This document shows, one piece after another, positions 1 through 64,000 of a stretch of 64,000 nt of DNA. The notes beneath the pieces are model-generated. The model ran no database searches. It saw only the letters and a list, made by a program, of their open reading frames with translations, and had not been told where the DNA came from. The stretch spans positions 1 through 64,000 of the forward strand of contig NZ_JACSWB010000217.1 of NCBI RefSeq assembly GCF_016888135.1, in the 5' to 3' direction. This DNA comes from Leptolyngbya sp. CCY15150. Lineage in GTDB: Bacteria > Cyanobacteriota > Cyanobacteriia > RECH01. The stretch's first letter is position 1. Each line of letters opens with the position of its first letter. The position numbers and the translations under genes were made by a program.

Positions 1-130
1 CCATGTAGGCGCAGGGGAATAGCAGCAAACCAGACCATCCGATGAAGACAAATCTATCGCGCTTCAGCCAGTCATCAAGGACGTCGAACCATCCTCGCTG
101 GGCTTGCGCACGTCCCATTGCTATGGTCAT
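1..130 (-). CDS. psbD: Photosystem II D2 protein, N-terminal part (cut by window edge)
   Basis: The 43 codons visible match the very conserved start of D2: an MTIA N-terminus followed by [18 protein letters not shown] and then the start of the first membrane helix ([13 protein letters not shown]). D2 forms the photosystem II reaction-centre heterodimer with D1 in the thylakoid membrane. The gene runs off the left edge, so most of the protein and any overlapping psbC are not visible. The start ATG (complement 128-130) is preceded by a good ribosome binding site, GAGG on the minus strand (complement 138-141), seven bases upstream. It is transcribed away from ycf4 with about 620 bp between them. 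The identification is firm; only the extent is unknown. Confidence 0.95.
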
Positions 131-751
131 TTCATATCCTCGTTAATATTGCGCCAAAACCCTCGACATCAGCCCGTACCCGAACTGCAAGGCTAGGAAT
201 GTAGTTCATCTCTCGGAACGAGAGCGTGGTCTTGCCTGACCCATCAAACGGATCCCTGCAATGAGACATTCGGACTTAGCTGACCTAAGGGCAGAACTTA
301 ACGTTTTTATATGATAGGGAGATCTCACAATTTTTACAATCCGATACGTAAAGCCCAGAATGCCGATCTCTCTATTGAATCGTCCAACATCACCCATCAT
401 GCCCTAAAACGGGACGAGGCCGGATCGACAGTTTGAGCAGCAGCATTCCAAATCCACCGGGAGCGATCGCAGGCCATCGGAAGCCCTCTAATTCCCGTAG
501 ACTAGTAACAGGGCCGTCCATTGTTCCCATCGTCTTCAGGTTGACCAACGGCTGTACTGCCCAAGCAGACGTAGCTAGAGACCCTTCATCTGGACAACAG
601 TTCCAGGGTGGTAGAGTCCGCTTTGAGTCCTAGGAGTAAGACGGGGAGATGGGGTTGGCAACGGGTAGGGTTTTCACGCCTCTGGCTTTAGACCCTCAGG
701 GTTGAGCCAGCAACCCAAGACTGTTATCAATGATTTAGATGAGAATTGATT
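131..751. other. psbD-ycf4 divergent intergenic region
   Basis: About 620 bp separate the divergent starts of psbD and ycf4. Short open frames exist here on both strands but have no recognisable products, ribosome binding sites or codon bias, so I treat the stretch as leader and promoter DNA for the two photosynthesis genes. I could not place a convincing promoter by eye. Confidence 0.5.
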
Positions 752-1324
752 ATGACTGCGCCTGCTGCATCGAAACCTCAACGCGATCGCATTTTACGCC
801 AATCGGTTTTAGGATCCCGCCGCTTTAGTAACTACTGGTGGGCTACGGTGGTTTTGATTGGAGGCGTTGGCTTCTTCTTGGCCAGCCTTTCCAGCTACTT
901 CAAAATCAATTTCATTCCCTTTTCCAATCCCACGGAGCTCATTTTCGTGCCCCAGGGAATTGCTATGGGGTTTTATGGCGTCGCAGCCCTGATGCTGTCG
1001 AGCTACCTGTGGGGTGTCATTTTGCTGGATGTAGGGGGCGGTTACAACGAATTTAACCGCGAAACCAACCAGGTGACGATTTTCCGCAATGGCTTTCCGG
1101 GCAAAAATCGCCGGATTGAACTCACCTATCCCCTAGAGGATATCCAGTCTATTCGCGTTGATATTCGCGATGGACTCAGCCCCCAACGAGCTATCTACTT
1201 GGCTGTTAAAGGCAAGGGAGAAACGCCTTTAACCCGAGTAGGCCAACCGCTACCCTTGAGTGACCTGGAAAACCAAGGAGCTGAGTTAGCCCGGTTTCTG
1301 GGTGTTCCCTTAGAAGGACTATAA
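752..1324 (+). CDS. ycf4: Photosystem I assembly protein Ycf4
   Basis: A 190-residue protein with the Ycf4 layout: a short basic N-terminus, two transmembrane helices (about residues 26-48 and 66-90) and a soluble C-terminal domain with the conserved stretch around NRETNQVTIFRNGFPGKNR, followed by PLEDIQSIRVDIRDG. Ycf4 is a thylakoid scaffold that helps assemble photosystem I; in cyanobacteria it is helpful but not strictly essential. I chose the ATG at 752; a TTG six bases upstream is also in frame but less likely. The length is normal for the family. It is followed by two small hairpins before the cyclophilin gene. Confidence 0.95.
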   Translation: MTAPAASKPQRDRILRQSVLGSRRFSNYWWATVVLIGGVGFFLASLSSYFKINFIPFSNPTELIFVPQGIAMGFYGVAALMLSSYLWGVILLDVGGGYNEFNRETNQVTIFRNGFPGKNRRIELTYPLEDIQSIRVDIRDGLSPQRAIYLAVKGKGETPLTRVGQPLPLSDLENQGAELARFLGVPLEGL

Positions 1325-1326
1325 AA

Positions 1327-1367
1327 GAGTATCGACAGACGATACTCACCATCGACACTCACGATGG
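1327..1367 (+). terminator. Two adjacent hairpins after ycf4
   Basis: Two perfect inverted repeats follow the ycf4 stop codon. GAGTATCG/CGATACTC lies at 1327-1347 with a 5-base loop, and CCATCG/CGATGG lies at 1349-1367. There is no clear T-run, so a role in termination or in protecting the transcript end is inferred from position only. Confidence 0.4.
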
Positions 1368-1404
1368 GTATTGCTCCAAGTCAAGACTGAAGGACGATTG
1401 AAGA

Positions 1405-2166
1405 ATGCGTAAGTATGTGTTGACCCTGGCGATCGCTTGCCTAGTGCTGATCACAAGCTGTAGTTCAAGCGATGGCGATGTTACAGGGGCGGCCCCCTCA
1501 GAATCAACGCCAACTGCCACGGAAGAAGCGATCGTGGATACCCCGGCTCCCTCGGATGCCTTTGCCAGCCTTCCCCAACTGAACGGGGAAGCCACGGTGG
1601 TACTGCGGGTGAATGGCGAGTCGATCGTGATTCAGGTAGACGGCGTCCATGCGCCAGTGACCGCAGGCAACTTCGTGGATCTCGTCCAGCGCGGCGTTTA
1701 TGACAATACGGTATTTCACCGAGTGGTGCGTGAACCTGAGCCGTTTGTGGTGCAAGGCGGCGATCCCCAAAGCCGGGATCCCAATGCCAACCCAGCCACC
1801 TTTGGCACCGGTAGCTTTGTAGATCCTCAAAGTGGGCAAGCCCGCTACATTCCTCTAGAAATTCAGCCCAGCAACGCCAACGAGCCGCTCTATAGTCGCA
1901 CCTTTCCTGAAGCAGGCGTGACCGTTGAACCGACCCTGACCCACCGCCGGGGTGCTGTTGCCATGGCGCGATCGCAGTTTGCTGATTCGGCTTCGGCTCA
2001 GTTTTATATCACCTTGGGAGATGTCAACTTCCTGGATGGTAGCTACGCCGTCTTCGGCTACGTCACGGAGGGCATGGAGGTCGTCGATCAAATCCAACAG
2101 GGCGATCGCCTAGAATCTGCCGAGATTATGTCCGGCGCTGAGAACCTGACCGTTGCTGCCGAGTAA
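1405..2166 (+). CDS. Cyclophilin-type peptidyl-prolyl isomerase, lipoprotein
   Basis: A 253-residue protein with a lipoprotein signal peptide (hydrophobic stretch ending LITSC, Cys at about residue 19), then an acidic Ser/Thr/Pro-rich linker and a cyclophilin domain from about residue 60 to 245. Cyclophilin signatures are visible: FHRVV, FVVQGGDP, GAVAMARS, SAQFYITLG and YAVFGYVTEG. Such enzymes catalyse cis-trans isomerisation of X-Pro bonds and assist protein folding. The lipobox suggests anchoring on the outer face of the cytoplasmic or thylakoid membrane, facing periplasm or lumen. It probably stands alone, as spacing to both neighbours is over 30 bp. Confidence 0.9.
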   Translation: MRKYVLTLAIACLVLITSCSSSDGDVTGAAPSESTPTATEEAIVDTPAPSDAFASLPQLNGEATVVLRVNGESIVIQVDGVHAPVTAGNFVDLVQRGVYDNTVFHRVVREPEPFVVQGGDPQSRDPNANPATFGTGSFVDPQSGQARYIPLEIQPSNANEPLYSRTFPEAGVTVEPTLTHRRGAVAMARSQFADSASAQFYITLGDVNFLDGSYAVFGYVTEGMEVVDQIQQGDRLESAEIMSGAENLTVAAE

Positions 2167-2197
2167 GGCCACAGGACTCTAGCCATGGAGACCTCTC

Positions 2198-2950
2198 TTG
2201 CTAGAGCAGCCAAGTCCAAGTAACCATCCTGAATTAACTGGGGAGACATCTGGCGTGGGTGACCATCAACAATTGCTGTTAGTCGATGATGAACCGGGTC
2301 TGCGAGAAGCCGTGCAGGCCTATTTAGAAGACAGTGGATTCACCGTCCATACAGCCAGCAACGCCAGCGACGGCTGGGCCATGCTGCAACATCTATCTCC
2401 TGATTTGATCATCACCGATGTGATGATGCCCCAGGTGGATGGCTATCAGTTTCTCAAGCAATTGCGGGAGGATCCACGCTTTCAAACCCTGCCGGTGGTC
2501 TTTCTCACCGCCCGCGGCATGACCAGCGATCGCATCCAGGGCTACCAGGCCGGCTGTGATGCCTATTTGCCTAAACCCTTTGACCCTGATGAACTGGTGG
2601 CGATCGTCGAGAACTTGCTCACCCGTCGGACAACAACCAGCACCACGGCAGAAGGCGACATGCCTGACATTGCCGACATGGCTCGACAAATTGCCGAAAT
2701 CAAAGCCCTCTTAACCCAGCGGGGAGCCATTCCCCAAACCCCAGCACCCATTAAGCTAGATTTCACGCCTCGGGAGCAAAGCGTCTTAGAGCTGGTGGCA
2801 GAAGGCTTGATGAACAAAGAAATTGCTCGTCGCCTAGAAACCAGCGTGCGCAACGTCGAAAAATATGTGAGTCGGTTGTTTAGCAAAACCGGCACCAATA
2901 GCCGCACAGAGCTGGTACGTTACGCCCTAGAGCATGGCTTAGCGAAGTAG
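2198..2950 (+). CDS. LuxR/NarL-family response regulator
   Basis: A 250-residue two-component response regulator. A receiver domain (about residues 25-145) carries the acidic pair D30/D31, the phospho-acceptor Asp in ITDVMMP (D74) and a Lys in the KPF motif. The C-terminal HTH (about 185-250) is of LuxR type with TPREQSVLELVAEG and the recognition segment KEIARRLETSVRNVEKYVSR. This HTH resembles the cyanobacterial and plastid Ycf29 group, but I cannot assign orthology by eye. The proposed start is a TTG with GGAG seven bases upstream; a GTG at 2255 is an alternative. No sensor kinase is adjacent, so its partner and targets are unknown. Confidence 0.85.
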   Translation: MLEQPSPSNHPELTGETSGVGDHQQLLLVDDEPGLREAVQAYLEDSGFTVHTASNASDGWAMLQHLSPDLIITDVMMPQVDGYQFLKQLREDPRFQTLPVVFLTARGMTSDRIQGYQAGCDAYLPKPFDPDELVAIVENLLTRRTTTSTTAEGDMPDIADMARQIAEIKALLTQRGAIPQTPAPIKLDFTPREQSVLELVAEGLMNKEIARRLETSVRNVEKYVSRLFSKTGTNSRTELVRYALEHGLAK

Positions 2951-3397
2951 CTACATACCGAACCCTCCACCCGTCGTGTAGAGGGCGGGCTTCTTCAGCC
3001 TTCACGGTTCATACTCAAAACGTCTCTACCAAGCCCTGATGATGACAAGCATTGGGGCTTTTGTAGTTTTGAAAATGAGAATTTTAATAAACAAAAATTT
3101 CTAATTGTTGCCTTAATTCAACAAAAATAGACTTGTGTATGTAAATCCCGTAGGCTGATTCATATAGCTCAGCTTAACTATTTTTGACAGTCAAGATTAG
3201 ACGTGTTCATTCTGTCTGAAACTACCCTAAAACGATCAAGAAGTGTGATGATCTAGGGCGTGTTTTTCATGTCTATAAAACCTGATCTATAGAGTTCATT
3301 CTTTAATACTGATAGACACCCTGAACTGCAATCTTGGCAAAAGTTGAGTGATGGCTTTTTTCTATAATTTATACGTCGTTATCAGAGGATTTTAACG
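2951..3397. other. Intergenic region upstream of cpcL
   Basis: Apart from the hairpin near 2961-2998 this 447-bp stretch is AT-rich and contains no plausible gene. It should hold the cpcL promoter. A TTGACA hexamer is present at 3184-3189, but no matching -10 box stands out. Confidence 0.4.
2961..2998 (-). mobile_element. Possible solo end of an IS200/IS605-type element
   Basis: Read on the minus strand this sequence has the form GAAGCCCGCCC, a short stem-loop and GGGTGGAGGGTTC, which resembles the subterminal hairpins at right ends of IS200/IS605 (TnpB) elements. No transposase or TnpB gene is nearby. The stem CCCTC/GAGGG could equally serve as a terminator for the response regulator gene just upstream. 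Confidence 0.3.
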
Positions 3398-4150
3398 ATG
3401 AATCTTCCATTGCTTGACTATGCTCCAAGCTCCCAAAACCAACGAGTGATTGGCTATGAAGTGCCTGGCGATGAACAGCCGCGCTCGTTTACAACCGAGA
3501 ATATGCTATCACCATCCGAAATGGATGATCTGATTCAAGCAGCCTATCGTCAGATTTTTCATGAGCAGCAAATGCTACAGAAAAATCGCCAACTGGGCTT
3601 AGAATCTCAGCTAAAGTCGGGAAACATCACCGTGAGAGACTTTATCCGCGGACTGGTGGTGTCTGAAAATTTTCGAGTTCATAACTACGAACCCAATAGT
3701 AACTATCGAGTTGTCCAGCTTTGCGTTCAGCGCCTGCTAGGACGAGATATTTACAGCGATCGCGAGACATTAGCCTGGTCCATTGTGTTAGCAACCCAAG
3801 GGCTTTATGGCTTCGTAGACGCTCTTTTAGAAAGTGACGAATACCTGAGCAGTTTTGGCGATCATACGGTGCCCTACCAGCGGCGGCGCATTCTTCCCCA
3901 GCGATCGCAGGGCGACCATCCCTTTGCCCGAATGCCTCGCTATGGTGCCGATTATCGCCAAAAGCTAGAAGACCTCGGCAACCAATTCAGCGCCACAGGA
4001 ACACCAGGCTACCGCTGGAGCTGGCAACAGCCGCCCTACGCCCGCTCCGCCCGTGTTGCCGGAGCAGCGATCGCTGTCTTTGGTAGCAGCTTTGTAGGAC
4101 TTCTAGCGATCGCCACGGTACTTTCCTGGTTTGGCGTGATCCACCTGTAA
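3398..4150 (+). CDS. cpcL: Phycobilisome rod linker CpcL (CpcG2 type) with C-terminal membrane anchor
   Basis: A 250-residue protein with an N-terminal phycobilisome linker domain (about residues 15-165: [32 protein letters not shown]) clearly homologous to the next gene. Its tail differs. After residue 215 it ends in a hydrophobic helix ([20 protein letters not shown]) and a very short polar end. This is the hallmark of CpcL, previously CpcG2, a linker that anchors core-less phycocyanin rods to the thylakoid and passes energy to photosystem I, associated in Synechocystis with the NDH-PSI complex. The start ATG is preceded by GAGG. It lies 192 bp before cpcG in the same direction, an apparent tandem duplication. 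Confidence 0.9.
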
Positions 4151-4342
4151 CGCAGGTTCTGTAGTATGAATTGAATGCGGGAGATGCGATCGCCCCACCA
4201 CCAGACGCCAGTCTAGGGTTGCCGATCGCATTGTTAAGCTCTGTAAGGATTTTTCAGATTTCCCGAAGGGGTGAGACGACCCTCCCGTATGATCAAGGAT
4301 AAACTTTGTGAAAAATCGTAAAACCTAATTGGAGGTTCTAGC

Positions 4343-5098
4343 GTGGCTCTTCCTCTGCTAAATTACTCGCCCGTCAGCCAAAATCAGCGCGTGGCAGGGT
4401 ATGAAGTTTCCAGTGAAGAAAAACCCAAAATTTTTACGACGGATAACCTACTATCTCCCTCCGATATGGATGGGTTGATTTGGGCTGCCTATCGTCAAAT
4501 TTTTAGTGAGCATCAAATGCTCAAAAGCAATCGTCAAACCTTTTTGGAATCTCAGCTTCGCAATGGGCAAATTACGGTTCGCGATTTCATTCGTGGACTT
4601 GTGATTTCTGATCCATTCCGTCGCCGTAATTTTGAACCGAATAGCAACTACCGATTCGTGGAAATCTGTGTGCAGCGCGTTCTCGGTCGCGATGTATACA
4701 GCGAGCGCGAGAAGATTGCTTGGTCGATCGTGGTGGTCAACGAAGGCGTTCAAGGCTTTGTGGATGCGCTCCTCGATAGCGAAGAGTACCTCAACAGCTT
4801 TGGCTACAACACAGTACCGTTCCAGCGCCGTCGGATTTTGCTGCAGCGCACCCAGGGCGAAACTCCATTCAACCTGAAAACCCCGCGCTACGACGCCTAC
4901 CACCGCAACCAGTTGGGCTTCCCCCAAATCATCTGGCAAAACCAAGTGCGTCGTTTTGTGCCTCAAGAGCAAAAATTCCGCGCTGGCAACCCTGCCATGT
5001 TCTTGGATATGGCCCGTGGCGTCTCCGCCAAGGGTAGCTCCACACCTCGCGTTTCGGCGATGAACATCAACATCGAAGCCTCTGTGCCTCGTCGTTAA
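4343..5098 (+). CDS. cpcG: Phycobilisome rod-core linker CpcG
   Basis: A 251-residue linker with the conventional CpcG layout: a linker domain at about residues 15-170, and a C-terminal region ([19 protein letters not shown] and a basic end) that lacks a membrane helix. It connects phycocyanin rods to the allophycocyanin core of the hemidiscoidal phycobilisome. The start is a GTG at 4343 with a strong GGAGG at 4331-4335. It shares long identical segments with the upstream cpcL gene. The rest of the cpc operon is not in this window. Confidence 0.92.
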
Positions 5099-5120
5099 GT
5101 TTCGTCAGCTTAACGTACGT

Positions 5121-5198
5121 CCCATAGGAGGAGTCGTTCTATCTAGGGTTGGCCTGCGATCGCAGGGTACTTTAGACAGGGCGGCTCCTTTGGGTTTT
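5121..5198 (+). terminator. Possible terminator of cpcG
   Basis: CCCATAGGAG (5121-5130) can pair with CTCCTTTGGG (5185-5194) with one mismatch, and TTTT follows. The long loop contains the self-complementary CCTGCGATCGCAGG around a HIP1 site. This could form a branched terminator structure; position after cpcG supports it, folding is unverified. Confidence 0.35.
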
Positions 5199-5252
5199 CA
5201 GGATATCTAGTGGATGGTTAGGGGCGTCTGTTTCCAGGGCGGTTGAACGGCC

Positions 5253-6218
5253 TTACGGCTGCCGTCGTCGCAGCACCTCAATCAAGGTGATCAGAGATTG
5301 GGGCAGGGGGGCGATCGCTTCAATCCATTCCTGGGTGACCGGGTGCTGCAGCCGCAGGCGTTCGGCATGGAGCGCTTGTCCGCTGAGCTTCACGCCGATA
5401 GAACGATTGGAACTGTAGACCGGATCGCCCACCACGGGATAGCCCAAAAAGGCAGCATGAACGCGGATTTGATGGGTGCGTCCCGTTTCAAGCTGAAACT
5501 GTAGAAGCGAGTAGTTGCCCAGCCGTTCCACCACCGACCAATGGGTGACCGCCCGGCGTCCGCCGCGATCCTCGGGCACAATACCCATCTTGTGGCGATC
5601 GCTCACATTGCGACCAATGGGTTGATCCACCGTTCCCTGATCTGCACTGGGGGAACCATGCACCACTGCCAGGTACTCGCGCCGGGCAGTTTTGGTTTTG
5701 AACTGAGCCTGTAGATGCTGCAGGGCCAGATCGGTTTTAGCCACGGCGATCGCCCCGGTAGTATCTTTATCCAAACGATGGACAATGCCCGGACGCTGGA
5801 CACCGCCAATCCCCGGCAGGTTAGGACAATGGGCCAGCAGCGCATTCACCAAGGTGCCCCTGGGATGCCCCGGAGCTGGATGCACCACCATCCCCGCCGC
5901 TTTGTTGAGAATAATCAGATGCTCATCTTCATAGAGAATATCGAGGGGAATCGCCTCCGGGCTTAGGTCTAGCGGTTCTACCTCTGGAATCGTCACGGTA
6001 ATGCGATCGCCCGCCTGCACGGCCTGCTTCTTACTGGTGCAGGGCGCATCATTCACCCAGACCTGCCCCTGTTCAATGAGCTTCTGGAGGCGGGCCCGAG
6101 AAAACTCCGGCAGATGATCCGAGAGCCATCGGTCAAGGCGATCGCCGCCCTGCTGTACATCGATATAAATGGAGTCGTCCTCTAGGTCGGACGGGGATGG
6201 ATCGAGGGAATAGTTCAA
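5253..6218 (-). CDS. RluA/RluD-family 23S rRNA pseudouridine synthase
   Basis: A 321-residue enzyme with an N-terminal S4 RNA-binding domain (about residues 25-85: DRWLSDHLPEFSRARLQKLI) and an RluA-type synthase domain. The catalytic Asp is in the signature HRLDKDTTG, and the later QIRVHAA motif is present. RluD-type enzymes convert specific uridines in 23S rRNA to pseudouridine in the cytoplasm. The N-terminus has a short acidic extension. The start ATG gives a family-typical length. The next gene upstream on the same strand, cobA, is unrelated in function and 37 bp away. Target site (for example RluD positions in helix 69) is inferred from family only. Confidence 0.9.
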   Translation of the reverse strand: MNYSLDPSPSDLEDDSIYIDVQQGGDRLDRWLSDHLPEFSRARLQKLIEQGQVWVNDAPCTSKKQAVQAGDRITVTIPEVEPLDLSPEAIPLDILYEDEHLIILNKAAGMVVHPAPGHPRGTLVNALLAHCPNLPGIGGVQRPGIVHRLDKDTTGAIAVAKTDLALQHLQAQFKTKTARREYLAVVHGSPSADQGTVDQPIGRNVSDRHKMGIVPEDRGGRRAVTHWSVVERLGNYSLLQFQLETGRTHQIRVHAAFLGYPVVGDPVYSSNRSIGVKLSGQALHAERLRLQHPVTQEWIEAIAPLPQSLITLIEVLRRRQP

Positions 6219-6255
6219 CGACGGTTATCTACAACACTACGAATCTTGGCTAGAT

Positions 6256-7053
6256 CTAGTCTATGCCGGGAGCCGCCATTCGGACGTCTTGTACCCGCGG
6301 GCGACAAACCGCCAGGGTGTCGTGGAGATTGACCACCGAACCAATGACGGCGATCGCGGGCGCACTAAACCCAGTCTCTTCAAGTTGCTGAAGAATGGTG
6401 CCTAGGGTGCCAATCAGTTCATCCTGCTCAGGACGCGTGCCCCAACGCACCAAGGCAACGGGAGTCTCGGCACTCAAGCCCGCCTGCTGTAATTCACTGA
6501 CAATGTGCACCATATTATGGATGCCCATGTAGATCACAATGGTCTCCGACGCCTGAGCGATCGCCTGCCAGTTGACCGCTGGACGATACTTGCCAGCCGC
6601 CTCATGCCCAGTCACAAACGTGATGGATGAACTATGGTCGCGATGGGTGAGGGGAATCCCCGCATAGGCCGGAGCTGCAATTCCTGAGGTGATTCCCGGC
6701 ACCACTTCCACCGGCACCCCCGCTGCCACCAGATCACTCATTTCCTCGCCGCCGCGCCCAAAGACAAAAGGATCGCCGCCTTTAAGACGCACCACGATCG
6801 CCGCATCCTTGGCCTTCTCAATCAACAGGTGGGTAATATCCGCCTGGTACAGTGAATGTCGCCCTCGCCGCTTGCCCGCATTAATTTTCTCTGCCTGGGG
6901 ATTAATCATCGCCAGAATCGGCTCGCTGACCAAGGCATCGTAGACCACCACGTCGGCACATTCCAGCAACGCCTTACCTTTCAAGGTCAGCAATCCTGGA
7001 TCGCCGGGCCCCGCACCCACAAGATAGACATAGCCAAAGGAAGAAGCTTGCAT
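6256..7053 (-). CDS. cobA: Uroporphyrinogen-III C-methyltransferase
   Basis: A 265-residue SAM-dependent methyltransferase with the classic signatures GAGPGDPGLLTLKG near the N-terminus, GGDPFVFGRGGEE near the middle, and the PGITS and LTHR motifs. It methylates uroporphyrinogen III at C2 and C7 to form precorrin-2, the branch point towards siroheme and B12. It lacks the dehydrogenase/ferrochelatase domain of fused CysG enzymes. I chose the ATG at 7053; the frame is open upstream to a TTG at 7098 that would overlap sirB. It lies just downstream of a CbiX-type chelatase gene, forming a siroheme pair. Confidence 0.92.
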   Translation of the reverse strand: MQASSFGYVYLVGAGPGDPGLLTLKGKALLECADVVVYDALVSEPILAMINPQAEKINAGKRRGRHSLYQADITHLLIEKAKDAAIVVRLKGGDPFVFGRGGEEMSDLVAAGVPVEVVPGITSGIAAPAYAGIPLTHRDHSSSITFVTGHEAAGKYRPAVNWQAIAQASETIVIYMGIHNMVHIVSELQQAGLSAETPVALVRWGTRPEQDELIGTLGTILQQLEETGFSAPAIAVIGSVVNLHDTLAVCRPRVQDVRMAAPGID

Positions 7054-7091
7054 AGGCACCACAGAATAGAACTTGAACGGGCTAGCGGCAA

Positions 7092-7844
7092 TTAACAAGA
7101 CACATAGCGATCTGGAGCCGGGCGATCGCTTAACTGGGCCACCAAATGGGCCACCTCAGCCGTCGCGCCCAGAGGTTCAGCCATCGAGAACTGAATCGTG
7201 GGATGGCGCTGGGCTAGGTCATGCACCTGCTGGGCGATGGCATCGGTAATCCCCCCTGCAAACAAAAAGTAGGGCAGAATGGCGATCGCTTGGGTGCCCG
7301 TAGACAGCAACTGCTCCACCTGTTGCTCCAACGACGGAGCCACCGACCAGTAGGCCGGCAGCGCCCCAAGCTGAGCAGCGATCGCCTCAATGGGCACATT
7401 GCCCCCATCTCGCCGACTGCCATGGGACACCAGCACTCGACTGCCCACCCTTGGATCGAAGCTCCGCTGCAGCAGTTGCCCCATATGCGGATGACTGCCC
7501 AGGTAGGCACAGATCTGCACATCTAGAGTCGGCAGATGAGCTTGGGCGATCGCCACTTCTGCTGGAATATCGTCGCGCACATGCACACCGGGCAGCAAAA
7601 ACAGTGGCACAATCTGAAGCACCGTTCCTCCATGGCAACAGAGGCGATCGCCCAACTGCTGAATACGTTGGTGCAGCGGCACATCGGCCAGTTCCAGCGA
7701 AGCAGTTTCCACCCAGAGTGGAGCAGCGGTAGAAGCTTGCAGACAATACTGCACCCGTTCTGCCAACTGACGAGCCATCCAGGGCGATCGCGGATCACGA
7801 CTACCGTGGGTAACCAGGAGATAGGCGACGGGGGGTAAAGGCAT
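7092..7844 (-). CDS. Sirohydrochlorin chelatase, two CbiX domains
   Basis: A 250-residue protein built from two CbiX-like halves. The first has LLVTHGSRDPR near the N-terminus with its metal-binding His, and the second has VLVSHGSRRDGGN at about residue 130. Two-domain enzymes of this kind (SirB type) insert iron into sirohydrochlorin to make siroheme for nitrite and sulfite reductases; cobalt insertion for B12 is the alternative. It is directly upstream of cobA on the same strand, so the two probably act in one pathway. The precorrin-2 dehydrogenase is not in the window. The start is uncertain: I prefer ATG 7844, with an upstream TTG at 7883 also in frame. Confidence 0.85.
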   Translation of the reverse strand: MPLPPVAYLLVTHGSRDPRSPWMARQLAERVQYCLQASTAAPLWVETASLELADVPLHQRIQQLGDRLCCHGGTVLQIVPLFLLPGVHVRDDIPAEVAIAQAHLPTLDVQICAYLGSHPHMGQLLQRSFDPRVGSRVLVSHGSRRDGGNVPIEAIAAQLGALPAYWSVAPSLEQQVEQLLSTGTQAIAILPYFLFAGGITDAIAQQVHDLAQRHPTIQFSMAEPLGATAEVAHLVAQLSDRPAPDRYVSC

Positions 7845-8198
7845 GGGGTGAGCAATCCCAGAGCAACCGTAATGACTATGCAATTCGACCAGTAGCCGCC
7901 AGGGTGATCTCTACCCAGAGAGAGCGATCGCCCCGGTTTCAGCCATGTGAAGTTCCTCCCCTAGGAAGAAGCTCCAGCCTAGGAATTGGCATACACTAGA
8001 ACTATAGAGCTACAAAACCCTTCAGGTCAGTAGCAGACGATGCCACAAAGACAAGTCCTTGTCTAGGCAACCTGTTACCTCTATGGCCGATAATTGTTAA
8101 CTTCAGATTAACAAAATAGCATGTCTTAGCAACATCTGCGGAGTTTACTCAAGACAACCTGAAGTCACTGTAGCGAGGCGTGACTTGGAGCAAGTGCT
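7845..8198. other. Intergenic region between sirB and the pentapeptide gene
   Basis: A divergent gap of about 350 bp that should hold the promoters of both flanking genes. I see one HIP1 site and AT-rich patches, but no gene or defined regulatory motif. Confidence 0.4.
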
Positions 8199-8627
8199 AT
8201 GAGACAGATGATATTAACGTTGGCAGCTATCCCGATTCTATTGGTAGCGGGGCCAGCTCGAGCAGAAAATCCCGAGCACGTTCAGCAATTGCTGAGCACA
8301 GGAGCCTGTCAATCTTGCGATTTAACCAATGCAGACTTAAGCGGAACCCATCTAATTGGCGCAGATTTACGGGAAGCAGACTTGAGCGGCGCATCACTGG
8401 TTAATAGTAACCTAGAAGGCGCTGATTTGGAAGGTGCCAATCTCAGCCAGGCTAATTTAACCGGCGCATTCCTCACCAATGCCAACTTCAGCTATGCCAA
8501 TCTCAACAATACTGACCTGACCAATGCCACGATGTTCCACGCATTGGTGGAAGGGGCATCTATTCAGAACGTCGATCTTACAAATGCTCAGATTCTCGGC
8601 ACCGACATTAGTGTAGGCGGAGACTAA
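8199..8627 (+). CDS. Secreted pentapeptide-repeat protein
   Basis: A 142-residue protein with an N-terminal signal peptide (hydrophobic core ending ARA, cleavage near residue 22), a short segment with a Cys pair (CQSC), and about a dozen pentapeptide repeats of the A(D/N)LXX type (GADLREADLSGASLVNSN). The repeats predict a right-handed quadrilateral beta-helix. Such proteins are common in cyanobacteria and some act in the thylakoid lumen; the role of this one is unknown. The ATG has GGAG at 8187-8190 as ribosome binding site. It stands alone between a divergent chelatase gene and the hypothetical gene at 8761. Confidence 0.85.
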   Translation: MRQMILTLAAIPILLVAGPARAENPEHVQQLLSTGACQSCDLTNADLSGTHLIGADLREADLSGASLVNSNLEGADLEGANLSQANLTGAFLTNANFSYANLNNTDLTNATMFHALVEGASIQNVDLTNAQILGTDISVGGD

Positions 8628-8760
8628 TCCTGACACCAAGACTGGCTCTAGCTAGGCATTGGATCCTGGGCAGCCTTGTGCCATGATGAGAAGTCCTGAT
8701 ATCCCCTCTACATATGGGATCGGATCAGGCAGCATGGCTCATGGTGTTCAGGCAGGTACT

Positions 8761-9075
8761 ATGACAGGCTCTCAACTCTACTATCTCGTGCGATCGCGAA
8801 CTGATGGTCAATACCTTGTAGCCAAAATGCGCGGACAGGGCACCCAAGAGGGCGATCGCCCCACCTATATCCTCACCTTCACTGATCACGCAGATGCGCT
8901 CAGCTACCTCAACACCCATGCAGGGGAGTTAGCTGAGCATTTTGCTGTGGAAGCGATCGCCCCTAGCCAACTCTCGAAGCTCATGCAGCGCTGGGGCTAC
9001 ACGGGCATCGGCATGGTCAACGATCCTCTCATTCCCGAGGTCGAGTTTCTGGAGCGGCAACGTGGATTAGGATAG
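8761..9075 (+). CDS. Conserved hypothetical protein; host gene of a tail duplication
   Basis: A 104-residue soluble protein with no motif I can name. It begins MTGSQLYYLVRSRTDG and ends EFLERQRGLG. The frame is open upstream to 8659, but the ATG at 8761 gives the cleanest start. Its last 42 codons are repeated at 11163-11288 with 94% identity, and nearly all differences are synonymous, so both tails have been under coding selection. A 9-bp-stem hairpin follows the stop codon. The foreign DUF5131-tcmP cassette begins right after this gene. Function unknown. Confidence 0.65.
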   Translation: MTGSQLYYLVRSRTDGQYLVAKMRGQGTQEGDRPTYILTFTDHADALSYLNTHAGELAEHFAVEAIAPSQLSKLMQRWGYTGIGMVNDPLIPEVEFLERQRGLG

Positions 9076-9076
9076 G
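8951..9076 (+). repeat. 126-bp direct repeat, left copy (gene 3' end)
   Basis: This stretch matches 11163-11288 with no gaps and 7 mismatches in 126 bp. It starts at the HIP1 site in codon 64-65 of the host gene and ends one base after the stop codon. The two copies bracket the DUF5131-tcmP cassette in direct orientation. Confidence 0.9.
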
Positions 9077-9104
9077 CTCATGGACTCCATGCTGACCATG
9101 AGCC
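9075..9104 (+). terminator. Hairpin after the host gene
   Basis: The perfect repeat GGCTCATGG/CCATGAGCC (9-bp stem, 12-base loop) starts in the stop codon region of the upstream gene. There is no T-run, so termination is inferred from position. It also marks the left boundary of the foreign cassette. Confidence 0.45.
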
Positions 9105-9347
9105 AAAACAGAGAGCGTAATCACCTAACGCCGTATTTAGAGCACAACGGTGTCCGAGGAAGACTCACGGGCGATTAAACTCTTGCCAACAACCTACCAC
9201 ACCTCTATATCAACCTATTTTGATGTCACGCCACTGCTGTTTAAAGGCTCATGAGCATATCAATAATTGTTCTAACCCTTAAGGGCAGCCAGAGCTTTTG
9301 TACTATAATTTAACCTTGAAACCAGTCCTAAAGGATGTATTAGCAGA

Positions 9348-10139
9348 ATGTCAAGCGCTAACACTGGTATTGAATGGACTGATAAGACCTGGAATCCAAC
9401 TACTGGCTGTACTAAGGTGAGTCCGGGTTGTAAGCACTGCTATGCAGAAGCACTTACAGAGCGATTTCCCAAGAACTTCCCACAAGGCTTCAAGTTAGCA
9501 CTACATTCAGATCGATTGGGGCAGCCCAAAAAGTGGCGAAAGCCTAGCCGGATTTTTGTCAATTCCATGAGTGATCTTTTTCATCAAGATATACCTTTTG
9601 CATATTTGCAGAAGATATTCGCAGTGATGAAAGAAACTCCCTGGCACGTGTACCAAATTCTAACGAAACGTGATCAGAATCTGGTAAGGCTAGCACATCA
9701 TCTTGAATGGCCTGAGAATGTCTGGGTTGGCGTATCTGTAGAAAGTCAACACTATACTCAGAGAATTGATTCCTTAAGGCAAGTACCTGCAAAAGTTCGT
9801 TTTCTGTCATGTGAACCTCTTTTAGGCTCGTTGGACCTTGATTTAGAAGGGATTGATTGGGTAATTGTTGGTGGCGAGTCTGGACACCAATATCGTCCTA
9901 TGAATCCGGAGTGGGTTAGAAATATTTTGTATCAAACGCGAGAAGCTGAAGTTGCTTTCTTCTTCAAACAATGGGGAGGGCATCACTCAAAGGCTGGTGG
10001 CAGAGTCCTTGACAATAAAATTTGGGATGAAATGCCATCTGCATGGCATGACCATATCCATAAGTGGCAAAAACACTATCCTTCTGAGCATCAAAAGCCT
10101 AATGGGCTAGAACAAAAGTATCTAATTCCTGCTAAATAG
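9348..10139 (+). CDS. DUF5131 (phage Gp37/Gp68-like) three-Cys protein
   Basis: A 263-residue protein of the family first named from phage Gp37/Gp68. It opens with SANTGIEWTDKTWNPTTGC and has three cysteines, C21, C28 and C31 (C-x6-C-x2-C in GCTKVSPGCKHCYAE), which look like an iron-sulfur cluster site of radical-SAM type, though the spacing is not the canonical CxxxCxxC. Later family motifs are visible: SMSDLFH, ILTKR, VSVES, LSCEPLLG, IVGGESG and FFFKQWGG. The reaction is unknown. It is followed after 13 bp by tcmP, its usual partner. GC is clearly lower than in neighbouring genes and no HIP1 site occurs, which indicates recent transfer. A TATAAT-like box lies at 9304-9309. Confidence 0.85.
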   Translation: MSSANTGIEWTDKTWNPTTGCTKVSPGCKHCYAEALTERFPKNFPQGFKLALHSDRLGQPKKWRKPSRIFVNSMSDLFHQDIPFAYLQKIFAVMKETPWHVYQILTKRDQNLVRLAHHLEWPENVWVGVSVESQHYTQRIDSLRQVPAKVRFLSCEPLLGSLDLDLEGIDWVIVGGESGHQYRPMNPEWVRNILYQTREAEVAFFFKQWGGHHSKAGGRVLDNKIWDEMPSAWHDHIHKWQKHYPSEHQKPNGLEQKYLIPAK

Positions 10140-10152
10140 AGAGCATTTAACC

Positions 10153-11034
10153 ATGAGTCGGCTCGGGAGTGAGGGTGAGGATCTTATCGGACGGTGGTCG
10201 GAAGAAAAGTTAGATTTACTAGCGAAATATCTCGAAGCCTATTCTGACATTATGAATAAGCAGAAAGAAAAGTGGCTGAGAGCCTACTATTACATTGATG
10301 CTTTTGCAGGTTCTGTTAGACCCAGAGCGAAAAAAGATGAGCAACGCTACATTGATGGCTCTCCTTTACGTGCTTTACAAACAGAACCTCAATTTGATGC
10401 CTATTGGTTTGTGGATGTTTCTCCTCGACGAATAGAACGGGTGCAAAAACTACGTGATGAATTTCCAAATCGCGTAATTGATGTACGCCAAGGTAACTGC
10501 AATGATGTTTTATGTAACGATATAGTTCCACAACTTCGCTACTCATCAAAGAAACGAGCCTTTGTCTTCTTAGACCCTTATGGGTTACAGGTAAACTGGG
10601 AAACAGTACGAGAACTGGCAAACACCAGAACGTGCGATATTTTCGTTAACTTCTCAGTCATGGGCGTTACTCGTCTTCTCCCCAGAGATCAGACTCCAGA
10701 ACCAGAAGTGATCGAGCAATTAAACAAAGTTATGGGTAGTACTAACTGGATTAATGAAATTTATCGAGAACTCCCAGGAATTCAGTTAGACATATTTGGG
10801 AATTCGACAGAGCCTACTTTAAGCCGTCGAACAATTCAAGCTGAATGGCTAGCAAGTCTTTATACAGAACAACTACGATCCCTCTTCCCGCACGTTAGCA
10901 GACCTGTGCTTATGCGTAACTCGACAAACTCAGTTCTGTATGCGTTATGCCTAGCAAGCCACAACAAAACAGCTATCAAGATTACCCATGATATTTTCAA
11001 TCGACACGAAAGATTGAGGGATCTGGGAAAATAG
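10153..11034 (+). CDS. tcmP: Three-Cys-motif partner protein TcmP
   Basis: A 293-residue protein of the TcmP family, defined by its pairing with DUF5131 proteins. The sequence has the order of a class I methyltransferase fold: YYIDAFAGS (about 46-54, motif I like), WFVDVSPRR (about 85-93), RQGNCND (112-118) and FVFLDPYG (137-144, a motif IV of the DPxx kind). This suggests a nucleic-acid or nucleotide-modifying enzyme, but activity is not established to my knowledge. It starts 13 bp after the DUF5131 gene, so the two are almost certainly co-transcribed. Composition is foreign, as for its partner. A short hairpin lies 95 bp after the stop. Confidence 0.82.
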   Translation: MSRLGSEGEDLIGRWSEEKLDLLAKYLEAYSDIMNKQKEKWLRAYYYIDAFAGSVRPRAKKDEQRYIDGSPLRALQTEPQFDAYWFVDVSPRRIERVQKLRDEFPNRVIDVRQGNCNDVLCNDIVPQLRYSSKKRAFVFLDPYGLQVNWETVRELANTRTCDIFVNFSVMGVTRLLPRDQTPEPEVIEQLNKVMGSTNWINEIYRELPGIQLDIFGNSTEPTLSRRTIQAEWLASLYTEQLRSLFPHVSRPVLMRNSTNSVLYALCLASHNKTAIKITHDIFNRHERLRDLGK

Positions 11035-11128
11035 CCTGTGGCTTCATTTACTCAAAAACAGTTATACGGTCATCAAGGATCGATCTAAGGAATGTTGCCA
11101 TAAGTAGGGAAAACTTAGATTGGCGACC

Positions 11129-11150
11129 ACTCTCTCGTTCTTGAGAGAGT
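11129..11150 (+). terminator. Hairpin after tcmP
   Basis: ACTCTCTC and GAGAGAGT form a perfect 8-bp stem around a 6-base loop. It sits between tcmP and the right copy of the 126-bp repeat, so it may end the cassette transcript or mark an old element end. Confidence 0.4.
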
Positions 11151-11162
11151 TCAACAACATCC

Positions 11163-11288
11163 AAGCGATCGCCCCTAGCCAACTCTCAAAACTCATGCAG
11201 CGCTGGGGCTACACGGGCATTGGCATGGTCAACGATCCTCTCATTCCCGACGTTGAGTTTCTGGAACGGCAACGTGGATTGGGATAGG
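11163..11288 (+). pseudogene. Orphan 3' end of the host gene (right copy of the 126-bp repeat)
   Basis: This fragment encodes the last 42 residues of the gene at 8761-9075 in an intact frame ending in TAG (11285-11287), but has no start or upstream domain. Compared with the left copy there are 7 mismatches. Six are silent and one changes Glu to Asp in the PEVEF segment (PDVEF here). That pattern means the copies diverged while coding, so this is likely the displaced original tail or the tail of a lost paralogue. It directly abuts the end of the META-domain gene on the other strand. Confidence 0.8.
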
Positions 11289-11298
11289 GGCGATCGCC

Positions 11299-12525
11299 CT
11301 AGTCCATCACAAACTGGGCGATCGCTTCCCCCTGATCATCCATCACCGTGAGGCGATCGCCATCAATCCGATAACGGGCTACCCGCTCAAGCTGCTGTAG
11401 ATAGGTCTGTTCTTGCTGCATCACTCCCGGTGTTCCACAAAACATCCGGGTAGATGCGGCGGGGGCAAGGGTTAAGCGATCGCCTTCCACCATGAACGAC
11501 GACATATAGCGGTTACAGCCCGCTTCCCCACTCACCTCGCCAAGAATTTGTTCACCCACAGCGGAGGCTCCTGTGAAGTCCAGGCTGATGGTGGTGCCCT
11601 CTAGGGGAGCATTGGCGTCTTGAGCTAAGGACAACAGCCGCCAGCGGCCTTGCAGGGGCCAAGGGCGCAGCAGGGATAGGGTCATGATTTCATTCCCCGA
11701 TGCATCCATGAGGTTGAGTTCATCATTCACCTGGCGGTAGGCGATCGCTTCTTCACCTAGCAGTGCCATGATCTGGATCTCCTGCCATCGCGTTACCAGA
11801 GAGTCACAGCCGGTTTGGGCCATCTCATCCAGCGTCCAATCTAGGCGATCGGGCGATCGCTCATAGGAACCCGCCACCTGATGACAGGGAAAGTCGCCCG
11901 CCATCTGCCCATCGGGGTCGAGATTGAGAAACAGGGACTGCCCTAGGAGTCTCAGATCCACCATGTCCCCGCGAATGTTGCGGTAGGTTTCCAGTTGCCA
12001 GCGGTTGCGAAACCCGAAAGGGACAAATTCTGCCACTCGCATACCGTCAGCATTGGCAAGATAGAGGTGAGTCTCGCTCCACTCCACGCGGCTATTGTCG
12101 CTAGGCAGTCCGCCAAATAGCCCAAATTCTGGCACATCCTGACAGTACATCAAGGTAGCTTGCAGATCGCCGAGTTGGAGGCGATCGCCCTCCAGTTGGT
12201 AGGGGCCGCCGTAGGAATTACAGCCGTCGATACCTCCCAAGTAGTCTTGATCAAACTTGAGCGACACCAAAAGATGGGGCGGCACCGTGAGCCACTGACC
12301 GTCAGCCGTTTGGTAGCGATCTAAGAGCCAAGCCGTATCCACCAAGGTTGGGGATGGGGATGGATCCATTGTCGGGGTCAGCGACTCCGAGGGCGACTCC
12401 GGTGCTAGGGTAACGATGTCGGGTGGGATAACCGGGGCGCGATCGCTGAGGGGCAGCGCTACAGCAGCGGAGGCCATGGTACCGACAGCTAACAGGCAAC
12501 TCAAACAGGACAACAATGCGTACAT
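11299..12525 (-). CDS. META-domain (HslJ-like) exported protein
   Basis: A 408-residue protein with an N-terminal signal sequence (MYALLSCLSCLLAVGTMASA) and a Pro/Ser-rich linker, then at least two META domains. The first (about 60-150) has the pattern TAWLL..GGIDGCNSYGG, and the last (about 300-400) has GRWRLLSL..GEAGCNRYMSSF and MFCGTPGVMQQEQTYL. A middle segment is more divergent. META domains, as in E. coli HslJ, occur in secreted or lipid-attached proteins of uncertain function, sometimes linked to stress and antibiotic tolerance. An earlier in-frame start (12582) exists, but the ATG at 12525 places the signal peptide properly. No operon partner. Confidence 0.8.
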   Translation of the reverse strand: MYALLSCLSCLLAVGTMASAAVALPLSDRAPVIPPDIVTLAPESPSESLTPTMDPSPSPTLVDTAWLLDRYQTADGQWLTVPPHLLVSLKFDQDYLGGIDGCNSYGGPYQLEGDRLQLGDLQATLMYCQDVPEFGLFGGLPSDNSRVEWSETHLYLANADGMRVAEFVPFGFRNRWQLETYRNIRGDMVDLRLLGQSLFLNLDPDGQMAGDFPCHQVAGSYERSPDRLDWTLDEMAQTGCDSLVTRWQEIQIMALLGEEAIAYRQVNDELNLMDASGNEIMTLSLLRPWPLQGRWRLLSLAQDANAPLEGTTISLDFTGASAVGEQILGEVSGEAGCNRYMSSFMVEGDRLTLAPAASTRMFCGTPGVMQQEQTYLQQLERVARYRIDGDRLTVMDDQGEAIAQFVMD

Positions 12526-13056
12526 GGGGCTAATCTGACCTTGAAGAGAGGGGACAGGAAACGCCAACCAGCACAATGCCAAAACCGGGGACTAGCCCAG
12601 AGAAATGCTACGTGATGCTTAATGCAGCTTGAACGAGTTGGCATGAGGTGATGACGCGATCGCTGTCCTAGGGGTTCCAGGACATGGGTTTGCTCAGAGC
12701 TTGGGCTCACATCGATCACCCGTGCCATCTAGGTATACCTGTTCACTCGGTTTGACATGAAGAGCGATCGCCCCCGCTGCCCACTCCCCATGTCCCCAAA
12801 AGACAAAAACGCTGAATGATAATTCATCCAGCGCTAACGTTTTATATGCGTTGCTCTCAGTCTCAGAGGAATCCTGATCTGCGCGTTCCCATTCGTTCAG
12901 AATCAAGCATTTCTCTTGACACAAATTGTAACAAAGAGCACAGACCTTTGATGATTAAACTTTGCGCATGTATTAGCCATAGATATAACTCTAGCTAATA
13001 CATGGGCGATCGCCTCCTACCATGCCAGCGCCTAGACGAGCAACGAGTTGATGGGT
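12526..13056. other. Intergenic region
   Basis: About 530 bp with several HIP1 sites and AT-rich segments. Short open frames on both strands show no gene-like features. I see no gene here. Confidence 0.4.
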
Positions 13057-13443
13057 CTAGTCCGTTCTATGGCTGAGATGGTCGGCATCAGACGAATCAG
13101 GAACAGCTTGAGTGGATGGTTCAGCATCGTCTGGATCCGGCAGCCCAGAAGGAGCGATCGCCTCTGGGGATTCAGGTAGATCGGGATCTGGCAGTGCCGG
13201 ACGAGCGTCCGTGACCTCTTCCACAGCCGCTTCCACAATTTCTTCCGTCGCGACGGGTGCATCGGTTGCATCCAGCAGCATCACTTTCCCATCCGCATCT
13301 AGCCATGGAGAATCGTATCGATGCCAGGGCAAAATCGGCTCATTGGGTAGTTCATGGGTGAGAACGGTGATGTTTTCGGTATCAGGCTCGGGTAAACGAA
13401 CTACTTTTTTGGCAGTCGCGGTATCCGCTTGATCATGAGTCAT
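13057..13443 (-). CDS. Hypothetical acidic, Pro/Asp-rich protein
   Basis: A 128-residue predicted protein. The first half (KKVVRLPEPDTENITVL, EPILPWHRYDSPWLDADGKVMLLD) looks like a compact conserved segment. The second half is acidic and low in complexity, rich in Ala, Pro, Asp and Glu, and probably disordered. No signal peptide or membrane helix. I do not recognise the family. It is on the same strand as its neighbours but more than 200 bp from each. The start ATG lies at the end of a clear frame, so coding is likely but not certain. Confidence 0.55.
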   Translation of the reverse strand: MTHDQADTATAKKVVRLPEPDTENITVLTHELPNEPILPWHRYDSPWLDADGKVMLLDATDAPVATEEIVEAAVEEVTDARPALPDPDLPESPEAIAPSGLPDPDDAEPSTQAVPDSSDADHLSHRTD

Positions 13444-13665
13444 CAGAACTTCTCCAAAAGACTCCCGCTAACAGGTTGGGTAGGCGATAAGGGCAATCGG
13501 CACAAGCGGCGAGCTGCGCCAGTCTACACCAACACGGGAACTAATATCTATCTAGACCAGCACCCTTGCAGTGGGCTTATCTCCCATGGTTCGGTCTAGA
13601 ATCCGGTATCTGTAGGCTCACCCTAGGCGCGAGGACAGTCTAAGGGGCGATCGCCCATGGAATGA

Positions 13666-14310
13666 TTAGAACACATAGGCTGCCAAGATGTGAATCAACA
13701 TGATGGTAGCAACGCTGAGGGTTGCGTAGGCAGCCAGTTGTAACGTTTTTGATACATCATCAACCCGCTGCTTGTTTGCATTATACGTCTCCGACCAATT
13801 GACCATCATCTGTAGCTGATACTCAACCGCCGACAGGGCCAGGTAGCGCTCTAGAAATTTACGATCTTCTAGGTTGGGGCTAACGGCCACCTGACGGGGC
13901 AGGAAGGCGCGCACGAGGAGGGTAAAGCTGATGAAAAAACCAATCACCTCGGCCACGGTAAAGGGGCTGGGAATCATCATCAGACGGGAGATGGTGAGGC
14001 TGGTGAGCAGAGCCCCGTTGGCGACAAACAGGATATTCAGTTTGGTGGTCAGCAAGTGGCTTTGTTCACGCTGCTCTTGCAGCACGATACGCACATCTCG
14101 AAAAGCCAGGGAAATGGTCTCTGGGGAGAGCAAAGGCTCATCTACGGTAGACGAGTCATGCTCCGGGGCGTCTCGATGGTTAGCCGGAGGGGCGATCGCT
14201 TCGTGGGACTCCACAGAAGGCTCTGGAGCGGGGCGATCGCTGGTATGAACAGGGTAATCAATCGTGGTCTGGGCGTTCAGACCATCGTCAAAGGACATCC
14301 AAGATGACAT
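13666..14310 (-). CDS. Hypothetical membrane protein
   Basis: A 214-residue protein. The first 70 residues are polar and low in complexity. Next comes a helical segment (ETISLAFRDVRIVLQEQREQ), two adjacent membrane helices (about 90-110 and 118-138), a cytosolic-looking coiled segment and a final helix (about 193-213). I do not recognise a family. It lies 45 bp upstream of a minus-strand gap leading to the glycosyltransferase-like gene, so co-transcription with that gene is possible. Confidence 0.65.
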   Translation of the reverse strand: MSSWMSFDDGLNAQTTIDYPVHTSDRPAPEPSVESHEAIAPPANHRDAPEHDSSTVDEPLLSPETISLAFRDVRIVLQEQREQSHLLTTKLNILFVANGALLTSLTISRLMMIPSPFTVAEVIGFFISFTLLVRAFLPRQVAVSPNLEDRKFLERYLALSAVEYQLQMMVNWSETYNANKQRVDDVSKTLQLAAYATLSVATIMLIHILAAYVF

Positions 14311-14355
14311 GGGAGGGTATGGGGAGGCGAGGCTGGGCGAAGGCAGTAGGGCACC

Positions 14356-15438
14356 CTACGCAGACTGGAGGTAGTCTACGACCGCTTGGGCGATCGCTTC
14401 GTTACCATTGATCGGCAGCAAGTCGGGAAGGCGAGGAGCTTGAACTGGAGCGTGTAAAAACTCCCAATTTCCCTGGAAAAAAAGCGCGGGGTCTATATCT
14501 TGATGATAAGCATGATTATGGATTCCTGCCAGTAGCAACGGCGCTTCGGCAAAGCCTTCTCGGGGCAGGGTACAGACCGCGGTGCCCACCCGACAAGCTT
14601 CGGCAAAGGTACCATAGCCGGGTTTAGCCAGGATGCGATCGCAGAGGGGCATCAAGTCTACCGGGCGATGGCGATGATCGGTGACCACCCGCAGGTTGTC
14701 CAATCGAGGAGCCTGGCGATTGAAGGTGATAAACTGCCAGTCTGGAAACTGCTGCACGGTTTCGTAGGGCACTTGCTCCAGTCCCAGGCCGCCAAAGGTG
14801 AGGAGGACAGTGCGTTTCTTGGGTTGGTCTAGGGCATAGTGCGATCGCAAAGCCTCTAGGTCACCCTCAGGGTCACTGCCCGTCAGCCCCACGTCGGTGA
14901 TCTGGGGAAAGGCGCTCATGGATTCGTGGAACGGTAGACGAAAGAGGCGATCGCATTGGGAAAACTGTTCGGCAATCCAGTCGGCAATCCCCACAAAGTC
15001 CCCACCCCATGGGCGATAGATAAAATCCCAGCCAAAATTACTCGCCATCCAGCAGGGCACGCCAGCCCCATGGGCGATCGCCACGGCTAAGGGCGGAATA
15101 TCGGCCAGCACCAGCTTGACTCGGTTTTGGCGAAGAAACTGCACTTCCGAGGCAATCACTGAGCGGGCCGTGGTCTGAATCCGCTGGAGCTGGGTCAGCG
15201 TTGCGCCGAGATCCATCTGAAAGCTATCGCCCTGCACCACCCCAATATCCAAGGCGCGAGGACGGTGAATGAAATGCCCAGACATCTGACGTTCCAGCAG
15301 CCAACGCGGAGCGGTCGTCGCCAGAATCACCACCACCTCGGGACAGAGCTGCTGAATGAGATTCACAACCGCCGTTGTGCGGGTCGTATGCCCAAACCCA
15401 TGGTTGGTCATGGCGACATACAAAATGGGAGGGGTCAT
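14356..15438 (-). CDS. Glycosyltransferase-like protein (MurG/UGT fold)
   Basis: A 360-residue protein with the two-domain layout of GT-B glycosyltransferases. The N-terminus, ILYVAMTNHGFGHTTRT, resembles the nucleotide-sugar transferase start with its GHGxR-type loop. The C-terminal half carries LLTFGGLG and then DRILAKPGYGTFAEAC, the typical donor-binding region, and a later GIHNHAYHQ segment. Donor and acceptor cannot be predicted. The stop of the upstream Ser/Thr kinase gene is 5 bp away, so the two are probably one operon, perhaps coupling signalling with surface glycan synthesis. Confidence 0.75.
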   Translation of the reverse strand: MTPPILYVAMTNHGFGHTTRTTAVVNLIQQLCPEVVVILATTAPRWLLERQMSGHFIHRPRALDIGVVQGDSFQMDLGATLTQLQRIQTTARSVIASEVQFLRQNRVKLVLADIPPLAVAIAHGAGVPCWMASNFGWDFIYRPWGGDFVGIADWIAEQFSQCDRLFRLPFHESMSAFPQITDVGLTGSDPEGDLEALRSHYALDQPKKRTVLLTFGGLGLEQVPYETVQQFPDWQFITFNRQAPRLDNLRVVTDHRHRPVDLMPLCDRILAKPGYGTFAEACRVGTAVCTLPREGFAEAPLLLAGIHNHAYHQDIDPALFFQGNWEFLHAPVQAPRLPDLLPINGNEAIAQAVVDYLQSA

Positions 15439-15443
15439 GCGGG

Positions 15444-16946
15444 TTAGTTTCCGTCACGGTGTCGAGTGGGGCCTCCTCCTTGCCGGAAGAAATTCTCCTC
15501 CTCGTCGTCTTGAGATGAGCCGGAGGTTGAATCTCGGGTGGGGCTGGGCGATGCGCTAGGCCGCGGTGTGGGCGCTGGCGCTGGCGCTGGACGCGGAGCA
15601 GGCGCTGGACTGGGAGCTGGACTGGGAGCTGGGCTGGGCTGGGGGCTGGGGGCTGGGGCTGGGCTGGGCTCTACACCAGAGGGCGATCGCTCCGGTTGCT
15701 CCGCTGGCGGTTCAGTGACGGGGGGCGCTTCTGGACTGGGAACTGCCGGCTCGTTCAGCAGATTGGATTGCCGAGACTGCATGATTAACACCGTTAGCCC
15801 CATAATCGCAGCCGCAGCGATCGCCGCCAAGCTCACAAATATCCAACCCCAAATTCCCCCCTGCGATCGCTGTGTGTGGACGGGATGAACCACAACAGCG
15901 GGCGGCGCAGACGGCACATGAGCTGGCACCATCGACGGCGAGCCAGAATAGCCAGCCATGGGAGCAGATGGCACATAGCCCGGCGCAACAGCCAGGGTGG
16001 GGCCCGTCATCGGTTGCGCAGCGGGTGGCGCGGGTTGAGGGGGTTGACTAGGTTGACTGGGTTGACCTGACTGGCCCACTGACTGGCCCAGACCATTAAG
16101 CACAGGGGGACTTGTCGGCGGGGCAGTCGTCACCCCCTCGGGCAACAGCGCCAGCCAGTCAGCGATCGTGGGCGGACGAAACTGGGGTTCGACGGCCATG
16201 CCTCGCATCACCGCTTGACTCACCGCCGTACTGATACTTGACTGCAGATCTCGGGGGGCAGCCATGGGCTGACGGCTCCGCAAAATGGAGGCAATGGGCA
16301 CTTGGGCCGTCAACAGGGCATAGAGGGTAGCCGCGAGACCATAAACATCCGTGGCGGCGGAGCGTTTTTCTCGATGGGCATATTGCTCAATCGGGGCATA
16401 GCCCACCGACAGCAAACTAGTGTGCTCCTGGGTGACGCCGGGGGTAAATTCTCGGGCAATGCCAAAGTCAATCAGCACTACTTCATCAGTGCCGTCTCGC
16501 AGAATAATATTCTGGGGTTTGACATCGCGATGCAGCAAACCATTGCTGTGAACTAAGTGCAGCGCTGCGCCAATTTGACGAATGTAGTGAATGGCGATCG
16601 CTTCTGGCAAAGGCTGAAGGGGAAACACCACTTGGTCGAGGGTTTTCCCTGGAATGTAGTCCATCACCATATAGGGAATGCCGTCCTCCGTGAAAAAGTC
16701 ACTCACCCGCACAATATTGGGATGGGTGCAAACGGCGAGGCGACGAGCTTCATCGCGGAATAAATGTTCTACATGGGCAAACTGAGGATGCTCACGATTG
16801 GCAGGGCTGAGGGTTTTAATCACCACTGTTTGCTGTAAATCTCGATGGGTCGCCCGATAGGTCGTACCAAAGCCGCCCTGTCCTAACACGTCAGATAGGG
16901 TATATTTTCCGTCTTGCAGGGTTTGCATCATCAGCGGATCAATCAT
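15444..16946 (-). CDS. Ser/Thr protein kinase with transmembrane anchor
   Basis: A 500-residue PknB-type kinase. The kinase domain covers about residues 15-275. The glycine-rich loop is [10 protein letters not shown], the ATP lysine is K44, the catalytic loop is HRDVKPQN (D141) and the metal site is DFG (D160). A Pro/Gln-rich linker follows, then one membrane helix (about 362-388), then an outside tail of about 110 residues made largely of Pro-Ala and Pro-Ser repeats. The tail may span the peptidoglycan. The gene is immediately upstream of the glycosyltransferase-like gene and follows a large AAA-like ATPase with Thr-containing repeats that could be a substrate (speculative). Substrates are unknown. 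Confidence 0.93.
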
Positions 16947-17313
16947 TGGTCTTCGCCCTCATCCCACATCAGCCATAACCCAACTGCCTAACCCATACGA
17001 CGCACCCAGCCAGCATCCCTAAACAGCATGATCCCATGAACTCACAGGATCCATGCCAGAGATATCTAGCCCAGTACCGCAGATATCCGTCTTTTGATTA
17101 TCCGTCTTTTGATATAGTCCTTTCGTATGAAGACTATTGCCCTGATTCTAGCCCAGTCCATTTTAGCGAATGGTGACCGTGCAACCAACGGACAGGGCGA
17201 TCGCTTGCCCAGCTTGCCAAGTACCGATCGGCTGATCGTTGATTCTGGGTTCTGGATCACCGCTAGGAGCGATCGCCTCCAGCCAGCCCCGCAAGCCCGT
17301 ATTAGTGCCCGTA
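16947..17313. other. Intergenic region with a 15-bp tandem repeat
   Basis: About 367 bp upstream of the kinase gene. It holds two perfect back-to-back copies of TATCCGTCTTTTGAT at 17084-17113, which could be a regulator binding site. An open frame on the plus strand (17127-17336) starts just after the repeat but overlaps the end of the AAA gene and has no recognisable product. Confidence 0.45.
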
Positions 17314-20160
17314 TTACTGAATATTGTTGCGAATAGACGACAAGTTCACATTGCCAAAATTGGTGACTAGGGCAACATTCAGGTTCTCCAAGGATTTAAC
17401 CAACCACAAAATTTCATCCAGGGTTTGGGATTCATAATGGTTGAACAAAATGGAGAAGCGGCGCTCTAGATGCGGCTTCACCTTTTGAGACAGCATGGCA
17501 ATTTTCAGCAAAAGCCCCATGGTTTGCACCGGCCCTAGGTTGGTGATCAGGTCAATAAAGACAAAGTGACTTGGCTGCTGAGAACTTTCCACCACCAGAA
17601 AGTTGAACAACTGGCTGCAGGTGCGCACCAGCAAGAAGTCATCCACCTGGCGATCGTCACTTTCAGGGAAAATATTCTGAAGCTGATCGTACAGCTTCTT
17701 ATTAAATTGCCGCCTGCCGTAGTCTGCCTCAATCGAGGTCGTTAAGTATTCATATAAGTCTGACTTGAAGGCGCGATAGGTGGGGTTGCCGCTCATGTGG
17801 GTGAGAAAATTTTGCGCCAAGTCGCGGTAGGTGTAAGACCCTTGCACCTTGCCAACAAACTGACGCACGGCGGTATACAGCTCGCGATCGCTCAAGAGGG
17901 TCGGGTTATTCACCGGTTTCACCAACCGCGCTGCCCGCTCATGGGAGGTGCGCGACGCAATTTGAGCACGACTCACCAGGTAGGTCATGTATTGCGATAG
18001 ATCCGTTTCCAGCATGGTCTGACGCTGGGATTGGAGGGTGCGGATGGTTTGCTGGTGTTCTTGGGAGCTATTTTGGCTCAGCAAACTGTGGGGATAGAGG
18101 TAGGGATAACGGGTGATCAACTGCCCCAAGGGCGGATTGTCCCGATTGCTTTGCAGCTCATCGGTAATCACCCGCACCAACCGCTGCAGGGTTAGGTATT
18201 CCTCGGTATGGGTAAACTGCTTCACTAAGGTTTGCAGCCGTCGCAGAGAGGTGGCACGAAACCGACTGCCGCCCCCTGCCGCATCAACATGTTCAAACAA
18301 GGCCACCAAGTCAGCGATCGCCCCCTGTTGCCCCGGACTCATTTGCCAACGGTTCACCAAAATGTGGCAGCAGCGATTCAAAATATATTTGAACTGATCC
18401 GGCGACGACGTGCTGACAATTTGCGTCAGAGCAGCCACAACTTCTTCATCGGGATAGCCCCGCCCTACAATGAACAACTGGCGGAAGCGCTCAATCATTT
18501 CATCGGGGGTTTCCTGCTGCACCCACAGCAATAAATGCTCGTAGAGCAGTTGATCATTGGTGAGCGGCCCATGGCGTTTGAGGGTCGCCAGCGGCTGACG
18601 CAGGGGTGATAGGTAGGGCTGGTCTTGCAAAATGGTGGACTCGCCGCTGTCCAGAGGCGATCGCTCTGCAGCAAACTGGGGCTGTAGCACCGTTGCCTCA
18701 TCATCATCCGCCGCCCGCCCCGGAGCAACATAGGGATGGGTCTGAAAAACCGTCGCCTCAGCATCATCCGCCACGGGGGGGCTAGAGGGTGCCTGCAAAA
18801 CGGTCGCCTCATCCAGAGACGGGGAGGATGTGGGAGTTGGGCGAGGCGGATGGAGCGACAGCTCTAGCTTCCGACTAGCGGCCAAAAACTGCTGCTCTTG
18901 GCGACTCAGCGGCTTGCCCACCGACCAAGCCACCGCCCGCTGGAGCGCCTGCCCGGTTAACAACGAGGCCCGATCTTGCCCCCGCGACACCACCCAAGCA
19001 GCCAGCGCATCATAAAACGGACAAACCCGGTTCAGGTGAGAGTTCACCCAATCTAGGTTGAAAATCGCGGCATAAATACGGTTATAGACCCGCAAAACCG
19101 GCTGCTTAATGCGCTGCCCTGTGGCATAGGAAGCCACCAAGCCCGAGAGCCGCAGCTCCATCTGAGGCATGCTGGTATCCATGGGAATCTCGCCCTGCTG
19201 GAGAATGTGGCGGTAGAGGGCCAGCAGTTGCTTGGTCATCACCCCACCCTGCAAGAGGCGATCGCTGATGGTGCGGAGATGTTCTGGTTCGTCTTGGGCC
19301 TGCCAGTTTTCCAAAATGCGCGTGTGGACGAGGCGAGCGATCGCTGCCCGTTCCTGCCCCGGTTCAATAAATCCTAGGGTATACACCAGCCGACACAGCT
19401 TCTGGGTGAGAAACGGCTTGCCCCCCGTCCAGCCCAGAATCTCCATCATGACCTGCCGTGGATCTTGAGCATAGGCGCTCAGCCCCTGCATCAAGGGCAG
19501 ACATTCATGGGGCTGAAAGCTGGTGAGATGTACCGCTCGCCCGATGTTAAACGGCGTGCGGTTTTTGTCTTTGATTAAATCGGAGGGAGAGGCCACGCCA
19601 AACAGGGCAAAGGTGAGCCGTTGGTAGGCAGGTTGATCGGCCCGGAAGTCGTAGCAGGCCCGTAGCGCAAAGAAAAAGTCATCAACGGAAAACTTGAGGC
19701 TAAGAATGCTGTCGATTTCATCAATAAAAATGACAATCGGCTGTTGGATCTGCACCAAAATCACCTGCTCCAGCAGCTCGCAAAAGCGCTGCACAGGGGA
19801 CAACATGTCGCGATCGCGCCACCAGGTTCGTAGATTCACCTGATCGGCTAAATTAAAGCCCGTAATCAAGCTGCGAGCCAAGCCGGCATACCACTGCTCC
19901 GGCGTGAGGTCTTGACAGCCTACCTTGGTTAAATCCACCGCAACGCAAGCCACTCCAATCCGCTGGAGCCGCCGCATAGTCTGAACCCGCAAACTCGACT
20001 TGCCCATCTGCCGTGACGTCAGCACATAGCAAAATTCGCCGGCTTGCAACCCTTCATACAGGTCCTTATCAGCCGGGCGATGGACATAGGTTGAAGCATC
20101 GGCTGGCAGAGACCCCCCAACCTGATATGGTTCATCAGCCGAGTGACTTACGTTGTTCAT
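17314..20160 (-). CDS. AAA-like (AAA_35) ATPase with repeated Thr motifs
   Basis: A 948-residue protein. Residues about 10-360 form an AAA-like domain of the cyanobacterial AAA_35 family. The P-loop variant is [10 protein letters not shown] (K54) and the Walker B is IVIFIDEID (about 145-153), followed by SPFNIG-like and [15 protein letters not shown] segments. Residues about 450-512 hold four spaced copies of (E)(A/S)T(V/I)(L/F)Q in an acidic, disordered-looking linker. The C-terminal 400 residues are predicted helical, match no family I know, and end in a compact domain ([14 protein letters not shown]). The protein is probably a signalling or STAND-like NTPase. It shares its ATPase type with the next gene at 20946. 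Confidence 0.85.
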
Positions 20161-20945
20161 GGATGCTTCTATACATTCGGCAATAACGCTCGCATCAAAC
20201 GAAACATCGTCTCAGGTTCACCCCTTACAACTACTTGATTTTCCCAGCGATCTGCTCAGCAAAGCTACGGAAGTTGAGACGCCCCATGAACTGACTCCAT
20301 GAGTTTACACTAGCTTTCCCTCTGCTCAGCGTCAGGCCATCACGAGCGATCGCCCCTCCCTAGGCGAGCAGCCTTACACAACCTTTGACCGCACTCGTTG
20401 CAGTAGAAGGTTAACGACCGGCAGGAAACCAGCAGATGATGCATAGGTTAGGCAGTAGTGACGAGTCTATGCCATGGATCGCAGGATCGGTAGGGGCACC
20501 GTTGAAGAGCAGGACGTGATCTAAGAAACCTGCGTTGCGACCTGCTAAGAGTGAAGATGTTCAAGCACAGGTAGAGATGGTCGATGATAGGTAGCCAAGG
20601 TGCAGCCTAACGTCAATCGTTCAAGAACTCCTAAGTCCCGTTTAACCACACCCCCACCAGGGAGAATTTCGTGAGACTCACTGGATGAATTGCTCTAGGT
20701 CATTCTCTAGGTCATTGAACATTTCTCTTGGCCCACGCCATGTCGTCCCGCAGCTTGATCCCCTCGCAACCTACCTATCGCAATCTATAGATCTCGACGG
20801 CACCTTCTAGACCTTGACTCACTCTTGGCATAAATGTTCGTGTTTGATGGTTGAATCTAGGTCTGGCAATGATGGTTAAATGACACCCTACTTCCAGTGT
20901 GCCCATATTGGTCGGGGAACTACTAGGGTGTCTCAGCGATCGCCT
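20161..20945. other. Long intergenic region between two AAA genes
   Basis: About 785 bp with no plausible open frame on either strand. It contains one HIP1 cluster near 20345 and scattered AT-rich blocks, and should include the promoter of the AAA gene at 17314. I see no RNA gene that I can name. Confidence 0.45.
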
Positions 20946-23063
20946 TTAGCGACTGGGTAAGCGATCGCGTAAATAATGGCGATACAAATAACAGCGGGGC
21001 ACCACTTCATTGCCCTGTAAATGCACCAAGCCAATGCTGTGCAGCTTAAAGGCCTGGGTTGCATCGAGCCGTACCGGCCCATCCGCCGCCACCACCCGCG
21101 CCATGGCATCGAGCAGATCAGGATTCTGCTCCAAGCTCCACAAATGCCGACGCAGGTGATCCCCATAGAGCCCTGATTCGGTCGTTCCTTGATCGAGCAA
21201 CCGTTCTAGGGTGATGTCCCGACGGGCCAGGTGGTAGAGCGCCAGGCGCACCAAGTAGGGATGCCCGCCCACAAGCGCCATCAGCCGATCCACATCCCCC
21301 ATATCCCAAGCTAGACCATGGAGTTTGGCGAGACTATAGATTTGATCACCGCTAAACTCCGGCAGAGCCACAGGCGTGCCAACATTAAAGGGAGACTGGT
21401 TAATGTCCATGGGCACATAGACTTCCGTGGCATGAACCACCACCAAACGCAGCTTTTGCCAAATATCACGACTTTTGGCATCTTCGTGCCAGGCCCGCAG
21501 CAACACGAAGAAGTCAGCAGCAATCTCGGGATGCTGAAAGATGTAGTCCACTTCATCCAGCCCAATCACCAAGGGAGCATCCAACTGGCTCAGCAGATAT
21601 TCCTCAAAGTAGGCGGTGCAGTTATCTTTGCTGCCAAAAATGTCGTCCCAGTAATCCGCCAGGCGGTTGGGCAACTGCAGCCGCCGTCCCACACTGGCAC
21701 AGAACCATTTGAGAAATTGATCTAAATCCCGCAGGGCTCGATCATCGGCTAATTGCAAACTCAAGGGCACGGTGTGGTAGCGCTGCTGCTGGGCGTAGTG
21801 CAACACCCGCGTCATCAGGGATGTTTTGCCCATTTGACGCGGAGCTTTAATCCGCAGGAGCGCCCCCGGCTGGCTGATGGCTTCCTGGCAGCGCACCTCA
21901 ACGGGGGGACGTTCGGTATAGAAAATCGAGGCTAGGTTCACCTGGCCCTCAGGCATTTCCGGCACAGCGATCGCGGGCAGTTGAATGACTCCGCTCCAAG
22001 GCTGTTCATCGGTGGTCGGTTCCTCCAGCGATCGCCCCTCCGACAGCAGCGCCAGCATATCCCGCACGAGGCCAGGCGTATCGGCATCGGAATGCCATTC
22101 CCAATGATGGATGCGATCGAGGTAGCCCTGCAAATTAATGAAGCCACTCAGGTTATAGTCCAGCAGAGCATGGCTAGGAAAGTTCACCCGAATGGGCACC
22201 ATCTGCGGCTTGCGACTGCTGTTGTAGCCGCGTAGCTCCTTGGCGCGGCGCACCTCTTCAATGATCATTTCACTGCCCGCCGATTGGGCAGACAGGAGAA
22301 GGACGAAGTAATCACACTGGTTCAGCTCTGTTTCCAAGCGCTGGGCCCAGTGGTCGGAGAAATGGGTGCTTTCCCCAGCCATGAAAGCAGAATGCCCCGC
22401 CGCTGACATGGCCGCATAGAGCGTATGGGCCAGCTTGAGATCCGGCGATTGGTCGCGGTAGGACACATAGACCCGCTGACGCAAACTGACGGAGGGAGTG
22501 GGCGGAGCAATATGGTAGATGGGGACAGCCGACTGGATACCCTTGAGAGAACGCAACCCCAGATAGGTGACGGGCGATCGCACCTGATTGCGCACGGCAT
22601 CGTAGACCGATTGGGAAAAGCTAATGCCGCCGGCCAGGGCCTCTTTCTGCAAGCGAGCGGCCATGTTCACCCCATTGCCCATAACATCCGTACCGCTAAA
22701 GATCACCTCACCGAGGTGGATGCCAATGCGATGCTTCAAAATATCCTCGGGTGGACAGCCCACGGCATGGTCTATAAAGCGCTGCTGAATCTCGATGGCG
22801 CACTGCACCGCCTGCTCAGCATTTTCGAAATAGACCAGCAGCCCATCCCCCAGCGACTTGAGAATTTTTCCGTCCCACTGCTGGCAGGCCTGCTGCATCA
22901 CCCCATAATCTCGATGGATCATGGTGAACGCATGGGCTTCATTGTGCGCCATCTTAGCGGTGAAGGATTCCACATCCGTAAACATAATTGCCGCCAATGC
23001 TCGTTTTCCAGAGAGCAAAGGCGGAAGGGTAATGTTTTGGATGGGCTGGTCGTCAAGATCCAT
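20946..23063 (-). CDS. Adenylyl cyclase-TIR-AAA fusion protein
   Basis: A 705-residue three-domain protein. Residues about 20-185 are a class III nucleotidyl cyclase with metal aspartates D30 (FTDVESF) and D73 (LGDG), adenine-selecting K69 and D126, and transition-state N133 and R137 (GVNMAARL). This full canonical set predicts cAMP synthesis. Residues about 196-340 are a TIR-like domain (RVYVSYRDQSPD, then YFVLLLSAQSAGSE) with glutamates at 269/270 where TIR NADases have their catalytic Glu. Residues about 370-690 are an AAA_35-type ATPase with P-loop APRQMGKTS (K413) and Walker B VIGLDEVD. The order sensor, effector and switch cannot be told from sequence; a signalling or defence role is inferred. 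Confidence 0.88.
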   Translation of the reverse strand: MDLDDQPIQNITLPPLLSGKRALAAIMFTDVESFTAKMAHNEAHAFTMIHRDYGVMQQACQQWDGKILKSLGDGLLVYFENAEQAVQCAIEIQQRFIDHAVGCPPEDILKHRIGIHLGEVIFSGTDVMGNGVNMAARLQKEALAGGISFSQSVYDAVRNQVRSPVTYLGLRSLKGIQSAVPIYHIAPPTPSVSLRQRVYVSYRDQSPDLKLAHTLYAAMSAAGHSAFMAGESTHFSDHWAQRLETELNQCDYFVLLLSAQSAGSEMIIEEVRRAKELRGYNSSRKPQMVPIRVNFPSHALLDYNLSGFINLQGYLDRIHHWEWHSDADTPGLVRDMLALLSEGRSLEEPTTDEQPWSGVIQLPAIAVPEMPEGQVNLASIFYTERPPVEVRCQEAISQPGALLRIKAPRQMGKTSLMTRVLHYAQQQRYHTVPLSLQLADDRALRDLDQFLKWFCASVGRRLQLPNRLADYWDDIFGSKDNCTAYFEEYLLSQLDAPLVIGLDEVDYIFQHPEIAADFFVLLRAWHEDAKSRDIWQKLRLVVVHATEVYVPMDINQSPFNVGTPVALPEFSGDQIYSLAKLHGLAWDMGDVDRLMALVGGHPYLVRLALYHLARRDITLERLLDQGTTESGLYGDHLRRHLWSLEQNPDLLDAMARVVAADGPVRLDATQAFKLHSIGLVHLQGNEVVPRCYLYRHYLRDRLPSR

Positions 23064-23436
23064 GATGAGATGAATCGCAGGGGAAGATGGCTGGTCTTAC
23101 GGCAGAGCGATCGCTCAAGAGTTGGCTCAATAGGGCTCATGGAAAGAATGCTCTGCTCATCCAACACCGGCGCAATTTCGCTCACGTGCAGACGGCCGTT
23201 GGCTTCAACCTAGATCATTCCAACCTGGATTACTCCAACCTGGATCACTCCATCCATGGCCCCGATAGCAACCTCATCTTAGACGGCAACAGCACTCAGC
23301 GTAACAATCTTGGATCGCAGACTAGGATAGACCTGGTATGAACTGAGCATACCCTAGACGTTCCTAGATCATGGCCGTAGCCGGGCTGCTTATAGTCTAA
23401 TGGCAAGCGATCGCATCCTCACACCATAGCCATGAT
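23064..23436. other. Intergenic region with 15-bp repeats
   Basis: About 370 bp upstream of the cyclase-TIR-AAA gene. At 23207-23251 there are three tandem 15-bp units of the form AACCTGGATCACTCC with small changes. They could be read as short NLDHS peptide repeats in one frame, but no credible gene surrounds them. Confidence 0.4.
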
Positions 23437-24945
23437 CTAACGTCCATCCTCGTCAGCCAAGAGGGTGCGCAGAGTCAACACCTGGGGCGGGGTTGAATCT
23501 GGAGGATAGAGAAAACTCACCTCCACAGAGCGGCGATCGCCCGAAGGCAGCGTCAGCGTCACCAAGGGTTCACTTTGATCGCCCCGCTGCTGCACCAGGT
23601 GGACAAAGCGCGATTGAGGACGCCCGTCGTCATCGACATAGCTGACCTGCACGGTGCCGCGAAAGAACGTCTGGGTGGGCAAGGGTTCAAAAAAGCGCAG
23701 CCCATCTTGAGAAAGCATGTCTTCTTTGATTGGCGTTTGCAAACTTAGGGTCACGGTTTGAGCCACATCCGTTGGATTATGCAGCGGCATAAACAGGTTG
23801 TACTGAATGCCATAGTTGCCGTGGGCTTGGTAGGCCGTATCAGGATAGCGCACCAGCATCGGCGCAGTCTGCACTTGCCCTGTGCCCAAGCGTCCTGCCA
23901 CCAAGGTACTGAGCCCATAGGACACCGCTTCGCCTGGCTCAGGAATCGTCAGGGTAGAGCTCTCCGGCGTATCCGACACAAAAGCATCCCATTGGGAGCC
24001 CTGGGCCACCCCCGCCACTCGCCCGTAGATGATCTGTCCTGGAGCATCCAGGGGCGTGGGGGGGCGATCGCGTCCGCCGGCCAAGTCACCCGTTTCCAAT
24101 AGCGCTACCCAGTCCTCTAGAGAAGGCGCTTGCTCCTGCACCCTCGGCATCTCGGTATCTGGGTCACCTATCCCATCGGCATCGGCGTCCATTGCGGTAT
24201 CTGGATTGCCCATCTGATCGGTGTCGGCATCCGCACCCATATCGGCATCCGCACCCAGGTCGGCATCCGCATCCAGGTCAACGATGACCTCGGCATAGTG
24301 GGCCAGACTCGCTAGGTAGATGGGTTGATCACTCCTGAGCCGCATCAGGGTCGATCGCCCGTTCAGCGGTGGATCCAGTTCAGCCACCGGAATCGGTGCA
24401 TTTAACAACAGGCGATACTGTCCCGGCGGAATCGTCACCTGTGCCGGAAACAGCTCCTCCTGCCGTCGATTGCGCAACACGTCAGACATCACCCGACTGC
24501 CTGGCCCCGCAAACACATCCCCCCGAGGATTTTCTTCTAGAGGCGGCAGGGGAAAGAAGGGGGCATCGGGCTGACTCAGGTAGCTAGCTCCGTGCAGAAT
24601 GCTGACGGTGGCATCGTTGTCGCCGGGGTTATAGGCCACAACGCCGATATACAGGCTAGTGAGATCCTCTGGATCGTCAGCCCGATAGACATGGTGGGCA
24701 AAGATATCAAAGCGTCCCTGAAAGGCAAAGTCGAGATGGGCGCTGGGATCGGCCATGCCCATGGGAGGGAAGGTGGAGAGCAAAATACCCTCCATTTGCA
24801 CGAGTTCTGGACTGTTGCTGTTGAACACCGGAACAGAGTCGAGCTGCCCAGGCAGCGATCGCACCGATTGGGGCACCACAATTTCCTGAGGCTCGGGGGG
24901 AGCCGGTAGGTCAGCTAGCGTGAGAGTCGAGAGCAACATCCACAT
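23437..24945 (-). CDS. DUF3370 family protein with Asp-rich insertion
   Basis: A 502-residue protein of the cyanobacterial DUF3370 family, a predicted exported or cell-surface group of unknown function. The N-terminus is hydrophobic (MWMLLSTLTLADL) and may be an uncleaved or short signal. Family segments include FDIFAHHVYRA, VAYNPGDNDATVSILHGASYLSQPD and YGIQYNLFMPLHNPT. At about residues 218-262 there is a low-complexity insert of repeated D-A-D-A-D-x-G units, reminiscent of calcium-binding Asp repeats. The start overlaps the end of the pyroglutamyl peptidase gene by 35 bp, so the two may be co-transcribed. Confidence 0.82.
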   Translation of the reverse strand: MWMLLSTLTLADLPAPPEPQEIVVPQSVRSLPGQLDSVPVFNSNSPELVQMEGILLSTFPPMGMADPSAHLDFAFQGRFDIFAHHVYRADDPEDLTSLYIGVVAYNPGDNDATVSILHGASYLSQPDAPFFPLPPLEENPRGDVFAGPGSRVMSDVLRNRRQEELFPAQVTIPPGQYRLLLNAPIPVAELDPPLNGRSTLMRLRSDQPIYLASLAHYAEVIVDLDADADLGADADMGADADTDQMGNPDTAMDADADGIGDPDTEMPRVQEQAPSLEDWVALLETGDLAGGRDRPPTPLDAPGQIIYGRVAGVAQGSQWDAFVSDTPESSTLTIPEPGEAVSYGLSTLVAGRLGTGQVQTAPMLVRYPDTAYQAHGNYGIQYNLFMPLHNPTDVAQTVTLSLQTPIKEDMLSQDGLRFFEPLPTQTFFRGTVQVSYVDDDGRPQSRFVHLVQQRGDQSEPLVTLTLPSGDRRSVEVSFLYPPDSTPPQVLTLRTLLADEDGR

Positions 24946-25525
24946 AACGGCGATTGGGTGACAGGTCTAGATTCTGTAAATACCTTGATTCGTCAGGGAA
25001 GTCAACCAAGGGCTGGCTATGACAAACTCGGTGCAGAATCTTTTGAAAGTCGTTCAAGATCGCCCAACGGTTCGCCTCAGTCAAAATGGGCACGTGGATA
25101 AAGAGGCATGGCAGATCGAGATGCTGGTCTCGAACGTAGCGCAGCATGGCGTAGTACAAATAATTGCAAACAAACCGACCGGCATCATGGCTGATCTGGG
25201 TCATGGTTAAACCATCCACCAGCCGATCTAAGTGGAACGGCGTGTATAGCGTCTCGCGGGGGGCGATCGCCCGTGACTCTAAATTCAAGGTCTGGCTACG
25301 TTCACTCATGCCGCAGCAGAGCAACACATGGGGGCGTATTCGATTCACGCCAGCGATCGCCTGTAGCGGAGCCTGCTGAAAATTCACGGGCAAATGCCGC
25401 AGGGTTTGCAGCGTGGGCAATACGGTTCGAGAGCGCAACAGCTCGGCAATCAAGTCATCTGAAGAATTCGAAGTCTGATGAGGCATCCAAGTCTGGAAAG
25501 ACGTCAACAAAAGGGTTTTACCCAT
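24911..25525 (-). CDS. Pyroglutamyl peptidase (peptidase C15) family protein
   Basis: A 204-residue protein that fits the pyrrolidone-carboxylate peptidase fold. It starts KTLLLTSFQTW with the S/N-rich loop (QTSNSSDDL), has CCGMSERSQTLNLESRA where family members carry the catalytic Glu, DAGRFVCNYLYYAML with the catalytic Cys, and LFIHVPIL with the catalytic His. All three catalytic residues are therefore present. These enzymes remove N-terminal pyroglutamate from peptides in the cytoplasm. The ATG at 25525 has GGAG upstream on the minus strand. The gene overlaps the following DUF3370 gene. Confidence 0.83.
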   Translation of the reverse strand: MGKTLLLTSFQTWMPHQTSNSSDDLIAELLRSRTVLPTLQTLRHLPVNFQQAPLQAIAGVNRIRPHVLLCCGMSERSQTLNLESRAIAPRETLYTPFHLDRLVDGLTMTQISHDAGRFVCNYLYYAMLRYVRDQHLDLPCLFIHVPILTEANRWAILNDFQKILHRVCHSQPLVDFPDESRYLQNLDLSPNRRYVDVALDSHAS

Positions 25526-26054
25526 CGGTGTACTCCTCTTGAAACCCAGGTTTATCCAACCAAATTGATGAGTAGATGTCACGACGCAACCCCGTCTACG
25601 CTGCCCAGATGTCTGCTGGGATTTCCCCATCCATCTAGAGCGTGCAGCCCAATCCGGATAATTCGATGATGGTTCCTAGGATCACAGGTCTCAGCATGGC
25701 CGGACTGAACCCTAGACAGGTATCCTGTAACACCCCGAACCATGAAGTAGATGCTAGGTCTAGAGCCTCAGAAGCGATCGCCGCCCTTGGTCTAGGGACT
25801 CCAGAGATCGTTGATACCCTGAACTTGATGCCCTGAACCCAACGAGCGATCGACACCCCAATATCAAACTCCAGCCTTTTGACTCTAGCGCGTGTCTGAG
25901 GATGACACCCATCATCAGACATGATCATGCCCTTGATTTTCTCGATCATGTCAGGCCCTGTAGCCTAAGGCACATAAGGATCAAACAATTTTTTTCAATT
26001 GGTCAAAAATCTTAGCGAAAAAATTACAATCCGAGATCTATTTTCAGCTTAGAA
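25526..26054. other. Intergenic region
   Basis: About 530 bp. Open frames on both strands between 25635 and 25949 overlap each other and have no recognisable product or ribosome binding site. The last 80 bp are AT-rich and could hold a promoter for the small open frame at 26055. Confidence 0.4.
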
Positions 26055-26234
26055 ATGCTACTGTTGTGGCCGCTTCTCCAGTTATCCTCCATCTCCTCCC
26101 AGCCTATGGTCGGCATCAGTGGGTCACAGCTAGCGTGGATTGCATTCACGTCGATCGCCATCACCGTGGGCGTGTTCGTGCTTTTGGTGGTACGCGATCG
26201 CTTCGCACCGCCCTCTGACGACCAAGATTCCTAA
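26055..26234 (+). CDS. Putative small single-helix membrane protein
   Basis: A 59-codon frame starting at ATG 26055, or at an internal ATG giving 42 residues. It predicts one membrane helix (LAWIAFTSIAITVGVFVLL) followed by a basic-acidic tail (VVRDRFAPPSDDQDS). The positive-inside arrangement and clean stop look like a real small membrane protein, of the size of small photosystem or cytochrome b6f subunits, but it matches none that I recognise. An AT-rich segment precedes it. Ribosome binding site is not obvious, so this is tentative. Confidence 0.4.
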   Translation: MLLLWPLLQLSSISSQPMVGISGSQLAWIAFTSIAITVGVFVLLVVRDRFAPPSDDQDS

Positions 26235-26492
26235 GCGTTTCATTTGCTGGTATATTTGTACTATCAACAGGTCGTAAGACCCTGCCTTCTGCTAGCAGAA
26301 GGCCCTACTCAGCTGCATTCTGCATCAGCCATGCCTGAGTTAGAACCATGGTGATGGCGATCGCTCTCCTAAAATGCCAAGGAGATACGTAATCCAGTTG
26401 GCAGTAGGGCCATGAGCACCATGTCATCATCATGGTCAAATCGCTCTGATGAGCGGTGTACGTTGACCTTTTATCGCGCTTCCCAGTCACCC

Positions 26493-27602
26493 ATGGCGCA
26501 CTATCAATGTTTTGTTGACCTCGGTAGCTCCAGTACCAAAGCAGTCATGAGCGACGGCATTGGCTTGTATGCCTTCAAATGTTCGCCCCTGGTTGCAGAT
26601 ATGCCACCTTCTGAACTCACGATCATTGAAGCGCAAGGAGAACAACTCGGCACAGGGTTAGAGTCTGTGAGCTATATCCAGCTCGCCCCCGACGATCCGG
26701 TCTATGCCCTAGGCGTTGATGCCCAAGGGAAACCCAATAAATCCACCAGCAATCTCCCCAAAAGCGCCCTAGCTCACTTGAAGGTGCTAGGGGTGATCGG
26801 TGAATTGGCCCATCGCTATGACCTCACTCGGGTTCCCCTCGATGTGGGCGTAGCGCTGCCGTTTAACGAATATTTAACCGACTATAAGCCGCTCACCCAT
26901 CGCCTGTTGGGTCAAAAGTCGTTCACCTATCGCGGTCGCGAGATTGACTTAGATCTAGAGCAGGTGAAGGTCTTGCCGGAAGCGGCCGGCCTCGTCCAGT
27001 GGCGCAAGGTGGAAATGGCCCAGCATGGCGGGCTCAGCAACCAAACCTTTGCCGTTCTCATGTTTGGGCATCGTGACCTAAGTTTTCTCTTTTTCCGGGA
27101 AGGGAAACCGCCTCGGGGTGAACCGAGCAGCACAGAGCGTCTGGGCTTCCAGCAGGTTCTGGTCGCCATTTCCCAAGATATGCCCTGCAACTCCGATGAT
27201 CCCTTCCTCTATGAAGCCTTGATCAAAGGGATGGGCAGTGTCACCTTCCCGTCTCGTCCAGGGCAGGTCTATCGATTGAGCGATCGCTTTGAGCAAGCCA
27301 AGGCCTACTATTGGGATCTGGTGAAGCACCGTCTCGATGAATGGTTTGCGGCGGTGGATGTCCCCCATTATGAAGTGCTGATCAGCGGCGGCGTAGCGGC
27401 TATCCTACAGGCCGATCTAGAAGAATATTTTGAGGATCGATCCGCCTTTTGCACCGTCAACTGGCTTGATCATCTCAAAGAAGAGGTGGCCGGCGCGCTA
27501 AGTCTGCCATCGGAGATTGAGCAAATCCGCTTTAGCGATTGCTATGGTGGCGCAAAGTGGATGGCTCTGAAATTTCACAAACCAGCCAAGGCAGGAGGTT
27601 AG
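26493..27602 (+). CDS. ParM/StbA-like actin-family ATPase
   Basis: A 369-residue actin-like protein. The phosphate-1 loop is FVDLGSSSTKAV at the N-terminus. The central VGVALPFNEY segment and the later LISGGVAAILQ, a phosphate-2/adenosine type glycine motif, fit the ParM/StbA group, which form filaments that move plasmids. This copy sits in a chromosomal setting. The frame is open upstream to ATG 26412; I prefer 26493 because the first loop then begins near residue 8, as in relatives. The following small gene starts 3 bp after the stop, like parM with its adaptor parR. Role could be plasmid-like segregation or an unrelated cytoskeletal function. Confidence 0.8.
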   Translation: MAHYQCFVDLGSSSTKAVMSDGIGLYAFKCSPLVADMPPSELTIIEAQGEQLGTGLESVSYIQLAPDDPVYALGVDAQGKPNKSTSNLPKSALAHLKVLGVIGELAHRYDLTRVPLDVGVALPFNEYLTDYKPLTHRLLGQKSFTYRGREIDLDLEQVKVLPEAAGLVQWRKVEMAQHGGLSNQTFAVLMFGHRDLSFLFFREGKPPRGEPSSTERLGFQQVLVAISQDMPCNSDDPFLYEALIKGMGSVTFPSRPGQVYRLSDRFEQAKAYYWDLVKHRLDEWFAAVDVPHYEVLISGGVAAILQADLEEYFEDRSAFCTVNWLDHLKEEVAGALSLPSEIEQIRFSDCYGGAKWMALKFHKPAKAGG

Positions 27603-27604
27603 CG

Positions 27605-28033
27605 GTGGTGGCACGGAAACGAATTTCGATTCGGTTTGAAGCCGAGGCACACACGGTTGAAGGACGATTGCTGGACTACCTCAAGGAACATAAGCTGCTC
27701 AACTATCGAGACGCGATTGTGCGGGCGACCAAGGCCTACTACGTGCCCTGGGTCTATGAGGGAGAACTTTCAGAAGAAGAGCTGCGATCGCTGGCCCAGG
27801 GAGCGATCGAGGAACTAGAGTTTCGCATTTTCCAAATTCGTAAGCACTTTTTAGGCGAAGGCAGTGAGCCATTGGACATGCGCACGCTGCCCCCCAGTCC
27901 AGCAGAACGCAGTTCCTCTCGGTCAGACATCTCTCGGGAAACGCCTGCCGATCCCGCACCGGTGAGACCCCTATCGTTGAAAGACGTGATTGACCATACC
28001 AACGTGGATCCCTCGGTGCTGGATGACTTCTAG
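27605..28033 (+). CDS. Small partner of the ParM-like protein
   Basis: A 142-residue protein starting at GTG 27605 with a strong AGGAGG at 27593-27598 that overlaps the end of the ParM-like gene. The first 40 residues (KRISIRFEAEAHTVEGRLLDYLKEH) could form a strand and helices of ribbon-helix-helix type. The middle is helical and acidic, and the tail is Pro/Ser-rich ending PSVLDDF. Position and size match ParR adaptors, which bind centromere repeats and cap ParM filaments, but I see no clear sequence match, so this is inference from context. The stop overlaps the stop of the convergent peptidase gene. Confidence 0.65.
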   Translation: MVARKRISIRFEAEAHTVEGRLLDYLKEHKLLNYRDAIVRATKAYYVPWVYEGELSEEELRSLAQGAIEELEFRIFQIRKHFLGEGSEPLDMRTLPPSPAERSSSRSDISRETPADPAPVRPLSLKDVIDHTNVDPSVLDDF

Positions 28034-28926
28034 CGACGCACCAAGGACGTTTGGGGAACATAGTTCGCCGGATTCTGCGCCACCCACCCTAGATCAGAAT
28101 TGGTACGCACTTCAAAATGCAGGTGCGGAAAGGAGACGAGACCAGTCTCCCCCACCGTACCCACCTGTTGCCCCTGCCGTACCTGCTGCCCTACGGTGAC
28201 CTGAATACCATCAAGCTGCGCATAGCGGGTTTGCAGCCCTTGGCTATGGTTAATCACCACTAAGTTGCCGTAGTTACCTTGCTCGGCAGCAAAGGCCACG
28301 GTGCCAGATCCCACTGCCAACACCGACGTTCCGGAAGCCGCCGCCAAATCCACACCGCTGTGAAAGACAACCTCCCCACTGATCGGGTCAATTTGCCAGC
28401 CATAGCCCACTGCCACCTCGACAGGCTCGGAGAGGGGATAGCCGTTGATCGGTGAATCATCCAGGGTAGAAGGCGTGGCGGCAGAGCTTGGTGACCAGTT
28501 GACGCCAGGGATGAAGGCCATAGCGGCAGGCGATCGCACACAGCCATTCACCTCAAACAGCACGTCAGCTCGCACATTATATTGACGAGACACATCTTGC
28601 CAGGTGGTGCCGCTGGGCACCGTCACCCGAATACCGTTGTAGGGCGGAATCTGTAGAGACATACCGTTAGATACATTGCCCTGCTGCAAGGCTGGATTTA
28701 AGCCCATCAGCGTCGATGGAATCAAGCCATACTGCGCAGCGATCGCTTCTAGGGTTTCCCCCGGCTGCACCACATGGGTTTGAATCCGCGCTAGGGCCGG
28801 CAGGCCACACAGCGTCTCAGGGTCACCGGCAGGGATGTCTTGAGCGATCGCTTGCCCACTCCCCATAGCCAACCCTAGGAGAACGGCGATGCTGCCCAAC
28901 TGTTGATATGGTCTACGTCGTCGCAT
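28030..28926 (-). CDS. LysM and M23 peptidase domain protein
   Basis: A 298-residue exported protein. A signal peptide (about 1-29, ending AIA) is followed by two LysM-type modules (about 50-95 with VQPGETLEAIAAQYGL, and 105-150 with VPSGTTWQDVSRQYNV) that bind peptidoglycan. The C-terminal M23 domain (about 185-295) keeps the metal residues: HSGVDLAA gives His and Asp, and HLHFEVR gives the last His. Such enzymes cut peptide cross-links or, when inactive, activate amidases in cell division; here the zinc ligands look intact. It is convergent with the ParM-like pair and divergent from htrA. Confidence 0.88.
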   Translation of the reverse strand: MRRRRPYQQLGSIAVLLGLAMGSGQAIAQDIPAGDPETLCGLPALARIQTHVVQPGETLEAIAAQYGLIPSTLMGLNPALQQGNVSNGMSLQIPPYNGIRVTVPSGTTWQDVSRQYNVRADVLFEVNGCVRSPAAMAFIPGVNWSPSSAATPSTLDDSPINGYPLSEPVEVAVGYGWQIDPISGEVVFHSGVDLAAASGTSVLAVGSGTVAFAAEQGNYGNLVVINHSQGLQTRYAQLDGIQVTVGQQVRQGQQVGTVGETGLVSFPHLHFEVRTNSDLGWVAQNPANYVPQTSLVRR

Positions 28927-29235
28927 TGTACTGACCCCACATACTAACCCCGAACTGTGTCTCCCATTTCATCATATCGAATGCATCCAGCAACGATGGC
29001 CAGCCTATGCCAGCAGAACGGCTTACAAGACTTCCCAGGCATAGCGTCCAGCCGTCAAACCTTGGGGCGAGCGATCGCCAACCCAGCCTAGAGAGCACTA
29101 GGACAGTCCTACCCACCACCACCCGATCCATCCGGACAGGCGCAGATCCTTCGGCAATTACACCCCTGACCTGCCTCGAAAATTCGCTAGACTTGTGCCA
29201 TAGAGATGCGGTGAGTACACCGATGGGCAAGAACT
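28927..29235. other. Divergent intergenic region between the M23 peptidase gene and htrA
   Basis: About 310 bp that should carry promoters for both genes. No gene or clear operator seen. Confidence 0.4.
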
Positions 29236-30468
29236 ATGGGCACATTGACTCGACAACTTGGGATTTATCTCATTCTCCTAGCCGCTGGGGGGGGTGCAGG
29301 CTGGGCCGGCAACCAATACCTCAATGCCAGGCAAGAAACCCTGAATCCAAGCGTATCCGAGACCGCTGAGACTGAAACCATTACACCGCTTGCTGCCCGT
29401 CCCGAGCCCACTGAAGCGATCAGTCCTTCAATTGCCGCTGTCAACAACAATCCCAATTTCATTGCCGATGCCGTGGAGAAAGTTGGGCCGGCCGTTGTGC
29501 GCATCAATGCCTCTCGTCGTGTTGCATCCGGCATTCCTGACGGCTTCCCCAATCCCCTGCGCCGCTTCTTTGAAGACGACACTCTCCCCTTGCCCGAAGA
29601 GCGCATTCAAGAGGGAACAGGCTCCGGATTTATCCTCAGTGCTGATGGGCAACTGATTACCAATGCCCACGTCGTTGAAGGGGCCGACACCGTTGAAGTC
29701 ACGCTCAAGGATGGGCGTACCTTTCAGGGAGAAGTCCTTGGCACCGATCCAGTCACCGATATTGCTGTGATCAAAATTGATGCGGTTGATTTGCCCACTG
29801 TCACCCTAGGCAACTCCGAAACCCTGATTCCAGGACAATGGGCGATCGCCATTGGCAACCCCCTAGGGTTAGATAACACGGTCACCGCCGGCATCATCAG
29901 CGCCACCGGACGCTCCAGTTCCCAGATTGGCATTCCCGATAAGCGGGTACGATTCATCCAAACCGATGCTGCTATCAATCCAGGCAATTCAGGCGGCCCC
30001 TTGCTCAACGATCGCGGCGAAGTGATTGGTATCAACACGGCCATTCGCGCCAACGCCCAAGGTCTTGGATTTGCCATTCCGATTGAAACGGCTCTGCGAG
30101 TTGCCCAGCAGTTAGTGGAAACAGGTCGGGTTGAACATCCCTTCTTGGGCATTCAGATGGTTGACCTAGACGACAACTTTAAGGCTCAGGTGTCTAACGA
30201 TCCAACGATCCAGATCGATGACGATCTCGACGAAGGCGTCGTGATCATTAAGGTGATGCCAGATACCCCCGCAGATAATGCCGGACTGCGGACTGGAGAT
30301 GTCATTCTCAGCATGAATGACGTACCTGTAACCACAGCCACTGACGTGCAGGCCCAGGTCGAGCTCAGTGGCGTTGACGAAGATATTGAGATTGGCATCA
30401 ACCGCAATGGCGAGCTGGAAACCATCTCAGTACGCACCGGCACCATGCCCGATAGTGGCATTAACTAG
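29236..30468 (+). CDS. HtrA/Deg-family serine protease
   Basis: A 410-residue protease with an N-terminal membrane anchor or signal (about 8-25), a trypsin-like domain and one C-terminal PDZ domain (about 300-400). The triad is visible: His in TNAHVVEG (about 141), Asp in VTDIAVIK (about 173) and Ser in NPGNSGGPL (about 252). Cyanobacteria usually carry three paralogues, HtrA, HhoA and HhoB; this one cannot be assigned further by eye. It acts in the periplasm or lumen in protein quality control and light or heat stress. A HIP1-based hairpin follows the gene. Confidence 0.93.
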   Translation: MGTLTRQLGIYLILLAAGGGAGWAGNQYLNARQETLNPSVSETAETETITPLAARPEPTEAISPSIAAVNNNPNFIADAVEKVGPAVVRINASRRVASGIPDGFPNPLRRFFEDDTLPLPEERIQEGTGSGFILSADGQLITNAHVVEGADTVEVTLKDGRTFQGEVLGTDPVTDIAVIKIDAVDLPTVTLGNSETLIPGQWAIAIGNPLGLDNTVTAGIISATGRSSSQIGIPDKRVRFIQTDAAINPGNSGGPLLNDRGEVIGINTAIRANAQGLGFAIPIETALRVAQQLVETGRVEHPFLGIQMVDLDDNFKAQVSNDPTIQIDDDLDEGVVIIKVMPDTPADNAGLRTGDVILSMNDVPVTTATDVQAQVELSGVDEDIEIGINRNGELETISVRTGTMPDSGIN

Positions 30469-30493
30469 TCTTAGGCTGTAGCCCAAACAATAA

Positions 30494-30522
30494 GGCGATC
30501 GCTTCCTGCTAGAGCGATCGCC
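30494..30522 (+). terminator. Hairpin built from two HIP1 sites after htrA
   Basis: GGCGATCGCT and AGCGATCGCC form a perfect 10-bp stem with a 9-base loop, 25 bp after the htrA stop. Each arm is an extended HIP1 octamer. It is placed between convergent genes and may act as a bidirectional terminator; no T-run is present. Confidence 0.4.
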
Positions 30523-30583
30523 CAAGGGTTGAACCAGCAAGGCTAGCTAGATCGCCAGATCCCTAGCCCATCCCCTCGCCGAG

Positions 30584-31054
30584 CTATAGTTTTTCGATGA
30601 GACGCTGCACAATTTGCATCCCCGTCAGCGCCTGCCAACCAAAGAGCCCCACCAAGCCAACGTTCAGGGCAATATGGGTATAGCGGGCCCAGCCTTGCCC
30701 CTTTTGCATAAATGGTGACAGGGCCGCCGATGTCGCAATCAAGCCCGTCATGCCTAAGCCAGCCAACAGGTGAGGGCCCACAAACAGCTTACCGTTGTTG
30801 ATGTAGGTCACCCCCATACCGCCAATGGTGCCCAACACCATCAGGGCTAAAAGCACCGCCCCAATTTGATGGTGCTTGACATTAAACTTGCCTTTGATCA
30901 GTTCTTTCTTCGCGTCTCCCTCCGCCGCGCGGGTACGACGAATTTGCACCCCAAGGTACAGCGCATAAATCGTGAGACCAAACAGCACCCACATCAAAAT
31001 CGGGTGGAAAAACTGGCTCCACACTTTAATCGATTCTGGAATTTCAAAACTCAT
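30584..31054 (-). CDS. DUF4079 family membrane protein
   Basis: A 156-residue protein with four predicted membrane helices (about 14-34, 64-84, 92-110 and 124-145) that matches the DUF4079 family seen in cyanobacteria and plastids. Conserved segments include FHPILMWVLFGLTIYALYLG and KHHQIGAVLLALMVLGTIGGMGVTYINNGKLF. The histidines in the helices recall haem-binding bundles, but function is unknown. The gene stands alone between htrA and the CNNM gene. Confidence 0.8.
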   Translation of the reverse strand: MSFEIPESIKVWSQFFHPILMWVLFGLTIYALYLGVQIRRTRAAEGDAKKELIKGKFNVKHHQIGAVLLALMVLGTIGGMGVTYINNGKLFVGPHLLAGLGMTGLIATSAALSPFMQKGQGWARYTHIALNVGLVGLFGWQALTGMQIVQRLIEKL

Positions 31055-31178
31055 ACGATCTACCCCTCGATTAGAATACCGTCATAAAACTTATCATACA
31101 CAGTTCCCCCAGGCTCGATGGCGATCGCCCCTCTCGCACCCAAACCCTCTAGGTAGAAAGGCCGAAACCTTCCCAACC

Positions 31179-32669
31179 CTAGAGCGGCGAAGAATCTTCG
31201 TCCGGTTCCGAATCAAGACCCGAAAAATGGGTATCGTCACCAGACGAGCGATCGCTCTCTTGAGGGGAGTGATCCTCAATCAGTTCATCAGGAACGCTTA
31301 GGTCTAAGCGACGAATTTGCACATGGTGGAGGCGCGGGCCCTCGGCGGAGCAAATCGTGAACTCCAGCTTGCCGTAGATAAAAGTTTCTCCTTGGGGCGG
31401 AATTTTTTGCAGATGGTAAATAATAAACCCCCCCAAGGTTTGGTACTCTTCCGTAAACGGCAGGTCAAAATTCAAGAGATCATTGACCTCCTCCAAATCC
31501 ATTTGAGCCTGCACCATCACGGTGCGATCGTCCACAATCTGCATCTCCGGATCTTCAGAACTTTCGCGCTCCGGTGGGTCTCCAATAATCTCGTTAATCA
31601 CATCTTGGAGCGTGAGCAGGCCAGCCGTTCCGCCAAATTCATCCACCACCATCACCATGGCCTGCCCCGATCGCTGCATCAAGTGCAGTAGCTCATTCAG
31701 GGGTGTATATTCGGGAACAAAGCGTGCAGGACGAATCCAATCTTGAATGGGGCTATCCAGGGTAAGGTGCCCCTGGGCCAAGGGTTCTGCCAATTCCTTA
31801 AAGTAAATCACGCCACAGACGTCATCCAACGACTCCCCTGTCACAGGGTACCGGGAGTGCCCCGACTCGGCGACCTCCCCCAGCAAAGTACGGAAGGTGG
31901 CATCTTTAGGAAGTTCAACAATACTGGTGCGCGGCACCATCACTTCCCCCGCCGTCACTTCGCCAAATTCAAACACGTTGCTGAGTAACTGCCGCTCTTC
32001 TGCCTCCAGTCCTGGCGATTCTGCCGAGGTGTTGATGATCAAATGCAGTTCCTCTGGGGTCAAACGGTTGGACCAAACCTGTCCTGTATATTGAATCCCC
32101 ACCAGCCGCAGCAGCCAGCGCGTGGATTGATTGAGAATCCAAATAAACGGATTAAAAATACGGGCGATCGCCAAACTAGGCGTTCCCAAAAATCGCGAGA
32201 TCTGCTCCGCGTACAGCATCGCTACAGCTTTAGGACAGAGTTCTCCTAAAACAATTTGCAGGTAGGCAATTAACAGAAAAGCTAGGGGAACCGCAATGGA
32301 ATGGGACAAAAAGTAGCTGATGGGGCTGGGCAAGGGCGAGACTGCCATGGAGCGCACCAGCAAGGTCGCCATGGTACTTTCCCCAATCCAGCCTAGGGCC
32401 AAACTCGATAGGGTAATGCCCAGCTGGGTTGTGGATAAGAGTCGCTCAATGCTGCGCTGCAAATCTTGAACAGTTTTCGCCTGCACATCACCCGCAGACA
32501 CCAGTTGATTAATCCGCGATCGCCGCACGGAAACAATGGAAAACTCTGCTGCGACAAAAAAACCGTTGATAGAGATCAACAGCAGGACGAGCAATAACCG
32601 CATACCTGCATCCGTGGCCGTCAAGGGCACAGGAGATACAGCGGTCATGACACAAAAAGGTTGAGGCAT
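31179..32669 (-). CDS. CNNM/CBS-domain membrane protein (HlyC/CorC family)
   Basis: A 496-residue protein with an N-terminal CNNM (DUF21) membrane domain of about four helices (LLLVLLLISINGFFVAAEFSIV), a CBS pair (about 220-340: VMVPRTSIVELP and VDEFGGTAGLLTLQDVINEI) and a C-terminal CorC_HlyC transporter-associated domain (about 355-440: FTEEYQTLGGFIIYHL). Relatives are magnesium or divalent cation exporters; the older name hemolysin is misleading. The frame is open upstream to 32759; I chose ATG 32669, with ATG 32648 equally possible. The acidic C-terminal tail is typical for cyanobacterial members. Confidence 0.85.
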   Translation of the reverse strand: MPQPFCVMTAVSPVPLTATDAGMRLLLVLLLISINGFFVAAEFSIVSVRRSRINQLVSAGDVQAKTVQDLQRSIERLLSTTQLGITLSSLALGWIGESTMATLLVRSMAVSPLPSPISYFLSHSIAVPLAFLLIAYLQIVLGELCPKAVAMLYAEQISRFLGTPSLAIARIFNPFIWILNQSTRWLLRLVGIQYTGQVWSNRLTPEELHLIINTSAESPGLEAEERQLLSNVFEFGEVTAGEVMVPRTSIVELPKDATFRTLLGEVAESGHSRYPVTGESLDDVCGVIYFKELAEPLAQGHLTLDSPIQDWIRPARFVPEYTPLNELLHLMQRSGQAMVMVVDEFGGTAGLLTLQDVINEIIGDPPERESSEDPEMQIVDDRTVMVQAQMDLEEVNDLLNFDLPFTEEYQTLGGFIIYHLQKIPPQGETFIYGKLEFTICSAEGPRLHHVQIRRLDLSVPDELIEDHSPQESDRSSGDDTHFSGLDSEPDEDSSPL

Positions 32670-32843
32670 GATGAACACAGAGGAGGCAGGAAGCGTGTTA
32701 TACCAAGTCACCAAACAAGAGCAGCACCATAAGTTAGACGTTGAGGCATACAGAACCACGTCCTAGCTGAACTCTACAGCAGGACGCTCTATCATGGCTA
32801 TCCAATTGTGAAGCATCCGTCTGGGGATGCTCAGACGACATCT

Positions 32844-33389
32844 TCAAAAGCCTTCACCCGGTGGCTCAAGTCCTTCGCCCTCATTGGAAAAAGATGGTTC
32901 CTCCAGCACCTCTGGCTCATCCACCCAGTTGTTCTCCGCTGGAGATGGCTCAGATAGGTCATTCACAGGCGTCGCAGCCTGTCCATCCACCGGCTCATCT
33001 GGAAAAGGCTCTGCCGTGATCTGATTATCTTCAGAGGGTTCCTCCGCCCCCATCACTGGCTCACGAGATGGCTCACTGGCCGGAGGCTCAGACACTGGCG
33101 ATGCCGCTGGCGACGTTACTGCGGCGGTGGGCGTATTGCCAGCCATACGGCTTTTTGCGTTGTTGATTAACTCGTCTTCATTGAGAATGGCGAGACCACT
33201 CTGGGGGGCACTTTCACCATCACTGGCACCCACTTGCCCCGGACGAGTTTCGGGTTGGGTGACACCGCGCAGCGCTTCCCGTCCTAGGGTATAGCCCCAG
33301 GAGCCACTGACGACCCCAGCACCAATCATCATGGAGAGCAAAATGAGGGTTAATCCAAGCGTCGGGTTAATTCTGATCATGGGGGACAT
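32844..33389 (-). CDS. Hypothetical single-pass membrane protein with acidic Pro/Ser-rich tail
   Basis: A 181-residue protein with one N-terminal membrane helix (about 8-30, LGLTLILLSMMIGAGVVSGSWGY) and a segment ALRGVTQPETRPG, then a short central motif (GLAILNEDELINNAKSRM), then a long low-complexity tail rich in Ser, Pro, Glu and Ala. No enzymatic motif. The frame reaches further upstream (33443), but the ATG at 33389 or 33380 best places the helix. Function unknown. Confidence 0.6.
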   Translation of the reverse strand: MSPMIRINPTLGLTLILLSMMIGAGVVSGSWGYTLGREALRGVTQPETRPGQVGASDGESAPQSGLAILNEDELINNAKSRMAGNTPTAAVTSPAASPVSEPPASEPSREPVMGAEEPSEDNQITAEPFPDEPVDGQAATPVNDLSEPSPAENNWVDEPEVLEEPSFSNEGEGLEPPGEGF

Positions 33390-33828
33390 TAAAAATGATA
33401 GGGATGGGGAGTGGCACAACACACAGCCAGCCCGGTCAGCCAAGGAGAGCCTTACACCAATTTAATGAGGATGCAACATGGGATGTAGTGGCATGACACA
33501 TCTAATGTAGTGTATTAGAAAAACCTGGAAACCACCTTTCAACAAGGCTTGCAAGTATTCCCTAATGCATCTTTTTAGCTGTGTTTTGCCAGTAGAGTGT
33601 GTTAGCGAAGCGTAACGCGCTGCAACCCCTTAGCCAGGATGCGTGATGCGATCGCCAACGCATCCTAACAATCCTGCGCATGTTTCAAGATAGTGGGTAT
33701 CGGCAGCTTAGGGCACTAGGCCTACGAGCATAGCAACTACTGGTCGAAGATGCTACGCACTATCTGATGAAAACCAGATCAACACCCACTGCACGCACGG
33801 GTTAAAATGAGAACCATATTGGTCTATC
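33390..33828. other. Intergenic region upstream of the tRNA gene
   Basis: About 440 bp with no open frame of note. It should contain the promoter of the tRNA gene at 33829. No other feature recognised. Confidence 0.4.
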
Positions 33829-33901
33829 CCAGGGTTGGCCGAGCGGATTAGGCAGCGAACTCATAATTCGCTTTAGGCGGGTTCAACTCCTGCACCCTGG
33901 A
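33829..33901 (+). tRNA. tRNA with CAU anticodon, probably tRNA-Ile2
   Basis: A complete cloverleaf can be drawn: acceptor CCAGGGT/ACCCTGG, D arm GCC/GGC, anticodon stem GCGAA/TTCGC with loop CTCATAA, and T arm GCGGG/CCTGC with loop TTCAACT. The anticodon is CAT. The loop and its surroundings resemble plastid trnI-CAU more than elongator or initiator tRNA-Met, so I favour the isoleucine tRNA whose C34 becomes lysidine through TilS. No CCA is encoded at the 3' end. tRNA-Met cannot be excluded by eye. Confidence 0.88.
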
Positions 33902-34092
33902 TTCAACGTTTATCACGAGGCATTCCCGATTAGGATTGAAAGAATGCGATCGCTGCTATCCTTGCCCATGGATCGGCCACAGGTTGATGGTGCCGGTTGA
34001 TGCTGCAGTCCAATACCTGGCGGTCACCCCAGAGGTTGATCCGGGGAGCGATCGCCCGTGGCAACCTATTGTATTCCCTCTTCTTTTCTCCG

Positions 34093-34728
34093 ATGCCAGA
34101 TATTCAGTTTCAAACCGAGCCTACTCTGTCCCTGACGACGGCTCCCATCAACGATCTGCGGGCCTATTTGCTGACCCTGATTTGCCAGGTGGCCTATCGC
34201 GAAGGCGACTTTTTGCTCACCTCCGGTCAACATACGGATTACTACATCAATGGTAAACAGGTCACCCTCCATCCCCAAGGGGCGATCGCTGTGGGGCGGG
34301 TGCTCTTGGCCTCAATTCCAGACCAGGCGATCGCCGTGGCGGGGCTGACGCTAGGAGCCGACCCCATGGTGACTGCCGTCAGTGTGGTCGCGGGCTATGA
34401 GGGGCGATCGCTGGCGGCGCTGATTGTGCGCAAAGAAGCCAAGGGCCACGGCACCCAGGCCTATATTGAAGGCTTGCCCCTGCCGGCTGGCAGTCCAGTC
34501 GTTGTCCTAGAAGACGTGGTGACCACAGGACAGTCGGCCCTCAAAGCCGTAGACCGTCTACGCAGCCATGGCTATCAGGTGGATCGGGTCTTGGCCTTGG
34601 TCGATCGCAACCAGGGCGGCCGCGAGCTGTACGAACAGCACCAGCTCCACTTCGAGGCCATCTTCACCGTGGACGATCTGCGCCAGGAGTGGGCTAAGCT
34701 GCATGGAGCGTCCCCATCGAACCCATAA
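34093..34728 (+). CDS. pyrE: Orotate phosphoribosyltransferase
   Basis: A 211-residue enzyme of pyrimidine synthesis that joins orotate to PRPP to form OMP. Family motifs: LTSGQHTDYYINGKQV near residue 42, LIVRKEAKGHGTQ in the flexible loop with its lysines, and the PRPP-binding motif VVVLEDVVTTGQSAL at about 137-151. Length fits bacterial PyrE. I chose ATG 34093; the frame is open back to 33997. It is followed by a strong hairpin and is probably a single-gene transcript. Confidence 0.93.
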   Translation: MPDIQFQTEPTLSLTTAPINDLRAYLLTLICQVAYREGDFLLTSGQHTDYYINGKQVTLHPQGAIAVGRVLLASIPDQAIAVAGLTLGADPMVTAVSVVAGYEGRSLAALIVRKEAKGHGTQAYIEGLPLPAGSPVVVLEDVVTTGQSALKAVDRLRSHGYQVDRVLALVDRNQGGRELYEQHQLHFEAIFTVDDLRQEWAKLHGASPSNP

Positions 34729-34737
34729 GCCATCCCA

Positions 34738-34761
34738 TTGAGGTGGAGTATTCCACCTCAA
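34738..34761 (+). terminator. Hairpin after pyrE
   Basis: TTGAGGTGGA and TCCACCTCAA form a perfect 10-bp stem with a 4-base loop, ten bases after the pyrE stop. There is no long T-run, but the stem and location make a transcript-end function likely. Confidence 0.55.
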
Positions 34762-34929
34762 GATTGTTCAAATTGACTAGGATTTAGATACCCCTGCGTC
34801 AGAGACAAGCCATTGGGCAGCCCCAGGAGTTCACCACCTGGGCTTCCATAAGCTAAACAACTAGGGCTAATAAACCCAGTGGTTGCTAGATAGGGCGGGA
34901 GAGCGATCGGATTGCAGAGTCACATAGTT

Positions 34930-34966
34930 TTGACATCCTCCCCGGACTGAAGGCGCGGGGATTCCC
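34930..34966 (-). mobile_element. Solo end of an IS200/IS605-type element
   Basis: On the minus strand this reads GGGAATCCCCGCGCC, then TTCAGTCCGGGGAGGATGTC. This resembles the conserved right-end hairpin of IS200/IS605 elements that carry TnpB. The stem is TCCCCG/CGGGGA (34939-34944 with 34956-34961). No tnpA or tnpB is present within kilobases, so it is a remnant or a minimal non-autonomous derivative. Confidence 0.5.
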
Positions 34967-35084
34967 AATCTGCCCGCACTAGGCGGACTCGTCACATCGT
35001 TGTCATCATGTTAAATTCCGTCCTTTCACTGAGACAAAAGTGTGTCATTGTTGAGTATCCTCAAGACTTAGTTGATGGATTACC

Positions 35085-35879
35085 GTGGCTATGTACCTGT
35101 CAGATGATGGCAAGTTAACACCTGAAATCCTACAAATTGGAAGCATTTTCGGCAAACTGCCACCGGAGGCAAAGGATTGGTTTGAAAGCCTGCCGTGGCA
35201 TCAGCGCCGCTACGTTTTGCTGCTCTGCCATCTCATGCGGGTATCGTCGCCCGATGTGCAAGCCGAATTTTTAGACGAATATACCGCCGATGGGCTGGTG
35301 TCTCGCAAGTTGGACGATCGCGACACCCAGAACCGCGTCACCCAATACCTCCGGGACTTTCATATCCATACAGAATTGGATGAAGCTCTCCTGCGCAGCT
35401 ACATTCGTCAGTTCTACATCCACTCTGCCCAAGACACGCGCCGCCAGCCAGATATGTATCTAGAATCGGCCCTGAAGCTTGTGCTCAGTGCCGAAGAGCG
35501 CAACAACGTCTTCAACTACATTTTGGGATTTGAACTGCTCAAAATGATGTTCTGCATGAGCTGGCTGGAGCACGAACGCCTCTACCGCCTACAGCGCAAC
35601 CAAGAGGAGTTTATTACCCTCTATATCAAACCGATTCAACATGCTCATCGGGTGAATGGCATTGTGGTGCCTCGCGACGAAGGCATTTTCTTCGCCCGCC
35701 GCAACTACTTTGTACAAAAGCCAGAGCTATCCGACAAGAAACTGATCGAGCTGGTCATCGCCACCTTTACCACCGACACAGTGACGAACTTTGGATTTTC
35801 AATTATCCGTCACATCAACTCGCTGCACTTTGACTACGACTTCATCTTCCGTCCTGAAACGGAGCCGATCTTCCAATAG
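35085..35879 (+). CDS. Conserved protein of unknown function
   Basis: A 264-residue soluble protein, mostly helical, with no signal peptide or membrane segment. It begins with a GTG, or an ATG two codons later (MYLSDDGKL). Segments such as WHQRRYVLLLCHLM, NYILGFELLKMMFCMSWLEHERLYRL and GIFFARRNYFVQKPELSDKKL look well ordered. I do not recognise the family. Composition matches the surrounding genome. It stands alone. Confidence 0.75.
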   Translation: MAMYLSDDGKLTPEILQIGSIFGKLPPEAKDWFESLPWHQRRYVLLLCHLMRVSSPDVQAEFLDEYTADGLVSRKLDDRDTQNRVTQYLRDFHIHTELDEALLRSYIRQFYIHSAQDTRRQPDMYLESALKLVLSAEERNNVFNYILGFELLKMMFCMSWLEHERLYRLQRNQEEFITLYIKPIQHAHRVNGIVVPRDEGIFFARRNYFVQKPELSDKKLIELVIATFTTDTVTNFGFSIIRHINSLHFDYDFIFRPETEPIFQ

Positions 35880-35893
35880 CTCTACGCCATGGA

Positions 35894-36703
35894 TTAAGGC
35901 ATAGCAGGAGGGCCAAACAGTTCGTACAGCGACAGCAAAATTTCCACCACGATCAAAATGACGATGTACCATTCCACCCGATGACTGGTGTTGTACTGCA
36001 GCAGTTCAAGGGCCGTTTCGGCGGTGCGGGAAATCAGATCTAGCTTACGTTCTAAGGCTTGGTTGCGCTCCCGGATCTCATATTCATCTTCTAGGCGCAG
36101 GTAAATACGTTCCAGCTCGGGGGCATCCCAGAGCAGTTCGGGCTTGTCAATAATCTCCACCCGTCCCACAATCCGATTTTGAATGGATAGGGTGCGCCCA
36201 ATTTGCCGCAGCAGCTCCTTGCCCATACTGGCGTTTTTAGCAGTGAGCTGTAGGCTATTGGCAAAGGGTTCAATCTGATCAAAAATTCTGGCGGTGCCGT
36301 CTTCGTAGTGCTCCAGCACCACACTTTTGGCCAGAACATCGGCGACGAGCTGCAGTTGCTCTACGCTAAAACTCGATAGCCAGATGACATCATTCTCAAC
36401 CCGTCCTACACCGGTCGTATCAAGGCGTAGGTTAACGTCCTCCGTAGCCGGATTGGGCAGAGGTTTGACCACCAAGGTATCCAGTTGCTGGAGAAAGGTT
36501 ACTTGCTCTAGGGGATCGAGCCCAAACAGCACCGCTGCTCCATATCGAAACAGGACAGCACAGCCGTTATCCCCCGCCGACACAACGAGAGGATCGATGG
36601 CCAGGGGATCGGTCTTTTCCAGGAGTTTTAGGTCTAGGCTTTCGCCCAAAAACAAGGCCCGGACAGACACCAGGTCTTTATCACTAAACAGAAGCTTTTC
36701 CAT
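35894..36703 (-). CDS. RMD1 family (DUF155) protein
   Basis: A 269-residue protein of the RMD1/DUF155 family, also found in mitochondria and plastids. The N-terminal domain has VVSAGDNGCAVLFRYGAAVLFGL. The conserved second part contains RIFDQIEPFANSLQ and GRVEIIDKPELLWDAPELERIYLRLEDEYEIRER split by short variable parts. A helix near the end (about 243-262) is a membrane anchor. Yeast members help mitochondrial translation or meiosis; the bacterial role is unknown. It lies 35 bp downstream of gatC on the same strand. Confidence 0.85.
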   Translation of the reverse strand: MEKLLFSDKDLVSVRALFLGESLDLKLLEKTDPLAIDPLVVSAGDNGCAVLFRYGAAVLFGLDPLEQVTFLQQLDTLVVKPLPNPATEDVNLRLDTTGVGRVENDVIWLSSFSVEQLQLVADVLAKSVVLEHYEDGTARIFDQIEPFANSLQLTAKNASMGKELLRQIGRTLSIQNRIVGRVEIIDKPELLWDAPELERIYLRLEDEYEIRERNQALERKLDLISRTAETALELLQYNTSHRVEWYIVILIVVEILLSLYELFGPPAMP

Positions 36704-36738
36704 AGGGATAGGCAGAGGGCTCTCGGCTAGGGCGATCG

Positions 36739-37035
36739 CTATTCGTCCGCCATGATCTGAGGAACTTTGAAGAAGTCATCATCGCGATCGGGGGCGCAGT
36801 TGAGAATAGCTGAGCGATCGGTACAGGTCTGCAGGTGATCCAGACGGGTGACGTTGCTCACCTCGATCGCCCGAGTGGTTGGCTCAACATCCTGGGTATC
36901 CAGCTCGCTCAACTGTTCTACGTAGTCCAGGATATTGCTGAGCTGGGTGGTGAGGGCGGCTTCCTCGTCGGGCAATAGCTCTAGGCGAGCTAGGTGCGCC
37001 ACTTTGCGTACTTCGTCTTGGGTAATGTTAGACAT
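36739..37035 (-). CDS. gatC: Glutamyl-tRNA(Gln) amidotransferase subunit C
   Basis: A 98-residue subunit of the GatCAB amidotransferase, which converts Glu-tRNA(Gln) to Gln-tRNA(Gln). Typical features: ITQDEVRKVAHLARLEL at the start, ILDYVEQLSELDTQDVEPT in the middle and FKVPQIM near the end. ATG 37035 fits the family start. gatA is 15 kb away at 52148 and gatB is not seen, as usual for cyanobacteria in which these genes are scattered. ycf3 ends 22 bp upstream, so gatC may be read from the ycf3 promoter. Confidence 0.93.
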   Translation of the reverse strand: MSNITQDEVRKVAHLARLELLPDEEAALTTQLSNILDYVEQLSELDTQDVEPTTRAIEVSNVTRLDHLQTCTDRSAILNCAPDRDDDFFKVPQIMADE

Positions 37036-37057
37036 GACAGGGAAAGCTTGGGCAGCC

Positions 37058-37579
37058 TTAAAAGTAAACGTCAATTTTGGCGCGGCCTGTGGTTTTCAGC
37101 CAGTTTTGCGCTTCGATGTAGTTATTGGGCGCTAGGCGAATGGCCCGCTGCCAGAATTCTGCCGCTTGTTCATACCATTGCTCGGCATCGTCTTTGCGGC
37201 CGGCTAGCTCGGCCTGTTCTCCCAGGTAGTGATAAATCACGGCAATGTTGTTGAGCGCCTGGGTCATGCGGGGGTTACATTCTAGGGCTTCGGTGTAGCG
37301 ATCGAGGGCGCGATCATGTTCACCATTGCTGGCGTGGATCAGCCCCATGTTGTACAGCACAAAGCTGCGATCGAAGGGATCCTGCTCTAGGCGCAAGGCC
37401 TCTTCATAGTTGGACATGGCTTCAGCATATTCCCCATCCCCTTGGGCCGACATACCGTCTCGATAGTAGGCAAAGGCTTCTTTAGACCGTTGGTTGGTCG
37501 GCAGCATTTTCAAAATCATGTCTGCCATGACCGTAAAGGTCTGGTCAATAAAGTTATCGTTGCGTTGTGTTCTGGGCAT
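37058..37579 (-). CDS. ycf3: Photosystem I assembly protein Ycf3
   Basis: A 173-residue TPR protein that matches Ycf3 throughout: an N-terminus with [18 protein letters not shown], then three TPR motifs (about 35-68, 72-105 and 120-153). Key stretches are [32 protein letters not shown] and [13 protein letters not shown], with a C-terminus ending [10 protein letters not shown]. Ycf3 is essential for photosystem I assembly and acts at the stromal or cytoplasmic face of the thylakoid. I used ATG 37579, which gives the standard length. It lies upstream of gatC on the same strand. Confidence 0.96.
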
Positions 37580-37980
37580 AGGTGTCTCAAGTGAGCGACT
37601 TGAATGGGGCAAGGGGACGCCGATTATAACCGTCTTCTTGACGGGACAACCATGAGGCGATCGCCCCTCGGACGACAGACTGGGGCAGGGAACGTAGACC
37701 ATGGGGCTACCGGTGCCTGCTATCGCTTGATTTTAACAGATCCCCTTGCCGGGGGCTGTCTCAGATTAGGGCTACATCCAGATTGGGGCCATATAACGAT
37801 CTGGATCTGATGGACTGGGAGAGCGATCGCCCTTCGTCTACCTTCCATCTCTCCATCCCGTCGCCCTGACCTGCAGCACCATTGTTCACCTGAGAGGGCG
37901 TCATGAATTGGCATGACAAGACACCACGACTATAAAAAGACAATGCCATACTGAAAACCTGTCCCTTCTCCCCCTCAGTT
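37580..37980. other. Divergent intergenic region between ycf3 and the PPK2 gene
   Basis: About 400 bp carrying the promoters of two divergent genes. Short open frames on the minus strand lack gene-like features. No operator recognised. Confidence 0.4.
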
Positions 37981-39474
37981 GTGCCCATGCTGGATACCCT
38001 CGACCTCTCAGTTTCCCTCGACAAAGATACCTACCGCAGCCAAATGCAGGCGTTGATGATCCAACTGCGATCGCTGCAAAATGCCTGCTGGGAACAAGGT
38101 CTCACTGTGGTGCTGGTCTTAGAAGGCTGGGCAGCCGCAGGGAAGGGCAATCTGGTCAAAAAGCTAGCCAACTGCATGGATCCCCGAGGTTTTGCGGTCT
38201 ATCCCATCCTCGAACCCTCTGATCTGGAAAAACAGTACCCATTTCTTTGGCGATTTTGGCAAAAGCTGCCTCCGACCGGCAATATCGGCGTGTTTTATCA
38301 TAGTTGGTATACCCATGTGCTGGAAGACCGGCTGTTTGAGCGGGTGGAGGGGGATCAGGTGCTCAGCCGCATGCGGCAAATTAATGCCTTCGAGCGTCAG
38401 CTTACCGATGACGGGGTGGCGATCGCTAAATTTTGGGTTCACCTCAGCAAGCCGGAGCTGAAGTCTCGCCTGAAAAAATATGCCAAGGATCCCCTGGATG
38501 CTTGGCGGGTGCGGCCAGAAGACTGGAAGCAGCAAAAAAAATATCACGAGTACACGGCCCTAGCTGAAGACATGTTCATCCACACCAGCACCGGCCCAGC
38601 CCCTTGGACTTTAGTGGAAGGCGACTGTCAGCGCTGGGCTAGGGTTAAGGTGCTCAGCCATGTGGCAGCTCTGATGACCGAAATGCTCGATCGCCGCCAA
38701 GTTGCTCCGCCACCCATCCAGCTTCCGCCCCAGTCGCATCTCGACCCGACGGAACCCAATGTCTTAGCCCGCGTCGATCTCAGCCGCAGTCTGTCCGAAG
38801 ACGAATACAAACATCAGCTCAAAACCGAACAAATTCGGTTGCGCAAGCTGCAGTTGAAAATCCATAAACATCAAATCCCCGTGCTGGCGATTTTTGAAGG
38901 CTGGGATGCGTCGGGCAAAGGTGGAGCCATCAAACGCTTGACCGACACCCTCGATCCCCGTAGCTATAGCGTTCAACCCTTCGCCGCCCCCACCGACGAG
39001 GAAAAAGCCCGACAATATCTCTGGCGCTTTTGGCGAAAACTGCCCACCGCAGGCACCATCGGCATTTTTGACCGCAGTTGGTATGGACGGGTGTTGGTGG
39101 AACGGGTGGAAGGATTTGCCACCGATGCAGAATGGCGGCGGGCCTACAAGGAAATCAATGAATTTGAATCCCAATTGGTGATCGCGGGCTATGTCTTGCT
39201 GAAGTTTTGGCTGCACATCAGCCCCGAGGAGCAGCTCCAGCGCTTTCAAGACCGCGAAAAGGATCCCTTTAAGCAGCACAAACTCACCGAAGAAGATTGG
39301 CGCAATCGCGATCGCTGGCCCCTCTACGAAGTAGCGGTCAATCAAGCCCTGCAGCGCACCCATACGCCCATGGCACCCTGGCACAGCATCGCCGCCAATG
39401 ATAAATACTACGCCCGCGTTACCATTCTCCAGACCTTCTCCAACGCCGTTGAACAAGCCTTAGACAGCCTCTAA
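37981..39474 (+). CDS. Two-domain polyphosphate kinase 2, probable polyphosphate:AMP phosphotransferase
   Basis: A 497-residue protein with two PPK2 domains in tandem (about 10-230 and 255-495). The C-terminal domain has complete motifs: GWDASGKGGAIKRL (P-loop near 306) and FDRSWYGRVLVERVE. The N-terminal domain is altered at both: GWAAAGKGNLVK lacks the Asp, and YHSWYTHVLEDR lacks the DRSWYGR core. Two-domain PPK2 enzymes typically phosphorylate AMP to ADP with polyphosphate and have one active half. The start is GTG 37981 or ATG 37987. It is a single gene, divergent from ycf3. Confidence 0.88.
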   Translation: MPMLDTLDLSVSLDKDTYRSQMQALMIQLRSLQNACWEQGLTVVLVLEGWAAAGKGNLVKKLANCMDPRGFAVYPILEPSDLEKQYPFLWRFWQKLPPTGNIGVFYHSWYTHVLEDRLFERVEGDQVLSRMRQINAFERQLTDDGVAIAKFWVHLSKPELKSRLKKYAKDPLDAWRVRPEDWKQQKKYHEYTALAEDMFIHTSTGPAPWTLVEGDCQRWARVKVLSHVAALMTEMLDRRQVAPPPIQLPPQSHLDPTEPNVLARVDLSRSLSEDEYKHQLKTEQIRLRKLQLKIHKHQIPVLAIFEGWDASGKGGAIKRLTDTLDPRSYSVQPFAAPTDEEKARQYLWRFWRKLPTAGTIGIFDRSWYGRVLVERVEGFATDAEWRRAYKEINEFESQLVIAGYVLLKFWLHISPEEQLQRFQDREKDPFKQHKLTEEDWRNRDRWPLYEVAVNQALQRTHTPMAPWHSIAANDKYYARVTILQTFSNAVEQALDSL

Positions 39475-39733
39475 GACAAGCGATACTAGGCTGTTCAGCC
39501 TTTCTCACCCAAGGCCTTGGGCTGATTTTGTAGCCTTGCACACTGCTCAATCCCGGAACTTGCTAGAGACTTTAACAACTTGTACGCTTTTGTAAAGCGA
39601 TCGCAAACTTTGAACTAAAATCGTGACAATTCGTCATCAAGATAGTTATAGTTGCGAACATGTCCATGATCTAGAACATAGGTACTCAAATCCTAGCCTA
39701 GGTCAGACCGTTTAAAGTGTGAGGATAATACGT

Positions 39734-40066
39734 ATGAGCGTTGTCGTCTCTACTGTCCAGCCTATGGTCATCCAGCCCCCCGACGTTCTCGATGTTTCCA
39801 CTGCTCCCGTGTTTCAAGCTGACCTGATGGCAGCGATCGCGGCATCATCGGCAGACATTTGGATCGATATGGCTGAGGTCACCTCCCTCGATAGCGCTGG
39901 TCTCATGGCGCTGGTGACAGGGTTGACCCGGGCCCAGTCCTTAAACCGTGAGTTCTATCTCTGCAATGTCTCGTCATCCGTACGCATTGTGTTTGAACTC
40001 ACCCAGCTCGATCGCATTTTTGTGTTCAACAACGAAGAGCTACCTGCTAAACCCTTAGCCGCCTAA
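39734..40066 (+). CDS. STAS-domain protein (anti-sigma factor antagonist type)
   Basis: A 110-residue single STAS domain. The phosphorylatable serine lies in VTSLDSAGLMALV, the classic motif. Related proteins bind anti-sigma factors or Ser kinases in partner-switching pathways. The ATG at 39734 has GAGG at 39721-39724. No RsbW-type kinase or PP2C phosphatase is adjacent. It precedes the radical SAM gene by 134 bp. A second STAS gene lies at 59709. Confidence 0.85.
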   Translation: MSVVVSTVQPMVIQPPDVLDVSTAPVFQADLMAAIAASSADIWIDMAEVTSLDSAGLMALVTGLTRAQSLNREFYLCNVSSSVRIVFELTQLDRIFVFNNEELPAKPLAA

Positions 40067-40200
40067 GCCGAGGTGTGCTGTTTCCCGAGGTGCCGGCAGC
40101 GATCGCCCCTAGAACCGAGGTTTCCCCATCCAAGCAATTCGGTATAGTGAGGAGGTAACAGTCGGTTACAGATGTTAGCTCTTGTCTGGTAGTAGAAATC

Positions 40201-42906
40201 GTGGCGATCGCAGTTGAATCCCTCATCACCCCCAATATTGCCCGTCCAGCTCGTTATCTTGGCAACGAACTCGGCGCGGTGCATAAACCTTGGCAGTCTG
40301 CCCATATTCGCTGGGTGCTGACCTACCCCGAGGTGTATGAGGTGGGTGCATCTAACCTCGGGCACATTATTCTTTACAGCATTATCAACGCCCAACCTCG
40401 GCAGTTGTGCGATCGCGCCTACCTACCCGCCCCAGACCTAGCCGCCGCTCTGCGCGATAGCCAGACACCGCTGTTTGGGGTTGAGTCAAAGCGATCGCTC
40501 CCTGAGTTTGACATCCTTGGCTTCAGCCTCAGCTATGAGCTAGGAGCCACCAATATTCTAGAAATGCTGGACTTGGCTGGCATTCCTCTCACCTGGCAAG
40601 CACGACAGGCTGACGGTGATTGGAACGTTGAGCAGGGCAGCTATCCCCTCATTTTTGCAGGAGGGCAAACCGCTACCTCCAATCCCGAGCCCTACGCCGA
40701 CTTTTTTGACTTTATTGCCCTCGGTGACGGGGAAGAGCTCCTGCCAGAAATTGGTCTGATTTTAGACGAAGGTAAAGCCGCTGGGCTCAGCCGGACGGAG
40801 CTGCTGCTCGATCTGGCTCAGGTGCCAGGGGTTTATGTACCGCAGTTCTACGACATGGCCGACGACGGCTCGGTGCATCCCAATCGCCCCGACGTGCCGC
40901 CGCGGATCCTGCGCCGGGTTGCCACCCCCATTCCCGCCTACTCCATCGGGCTGGTGCCCTACGTGGAAACGGTTCACGATCGCCTCACCATTGAAATTCG
41001 CCGGGGCTGCACGCGCGGCTGTCGTTTTTGCCAGCCCGGCATGTTAACCCGTCCCGCCCGAGATGTAGCGCCAGAGCAAGTTGTAGACGCCATCGAAACG
41101 GGCATGAGAGCCACGGGATACAATGAATTCTCCCTGCTCTCCCTGAGCTGCTCCGACTACCTAGCGCTGCCGGCCCTGGGCGTTGAGCTGAAAAATCGCC
41201 TCAAGGACGACAATATTTCTCTATCCCTGCCCAGCCAGCGGGTCGATCGCTTTGATGAAAATATTGGCAATATCATCGGCGGCACCCGGCAAAGCGGGCT
41301 CACCTTTGCTCCAGAGGCCGGCACCCAACGGATGCGCGACATCGTCAACAAAGGGCTGACCAATGAAGAACTGCTGCGCGGCGTGAAATCCGCCTATGAG
41401 CAGGGTTGGAGCAAGGTGAAACTCTATTTCATGATCGGTCTGCCAGGGGAAACCGACGCCGATGTCCTCGGTATTGCCGAAACCATTCGCTGGCTAAAGC
41501 GCGAATGCCAAAACAAACACCGGAAGCCGCTCAACTTCAACGTCACCATTTCCAACTTCACCCCCAAACCCCACACGCCCTTCCAGTGGCACTCGGTTTC
41601 CACGACCGAGTTCAGCCGCAAGCGATCGCTCCTTCATGACGAATTTCGCACCATTCGCGGCCTCAAGGTCAATTTCACCGATGTGCGTATTTCCGCCATG
41701 GAAGACTTTGTCGGCCGGGGCGATCGCCGTCTAGGTGCCGTCGTCCGCCGCGCCTGGGAACTGGGAGCCGGTATGGATGCTTGGTGGGAAAGCCTCGATC
41801 GCGCCTTCGAAGCCTGGACAACAGCCATCGACGAAGCCGGACTCAGTTGGAAATATCGCCAAGTTGAACAGGGCGAATGGAATATTTTCGCCGATGAACA
41901 GCATCCCAGCGAGCAGGGCTCAACCAACCTAGAAGCCCCTCTGCCCTGGGATCACATCGATACCGGCATTGATAAACAATGGCTGATCGACGACCTGCAA
42001 CGCGCCCTTGAAGCAGCAACCGTTCCCGATTGTTCATTTGACGGATGTTCCCATTGTGGGGTATGTGGCACCGACTTCGGGCATAATGTAGTAGTTCCCC
42101 CACCACCCATTCCAGACTTTGCGGGACATTTTGTCCCCAATACAGCCCGCCAGCAACGGATTCGGCTATGGTTTGGGAAACAGGGAACCATGGCACTGCT
42201 CAGTCACTTAGACTTGGTGCGACTCTTTGATCGAGCACTGCGACGGGCGGCGCTGCCTATTTCATTTACCGGTGGGTATCACCCAGGGCCCAGGATTTCA
42301 CCTGCCAATGCCCTCCCCCTCGGAGCCACAAGCTCTAGTGAGATTGTGGACTTTGAGCTTACCCAGCCCATGCCCGCGGAAGACTTCCAAGCAGCCTTGG
42401 CAGCTCAGCTTCCCGCCGACTTACCGATCTACCGAGCCGAAGCAGTCCCCTTAGCGGCTGGTGCAGCCACTCAACTCCTTGAGCAAGCGGAGTATTATGT
42501 CTGGGTGAGCGCAGATACAACGGCAGGTCAAGACCCTGACTGGAGTTCCTGGATCAGCGCGGTTTGCTCTGCGTCTGAGCTGACCATGAACCATACCACC
42601 AAGTCAGGTAAAACCAAGCTCGTTAATCTACGCGATCGCCTCCACGAGTTGGAGTGGGTATCTCCCCAGTCTGAATCCGTGCCGAATGCGATACCCCAAC
42701 GGCTCACTGATTCCTCCCTAGCCATTTTGCGCTACCGAGGCAGTTGCCGAAATGATGGCACCCTTCTCCGCCCGGAGCATTTGGTGGTGATGCTCGAACA
42801 GGTTGCATCCTGCCCGGTGCATCTTCACCACGCTCACCGCAACCAATTGATCCTGTCAGACGCGTCATCGTCTAACACCAGATCCAACCCTCCCAGCGAG
42901 ATCTAG
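40201..42906 (+). CDS. B12-binding-like radical SAM protein fused to a DUF2344 domain
   Basis: A 901-residue fusion seen in cyanobacteria. The N-terminal part (about 20-250) is B12-binding-like. The radical SAM domain has its cluster cysteines in CTRGCRFCQPGM (about C270, C274, C277), and later carries MIGLPGET and NFTPKPHTPFQW. A Cys cluster (CSFDGCSHCGVCG) lies at about 612-624. The C-terminal 250 residues form a DUF2344 domain (LFDRALRRAALPISFTGGYHPG). The start is GTG. The family often sits just upstream of RNase E, as here, so a role in rRNA or tRNA modification has been suggested, but the substrate is not known to me. Confidence 0.88.
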   Translation: MAIAVESLITPNIARPARYLGNELGAVHKPWQSAHIRWVLTYPEVYEVGASNLGHIILYSIINAQPRQLCDRAYLPAPDLAAALRDSQTPLFGVESKRSLPEFDILGFSLSYELGATNILEMLDLAGIPLTWQARQADGDWNVEQGSYPLIFAGGQTATSNPEPYADFFDFIALGDGEELLPEIGLILDEGKAAGLSRTELLLDLAQVPGVYVPQFYDMADDGSVHPNRPDVPPRILRRVATPIPAYSIGLVPYVETVHDRLTIEIRRGCTRGCRFCQPGMLTRPARDVAPEQVVDAIETGMRATGYNEFSLLSLSCSDYLALPALGVELKNRLKDDNISLSLPSQRVDRFDENIGNIIGGTRQSGLTFAPEAGTQRMRDIVNKGLTNEELLRGVKSAYEQGWSKVKLYFMIGLPGETDADVLGIAETIRWLKRECQNKHRKPLNFNVTISNFTPKPHTPFQWHSVSTTEFSRKRSLLHDEFRTIRGLKVNFTDVRISAMEDFVGRGDRRLGAVVRRAWELGAGMDAWWESLDRAFEAWTTAIDEAGLSWKYRQVEQGEWNIFADEQHPSEQGSTNLEAPLPWDHIDTGIDKQWLIDDLQRALEAATVPDCSFDGCSHCGVCGTDFGHNVVVPPPPIPDFAGHFVPNTARQQRIRLWFGKQGTMALLSHLDLVRLFDRALRRAALPISFTGGYHPGPRISPANALPLGATSSSEIVDFELTQPMPAEDFQAALAAQLPADLPIYRAEAVPLAAGAATQLLEQAEYYVWVSADTTAGQDPDWSSWISAVCSASELTMNHTTKSGKTKLVNLRDRLHELEWVSPQSESVPNAIPQRLTDSSLAILRYRGSCRNDGTLLRPEHLVVMLEQVASCPVHLHHAHRNQLILSDASSSNTRSNPPSEI

Positions 42907-43479
42907 CTCGAAGCCGGACTCGACGGGTAAAAGACCATTGACTACTAAGCACAGCCGCGCTGTCTGACGCGATGGTTGAGCCACGGGGTCACCCACCTGA
43001 TTGTGAAATTTTCAGCCAAAATTAACCTTTTTTGATAGCGCTGTTCGATTGCCACGCTATAATGCTTGACATATGAGAAGCGGTTGCGAATTGACTATCC
43101 TGCGGTTCTTCGACGATTCGATTAACGGTAGAGCCAATTAGGTTCGCTTCTGCCAAGCTTTTTGCGAACGTTAGATTAAGACTGGGTGTCTGATATTTAA
43201 GGGCGATCGTCGCTGAGTAACCCATATTCTTGATTCATGTTTTGGTGTGTGCAGCAACCCGGTTGGGTCGTTGCCATTGAAGGAGCCTATCGGCAGGACG
43301 CAGGTCGTATCACCCGTGCATTCCTCCGGATAGTTGTTCGATTGAGGAGCAGCTTCGTCGCCTCCCGTCACCACTGCGGTCAAGATTTTTGGTTGAGTCA
43401 ATTTCTACTTCAGCAGAGTGAGTGGCCAAGCGCTAATGACGTGAGCGCCCCCTGTGCTAGAGATTTTTGAGGAACTTGA
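42907..43479 (+). promoter_or_regulatory. Promoter and probable long leader of RNase E
   Basis: About 570 bp lie before rne. A TATAAT box at 43058-43063 has TTGATA at 43032-43037, though the 20-bp spacing is long. That would give a leader of about 400 nt. In Synechocystis and E. coli, rne leaders are long and mediate self-control by RNase E. An open frame at 43237-43470 lies within it; I consider it leader, not gene. Confidence 0.45.
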
Positions 43480-45696
43480 ATGCCAAAGCAGATTATTATT
43501 GCGGAGCAGCATCGAACGGCTGCGGTCTTCTCGGAAGACCAGATTCAGGAGTTAATTGTTGCCACAGGAAGCCATCAGGTTAGTGATATTTTCCTAGGCA
43601 TTGTAGAAAACGTTCTCCCCGGTATTGACGCTGCCTTTGTCAACATCGGCGATTCGGAACGCAACGGATTTATTCATGTCAGTGATTTAGGGCCCTTGAA
43701 GCTGAAACGCTCCATGGGGCCGATTACCGATCTGCTTGTACCACAGCAGAAAGTGCTGGTGCAGGTGATGAAAGAGCCCACGGGCAACAAGGGGCCGCGG
43801 CTCACCGGTAACATCAGCCTACCGGGGCGCTACTTGGTGCTCATGCCCTTTGGGCGTGGGGTCAACCTTTCCCGCCGCATTCGCAACGAAAATGAGCGCA
43901 ATCGCCTGCGGGCCCTGGCGATTTTGGTCAAGCCTGCGGGCATGGGGCTGCTGGTGCGCACGGAAGCGGAAGGCATGGATGAGGATGCCATCATTGAAGA
44001 CCTAGAACTGCTGCAGCGCCAGTGGGAGAACATTCAGCAAGAGGCCATGTCTACCCGCGCCCCCAGCTTGCTCAACCGGGATGATGATTTCATCCAGCGG
44101 GTTTTGCGAGATGTGCATAGCGCTGATGTGAACCGGATTGTGGTGGATTCCCACACGGGGCTGAAGCGGGTCAAGCAGCATTTGACCAACTGGAGCGGCG
44201 GTAAAACTCTGCAAGGGGTGATGATCGATCACCACCGCGATCGCACCTCCATTTTGGAATATTTCCGAGTCAATGCGGCCATCCGAGAAGCTCTAAAACC
44301 TCGGGTTGACCTGCCGTCTGGGGGATATATCATCATCGAGCCCACCGAAGCCTTAACGGTTGTTGACGTTAACTCGGGCTCCTTCACGCGATCGTCTAGC
44401 GCCCGGGAAACGGTTCTGTGGACGAACTACGAGGCTGCGGCGGAAATTGCTCGGCAGCTACGCCTGCGCAACATCGCTGGCGTGATCATTGTAGATTTCA
44501 TCGACATGGATTCTCGTCGCGATCAGCTTCAGGTACTAGAGCATTTCAACAAGGCGCTGAGAGCGGATAAAGCTCGCCCGCAAATTGCTCAGTTAACCGA
44601 GCTAGGGCTGGTGGAACTCACCCGTAAGCGCCAAGGGCAAAATATCTACGAGCTGTTTGGGCGTACCTGTTCTACCTGTGGTGGCCTAGGTCATCTGGTG
44701 CAGTTGCCGGGGGATACGGAACCCCTGACCCGCACGATCGTGGAAGTTGGGGTTGGGCGAGACTATGCAGCCCCCGCTCCCGATCCATCTTCTCCGCCTC
44801 AACTGCGAGAGGGCAGCGATCGCACCGACGACGATGATGATTTTGATGCAGATGGTCAAGATCTCGACTTGGTGAACCATCCCAGCTACCGCGAACGCAA
44901 CAACGCCAATAACCGCCGTCGCCGTCGCCGCCGAGTAGTTGATACCCCCAGCAAAGGCAATACCAGGGCAGTCACCCTAACCCCGCGGGATACAGACACC
45001 GCTCCAGAGGTGACGCCGCTACCTGCCAAGCGAGAGATCAAGGTTGACCGCAGCGATCGCCCAGAACGAAACGATCGCCCAGACCGCAGCGAGCGTACGC
45101 CAGAGCCTCGTACAGAGCAGGCCGACCGCAGCGAGCGATCGGAGCAGCGCAATGAGCGGGTCGAACGTTCAGAGCGCAGCGAGCGCGCCACGGAATCCCG
45201 CACTGACCGCAGTCGATCGGGGCGGCGAGACAAAACGCCACCGCCCTCCCCCAAGGTCGTCTCCGTGGAAATGACCCTGGAAGAGCAGGATATCTACGCC
45301 TTAATGGGCATCTCGCCACTGGTGTTGAGCACTGACACGGTCAAGGATCCTAAGAACACCATCATTAGCATCGCCCTACCCGGCCAAGAAAACCGCCTGG
45401 GCAGCGTTGATGAGCCGATTGCGGTGGAAGAGCCTGGTGAGGCAATCGAAGCAGCGAGCGAAGCAGCGTCAGATGGCGTAGATGACGAGGTTATGGATAC
45501 ACCAGAACCCGTCAGTAAACCTTCTGCGATCGCAGATACGCTGATACTCCGCAACACGCCGGAACCTGAGCCGGAGGCAGAAAACGACGGTGACGCCAAC
45601 GATGGCGACGACTCATCGGAAGCATCCGATAGCGCCTCCAGCAATCGTCGTAGACGGCGGCGGCGCTCATCTGCCAGCAGTTCGCGGCGGTCTTAG
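43480..45696 (+). CDS. rne: Ribonuclease E
   Basis: A 738-residue cyanobacterial RNase E/G. It has an S1 domain (about 35-125), a 5' sensor and DNase I-like part with catalytic Asp in VVDVNSG (about 295) and IVDFIDM (about 340), and a zinc link CSTCGG (about 396-400). The C-terminal half is disordered, with an Arg-rich stretch (about 485) and a long run of Arg/Glu/Ser-rich repeats. It ends in RRRRRRRSSASSSRRS, which contains the Arg-rich nonapeptide known in cyanobacteria to bind polynucleotide phosphorylase. The enzyme starts mRNA decay and processes rRNA. ATG 43480 is preceded by GAGG. A UUCG-loop terminator follows. Confidence 0.95.
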   Translation: MPKQIIIAEQHRTAAVFSEDQIQELIVATGSHQVSDIFLGIVENVLPGIDAAFVNIGDSERNGFIHVSDLGPLKLKRSMGPITDLLVPQQKVLVQVMKEPTGNKGPRLTGNISLPGRYLVLMPFGRGVNLSRRIRNENERNRLRALAILVKPAGMGLLVRTEAEGMDEDAIIEDLELLQRQWENIQQEAMSTRAPSLLNRDDDFIQRVLRDVHSADVNRIVVDSHTGLKRVKQHLTNWSGGKTLQGVMIDHHRDRTSILEYFRVNAAIREALKPRVDLPSGGYIIIEPTEALTVVDVNSGSFTRSSSARETVLWTNYEAAAEIARQLRLRNIAGVIIVDFIDMDSRRDQLQVLEHFNKALRADKARPQIAQLTELGLVELTRKRQGQNIYELFGRTCSTCGGLGHLVQLPGDTEPLTRTIVEVGVGRDYAAPAPDPSSPPQLREGSDRTDDDDDFDADGQDLDLVNHPSYRERNNANNRRRRRRRVVDTPSKGNTRAVTLTPRDTDTAPEVTPLPAKREIKVDRSDRPERNDRPDRSERTPEPRTEQADRSERSEQRNERVERSERSERATESRTDRSRSGRRDKTPPPSPKVVSVEMTLEEQDIYALMGISPLVLSTDTVKDPKNTIISIALPGQENRLGSVDEPIAVEEPGEAIEAASEAASDGVDDEVMDTPEPVSKPSAIADTLILRNTPEPEPEAENDGDANDGDDSSEASDSASSNRRRRRRRSSASSSRRS

Positions 45697-45742
45697 ATCC
45701 AGACTCATCAGGCTATATCTACACCATCTGCTCTGTGTGAAT

Positions 45743-45764
45743 CCCCCCTAGTTCGCTAGGGGGG
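45743..45764 (+). terminator. Terminator-like hairpin with TTCG loop after rne
   Basis: CCCCCCTAG and CTAGGGGGG form a perfect 9-bp stem closed by a TTCG tetraloop, 47 bp after the rne stop. Such UUCG hairpins are very stable. No T-run follows, but it is the most convincing transcript-end structure in the window. Confidence 0.65.
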
Positions 45765-45842
45765 CGTGAGTCACAATGGAGACAGTGGATTAGGCTGACC
45801 AAAACCGGCGGCCCGCTAGTCCTCAACGATGTTCGACGGATC

Positions 45843-47552
45843 ATGCCATTTATGCCTAAGACGACGTCTAACCGTTCATCGGCTTGGCAGAAACTCCGCC
45901 ATGGAGACCTCACCTGTGAACAGGCGCTACAGCTCTTGGTCGATGACCAGGGCATGGTGAACCTCAGCCTGCTCGACACAGAAGTTAGCTATCGTTTTTT
46001 GCGGGAATTTCCTAACCCCAGCGCCCTACCGCCGGTGATGCCGCTACTGCTATGGCGCAATTGCTACTACCTAGGCAGCCCCATTGATCTGCCGCCCGAA
46101 ACGATTCAACAGTTAAGCGATCGCACCTTTACCAACGTCAAGATCATTGCGATCGCCGATCGCAGCTATCGTGCCTGGTACCACAGCCAAAACTTTGATC
46201 AATCGGTGATTAGTTCCGATCCGCTGATCAATCCCCTGACGGGCGAAGTGGAAACCGAGAACATTGGCGAAGTCACGGAGCTGTATTTATCCAAAGCCGC
46301 CGATCAAATCAGCCGCATTAAAACCATCATTTCTGGGGCCCTGCGCAATCGGGCTAGCGACATTCACCTAGAGCCCGTGGCGGAAGGGCTGCGGGTGCGC
46401 TACCGCATTGACGGCATCCTGCGGGATATTACCACCTTGCCCCCAGACATCAGCCGACGGGCGATTGTGGCCCTCAAGGTCATGTCAGATATGGACATTG
46501 CTGAAAGCCGCCGCCCCCAAGATGCTCGCATCGGTGAGCGCTATGCCGCCGGCAGTGACCTCAACCTCGGTCTAGATATGCGGGTCAGCACCCTGCCCTG
46601 CGTGGGCGGAGAAAAGGCCGTGATCCGACTATTGCCCAATGAAAATCCCTTCACCTGCATTGAAGAACTGGGCTTCACGCCCCAAACCCTCACCACCTAC
46701 CAAAACTGGCTACAGCAACCCCAGGGCATGGTGATTTTCACTGGCCCCACCGGCTCTGGCAAAACCAGCACCCTCTACACCAGCCTGCAAACCGTCGCCA
46801 CCGAGCATGTCAACGTGGTGACCGTGGAAGATCCGGTGGAATATGTACTGCACCGGATTACCCAAACCCAGGTGCATGAAGCAGCCGGCATGACCTTTGC
46901 GGCGGGTCTTCGAGCCATTTTGCGTCAGGATCCAGACATCATCATGGTGGGCGAAATTCGTGACCATGAAACGGCCGAAACGGCGGTACGCGCAGCTCTG
47001 ACGGGACACCTAGTCTTTACCACCCTCCATACCAACGACGCTGCCAGCGCCATCCCTCGCCTGAAAGATATTGGCCCCGACCCCGGATTGATTAGCGATG
47101 CTCTCCTAGGCATTGTGGCCCAGCGCTTGGTGCGGCGGGTTTGCCCCCATTGTTCTGCCCCGCACACGCCCTCCGATGAGGAGTTGGCCATGCTGGGTCT
47201 GACGCGATCGCAGATTAATCCTAAAACCTGGCGCAAAGGTCGCGGCTGTGCTCGATGTTTCCAGTCGGGCTATGCCGGGCGGGAAGCCATTATTGAACTG
47301 ATTGACATGGACGATACCCTGCGGCAGATCATTTATGAAGGCACGATGACCGAGCTGAATCGCTACCTGCAAGAAACTCGATTTTGCTCGTTCTACGATG
47401 CCGCGATCGCTAAGATTACTGCCGGGGCAACCACCGTGGAAGAAGTCATGCGGGTTCTGCCTCGCAGTGCGCTGCAGCGCTATCGCCCTAAACCCCTAGC
47501 AGGCGGTGCCCGACGCCATAGTCAACGCCAAGAGCAACCCTCCGTTCCTTAG
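45843..47552 (+). CDS. PilB/GspE-type secretion ATPase
   Basis: A 569-residue ATPase of the type IV pilus/type II secretion family. The N-terminal domain (about 10-110) is divergent and short. The core has RASDIHLEP, Walker A GPTGSGKTSTLY (about 300-311), VEDPVEY, a Walker B around PDIIMVGEIRD, the TTLHTNDA His box, and a tetracysteine zinc site (CPHC at about 433 and CARC at about 474). It is shorter than typical PilB and no pilT or pilC follows, so it may be the second PilB-like ATPase many cyanobacteria carry. Start ATG 45843 or 45852. Confidence 0.88.
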   Translation: MPFMPKTTSNRSSAWQKLRHGDLTCEQALQLLVDDQGMVNLSLLDTEVSYRFLREFPNPSALPPVMPLLLWRNCYYLGSPIDLPPETIQQLSDRTFTNVKIIAIADRSYRAWYHSQNFDQSVISSDPLINPLTGEVETENIGEVTELYLSKAADQISRIKTIISGALRNRASDIHLEPVAEGLRVRYRIDGILRDITTLPPDISRRAIVALKVMSDMDIAESRRPQDARIGERYAAGSDLNLGLDMRVSTLPCVGGEKAVIRLLPNENPFTCIEELGFTPQTLTTYQNWLQQPQGMVIFTGPTGSGKTSTLYTSLQTVATEHVNVVTVEDPVEYVLHRITQTQVHEAAGMTFAAGLRAILRQDPDIIMVGEIRDHETAETAVRAALTGHLVFTTLHTNDAASAIPRLKDIGPDPGLISDALLGIVAQRLVRRVCPHCSAPHTPSDEELAMLGLTRSQINPKTWRKGRGCARCFQSGYAGREAIIELIDMDDTLRQIIYEGTMTELNRYLQETRFCSFYDAAIAKITAGATTVEEVMRVLPRSALQRYRPKPLAGGARRHSQRQEQPSVP

Positions 47553-47911
47553 TACCGCCAGACAGAAGAACGAAGATAGAAGAACGACAAGGCATTCCAG
47601 AACACGCAAGGTTTCTCGCTTCAGCACCTAGGCGGGTTACTGACGCCTCAGAGGACTAGGCCCAGAGAGTTCTGAACGGCAAAGCAGGCGGCACGTCCTG
47701 TGTCACAATAAGTAACGGTAGGCGATGAGGCGATCGCTCCTTTGATGTGGAGTTGATGGGTTAAGGAATCGTGCAGATGGCCCGTTCTTGGGTCTCAGAA
47801 CCGCACTGATTCTGCCAGCCCTTGCTGATCTGCCGCCACCTTAAATTCTGGGTGTCCACTCGGTGGTCGATACCTATAGATGTAAACCTTTTTGACGGTT
47901 AATAAAGTCCT
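47553..47911. other. Intergenic region upstream of chlI
   Basis: About 360 bp with one HIP1 site and no gene. It should include the chlI promoter; no consensus box is convincing. Confidence 0.4.
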
Positions 47912-49024
47912 GTGTCTTCAACTGTTTCTGCACCTCCCGTTTCTACACCACCTCGTCGCGCTGTCTTTCCATTCACGGCCATCGTGGGTCAGGAAGAGAT
48001 GAAGTTGGCGCTGTTGCTCAACGTCATCGATCCCAAAGTTGGCGGTGTGATGATCATGGGCGATCGCGGCACTGGAAAGTCCACCACGATCCGCGCCCTA
48101 GCTGACGTACTCCCCGAGATTGAAGTAGTAGCTGACGATCCCTTCAACAGCGACCCCTACGACGCCAGCCTCATGAGCGATGAGGTGCAAGACCGGTTCA
48201 ATCGGCAGGAAGCCTTGCCTGCAGCTCGCAAAAAAGTGCCTATGGTAGACCTACCGCTGGGCGCAACTGAAGACCGAGTCTGCGGCACCATTGATATTGA
48301 AAAAGCGCTGGCGGAGGGTGTCAAAGCCTTTGAACCAGGACTGCTGGCCAAGGCCAACCGGGGCATCCTCTACGTGGATGAAGTCAACCTGCTCGATGAC
48401 CACTTGGTAGACGTGCTGCTCGACTCCGCCGCCTCGGGCTGGAATACAGTGGAGCGGGAAGGCATTTCCATTCGCCACCCGGCCAAGTTTGTCCTAGTGG
48501 GCTCCGGCAACCCCGAAGAAGGGGAACTGCGCCCCCAATTGCTCGATCGCTTCGGCATGCACGCCGAAATTCGCACGGTCAAAGATCCGGCGCTGCGGGT
48601 GCAGATTGTGGAACAGCGATCGGAATTTGACCAAGACCCCCAGGCCTTCCTCACCGACTATGCTGACGCTCAAACCGAACTCCAGCAAAAGCTCATCCAG
48701 GCCCAGCAGTTGCTCAAATCCGTCACCATCGACCACGACTTACGGGTGAATATTTCCCAAGCCTGCGCAGAGCTAGATGTGGACGGTCTCCGGGGCGATA
48801 TTGTCACCAACCGCGCCGCCAAGGCGATCGCTGCCCTGGAAGGTCGGACGGAAGTGACCGTTAACGATATTCAACGGGTGATTGTTCTCTGCCTGCGCCA
48901 CCGTCTGCGGAAAGATCCGCTAGAATCCATCGACTCGGGCTACAAGGTCAACAAAGTCTTTAGCCGCATCTTTGGCCTACCGGATCCCGATGAAGCCGCT
49001 CACCTGAATGGAGCTGTACGCTAA
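47912..49024 (+). CDS. chlI: Magnesium chelatase ATPase subunit I
   Basis: A 370-residue AAA+ subunit of magnesium chelatase, which inserts Mg into protoporphyrin IX as the first step of chlorophyll synthesis. Motifs: [20 protein letters not shown], Walker [10 protein letters not shown] (about 51-59), Walker [12 protein letters not shown] (about 151-161), and [19 protein letters not shown] with the arginine finger. The start is GTG 47912. The length is normal. ruvC starts 6 bp after its stop, so they form one transcription unit. Confidence 0.96.
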
Positions 49025-49029
49025 GCCTC

Positions 49030-49527
49030 ATGACGCGGCGCATTCTAGGACTTGATCCTGGGTTAGCCATTTTGGGGTTTGGGGCCATTGCCTGTGACGC
49101 CAGCCAAGACAGAGATGCCGCTTCTAGTATCTCTGTCTTGGATTTTGGCGTGATCCAAACACCGGCCAAAACCGCAGTGGGCGATCGCCTTTGTACCATC
49201 TATGACGACCTGCACCACCTGCTCAACCAATGGCAGCCCGATTTAGTAGCCATTGAAAAACTCTTTTTCTATCGCATGGGCAACACCATTTTGGTGGCCC
49301 AAGCCCGAGGGGTGATCATGCTCGTGCTGGCCCAGCATCAGGTGCCCTTCATAGAATTTACCCCCGCTCAAGTCAAGCAGGCGCTCACCGGCTACGGCAA
49401 TGCCGACAAGCATGAGGTACAGGAAGCCGTCGCCCGAGAGCTAGACCTCGACACCATTCCCCGTCCCGATGATGCCGCTGATGCTTTGGGATTGGCGATC
49501 GCCGCTTGGTTTCAACGGGAGGACTAA
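49030..49527 (+). CDS. ruvC: Holliday junction resolvase RuvC
   Basis: A 165-residue endonuclease with the four acidic active-site residues of RuvC: Asp in LGLDPGL (residue 7), Glu in AIEKLFF (about 75), and the two late acidic residues in [13 protein letters not shown] (about 148-152). It resolves Holliday junctions together with RuvAB. It is directly downstream of chlI with a 5-bp gap. Its stop codon overlaps the stop of the gene on the opposite strand. Confidence 0.95.
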
Positions 49528-50012
49528 CCACCAGCCTTGAGCTTCACATTCAACTGCCCCGGCTTCCGGCGGGCCAGGCGCACCGTGTAGGGTAAAACGC
49601 CCACCAAGAGCGCGAACGCATCATCGGGCACTTCGGCTACGGTTTCAGGGCCAAAGTAGGTTTCAAACTGGTTGAGAATCATCTGGGCGCGCTGCAGCGG
49701 TACCGGACAGTCGGTGAACTGCTGGGTGAGGCGAATCCACTGCCGCCGAATCTTAAACGCCCGCTGCCGCGCTTCGTGATCCGGTGGGGTCAGGATAGAA
49801 AGGGTGCCCACGGGAATCAGCCGCGTGCAGTCCATATCAAACAGACCGCCGACCGCAGCCCCCGGGCCAGCAAACTCAGCATAATACTCTTTGCACAGAA
49901 TGAGACCGCCACGGCGGCGATCGTTGACCATCATCAACGTGCCGTTGTGCAGCCAGTCTAAGGAATGGCTGGAGGTCTCACCGGTTGTCGGGTCACGAGT
50001 AGCTGGTTTCAC
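49524..50012 (-). CDS. Conserved hypothetical protein
   Basis: A 162-residue soluble protein with a well-ordered look but no motif that I recognise. Segments include [26 protein letters not shown], split by short variable parts, and [25 protein letters not shown] near the end. It is tail to tail with ruvC and overlaps it by 4 bp. Composition and HIP1-adjacent codons fit the genome, so it is a resident gene. Confidence 0.7.
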
Positions 50013-50387
50013 GGCACGTTACAAAGGAGTCCAAAACGGACAAAACAGCATAGGTCTGACTCCCGGTCTGTTGCAGACTATCAGCCCACTCATCGCCCAT
50101 CTCTGATATCGGGAATATCGGAAGCTCCAGGATCGTTAGCAGGATTGTTAGGCTGAATGCCCTGATCCGCCGGGAAAAGATTGGGAACAACCGGTTGCGG
50201 GTCTTCAGAGAAGTGGCGTGGGGCAATCTAGATAGCTACAGACGATCGGGGTTCAGAGCGATCGCCCCCATCTTAAGATATCTACGGGTACCCAAGGCGA
50301 GCTCAGCTAACTTTCTAGGCAACCCTGGATCTTTTCCCAGCATCCCATATTTTCCAACGTGACGGAGGGGTTCATCCCACAGGATCA
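50013..50387. other. Divergent intergenic region
   Basis: About 375 bp between two divergent genes. A minus-strand open frame (50226-49993) overlaps the start of the hypothetical gene in another frame and is not gene-like. No regulatory motif recognised. Confidence 0.4.
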
Positions 50388-51224
50388 ATGCAAACAGTCA
50401 CCATTCTCGGTTGTGGATACGTCGGGCAAGCGATCGCTCCCGTCTTCACCCAGGGGGGCTACCGAGTTACAGCCACCACCACTCGTGCAGAGCGGGTTCC
50501 AGAGCTAGAGGCGATCGCCCACCAGGTTCACGTCGTGCGGGGCCATGAGCGGGAACGCCTTGCTCAGATCCTAACCGATCAACAAACCCTGGTGCTCACC
50601 CTGGGAGCAGCGCGCGCCGATGCCTATGCCGACACCTATTTGGGTACCGCCCAAGTGCTCGCCGATCTGCTGCCCAGCTTGCCCCAGCTCACCCAGGTGA
50701 TCTACACCGGCAGCTACGCGGTCTATGGCGATCGCCAGGGAGCTTGGGTAGACGAAGCCACGGCGATCGCCCCCAGCACCGACAACGGCAAGATTCTGGC
50801 CGACACCGAACAGATTCTCCTCTCCATCGCCACAGACCAGCGCCGAGTCTGCATCTTTCGCCTAGGCGGCATCTACGGCCCCGGTCGATCCCTGGTGAGA
50901 ATTTTTCAGCGGGCAGCAGGCACCACCCGACCCGGCACAGGCGAGGACGCCAGCAACTGGATTCACCTAGACGACATTGTGGGAGCGATCGCCTTGGCCC
51001 AGGAGCAGGGTTTCCAAGGCATCTACAATCTTGTGCAGGATTCGCCCACCACCGTCAAGCAGTTGATTGACCTCGTCTGTCAGCGTCACCAACTGCCCCC
51101 CGTCACCTGGGATGCCAGTCAAGCCAGCACCCGTCCCTACAATGCTCGGGTGTCTAATCAAAAACTGAAGGATGCTGGCTACAGCTTTCAGCACGCCACA
51201 TTGGAGGCAGGGCTGGTCTTGTAG
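50388..51224 (+). CDS. NAD(P)-binding SDR-type epimerase-like protein
   Basis: A 278-residue protein of the extended SDR superfamily, close in form to E. coli YeeZ. The Rossmann motif is VTILGCGYVGQAI at the N-terminus. Other segments are VIYTGSYAVYGD, where the active-site region is expected, and FRLGGIYGPGRSL and DASNWIHLDDIVGAI, typical for epimerases. Substrate is unknown. It converges with the hydrolase gene on the other strand; the two coding regions overlap by 37 bp at their ends. Confidence 0.85.
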   Translation: MQTVTILGCGYVGQAIAPVFTQGGYRVTATTTRAERVPELEAIAHQVHVVRGHERERLAQILTDQQTLVLTLGAARADAYADTYLGTAQVLADLLPSLPQLTQVIYTGSYAVYGDRQGAWVDEATAIAPSTDNGKILADTEQILLSIATDQRRVCIFRLGGIYGPGRSLVRIFQRAAGTTRPGTGEDASNWIHLDDIVGAIALAQEQGFQGIYNLVQDSPTTVKQLIDLVCQRHQLPPVTWDASQASTRPYNARVSNQKLKDAGYSFQHATLEAGLVL

Positions 51225-52120
51225 GTATCTAGACCGGCGTTTGGGTAATGGGAGCGCAGCCACTGGATCAAAGCAGCCCGGTAGCGATCGCCCCCCACCT
51301 CCGCCACATTGTTGTGGTCAGCTCCAGGAATCCAGACCAGCTCCGCCGGAGCTGCCGTCGCGTCATGCAGGACGGCGCTGAGCTCGGAAGGCACCACTGG
51401 ATCCGCCGTCCCGTGGATATAGATCACCGGAGACTGCAGCGATCGCACCTTGGTGAGGGAATCAAAGCGTTGGGTCAAAATCCAATCGATGGGAAACAGG
51501 CGATCGTAGACCGTGGCGCGGGTGACCATCTCCCGCATGGAGGTAAAGGAACTTTCGATCACCAAACCACCAGCATCGGGATGGCGCGTGGCCAGTTCAA
51601 TGGCGATCGCACCGCCCAGGGAATGACCATAGAGCACCATCTGCTCCGGTGCAATCTGGCGCTGGTCGGTGAGGTAATGCCAGGCGCGATCGGCATCGTC
51701 ATACACCCGTTGCTCACTGGGAAACCCACCAGAACTTTCACCATAGCCTCGGTAGTCGATCATGAAGACCGAAAGACCCAGGGCATGGAACCGCCCCGCC
51801 GCATCCACATTAGCTCCCATATTGATGCCATTGCCATGGAGGTAGAGCACCGTGGGAGCTTGGGGGCGATCGCTCGGTATCCACCAGCCCTGCACCCATT
51901 CCCGACCCTGATCATAGGGCAACTGGATTACGTCGTAGGCCAGGCCTAGGTCAGCCGGCGTACGGGTCACCGTTGGCGATGGATGAAAGATCAGTCGGCG
52001 CTGGTAGGCAAACAGCAGCAGCATCAAGGCTCCATATAGCCCAGCTACCCCAACAGCACCACCACCCACTACCGGCAGCAGGCTCAGGAGATCAACCATG
52101 GCAATCGACCCGATAAACAT
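51188..52120 (-). CDS. Membrane-anchored alpha/beta hydrolase
   Basis: A 310-residue hydrolase with an N-terminal membrane helix (about 12-38) and an alpha/beta fold. The oxyanion segment is LYLHGNGINMG, the nucleophile elbow is GHSLGGAIA (about 162-170), the acid is in YIHGTADPVVP, and a histidine occurs in IPGADHNNV. It resembles the ABHD13/BEM46-type serine hydrolases. Substrate is unknown. The start could also be ATG 52099. It follows gatA, which is 27 bp upstream of the window position of its start on the same strand. Confidence 0.82.
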   Translation of the reverse strand: MFIGSIAMVDLLSLLPVVGGGAVGVAGLYGALMLLLFAYQRRLIFHPSPTVTRTPADLGLAYDVIQLPYDQGREWVQGWWIPSDRPQAPTVLYLHGNGINMGANVDAAGRFHALGLSVFMIDYRGYGESSGGFPSEQRVYDDADRAWHYLTDQRQIAPEQMVLYGHSLGGAIAIELATRHPDAGGLVIESSFTSMREMVTRATVYDRLFPIDWILTQRFDSLTKVRSLQSPVIYIHGTADPVVPSELSAVLHDATAAPAELVWIPGADHNNVAEVGGDRYRAALIQWLRSHYPNAGLDTYKTSPASNVAC

Positions 52121-52147
52121 CTGGATACAGGATACCCGCGATCGCCC

Positions 52148-53611
52148 CTAAGCAACCGTATCCAAAGATGGACGACGTTTGTGCCAATCCGTGGCCTGCT
52201 CATAGGCATAGGCAACCTGCAGCAGCGATGCTTCTTGCAGAACATTGCCAATCAACTGCAGACCAATGGGCATCCCTTGGGCATCCCAACCGCAGGGTAG
52301 GCTTAGGGCCGGTAGCCCCGCCAGGTTCACCGGAATGGTCATCAAGTCCGACAGATACATGCTGATGGGATCATCTACCTTTTCCCCAGCCTTGAAGGCG
52401 GTTGTCGGTGCCGTGGGGCAGACCAACACGTCCACCTGGTCAAACGCCCGCTCAAAGTCTTGCTTAATTAAGGTGCGCACCTTCTGAGCCTTGAGGTAGT
52501 AGGCGTCGTAATAGCCAGCAGACAGGGCATAGGTGCCGATCATGATCCGGCGCTTCACCTCGGGGCCAAAGCCCTCTGCCCGCGTTTTGGCATACATCGA
52601 GATCAGGTTATCGCCTTCATCACTCCGAAACCCATACTTCACCCCGTCGTAGCGAGCCAGGTTGGCCGACGCTTCCGACGGCGCAATGATGTAGTAGGTC
52701 GGCAGCCCATAGCGGAACTTAGGACAGGAAATTTCAACGACCTCCGCCCCCATGGCCTGCAGTTGCTGCACCGCCGCCTGCACCGCCTCAGCCACCACTG
52801 GATCGAGCCCTTCACCAAAGGTTTCTTGGATAATGCCAACCCTGGTACCGGGCTTCAGCTCTGGGGTTAAACCCGCCGTATAGCTAGGAACGTCTACCTT
52901 CAGACTGGTCGCATCTTGGGGATCATAGCCAGCGATCGCTTCCAGCAAAATCGCCGCATCTTCCACCGTGCGCCCGAAGGGGCCAATCTGATCCAACGAA
53001 GATGCATAGGCCACCAGCCCATAGCGAGACACCCGCCCATAGGTAGGCTTCATGCCCACCACACCGCAGAAGGACGCAGGCTGACGAATAGAGCCCCCCG
53101 TATCCGACCCAAGGGACACCACACATTCACCCGCCGCCACCGCCGCCGCCGAACCGCCGGAGGAACCGCCAGGCACCCGTTCCAGATCCCAAGGATTGGC
53201 CGTTAGTTGATAGGCCGAGTTTTCCGTCGAGCTACCCATGGCAAACTCATCCATGTTGGTTTTACCCATCATGATGGCTCCGGCATCCGTCAGCTTTTGG
53301 GTCACCGTAGACTCGTAGGGCGGCACAAACTGCTGCAAAATCCGCGATCCGCAGGTGGTGGGAATTCCCTGGGTGCAAAGATTATCTTTGATGCCCATAG
53401 GAATACCCGCCAAGAGCCCTAGGGTTTCCCCAGCAGCCAGTTGGCGATCGACCTGCTTGGCGCGTTCTAGGGCTAGCTCAGCCGTGATGTGCAAAAAGCT
53501 ATGAAGCTGGGGCTCTAAAGCTGTGATCCGATCCAGGGCATCCTGGGTAATCTCAACAGCCGATCGCTCCTTACGGATGAGTTGATGGTGCAACTCGCGG
53601 ATGAATGACAT
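52148..53611 (-). CDS. gatA: Glutamyl-tRNA(Gln) amidotransferase subunit A
   Basis: A 487-residue amidase-signature enzyme, the glutaminase subunit of GatCAB. The Ser-Ser-Lys triad is visible: Lys in MGIKDN (about 73-78), the glycine/serine-rich [13 protein letters not shown] (about 146-158), and [11 protein letters not shown] with the nucleophile serine. It releases ammonia from glutamine for amidation of Glu-tRNA(Gln). Length and start fit GatA exactly. gatC lies 15 kb away in this window. Confidence 0.96.
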
Positions 53612-53837
53612 GAACTAACCTCACGAAGCGGATAATGGAATACTTTAACGCTACCCTCAATGAAGCTGGTGCAGGCAAATGATGCGCAAGCCAACCTAGA
53701 GGGCGATCGCCCCAGGTCAGGACAATCCTAGCGATACCGACAGGGGACATCACAGGCTCTAGTTCAGCCATGATGAATGAACTAGCAGACCGTTCCCTAG
53801 CTTATCAATCCCAGGTGTACTCTGTCTGAATATTCCC

Positions 53838-55550
53838 CTAACTGGATGAGAGATAAGACCAAAACTGGGGACGCAGGGTCTGTCGTTTGGTGTTGGTAGC
53901 ACAGTGGACATTGCCGTGGTTGGCCTGGTAGGGAGTGTCATCTACAAACTCAACCCGAATTCTAGCCTGGGCTAAGCGCTGGCGAATCACCCGTTGAATG
54001 TAGTCTTCGCCATTCACCAGCGGCGCGTGGGGATCGCCTAGGATCAGCGTACCGTTGATAAAGACCGAGTTCACCGAATTCGACCAGAGCGTAGAAGCAT
54101 TGCGCAGCCCCGTAAACACCACCGGCAAGCGAATAATCCGATCCTCATCAATCTTCAGGTCTTGCTTCACCATACGGATGATGCGATCGAGCACAGAGCG
54201 CTGCATCCGTGAGCTGATCGAACGATAGGTTTCTAGGGCTTCATTAACGGTGATCGGCGGTTCCCCAATCCATTCCTCCCCTGCTCCCTGGGATCGCAAG
54301 TCCTGCAATAGTTTAATCCCGTCTTCCATGTCGTGAACCAGCACATAGGGCTGCCCCTCGGGAGCCGGAACGAAGCTAATCAGTTCATCTACATGCTTAA
54401 TCAGCAGCCAAGAGGTATCCAGCCATAGGGGCGTTTGCACCCCCTGCCGCCGCAGGAAATCTACGACCATCGGGTGCATCTCAACCCCGGTTTTGGTGTT
54501 GCGACCATAGTACGATCGCCCTAGGGGAAACCCCTCAATCGGCGGCGTCACCTCCAGATTGCCAAACCAGTCGGCCAGCTCATCCGCCACATTTAGATTG
54601 CGCGGCTCACCCACGGTGATATAACCAACATCGGGGCCCAGCAAGGTTTTGGGATATTGTTCATCGTCTCGATTGGCGCGTAGTACCACATGCATCCCTG
54701 GATGCCCTGGTATTTCCTGGTAGCCAATTTCCATCATGTCCTGGGTCCACATGTCCTGCCAGTTGTCGCTTTCATACTCATGCAGGGTCACGCCCAATCG
54801 CGGCAGAATGCGCTCTAGCTGCGATCGCATTCGGTCGTTCTCGTAGTAGCCTACGCCGATATAAAGATCCGTGGTGCGGGCAGAATTGGGCAGCATCAGC
54901 CAGGGAGCCACCCGCAAGGCGATCGCATCGGTGGCGATCGCTCGGCGTTTTTCATCCTGCAGACGCACGGTTAGACGCGTTAGCCCAGACCAATTAGTTT
55001 CAGCAAATTGCTTCGCCTCAATCCCCAGCGTTAGCACAATGGGATCATTCATCTGGGAGCTTCTAGGCGGAACCGTTAAGGGCACTGGACGACTGAGATC
55101 AAGGAACTGCCATTGATCGTCCACGCGCTGGAATAGGTTGACGGCCAGACGCGACTCCAGATTCACGTCAACCCACAACTCTGAGGAGGAGGATAGTTGC
55201 CCAGGCGTGAGGGTAATGGTGGCGATCGCTAAATCCTGTTCATCCGCCGGGCCATTCACCACCGTATCCGCTGCATCAGCGATGCCGTTGCCGTCATCAT
55301 CATCCACATTGGCCAAGATCAACATCCCAGACTCCCAAGTCCACAGATGGCGATCGCGCCTATCATCCCTAGACAGTCTGCCATCCCGATTGGTATCGCC
55401 CGCCACCACTAAGGGAGTATCTGGGCGCGCAAGACGAGCACTCAATGGACTCCAAACACAGGTATGCAGCAACACGAGCAGTAGTGCCAACATACCGCCC
55501 AGACAAGCCATGCGTATCCAGGGTCTTCGCCTTCGTCGTCGTCGCCGCAT
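53838..55550 (-). CDS. Protein-arginine deiminase (PAD) homologue, membrane-anchored
   Basis: A 570-residue protein. After an Arg-rich start and one membrane helix (about 14-34) comes a PAD middle domain with calcium-site acid clusters (GDTNRDGRLS, NVDDDDGNGI, ADEQDLA), then a PAD catalytic domain. The active-site residues of vertebrate PADs can all be aligned: D271 in TQDMME, H386 and D388 in KHVDELISFVP, and C550 in HGNVHCATN. It should convert peptidyl-arginine to citrulline, probably with calcium. The PAD N-domain is missing and the anchor takes its place, so it likely acts outside the cytoplasm. It stands alone. Composition matches the genome. Confidence 0.9.
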   Translation of the reverse strand: MRRRRRRRRPWIRMACLGGMLALLLVLLHTCVWSPLSARLARPDTPLVVAGDTNRDGRLSRDDRRDRHLWTWESGMLILANVDDDDGNGIADAADTVVNGPADEQDLAIATITLTPGQLSSSSELWVDVNLESRLAVNLFQRVDDQWQFLDLSRPVPLTVPPRSSQMNDPIVLTLGIEAKQFAETNWSGLTRLTVRLQDEKRRAIATDAIALRVAPWLMLPNSARTTDLYIGVGYYENDRMRSQLERILPRLGVTLHEYESDNWQDMWTQDMMEIGYQEIPGHPGMHVVLRANRDDEQYPKTLLGPDVGYITVGEPRNLNVADELADWFGNLEVTPPIEGFPLGRSYYGRNTKTGVEMHPMVVDFLRRQGVQTPLWLDTSWLLIKHVDELISFVPAPEGQPYVLVHDMEDGIKLLQDLRSQGAGEEWIGEPPITVNEALETYRSISSRMQRSVLDRIIRMVKQDLKIDEDRIIRLPVVFTGLRNASTLWSNSVNSVFINGTLILGDPHAPLVNGEDYIQRVIRQRLAQARIRVEFVDDTPYQANHGNVHCATNTKRQTLRPQFWSYLSSS

Positions 55551-55947
55551 CTCAATCCTTATATCCAGACGTTAGCATCGCCAAGCCAGCTCTTCATACT
55601 AGCCTGCCGTACTGACCGCAATCCATGGCAGGCTAAGCTAAACGGCGCTTCTCAGTATGAACATCTTGCCCGAGCTTGTCGATAACAGTGTCAATAGCTT
55701 TACTGGAAAAGCTTATTCTTTCAGTCAGAACTTAGCAGATCGGACAAGCTGCTAGTTGACATCCTTCTCGCTGCAAGCAGACGAGAATTCCTAAGACTCA
55801 CGACTTAGGATAAACGGAGATTTGGAGCATTGCCACTACATCTAGTGATCCCTAAGGGATAATGGCATAGATAACACCCTATCGTCCTCTCCTGATTGGC
55901 CTATCTCAAAACCCTTCATCCATGCGCCCATCCCAGCCCACAGAACG
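55551..55947. other. Divergent intergenic region
   Basis: About 400 bp upstream of both the PAD gene and the hydrolase gene at 55948. It is relatively AT-rich in the middle. No gene or defined motif seen. Confidence 0.4.
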
Positions 55948-56781
55948 ATGCCCATAGCCCTTAATGTGCATATTGCAGGTCAAGGATTTCCGATCCTATG
56001 TCTCCACGGCCACCCTGGCTCTAGCCGCTGCATGGAGGTGTTTACGCAACCCCTATCGCAGCAATTTCAGATGATTGCACCCGATCTGCGAGGCTATGGA
56101 GGCAGTCCAGCTCACCATGCCTTTACCATGCAGGATCATCTAGCCGACCTGCATCAGTTACTCGATCAGCTTAATATCGATCGCTATATCGCTTTGGGCT
56201 GGTCGCTGGGGGGCATTTTAGCGATGGAACTAGCGCTGTCTCACGGCGATCGCCTGGCTGGACTGATCTTGGTGGCCACAGCGGCCCATCCTCGCAGCAA
56301 TCATCCGCCGGTGAGATGGATGGAGGTGGCGAATACGGGAATTGCCTCAATCGTGAATCGCCTTGTTCCTGGCTGGCAGTGGAACATTGACACCTTTGGA
56401 CGGCGATCGCTCTACCAATATCTCATTCAGCGGCATACGCCCAGCACCTACCAATACCTTGCCGATGCCGCCCTCAGTGCGTATCTACAAACCTCACGCC
56501 ACGCGACCGCAGCTCTCAACCAAGCGATTCGCTCGGGCTACAATCGCACAGCAGATCTATCCTCTATTGCATGCCCCGCCTTAGTTCTAGCCGGAGAATG
56601 CGATCGCCACATCATGGCTAGCGCCAGCGCTGAAACAGCCCAACAGCTGCAGCAAGGGCAATTTCAGCAATACCCCAATACGGCGCACCTTTTTCCTTGG
56701 GAAGTTCCGCAGGACATGATCACAGATATCCAAGCCTGGCTAGCCGATCTCCAGATCCACCCTGCAGACCCGCCTGGCTAG
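55948..56781 (+). CDS. Alpha/beta hydrolase
   Basis: A 277-residue soluble hydrolase with the oxyanion motif LCLHGHPGSSR, the elbow GWSLGGILA (Ser near 93), a late acid in LAGECDRHI and a His in NTAHLFPWE. It is similar to haloperoxidase or esterase-type enzymes, but the substrate is unknown. No operon partner is visible. Confidence 0.85.
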   Translation: MPIALNVHIAGQGFPILCLHGHPGSSRCMEVFTQPLSQQFQMIAPDLRGYGGSPAHHAFTMQDHLADLHQLLDQLNIDRYIALGWSLGGILAMELALSHGDRLAGLILVATAAHPRSNHPPVRWMEVANTGIASIVNRLVPGWQWNIDTFGRRSLYQYLIQRHTPSTYQYLADAALSAYLQTSRHATAALNQAIRSGYNRTADLSSIACPALVLAGECDRHIMASASAETAQQLQQGQFQQYPNTAHLFPWEVPQDMITDIQAWLADLQIHPADPPG

Positions 56782-56937
56782 CCCAGCGCCGACAACCCCT
56801 TGTGAGGGAAACATCGAGGGTCTAAGTCAAGGGATCTCCTGTGAACACGCACCAACGATCCTCCAAGCATCATCAATCTGGGAGCGATCGCTAGCGCCAC
56901 TATGTTCCTATCCAAGCAGGATCCAATCCGGCAAGCA

Positions 56938-57228
56938 CTAGCTGCTAAAGATAGGCAAGCCTCCAACCTGCAAGGCAGCATCATCTTCCTCTGCGCCCTC
57001 ATAGAGAGTGAGATCTTTGGGATCTGGCTTACAACGCTTAATCGTCACTCGAATATTGGTTGCACCTTCTTGCCGCAAATCTGCAACATAGCCAGCCTTG
57101 GCTGACTCGGCTTCACTCGAACTTGCAAACGGGCCGAAATAGTAGGTGCAGCGCGGGTTATCGGTAATAACCTCAGCCCACCAGGCCTGCCCCAGAAATT
57201 CCAGCATACTTAACCAAATATCACTCAT
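56938..57228 (-). CDS. DUF1816 domain protein
   Basis: A 96-residue cyanobacterial protein of the DUF1816 family. Conserved features are AWWAEVITDNPRCTYYFGPF, a helix with SSSEAESAKAGYVADL, and the strand segment NIRVTIKRCKPDPKDLT. The function is unknown; the fold has been compared with small phycobilisome linker modules. It lies 82 bp downstream of rlmB on the same strand, so it may belong to the same transcript. Confidence 0.85.
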   Translation of the reverse strand: MSDIWLSMLEFLGQAWWAEVITDNPRCTYYFGPFASSSEAESAKAGYVADLRQEGATNIRVTIKRCKPDPKDLTLYEGAEEDDAALQVGGLPIFSS

Positions 57229-57310
57229 AAGCCCTACAGCGCCCCGTTAAGCATTCTTGCGTAAGTTTGAGTCAAAAAGTTTATTCACCTTAAAGAAGGT
57301 TCAAGCTTCG

Positions 57311-58561
57311 TTATACTCCGTTGCTCTTTTTTTGTAAAGCATTCATATGCACCGTATTGTTCCATCGCTGCCGATAGATTTCATACAGCGCCATCCCTGC
57401 CGCAACCGACGCATTCAAGCTGGGAGTGCGCCCCTGCAGCGGCACAGACACAAGTGCATCACAATGGCGTTGGGTTAACACGCTTAATCCTTCCCCTTCT
57501 CCGCCAATCACCAGTACCGTTGCACTATCAAAGGTCACGGTGTGAATGGGTTTATCTGCGGCATTGGCGGCAGTTCCATAGATCCAAAACCCTGCCTGTT
57601 TCAATTCTTCCAAGGCTTGGCTAAGATTGACAACCCTTGCAACTGGAAGAGTTTCTAAAGCTCCAGCCGCTACCTTCATGACGGTGGACGTGATCCCCAC
57701 CGATCGCCTCTGGGGGATCACGATCCCCTGGGCACCGAGAGCCTCCGCAGTTCGAGCGATCGCCCCTAAATTGTGGGGATCAGTCACTCCGTCAATGGCA
57801 ATCAGGACAGGCTTTTCAGCCTTAGACTTAGCCGTCGTAATTAGCTCTGCTAAGTCTAAATACTGGTAGGGTGTGACCTGGGCCGCGACCCCTTGATGAT
57901 TGGCATGGCGAGTTAGGTGACTAATGCGCTGAGGGGTGACTTCATCAATGACGGTTCCCTGACGTTTAGCCTCTTGGAGCAGGGTATAAAAGCGGGGATC
58001 GTAACGTAACTTAGCAGTAATCCAGATGCGGTTGAGGCTGCGCTCGCTTTCTAGGGCCGAAACAACACTGTGCCGTCCATAGATCAGGTCAGATTGCGCA
58101 TCATCGTCGGATAAGATATCACTGGGATCAGCCTCAGGCGGTAAGGATTCTACCGGACGGCGAGACGACGTGGCTTCAGATCGGAAACGGGGGGGGCGAT
58201 CGCGCCCTGACTTCTTCAGCCGAGGCCGAGGCGCATCATCGGCGACCGGTGCTTCTTGGTCAACCCGACGCTTGTAGGGCTTAGCGTCTGAAGCAGGGTC
58301 AACCCGGCGCTTGTAGGAAGGGTTAGCATCAGATTCAATCCGACGCTTGTAGGGCTTAGCATCAGATTCAGCCCGACGCTTGTAAGGCTTGGCATCGGAG
58401 GTAGGATCAACCCGACGTTTACGCTGAATGGGCTGATCCGTTGAGGAGGATGGCGCACCCGGACGAGCTTTGCCCTTATAAGGACGACCAGAGGATGGAC
58501 GACTAGCCCGATCATAGGGGCGATCGCTAGATGATCTTGAACGATTAGGTTTAGGAGCCAT
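57311..58561 (-). CDS. rlmB: 23S rRNA 2'-O-ribose methyltransferase RlmB (TrmH family)
   Basis: A 416-residue SPOUT methyltransferase. The C-terminal 260 residues form a typical RlmB: substrate-binding domain ([12 protein letters not shown]), then the SPOUT domain with [29 protein letters not shown] and [18 protein letters not shown], the knot motifs. RlmB methylates G2251 in 23S rRNA. The first 150 residues are a basic, low-complexity tail with at least four copies of KPYKRR(V/A/I) in 33- to 39-bp repeats. This may help RNA binding. It lies downstream of mini-RNase III, as in many bacteria. Confidence 0.9.
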
Positions 58562-58984
58562 AGAACGCTTTCTCGCAAATATGGTGGGTGTAGAGAATGA
58601 GGTGGAGGGAATTCAACAAGAGTGTTAGCCAAGAGAGACATCCCGATGCATCGCCGCTCAGCAACGATGGACTCAAGACAGCCATCTTCTCAACACCCAA
58701 TACAGTAAACGTTGGAGCCTGACGCCCAATCACGTTCTAGGCAGGCAGCGATCGCATTCGCTAGGCTGTCCTCTGCACTTTGAACGCTTACCAAGACATT
58801 GTTGAAGGGTGATCAACGGCCACTTGAGCCGCAGCGCTGGGGGATCAGCGGTTATCGAAGAACATAGGATTAAACATTGATGCCCTCAACCATCTGTATG
58901 ACGGATCACGGTAGCCAGCAGGGTATTCAGCATCTCAAGGGTTGAGGGTATTCTCAAGGAAGCCATGCCAGGCTCTAGGGCCGA
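58562..58984. other. Intergenic region between rlmB and mini-RNase III genes
   Basis: About 420 bp without a credible gene. A minus-strand open frame near 58551-58733 overlaps the rlmB start in another frame. The gap is larger than usual for a shared operon. Confidence 0.4.
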
Positions 58985-59398
58985 TTAAGACGCGCTTGCT
59001 GACAGCACCTCCGGCTTGAGAATATCCAGCAAGTATTGCAACCTCTGGGGATCAGTCAGATGCAAATATCCCACTAACGCTTCTAATCCTGTTGATTGTT
59101 GATATATGCTTTGGTCATGGCGCGATGGGCGATTGGATGCAGCGTTACGGCCCCGTCGAACCATTTCCTTCTCATGCTCTGTCAGAAAAGGTTGCAACAC
59201 ATCGAGATACCTCGCCTGTTGCTCTGCCCGAACCTGAGACACCACAAGCTGATGGTACAACCGAGGACGCTTGGGGGGAAATAGGTATAACTGCCTTACA
59301 TACAACTCATACACAGCATCACCTATATAGGCTAAAGCTGCTGGGGAAAGGCGCTGAACTTGCTCATTAGACCAAATCAACGATGGGTCAGCCCCCAT
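58985..59398 (-). CDS. mrnC: Mini-ribonuclease 3
   Basis: A 137-residue protein with only the RNase III catalytic domain and no dsRNA-binding domain, which defines Mini-III. The signature is LAYIGDAVYELYVRQ with catalytic acids, followed by YHQLVVSQVRAEQQARYL and, near the end, STGLEALVGYLHL with the second acid. It processes 23S rRNA ends. I chose ATG 59398; TTG 59404 is also in frame. It lies upstream of rlmB on the same strand, an arrangement shared with Firmicutes. Confidence 0.92.
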   Translation of the reverse strand: MGADPSLIWSNEQVQRLSPAALAYIGDAVYELYVRQLYLFPPKRPRLYHQLVVSQVRAEQQARYLDVLQPFLTEHEKEMVRRGRNAASNRPSRHDQSIYQQSTGLEALVGYLHLTDPQRLQYLLDILKPEVLSASAS

Positions 59399-59404
59399 GA
59401 ACAA

Positions 59405-59708
59405 TCAATATCACTATCATACCAAGTTCAATACAACTATAAATTAACAAGAAAACGGTAGAGCACCACCATTGTAGACGATGGTTCCACTTGAGTTTTT
59501 GCTCCCGACGTTGCCCCACGATCCCATGGTCGTCGATGCCCATGCTTTAGGTCTGAGACTTGCCTGGCTCATCTACGATGCGACTACAATGCGGCCAGCA
59601 GATGACCCAACTTAAGCCTTCTAGATGACCTAGGCAGGGTAGAATCGTGGGGCAGAGTATAGATTTTCTTAGCTATCTCCAGCCCAATGATAGTCAGGAC
59701 AATCAGGG
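59405..59708. other. Intergenic region
   Basis: About 300 bp between mini-RNase III and the STAS gene, both on the minus strand. I see no gene or clear motif. Confidence 0.4.
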
Positions 59709-60113
59709 CTAGTCTGCCGGCTTGTTGACATTCTCGATCGCGACATCCACCGACGGCTGCAGCGCCAAGAACTTCTCTAGCCGCACAAGCTTAACCGTTT
59801 GCGTCACGCGGGGGTTGGTCACAATTTGCATACTTCCCCCAGCAGTTTGCACTTTTTTAACGAGCTGGACAAGCGCCCCCAAACCAGAGCTGTCTACAAA
59901 GTCAATTTGGGACAGATCTAGGATGAGGTTTTTGGGATCTTCATCGGCGTAGGCGCTGAACACTTTGCGGAAAGTCGGTTCAGAAAAGGCATCCAGCAAA
60001 CCAGCCAGCCGAAATAGCTGATAGCTGCTTTTAACCTCTCTCGTGCCTCGCAAACTGACCGTTAGAGTGAGTGTTTCCGGAATGGCGGCCTCCTTATCAT
60101 TTAACTCAATCAA
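59709..60113 (-). CDS. STAS-domain anti-sigma factor antagonist
   Basis: A 134-residue STAS protein with the regulatory serine in FVDSSGLGALVQLVKK (about 72-87). The N-terminal extension has about 20 residues. Proteins of this class switch anti-sigma factors or kinase partners depending on phosphorylation of the serine. No kinase or phosphatase gene is adjacent. It is only distantly similar to the STAS protein at 39734. Confidence 0.88.
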   Translation of the reverse strand: MIELNDKEAAIPETLTLTVSLRGTREVKSSYQLFRLAGLLDAFSEPTFRKVFSAYADEDPKNLILDLSQIDFVDSSGLGALVQLVKKVQTAGGSMQIVTNPRVTQTVKLVRLEKFLALQPSVDVAIENVNKPAD

Positions 60114-60285
60114 TAATCTGAGATGAACTTAATGCCACCGTGTGCTACTCAGAGCATCGCCAAAGCTATAAAACCACATAGCTTTAGAATAATTCGAGGC
60201 TTTAGTATACGCTAGGATTTCATCCTGTGCAACAGCTCAGCCAAGAACTCTCACCACACCGGCATAGCTTTATGCTTGTTCTATC

Positions 60286-61017
60286 CTAATCTCCCTGGGG
60301 AAGTTCCTGCCATAACGGCGTCCGTTGGCGAAGACTGGCGTGGGTGCCGTTGCCCAAGATTAGATGATCCAACAGGGGCATACCAAGGAGTTGCCCTGCC
60401 TCTAAGAGTTGGCGCGTGAGATAGAGATCTTCAGGGCTAGGGTCTACGCTGCCGGAGGGATGGTTGTGGGCCACAATCAAGCGAGTGGCTCCTTGGCGAA
60501 TCACCTCCCGAAAGATTTCGCGAGGATGGGCCAGGGTTTCGGTGGCTGTGCCAATCGTAATCACCTGGGTACCGATCAGGCGATTTTTGACATCGAGCAA
60601 GACAACGGCGAATCGTTCTTGGGATTGCCACATCAAGTCTGGACTTAAAATTGAGGCGGCGATCGCTGGATCGTCAATAATCGGGCGATCGCTGGGGCGA
60701 GAATGCAGCACCCGTTTACCGAGTTCAATGGCCGCCAAAATGGTGGTGGCTTTGGCAGGGCCAACACCCTGAATCTGCATCAGCTCCGAGGCGGTGATAT
60801 CGCGCAGCACCGTCAGAGCATCCCGCTGATGTTCGCTGATTTTATGCAAAATATGCTGCCCTAGACCCACAGCAGACAGCTTGCCTGGGCCTTGCCCCGT
60901 ACCCAACAAAATTGCAATCAGCTCTGCCGTAGACAGGCTCTTGGCTCCGTGGAGCATCAATCGTTCCCGAGGGCGTTCGCTACTCGGTAAATCGGTCACT
61001 CTGAGATGGTAGGTCAT
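60286..61017 (-). CDS. radC: RadC/JAB-domain protein
   Basis: A 243-residue RadC-family protein. The N-terminal part has [14 protein letters not shown] and a helix-hairpin-helix ([22 protein letters not shown]). The C-terminal JAB domain has the metal motif in [16 protein letters not shown]. Despite the old name, a DNA repair role is not firmly established. I chose ATG 61017; the frame is open upstream to 61065. It stands alone. Confidence 0.92.
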
Positions 61018-61269
61018 GACTGCACCCCATAGACGCGGCAGACGGCGATCGCCACCGCAAGTCACTCCCCAATGCGATCCTTGAGGATACCCTCAGTAAT
61101 CCCATTCTCACGTATCATATAACACCAGAAAAGAGGTGATTTTACACGGATGATCCTGTCCCACCGTGATAAGCCTTCACGGGTCTCTCCACATCAGCAG
61201 ACCTTGGCGTACATTCATGGTCTCTACGCTCAACATAGTCCCTAGCAGAGGCAGACAGGATCCACGGAC

Positions 61270-62874
<1,605 letters not shown>

Positions 62875-63078
62875 TTAGGTACATTCCGAGGCATCGCGAC
62901 GACCACTCCCCCGATAGGCAGAATCTTGGGTATCCTCTTGAGAGGACAGGTTCCACGATTCACTGATGGCTGGCTGAGTGGGATAGAGATAGACCGATGC
63001 GCAACTGCTGCTAGTTTCGTTAAAGGGAGTAGCGATCGCGATCAGGGCGCTAGTCGAGAGAAGGACGGCAATAGACAT
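62875..63078 (-). CDS. patX: PatX-type RGSGR inhibitory peptide precursor
   Basis: A 67-residue predicted peptide with a hydrophobic N-terminus (SIAVLLSTSALIAIATPF) that looks like a signal or membrane segment, a polar middle, and RGSGR at residues 56-60 (coded at 62899-62913, minus strand) followed by seven more residues. PatS and PatX peptides carry RGSGR, which binds HetR and blocks it. The export-like N-terminus, size and position upstream of hetR on the same strand match PatX, the widely distributed type. The seven extra residues after the motif imply C-terminal trimming. ATG 63078; ribosome binding site weak. Confidence 0.85.
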   Translation of the reverse strand: MSIAVLLSTSALIAIATPFNETSSSCASVYLYPTQPAISESWNLSSQEDTQDSAYRGSGRRDASECT

Positions 63079-63202
63079 GGCAAATGTTCATTTAGAAGTA
63101 TCTAATTCCAAATACGACTGAGGGTTGGCCATGTCAGGACGATTGCCTGGCTCGCCCACAACTTCTCAAGTTTCTTCACGTCACGCCATAGATTGATTAG
63201 AT

Positions 63203-63472
63203 ATGCCGAAATATGTTTTGTGGGGTCGCTACTGCGAGAATGTGCTAGAGAAGCGCGCTCCTTACCGCCAAGCTCATTTGGATGGGCTACAACAGCAGAA
63301 AGACTTAGGCGTCTTGCTCACCATTGGGCCAACCCAAGATGTCACCCAGGTTTTTGGGCTCTACGAAGCCGAGGATGAAGCTACCGTGCGCCGCTGGATC
63401 GAAGGGGATCCCTATTGGCAACACGGTATCTGGACAGAATATGAGGTGAAGGAGTGGATCCAGGCGTTTTAG
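63203..63472 (+). CDS. YciI family protein
   Basis: An 89-residue protein with the YciI-like ferredoxin fold. It starts PKYVLWGRYCENVLEKRAPYRQAHLDGL with the conserved His, and has LLTIGPTQDVTQVFGLYEAEDE and an ending with WIEGDPYW and EYEVKEW. Relatives act as small dimeric enzymes or stress proteins of unclear function. It is divergent from patX with 124 bp between the starts. Confidence 0.85.
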   Translation: MPKYVLWGRYCENVLEKRAPYRQAHLDGLQQQKDLGVLLTIGPTQDVTQVFGLYEAEDEATVRRWIEGDPYWQHGIWTEYEVKEWIQAF

Positions 63473-63638
63473 CGAACCCTACCCACGTCTGCAGACTAAG
63501 TAGGTGGACTCAATGCCGTGAAGCTTGCCGGGTTTCGACAACCCTCTTCTCGTCAGAATTTGAGCATTGAGCGACGTCGCTCATTTCGACGTCGAAACGC
63601 TTGCCCATCGTGACGGTCTCCCACGGATCGACAGAAAA

Positions 63639-64000
63639 CTACCGGAATAATTCAGGAAACTGAGCTTTCCACTGCTCTGCCCCAAATTCAAGCTGAAATT
63701 CTTCAATCACCCAGGTGAGGGGTTTGCGCTGCTGCTGGGCGATCGCCATCAGGTATTGCTTGTAGCGTTGGCGATCGCTGTCGGTGGGAGCATCCCCAAA
63801 AATACAGCCGCGCAGCCATTCATCCTTGGGATGACAGCCAAACTTTTCAAAGAAAGCATGGCGCGTCCAGTTGGGTGAGTTATTGTCGCGAAAATCCTTG
63901 GGACGGCGGCGTTTCAAAAAGCGGCGCATCCGCTGTTCTCGCAACTGACGCAGTTGTTCATCGCTGAGCAGCTCTACTAGGTCATCGGTGAGCAGTTCTG
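63639..64000 (-). CDS. Hypothetical protein, C-terminal part (cut by window edge)
   Basis: An open frame of about 120 codons reading in from the right edge without a stop, so the start is outside. The visible part is basic and charged (LRQLREQRMRRFLKRRRPKDFRD), then has a compact segment (FFEKFGCHPKDEWLRGCIFGDAP) and a helical end (TWVIEEFQLEFGAEQWKAQFPELF). No family recognised. Confidence 0.65.
   Translation of the reverse strand, partial: ELLTDDLVELLSDEQLRQLREQRMRRFLKRRRPKDFRDNNSPNWTRHAFFEKFGCHPKDEWLRGCIFGDAPTDSDRQRYKQYLMAIAQQQRKPLTWVIEEFQLEFGAEQWKAQFPELFR

Follow-up and report, generated by a model that had tools for sequence, protein, structure and literature searches.

Organization of the locus

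The DNA analysed here (the window) is a stretch of 64,000 nucleotides from Leptolyngbya sp. CCY15150 (GCF_016888135.1, contig NZ_JACSWB010000217.1, positions 1 to 64,000 of the forward strand; genome label G000). It contains a two-gene cassette, encoding a DUF5131 protein and a three-Cys-motif partner protein (TcmP), that is bracketed by the 3′ tail of a small resident gene, termed X, and a second copy of that tail beside a META-domain gene (Table 1). Gene X is matched in 30 of the 59 genomes searched, and the matching genomes other than G000 gave one match each, with no tandem pair of full-length X genes.

Table 1. Features of the locus, with positions in the window
Feature	Position	Strand	Remarks
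Gene X (resident)	8761..9075	+	104 aa; no Pfam or NCBIfam match
Repeat copy 1, native 3′ tail of X	8951..9076	+	Also at this place in G001 and G002, followed there by homologous DNA
Host DNA after X	9076..9175		Homologous in G001 and G002; homology stops at about 9175, the left junction
Left edge of insert	9176..9290		Weak similarity to half an attC and the 5′ leader of other cassettes
DUF5131 gene	9348..10139	+	PF07505, 324.9 bits; PADLOC 1.3e-107
tcmP gene, three-Cys-motif partner, PDC-M41A	10153..11034	+	TIGR04474, 231.9 bits; PADLOC 4.4e-65
Right edge of insert	11035..11162		Similarity of the 3′ leader to three attC-type cassettes; 11098-11104 may be a decayed cassette-end motif
Repeat copy 2, second X tail	11163..11288	+	No gene head; probably an imported allele
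Spacer, second tail's stop to META's stop	11288..11298		11 bp, HIP1-bearing
META-domain gene	11299..12582	-	PF03724, 150.9 bits

The two tail copies are identical at 119 of 126 positions without gaps, as an earlier, sequence-only reading of this DNA had described. Six of the seven differences are silent and one exchanges Glu for Asp. All seven fall at third codon positions, a pattern reached in 0.035% of trials when neutral change was simulated, which makes neutral drift of a local copy after duplication unlikely; one or no amino-acid change between the tails arises in 0.34% of such trials. As an allele, the second tail has evolved at the end of a functioning gene, and the earlier claim that both copies evolved as coding sequence holds. 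A scan for direct repeats (length 40-400 bp, similarity at least 80%, distance below 12 kb) over 864 kb of G000 (15% of the genome, window included) gave eight hits, three of them from one tandem-repeat gene, and the X-tail pair is the only one to form a gene tail around cargo. The second tail and spacer fold strongly (z −3.3 and −3.6), probably because HIP1 sites lie at both ends; no such folding is seen for the native tail (z 1.2 and −0.1).

Both cassette proteins can be assigned to families: the DUF5131 protein exceeds a gathering cut-off of 28.9 bits for PF07505 and TcmP a curated cut-off of 53 bits for TIGR04474. The DUF5131 protein fails the model for radical SAM mobile pair protein A (TIGR04471; 84.1 bits versus a cut-off of 355). 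PADLOC finds both components of its candidate defence system PDC-M41, adjacent to each other, and by this annotation the pair probably functions in phage defence. Only distant tcmP relatives, at most 34% identical, occur in plasmid and phage records (11 and 5 records), and a pattern search of viral contigs gave no relative of tcmP or X. No solved structure matches either protein under E 0.1, and their single-sequence folds have mean pLDDT values of 40 and 48. A literature search returned no mention of DUF5131; of 394 papers that mention TcmP or the three-Cys-motif, 2 mention both, and in one of these, PMC12429752, TcmP appears as a table entry.

DUF5131 and tcmP are the sole plausible genes between the tail copies, and no integrase is found within this unit. 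GC content over 9077-11162 is 42.7%, compared with 54.3% for the window, and the lowest-GC 2,086-bp windows of the whole 64 kb fall at the cassette. The sequence-only reading of a foreign accessory cassette with these two genes, low GC and no integrase is borne out. Its HIP1-free gap is real (2,212 bp) but not unique to the cassette: a longer gap, of 2,328 bp, begins at 34404.

Junctions of the insert

Two other genomes of the genus, G001 and G002, allow the junctions to be placed. Each has one X tail, and the slot behind X carries other cargo, an RTX-repeat gene in G001 and a second katG in G002; neither of these genomes, nor G003, has the cassette. The 100 bp that follow the 5′ tail in the window (9076-9175) are identical to G001 at 76 of 98 aligned columns and to G002 at 64. 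The left junction therefore lies in host DNA, and the X tail is not directly followed by element DNA; the insert is narrower than had been proposed, the earlier bounds having taken in this host DNA. The 5′ tail is taken to be native because in both congeners an intact X precedes DNA homologous to 9076-9175. The comparison covers these two congeners, with the G002 slot split over two contigs, so that the ancestral state is unrooted by an outgroup.

At the right junction, the 25 bp beside the META stop agree between G001 and G002 at 18 of 25 positions (shuffle p 5e-6), compared with 4 of 25 for the window. The second tail thus stands where the two congeners share different DNA, and it is taken to be the newcomer because this META flank shows homology between G001 and G002 and none with the window. 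On these comparisons, the second tail is derived, and is probably an imported allele. The adjoining 3′ end of META (11299 to about 11515, about 215 bp) has an excess of changes seen only in G000 (permutation p=0.0025), an excess based on a small number of sites (17 of the 33 changes confined to one genome as far as 11500), and is a probable import tract. A search for a donor genome with a compact X-META allele found none.

The gene pair in other cyanobacteria

The cassette has a patchy distribution in the class, occurring in 26 of 388 genomes. The test for bracketing repeats covers 23 cassettes; L113 (distant tcmP) and L114 (partial tcmP) were set aside for it, as well as for the tree and for the search for attC. 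Twenty of the 23 have no bracketing repeat within 1 kb, with less than 1 kb of flank on one side at L092, L093 and L103. A cassette without the repeat, which the sequence-only reading had named as contrary to its proposal, thus occurs in other genera; no such case was met in the genomes of this genus compared.

In another family (g126), a duplication whose copies have diverged, 91 bp long in G413 and 56 bp in G265, lies on both sides of the pair, and seven relatives have a single copy of the duplicated stretch and no cassette there. The allelic form matched by the left flank in G265 is not the one matched by the right flank. In a third genus (g24), 671 bp of native DNA have given way to the pair without any repeat, and the flanks of the genome used for comparison are 99.3-99.8% identical. 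A gapped repeat of about 36 bp in G294 (score 44) is above the cross-locus maximum of 38, and by eye looks like a dispersed motif. In a FastTree phylogeny of both proteins, the G000 copy falls among copies of the attC type and others, support values are mostly low, and the placement was therefore not used as evidence.

Association with integrons

In some cyanobacteria, members of the DUF5131-TcmP family move as gene cassettes of the integron type: attC sites, which are imperfect hairpins with extrahelical bases, bound the pair at 3 of 22 other loci (G130, G226 and G019). Four of the six attC hits at these loci are seeds of the model, and the other two (L091) stand at 1.6e-9 and 3.6e-4. At loci elsewhere, the orientation of both genes appears to be opposite to that usual for cassettes. 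The genome that carries the window has at least 21 attC model hits and three relic integrons, each a decayed integrase with attC, on C147, C207 and C292. Its integron integrase is present as fragments only (TIGR02249, best 65.6 bits versus 265). Across genomes, this model passes its cut-off in 10 of 28, compared with none of 14 controls, all 14 of which match below it.

Integron integrases cross over at G^TTRRRY. At the window locus, the attC covariance model gives no hits in 64 kb, the best candidate with filters off reaching 6.2 bits (E 1.8). This model was relied upon because a pattern scanner proved noisy, with 10 hits in 106 kb compared with 27 in 530 kb of shuffled sequence, or about 5 expected by chance. 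The left edge gave one weak hit to a five-sequence HMM, the best in the window (9175-9270, E=0.052), which was lost in 5 of 5 leave-one-out models and is not recovered by an attC-only model. With the right-edge model and the covariance model also without a hit, attC remnants were rejected at this locus. By eye, the shared unit ends at ...ATAAC in L091, L092, L095, L098 and L099, and the insert in the window has ...CATAAG within its right edge, which is supported by 3 of the 22 pairwise shuffle tests (p<0.001 for L092, 0.006 for L093 and 0.003 for L098). The attC-type copies L091, L094, L095 and L099 gave p values of 0.30, 0.12, 0.46 and 0.68, L100, which has no attC, gave 0.015, and the seven-sequence right-edge HMM misses the right edge of this insert.

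How the gene pair entered the locus

The history we favour, with modest confidence, is that a gene pair belonging to an integron-associated family was acquired in an integrase-free manner, through recombination with incoming DNA. The accessory pair would have entered between X and META without an integrase of its own, the incoming DNA most likely coming from a close relative. The second tail and the adjoining 215 bp or so of META would derive from a close relative whose X and META are separated by only 11 bp. Insertion may have duplicated a target of about 225 bp (8951-9175), the right copy later being overwritten by the compact allele, or the cassette may have arrived already joined to a compact X-META allele. 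The repeated tail would then probably be what remained of this exchange, and not the signature of a special mobile element. The varying footprints of the pair, with duplications in g126, a deletion in g24 and the arrangement in the window, fit recombination, and the different cargo behind X in each genome and the patchy occurrence of the cassette also speak for this history. Against it stand the lack of attC at this locus and the 20 of 23 cassettes that have no bracketing repeat. The sequence-only reading had preferred an element that brought a replacement tail and stranded the original. By parsimony this is reversed, the junctions in G001 and G002 making the 5′ tail native and the 3′ tail the newcomer; its alternative, homologous recombination with incoming DNA, comes close to the history favoured here.

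Other histories have to be weighed against the same junctions. The link with integrons, including the attC-bounded relatives, the attC sites and decayed integrase fragments side by side at three places in G000 and the likeness of the right edge to three attC-type cassettes, would suit an integron integrase that placed the cassette at a secondary site, the tail repeat being an unrelated later recombination. We regard this as unlikely, given the lack of attC at the window locus, a left junction off the expected crossover point, the failure of the left-edge hit on leave-one-out and four other attC-type copies that are unlike the right edge. Site-specific insertion of an element whose attachment site is the X tail, with a new tail brought in and the old one left beyond, would account for a repeat that ends at the stop codon, for copies that differ as coding alleles, and for the long direct repeats with single-copy empty sites in g126. 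The unit has no integrase, however, host DNA with homology to G001 and G002 comes directly after the 5′ tail, and their META flank is not a tail; this history survives only if an older insertion was ancestral to all three genomes and the second tail was lost in two, and it is improbable.

Two offset insertions in different strains, one inside X and one after it, followed by homologous recombination within the cassette, would duplicate the stretch between them, and a single step would account for both the divergence of the copies and the different allele on the right; the mismatched allelic flanks of G265 are consistent with it. This scheme requires two independent insertions within about 225 bp, and a strain that carries the cassette within X was not found; its chances are equally slim. 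That the pair promotes its own insertion without integrase or transposase, with target duplications of about 90-225 bp made independently in two distant cyanobacterial genera, is very doubtful. An assembly mosaic that combined reads from two strains, taking the left flank from one and the right flank from the other, draws on the draft state of G000 (304 contigs) and on tails that look like alleles of two strains. The cassette-to-tail junction would still need real reads, and the same architecture is present in G265, an assembly of 2 contigs, making such an artefact highly improbable.

Comparison with known systems

As reported in PMC3240628, a single crossover of a circle gives inserts bracketed by duplications of 109-950 bp, and homology-facilitated illegitimate recombination gives insertion with deletion. 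The present locus resembles these inserts in having no integrase and foreign DNA bracketed by a repeat that may be a target duplication, and g24 represents insertion coupled to deletion. It differs in being natural, in having copies that are diverged alleles, and in a right copy that stops at the stop codon and joins a different downstream allele. The same source reaches the conclusion that, in E. coli, homology-facilitated illegitimate recombination happens too seldom to account for insertion-deletion loci in nature, which counts against the recombination favoured here.

The pair resembles integron cassettes and CALINs, as presented in PMC8618304, in its attC-bounded form in G130, G226 and G019 and in the attC sites and decayed integrase of G000, but no attC was detected at the window locus. 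Both proteins match the PDC-M41A and PDC-M41B models of a candidate defence system whose function is assigned by annotation, although the DUF5131 protein also matches PDC-M30B and TcmP weakly matches PDC-M30A; PDC systems are described in PMC11811056 as unpublished candidates of Payne et al. 2021. Antiphage genes in integrons are the subject of Darracq 2025, Getz 2025 and Kieffer 2025, as cited in PMC12444791. Those cases likewise have defence genes as integron cassettes, and by their titles and the citing text concern Vibrio and mobile integrons, whereas the present one is a candidate defence pair, a two-gene DUF5131-TcmP unit, in cyanobacteria.

These loci would provide natural examples of a small candidate defence cassette entering a chromosome without a recombinase of its own, an event readable from diverged flank duplications and empty sites. 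They also caution that a repeated gene tail around cargo need not be an att site. The tie between the DUF5131-TcmP pair and cyanobacterial integrons makes both its spread and its function testable.

Genes and tail repeat at the locus

The slot between a resident gene, here called X, and a downstream META-domain gene holds a cassette of two genes, DUF5131 and tcmP, with no recognisable recombinase gene within the unit. Matches to X were found in 30 of 59 genomes searched (CCY15150, or G000, counted), with a single match per genome except in G000; one of the 30, in G057, is weak and contains stops. Both cassette genes are listed by PADLOC as components of the candidate system PDC-M41. PMC11811056 presents PDC systems as candidates of Payne et al. 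2021 that are unpublished, so the putative 'defence' role of the cassette is an annotation and not a result.

Coordinates of features at the window locus and in compared sequences
Sequence	Position	Strand	Feature
Window	8761-9075	+	X, 104 aa; no match in Pfam or NCBIfam
Window	8951-9076		5′ tail (3′ end of X)
Window	9348-10139		DUF5131 gene; PF07505, 324.9 bits
Window	10153-11034		tcmP; TIGR04474, 231.9 bits
Window	11163-11288		Second (3′) tail
Window	11299-12582	-	META-domain gene, downstream of the cassette on the opposite strand
Window	34404-36732		HIP1-free stretch
L033 (G002)	9304-11333		Second katG, right after X
L123 (G053)	5236-5311, 6621-6696		Start of X, repeated over 76 bp (98.7%)
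L111 (G157)	6686-8064		Other DNA interrupting tcmP
L091 (G130)	4855-8241		Four attC matches around DUF5131-tcmP
L279 (G000:C147)	1-2450		Relic integron; two attC matches, one a model seed
L249 (G000:C207:160001-180000)	6286-8712		Two attC matches
L280 (G000:C292:61001-81000)	5583-10393		Two weaker attC matches (one at E 0.009); 125-bp direct repeat (83%)

The sequence-only reading had described a 126-bp repeat of the end of X beyond the cassette, and this observation is real and clean: the two tails share 119 identical bases without gaps. The six silent changes and one Glu to Asp change that it counted were confirmed, and all seven differences lie at third codon positions. When seven changes were placed at random in 200,000 simulations, all fell at third positions in 0.035% of trials and no more than one amino acid was altered in 0.34%; given this rarity, both copies were most likely shaped by evolution within functional genes. 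A scan covering 864,000 of the 5,753,645 bases of G000, window included, returned eight rows of 40-400 bp direct repeats with separated copies, three of them from a single tandem-repeat gene, and the X-tail pair was the sole gene tail around cargo among these rows. The lower GC ascribed to the cargo also holds (42.7% for 9077-11162 versus 54.3% for the window). A gap free of the HIP1 octamer does exist at the cassette but does not stand out, as a longer gap of 2,328 bp begins at 34404; this longer gap is absent from the listed lowest-GC windows.

The same locus in related genomes

The relatives include two other genomes of the genus, G001 and G002 (Leptolyngbya sp. DLM2.Bin15), in which X is preceded by the same pentapeptide-repeat gene. 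In both, the DNA match to the window runs beyond the stop codon of X to about 9175 (past the stop, 76 of 98 aligned columns are identical to the window in G001 and 64 of 98 in G002), which marks the 5′ tail and the following 100 bp as native. The slot of G001 contains an RTX-repeat gene and lacks the second tail. In G002, META lies on a separate contig that ends 25 bp beyond the gene, so that its slot is not closed. These 25 bp are homologous between G001 and G002 (18/25, shuffle p 5e-6), whereas the window, in which this place is taken by the second tail and an 11-bp spacer with a HIP1 site, matches either genome at 4/25. Because the META-adjacent bases are common to G001 and G002 and not to the window, the second tail is, by parsimony, the derived part. 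The two genomes invert the history first proposed, in which a replacement tail was brought in and the original stranded: the 5′ tail is native and the 3′ tail probably incoming.

Changes seen in G000 alone are over-represented in the first ~215 bp of META (permutation p=0.0025): as far as 11500 they account for 17 of the 33 changes confined to a single genome, versus 41 of 191 beyond that point. Our reading is that a single import brought in both the second tail and the META end, the donor being a close relative with X and META nearly side by side. The point where host DNA stops on the left of the cassette is located, and the flank on its right belongs to another allele. The cassette itself was not found in G001, G002 or the genome G003. 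The second katG of G002 is another acquisition in the X-META slot; it is 77-78% alike to the other katG genes of G000, G001 and G002.

Distribution and footprints of the cassette

Within the class, tcmP occurs in 26 of 388 genomes (G000 counted). The flanks of 23 DUF5131-tcmP units, the window's and those of 22 other loci, were compared over 1 kb. The scores of the window (217), G265 (82) and, marginally, G294 (44) exceeded all 506 cross-locus comparisons (maximum 38); the other 20 of the 23 units had no bracketing repeat in these flanks. The repeat of G265, a genome of another family (taxon g126), is 56 bp long (89%) and was found in that genome only at the two places flanking the cassette. 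Cassette-free single-copy sites in its relatives have one allelic form in G411, G412, G418 and G419 and another in G415, G417 and G420, and the left and right flanks of G265 match the two different forms, much like the window's two differing flanks. In G413, of the same taxon, two copies of ~91 bp, identical at 80 of 92 aligned bases, enclose the cassette, and the DNA to either side is native; G270, G414 and G416 were also scanned and yielded no copy. This parallel bracketed insertion is the most interesting part of the analysis and would deserve a population study.

In G184, from a third genus, a 1,813-bp cassette replaces 671 bp of intergenic DNA relative to G218 without a repeat; the flanks are 99.3-99.8% identical, and the ends of the replaced DNA are common to other genomes of that genus. 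Cassette footprints thus vary, with duplication twice and replacement once. Elsewhere, the repeated start of X at L123, ~1.4 kb upstream of X, is a mirror image of the window's tail repeat, and ~1.4 kb of other DNA interrupts tcmP at L111.

Association with integrons

Integron cassette recombination sites (attC) are characterized by the motifs RYYYAAC and GTTRRRY and by extrahelical bases. Sequences of attC layout bound DUF5131-tcmP units in G130, G226 and G019, and in loci L091, L092, L095, L098 and L099 visual inspection places the end of conservation at ...ATAAC, which is G^TTAT read in reverse. Six attC-type sites, among them one adjoining an integron integrase of G179 and another near a decayed integrase in G000, form a hairpin in which one arm has unpaired bases and 9 of 21 pairs show compensatory changes. 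A covariance model built from these six detected six sites in the 23 cassette-bearing sources, from 3 of the 22 loci, four being model seeds and two (L091) non-seeds. It found nothing in G413 and, at E 0.01, nothing across 246 kb from 26 X loci. The DUF5131-tcmP family is thus integron-associated. The matches in L091 form an array, in a genome with no integrase over the cut-off. Because the attC sites lie on the gene strand in L091, L092 and L098, and opposite to the cassette ORFs (on the integrase strand) in the C147 relic of G000, the two genes are probably oriented opposite to the normal direction of a cassette.

At the window locus the covariance model had no match, and a candidate attC remnant at 9175-9270 was rejected (weak HMM match, E=0.052, lost in leave-one-out). 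The 3′ leader of the window cassette resembles three attC-type copies (p<0.001, 0.006 and 0.003) and not four others; it is plausible that the window copy descends from a cassette array.

Whole-genome attC matches, counted as lower bounds with 150 first-look candidates scored per genome, number at least 21 in G000, 10 in G001, 17 in G002 and 5 in G003, and from at least 2 to at least 64 in eight further genomes. An integron integrase above the cut-off was present in 10 of 28 genomes tested versus 0 of 14 controls, all 14 of which gave weaker matches; G000 has fragments only, the best at 65.6 bits with an internal stop. A search of 800 kb of G000 (40 stretches, two picked for their integrase fragments) yielded six attC matches at E 0.01, all in the three stretches holding an integrase fragment (C147, C207 and C292). 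Between the C147 matches are two cassette-like ORFs (one DUF4760), with a decayed integrase N-terminus. The nearer C207 match is ~1.4 kb from its integrase fragment, and the C292 features are kilobases from the third. These relics strengthen the genome context only.

Mechanism and comparison with known systems

The cassette would have entered by recombination with incoming DNA. In the simplest chain, insertion would have duplicated ~225 bp (8951-9175), and the compact allele of a relative would then have replaced the right copy and the META end. Alternatively, the cassette may have arrived in a single entry, already joined to the compact allele; the three genomes do not separate this from the two-step chain.

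PMC3240628 attributes E. coli inserts bracketed by duplications of 109-950 bp to a circle that, carrying a shortened stretch of homology, integrated by single crossover. The paper also describes homology-facilitated illegitimate recombination in competent species, which gives insertion coupled to deletion, mostly with 3-10 bp of microhomology, and judges it too rare in E. coli for natural insertion-deletion loci. The outcomes reported there, bracketing duplication and insertion with deletion, are like the footprints seen here, and the locus belongs to known kinds: a recombination insert, and an integron-associated candidate defence pair.

Follow-up and report, generated by a model that had tools for sequence, protein, structure and literature searches.

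Peptidylarginine deiminases (PADs) belong, with the Porphyromonas enzyme PPAD and agmatine deiminase, to one superfamily of guanidino-modifying enzymes, and it has been proposed that the PADs of animals were acquired from a cyanobacterial branch. A deiminase mechanism in which a cysteine makes the attack is established for the PAD family (PMC13023937), and the PADI of Cyanothece, a relative in the other branch from the protein studied here, is active and calcium dependent (PMC8826395). Cummings et al. reported calcium sites 2 and 4 and residue D389 as exclusive to clade Ai when set against fungal and actinobacterial sequences (PMC8826395). The same authors already described outgroup PADIs, bacterial and cyanobacterial, that lack a PAD_N domain, so the branch treated below is known in outline though little studied; neither signal peptides nor transmembrane segments are mentioned in their text, and the calcium sites of the outgroup are not discussed on their own (PMC8826395). 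Our literature search found no paper on exported or planctomycete PADs, which is no proof of absence.

We analysed a window of 64,000 nucleotides from Leptolyngbya sp. CCY15150, this being the whole stretch of DNA under study, in which one gene encodes a PAD homologue. The gene is real and intact, and its product belongs to an exported two-domain branch of bacterial outgroup PADs and is not an animal-type PADI. The features used below are given in window coordinates, with residues numbered in the window protein.

53838..55550, minus strand: PAD-homologue gene, 570 aa, two-domain, predicted to be membrane-anchored (open reading frame and Pfam)
55556..55560, minus strand: AAGGA, Shine-Dalgarno-like, 5 bases 5' of the ATG (read by eye in the sequence)
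55455..55521, minus strand: predicted transmembrane helix, about residues 10-32, behind an Arg-rich head (hydropathy and model)
54957..55415, minus strand: PAD middle domain, about residues 46-198 (Pfam PAD_M and fold overlay)
53859..54938, minus strand: PAD catalytic domain, residues 205-564 (Pfam PF03068, 222.4 bits)
55362..55397, minus strand: EF-hand-like loop D52-D63 at the place of Ca6 (sequence and alignment)
55233..55310, minus strand: Ca3-Ca5 cluster, N81 to D106 (alignment)
54738..54740, minus strand: catalytic Asp271, equivalent to PAD4 D350 (alignment)
54666..54737, minus strand: M272-D295, the stretch expected to hold Ca2, with three of four ligands gone (M272, R291, A292; alignment)
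54630..54632, minus strand: Asp307, equivalent to PAD2 D389 and PAD4 D388, the calcium-switch residue (alignment)
54387..54395, minus strand: catalytic His386 and Asp388, in HVDE (alignment)
53901..53903, minus strand: catalytic Cys550, in VHCATN (alignment)

The reading frame runs from an ATG at 55550 to 53838 on the minus strand and encodes 570 residues with no internal stops; a promoter and terminator scan upstream returned a single weak promoter-like site, and shuffled sequences gave as many. It is the only PAD copy in the genome by PF03068 search. The Pfam scan matched PAD_C (PF03068) at residues 205-564 with 222.4 bits against a curated cut-off of 25 and PAD_M (PF08527) at residues 52-198 with 25.5 bits, barely above its cut-off of 24.8. 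PAD_N gave no match in the protein, where only about 45 residues lie ahead of PAD_M, and the agmatine and Porphyromonas-type family PF04371 was matched neither in the protein by Pfam scan nor in its genome by profile search. Credible phmmer matches in the PDB were PADs only, namely PAD1-4 and the inactive PAD6, with PAD4 the best at about 1e-55. The AlphaFold2 model, built on an alignment of 37 sequences, reached a pLDDT of 90.7 and a pTM of 0.87, and its best matches among solved structures were again all PADs (PAD4: Z 41.5, 2.1 Å over 500 residues). In most rows the overlay covers PAD4 residues from about 114 through 663; the protein accordingly has full M and C domains and lacks the N-domain. 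The original prediction of a complete bacterial PAD homologue in which a membrane helix replaces the N-domain is thus borne out, as is its separation from the agmatine and Porphyromonas-type deiminases.

Orthologues were found in three related genomes at 96, 90 and about 45% identity, the PAD being present in both genus-mates and one family-mate (G003). Among the three same-genus copies dN/dS was 0.08-0.18 (0.03 for the neighbouring gatA), and this purifying selection indicates a live gene and, with the orthologues, a reading frame that did not arise by chance. No PAD relatives were detected in the viral contigs and phage records searched, and the plasmids searched held only distant copies of 25-27% identity in Streptomyces and Embleya. 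Overall, the window PAD is a well-preserved and fairly ordinary member of a known family.

We then placed this protein among its relatives. Of 386 genomes surveyed from the phylum, 25 had PF03068. Their scores fell mainly into two heaps, one at 490-535 bits (proteins of about 670 aa, animal-like) and one at 190-240 bits (the window type); a single early-branching genome lay apart at 135 bits. Trees were made from 76 sequences (a quick tree, mostly from a named genome collection) and, with greater care, from 50; human PAD2 and PAD4 were the only animal sequences, no fungal sequence was included and the root was not inferred. Both gave the same main split, with support of 100/99 in the 50-sequence tree. 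On one side stand the animals, the animal-like cyanobacteria, Vibrio, Bowmanella and Paenibacillus, and Streptomyces with Myxococcota; on the other stand the window PAD, Planctomycetota, Eremiobacterota, Aminicenantes, Sumerlaeota and the exported Oscillatoriales PADs. The animal-like cyanobacterial proteins, which carry no export signal, are sister to the human PADs. The window family clusters with PADs of Planctomycetota and Eremiobacterota type (support 99/97) and not with the exported Oscillatoriales PADs; joining the two exported cyanobacterial sets was rejected (p 6e-4), in a test picked after the first tree and with long branches present. The Streptomyces sequence (L098) sits across the main split from the window PAD, on a long branch in a tree without fungal sequences.

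These results bear on whether the window protein could be a clade Ai (animal-type) PADI of cyanobacteria that stands near the donor of the animal enzymes and has shed its N-domain. Its host phylum is that of the proposed donor, and it keeps Asp307 and the Ca4 set, which are Ai-exclusive relative to fungal and actinobacterial PADs (PMC8826395). Against this, besides the main split, forcing the window family into a clade with the animals and animal-like cyanobacteria, a hypothesis fixed beforehand by the original prediction, cost 214.6 log units and was rejected (p-AU 1.6e-5). Identity to human PAD4 is 28.6%, and to the animal-like cyanobacterial PADs 28%, while one of those animal-like PADIs reaches 48% with human PAD2; the animal-like type scores more than twice as high against PF03068, and Ca2 is lost in the window protein. 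Within our sampling the tree and AU test refute a clade Ai identity, and we regard it as extremely improbable. The copy had been thought informative on transfer from cyanobacteria to animals; lying outside the animal and animal-like clade, it bears on that question only as an outgroup. Two easily confused cyanobacterial PAD types are hereby set apart; for the question of how animal citrullination arose, only the three-domain type, which has no export signal, is of direct relevance.

Two further observations concern the animal side of the split. The PADs of Vibrio, Bowmanella, Paenibacillus and Endobugula (L077, L088, L094, L097, L105, L108) adjoin the animal and animal-like cyanobacterial clade and keep Ca2 (as E-D-G-N in L105). 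Their middle-domain cluster is for the most part altered, and these PADs may be relevant to the origin of animal PADs. In the quick tree, a PAD from a Campylobacteraceae metagenome-assembled genome (L092) was placed next to the human PADs inside that clade, on a long branch and with support of 81; this may be an artefact or a contaminant.

Calcium ligands were assessed by alignment. The reference positions for the five PAD4 sites came from PMC13023937, and those for site 6 of PAD2 and for the switch residue came from PMC8826395 together with general knowledge. The expectation that the calcium ligands match those of vertebrate PADs held for the middle domain and failed at one catalytic-domain site. 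The Ca3-Ca5 ligands N81, D83, D85, D92, D95, D103 and D106 correspond to PAD4 N153, D155, D157, D165, D168, D176 and D179, and E178 corresponds to a further ligand of this cluster, PAD4 E252. The Ca1 set (Q270, E274, F329, L332, E333), the Ca4 set (D83, D85, D106) and the switch residue D307 are likewise kept, the genus-mate G002 having Asn at the last position, and the site 6 loop reads D52-x-N-x-D-G-x-L-x-x-x-D63. Ca2, which lies beside the active site, is lost through E351>M272, D369>R291 and S370>A292, leaving D295 alone. This loss is common to every sampled member of the branch, while the E-D-S-D/N pattern is kept in nearly all animal-like sequences. By its aligned residues the window's branch has an intermediate calcium pattern, mostly with the Ca4 set and the D389 equivalent and without Ca2, so that the middle-domain cluster, site 1 and the switch Asp occur in this outgroup without site 2. 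A PAD2-like calcium switch was considered and, given the missing site 2, judged unlikely.

The catalytic tetrad proved as predicted: D271, H386, D388 and C550 align with PAD4 D350, H471, D473 and C645, and the HVDE and VHCATN signatures are both intact. Trp268 and Arg294 are retained in the window PAD and in its genus- and family-mates. The equivalents of PAD4 R374 and R639, which we take to be substrate-contact residues, are changed, and this, with the loss of Ca2, counts against an active enzyme.

Several cyanobacterial relatives lack catalytic residues. In one cyanobacterial family (f32), each of the 11 genomes with a PAD has Ser or Asp in place of the catalytic Cys, which is likewise lost in two members of the named collection, Okeania SIO3I5 and Oscillatoriales USR001. 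Several of these proteins have also lost His (to Gln or Asn) or the first Asp, and one subgroup is without the Ca3-Ca5 ligands. The PAD homologues of the Cys-less set (L017-L027, L036, L037) are long, and an export segment is present in most of them. Their open frames and dN/dS of 0.08-0.21 in the pairs tested suggest maintained pseudoenzymes, parallel to vertebrate PAD6, and they seem more surprising than the window PAD itself. Because these relatives keep the protein without the Cys, a non-enzymatic role can exist in the branch, and the window PAD might itself be a catalytically idle protein retained to bind or scaffold, which is what its Microcoleaceae-type relatives seem to be. The persistence of Cys-less relatives under purifying selection and the missing Ca2 would fit such a role. 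However, the Cys was the first loss in the idle lineages, whereas the window PAD and its genus- and family-mates keep all four catalytic residues, Ca1, Ca3-Ca5 and Trp268/Arg294, and we consider idleness improbable.

In place of the N-domain the protein has the sequence MRRRRRRRR followed by one helix (residues 10-32), the latter predicted by hydropathy and the AlphaFold2 model. A predicted arginine-modifying enzyme itself begins with eight Arg (residues 2-9, window 55524-55547, minus strand), on the predicted cytoplasmic side, and this run is retained in the genus-mates with small changes only. Judged from hydropathy and charge only, the PAD domain is probably extracytoplasmic and periplasm-facing: the Arg-rich head with a single helix, under the positive-inside rule, and the export signals of the branch would place the enzyme outside the cytoplasm. 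A hydropathy scan detected an N-terminal hydrophobic export segment in most members of the branch and none in the animal-like cyanobacterial PADs, although some start codons were set by rule and may be wrong. Several branch members carry a lipobox (LVGC in L041, VAAC in L042, ITSC in L060), and L028 has LGGC, read by eye. That such export signals are common suggests a function in the cell envelope. An amidase-signature enzyme, probably also a lipoprotein and truncated at the end of the contig, is encoded close to the lipoprotein PAD of an uncultured bacterium (L041:1832-5318).

The gene order at the PAD, with gatA and two alpha/beta hydrolases, is common to the genus; reading function from these neighbours was rejected, as they carry no guilt by association. 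A PAD-free genome of another cyanobacterial family (G020; L123, 114-3892) has the same order of alpha/beta hydrolase, gatA and second hydrolase, with a 598-bp gap at the place of the window PAD, in which neither a PAD relic nor an alignable insertion site was found. In Microcoleus and Oscillatoria (L031, L033, L038) an exported PAD lies near gatA and the same second hydrolase in the opposite, divergent orientation, which speaks against a simple acquisition. Despite the similar neighbours, these three PADs and the window PAD do not come together in the tree.

Neighbours in more distant relatives raise the reading that the enzyme acts on agmatine or free arginine for nitrogen salvage and, in relatives, feeds an AguB-type amidase. 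In G003 an equivalog-level AguB (N-carbamoylputrescine amidase; L111:6843-7730) lies directly 3' of the PAD and canonical AguA was not found, and in a Sumerlaeia metagenome-assembled genome an AguB-like nitrilase (L054:2652-3668) adjoins the PAD; the changed R374 and R639 positions would also suit a small substrate. However, the G003 contig ends just past aguB, so aguA may simply be missing, and the PAD is predicted to be exported while AguB has no evident signal. The fold and active site match protein deiminases. In the window genome AguA was not found and no AguB exceeded the curated cut-off, on which ground the pathway link drawn from G003 was rejected. We give the small-substrate reading little credence.

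We therefore return to the reading we think probable, that the window PAD is a membrane-anchored, extracytoplasmic, calcium-dependent peptidylarginine deiminase of the exported outgroup branch. In the mechanism we propose, the Arg-rich N-terminus and single helix would anchor the protein in the membrane, its enzyme part lying outside the cytoplasm. Calcium would fill the Ca3-Ca5 cluster, the EF-hand-like Ca6 and Ca1, the last organising the cleft. The Cys550 thiol would attack the guanidinium carbon of a substrate arginine that Asp271 and Asp388 hold in place; His386 would serve as acid/base, and the reaction would release ammonia and yield citrulline. With Ca2 lost, the details of activation should not be the same as in animal PADs. 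The periplasm, likely calcium-rich, would keep the enzyme on as a largely standing activity, so that control would be by location and not by a calcium pulse. The likeliest substrates would be proteins rather than small molecules, namely arginine-rich exported or incoming proteins and peptides of the envelope, and one may speculate on a role in destroying arginine-rich peptides or in shifting the charge of envelope proteins. More tentatively, and with some doubt, envelope citrullination by anchored or lipoprotein PADs without Ca2, kept on by periplasmic calcium, might extend across the whole bacterial branch (cyanobacteria, Planctomycetota, Eremiobacterota, Aminicenantes and others). If so, bacterial protein citrullination would be widespread, old and extracytoplasmic.

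Compared with known systems, the window PAD belongs to a different Pfam family (PF03068) from Porphyromonas PPAD and agmatine deiminase (PF04371). It shares the M and C fold and the catalytic tetrad with human PAD4 (PDB 3b1t, 1wd9) but differs in having a predicted membrane anchor and no N-domain, Ca2, R374 or R639. With the cyanoPADI of Cyanothece sp. PCC 8801 (clade Ai) it has in common the catalytic residues, Ca1, Ca3-Ca5 and the host phylum, whereas the Cyanothece type is a three-domain protein of about 670 aa with no export signal, an intact Ca2 and about 48% identity to human PAD2. The fungal and actinobacterial PADIs resemble it in their two domains, the absence of PAD_N and the loss of Ca2; unlike it, the Streptomyces PADI has Gly at D389, is without the Ca1 glutamates and falls, on a long branch, with Myxococcota across the main split. 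The outgroup PADIs of Cummings et al. 2021 (PMC8826395) share with it a divergent PAD_M with PAD_C and no PAD_N, the kept catalytic residues and a position outside the animal clade. In the window PAD the Ca4 set and the D389 equivalent are kept although Ca2 is lost, calcium sites that the paper does not consider separately for its outgroup.
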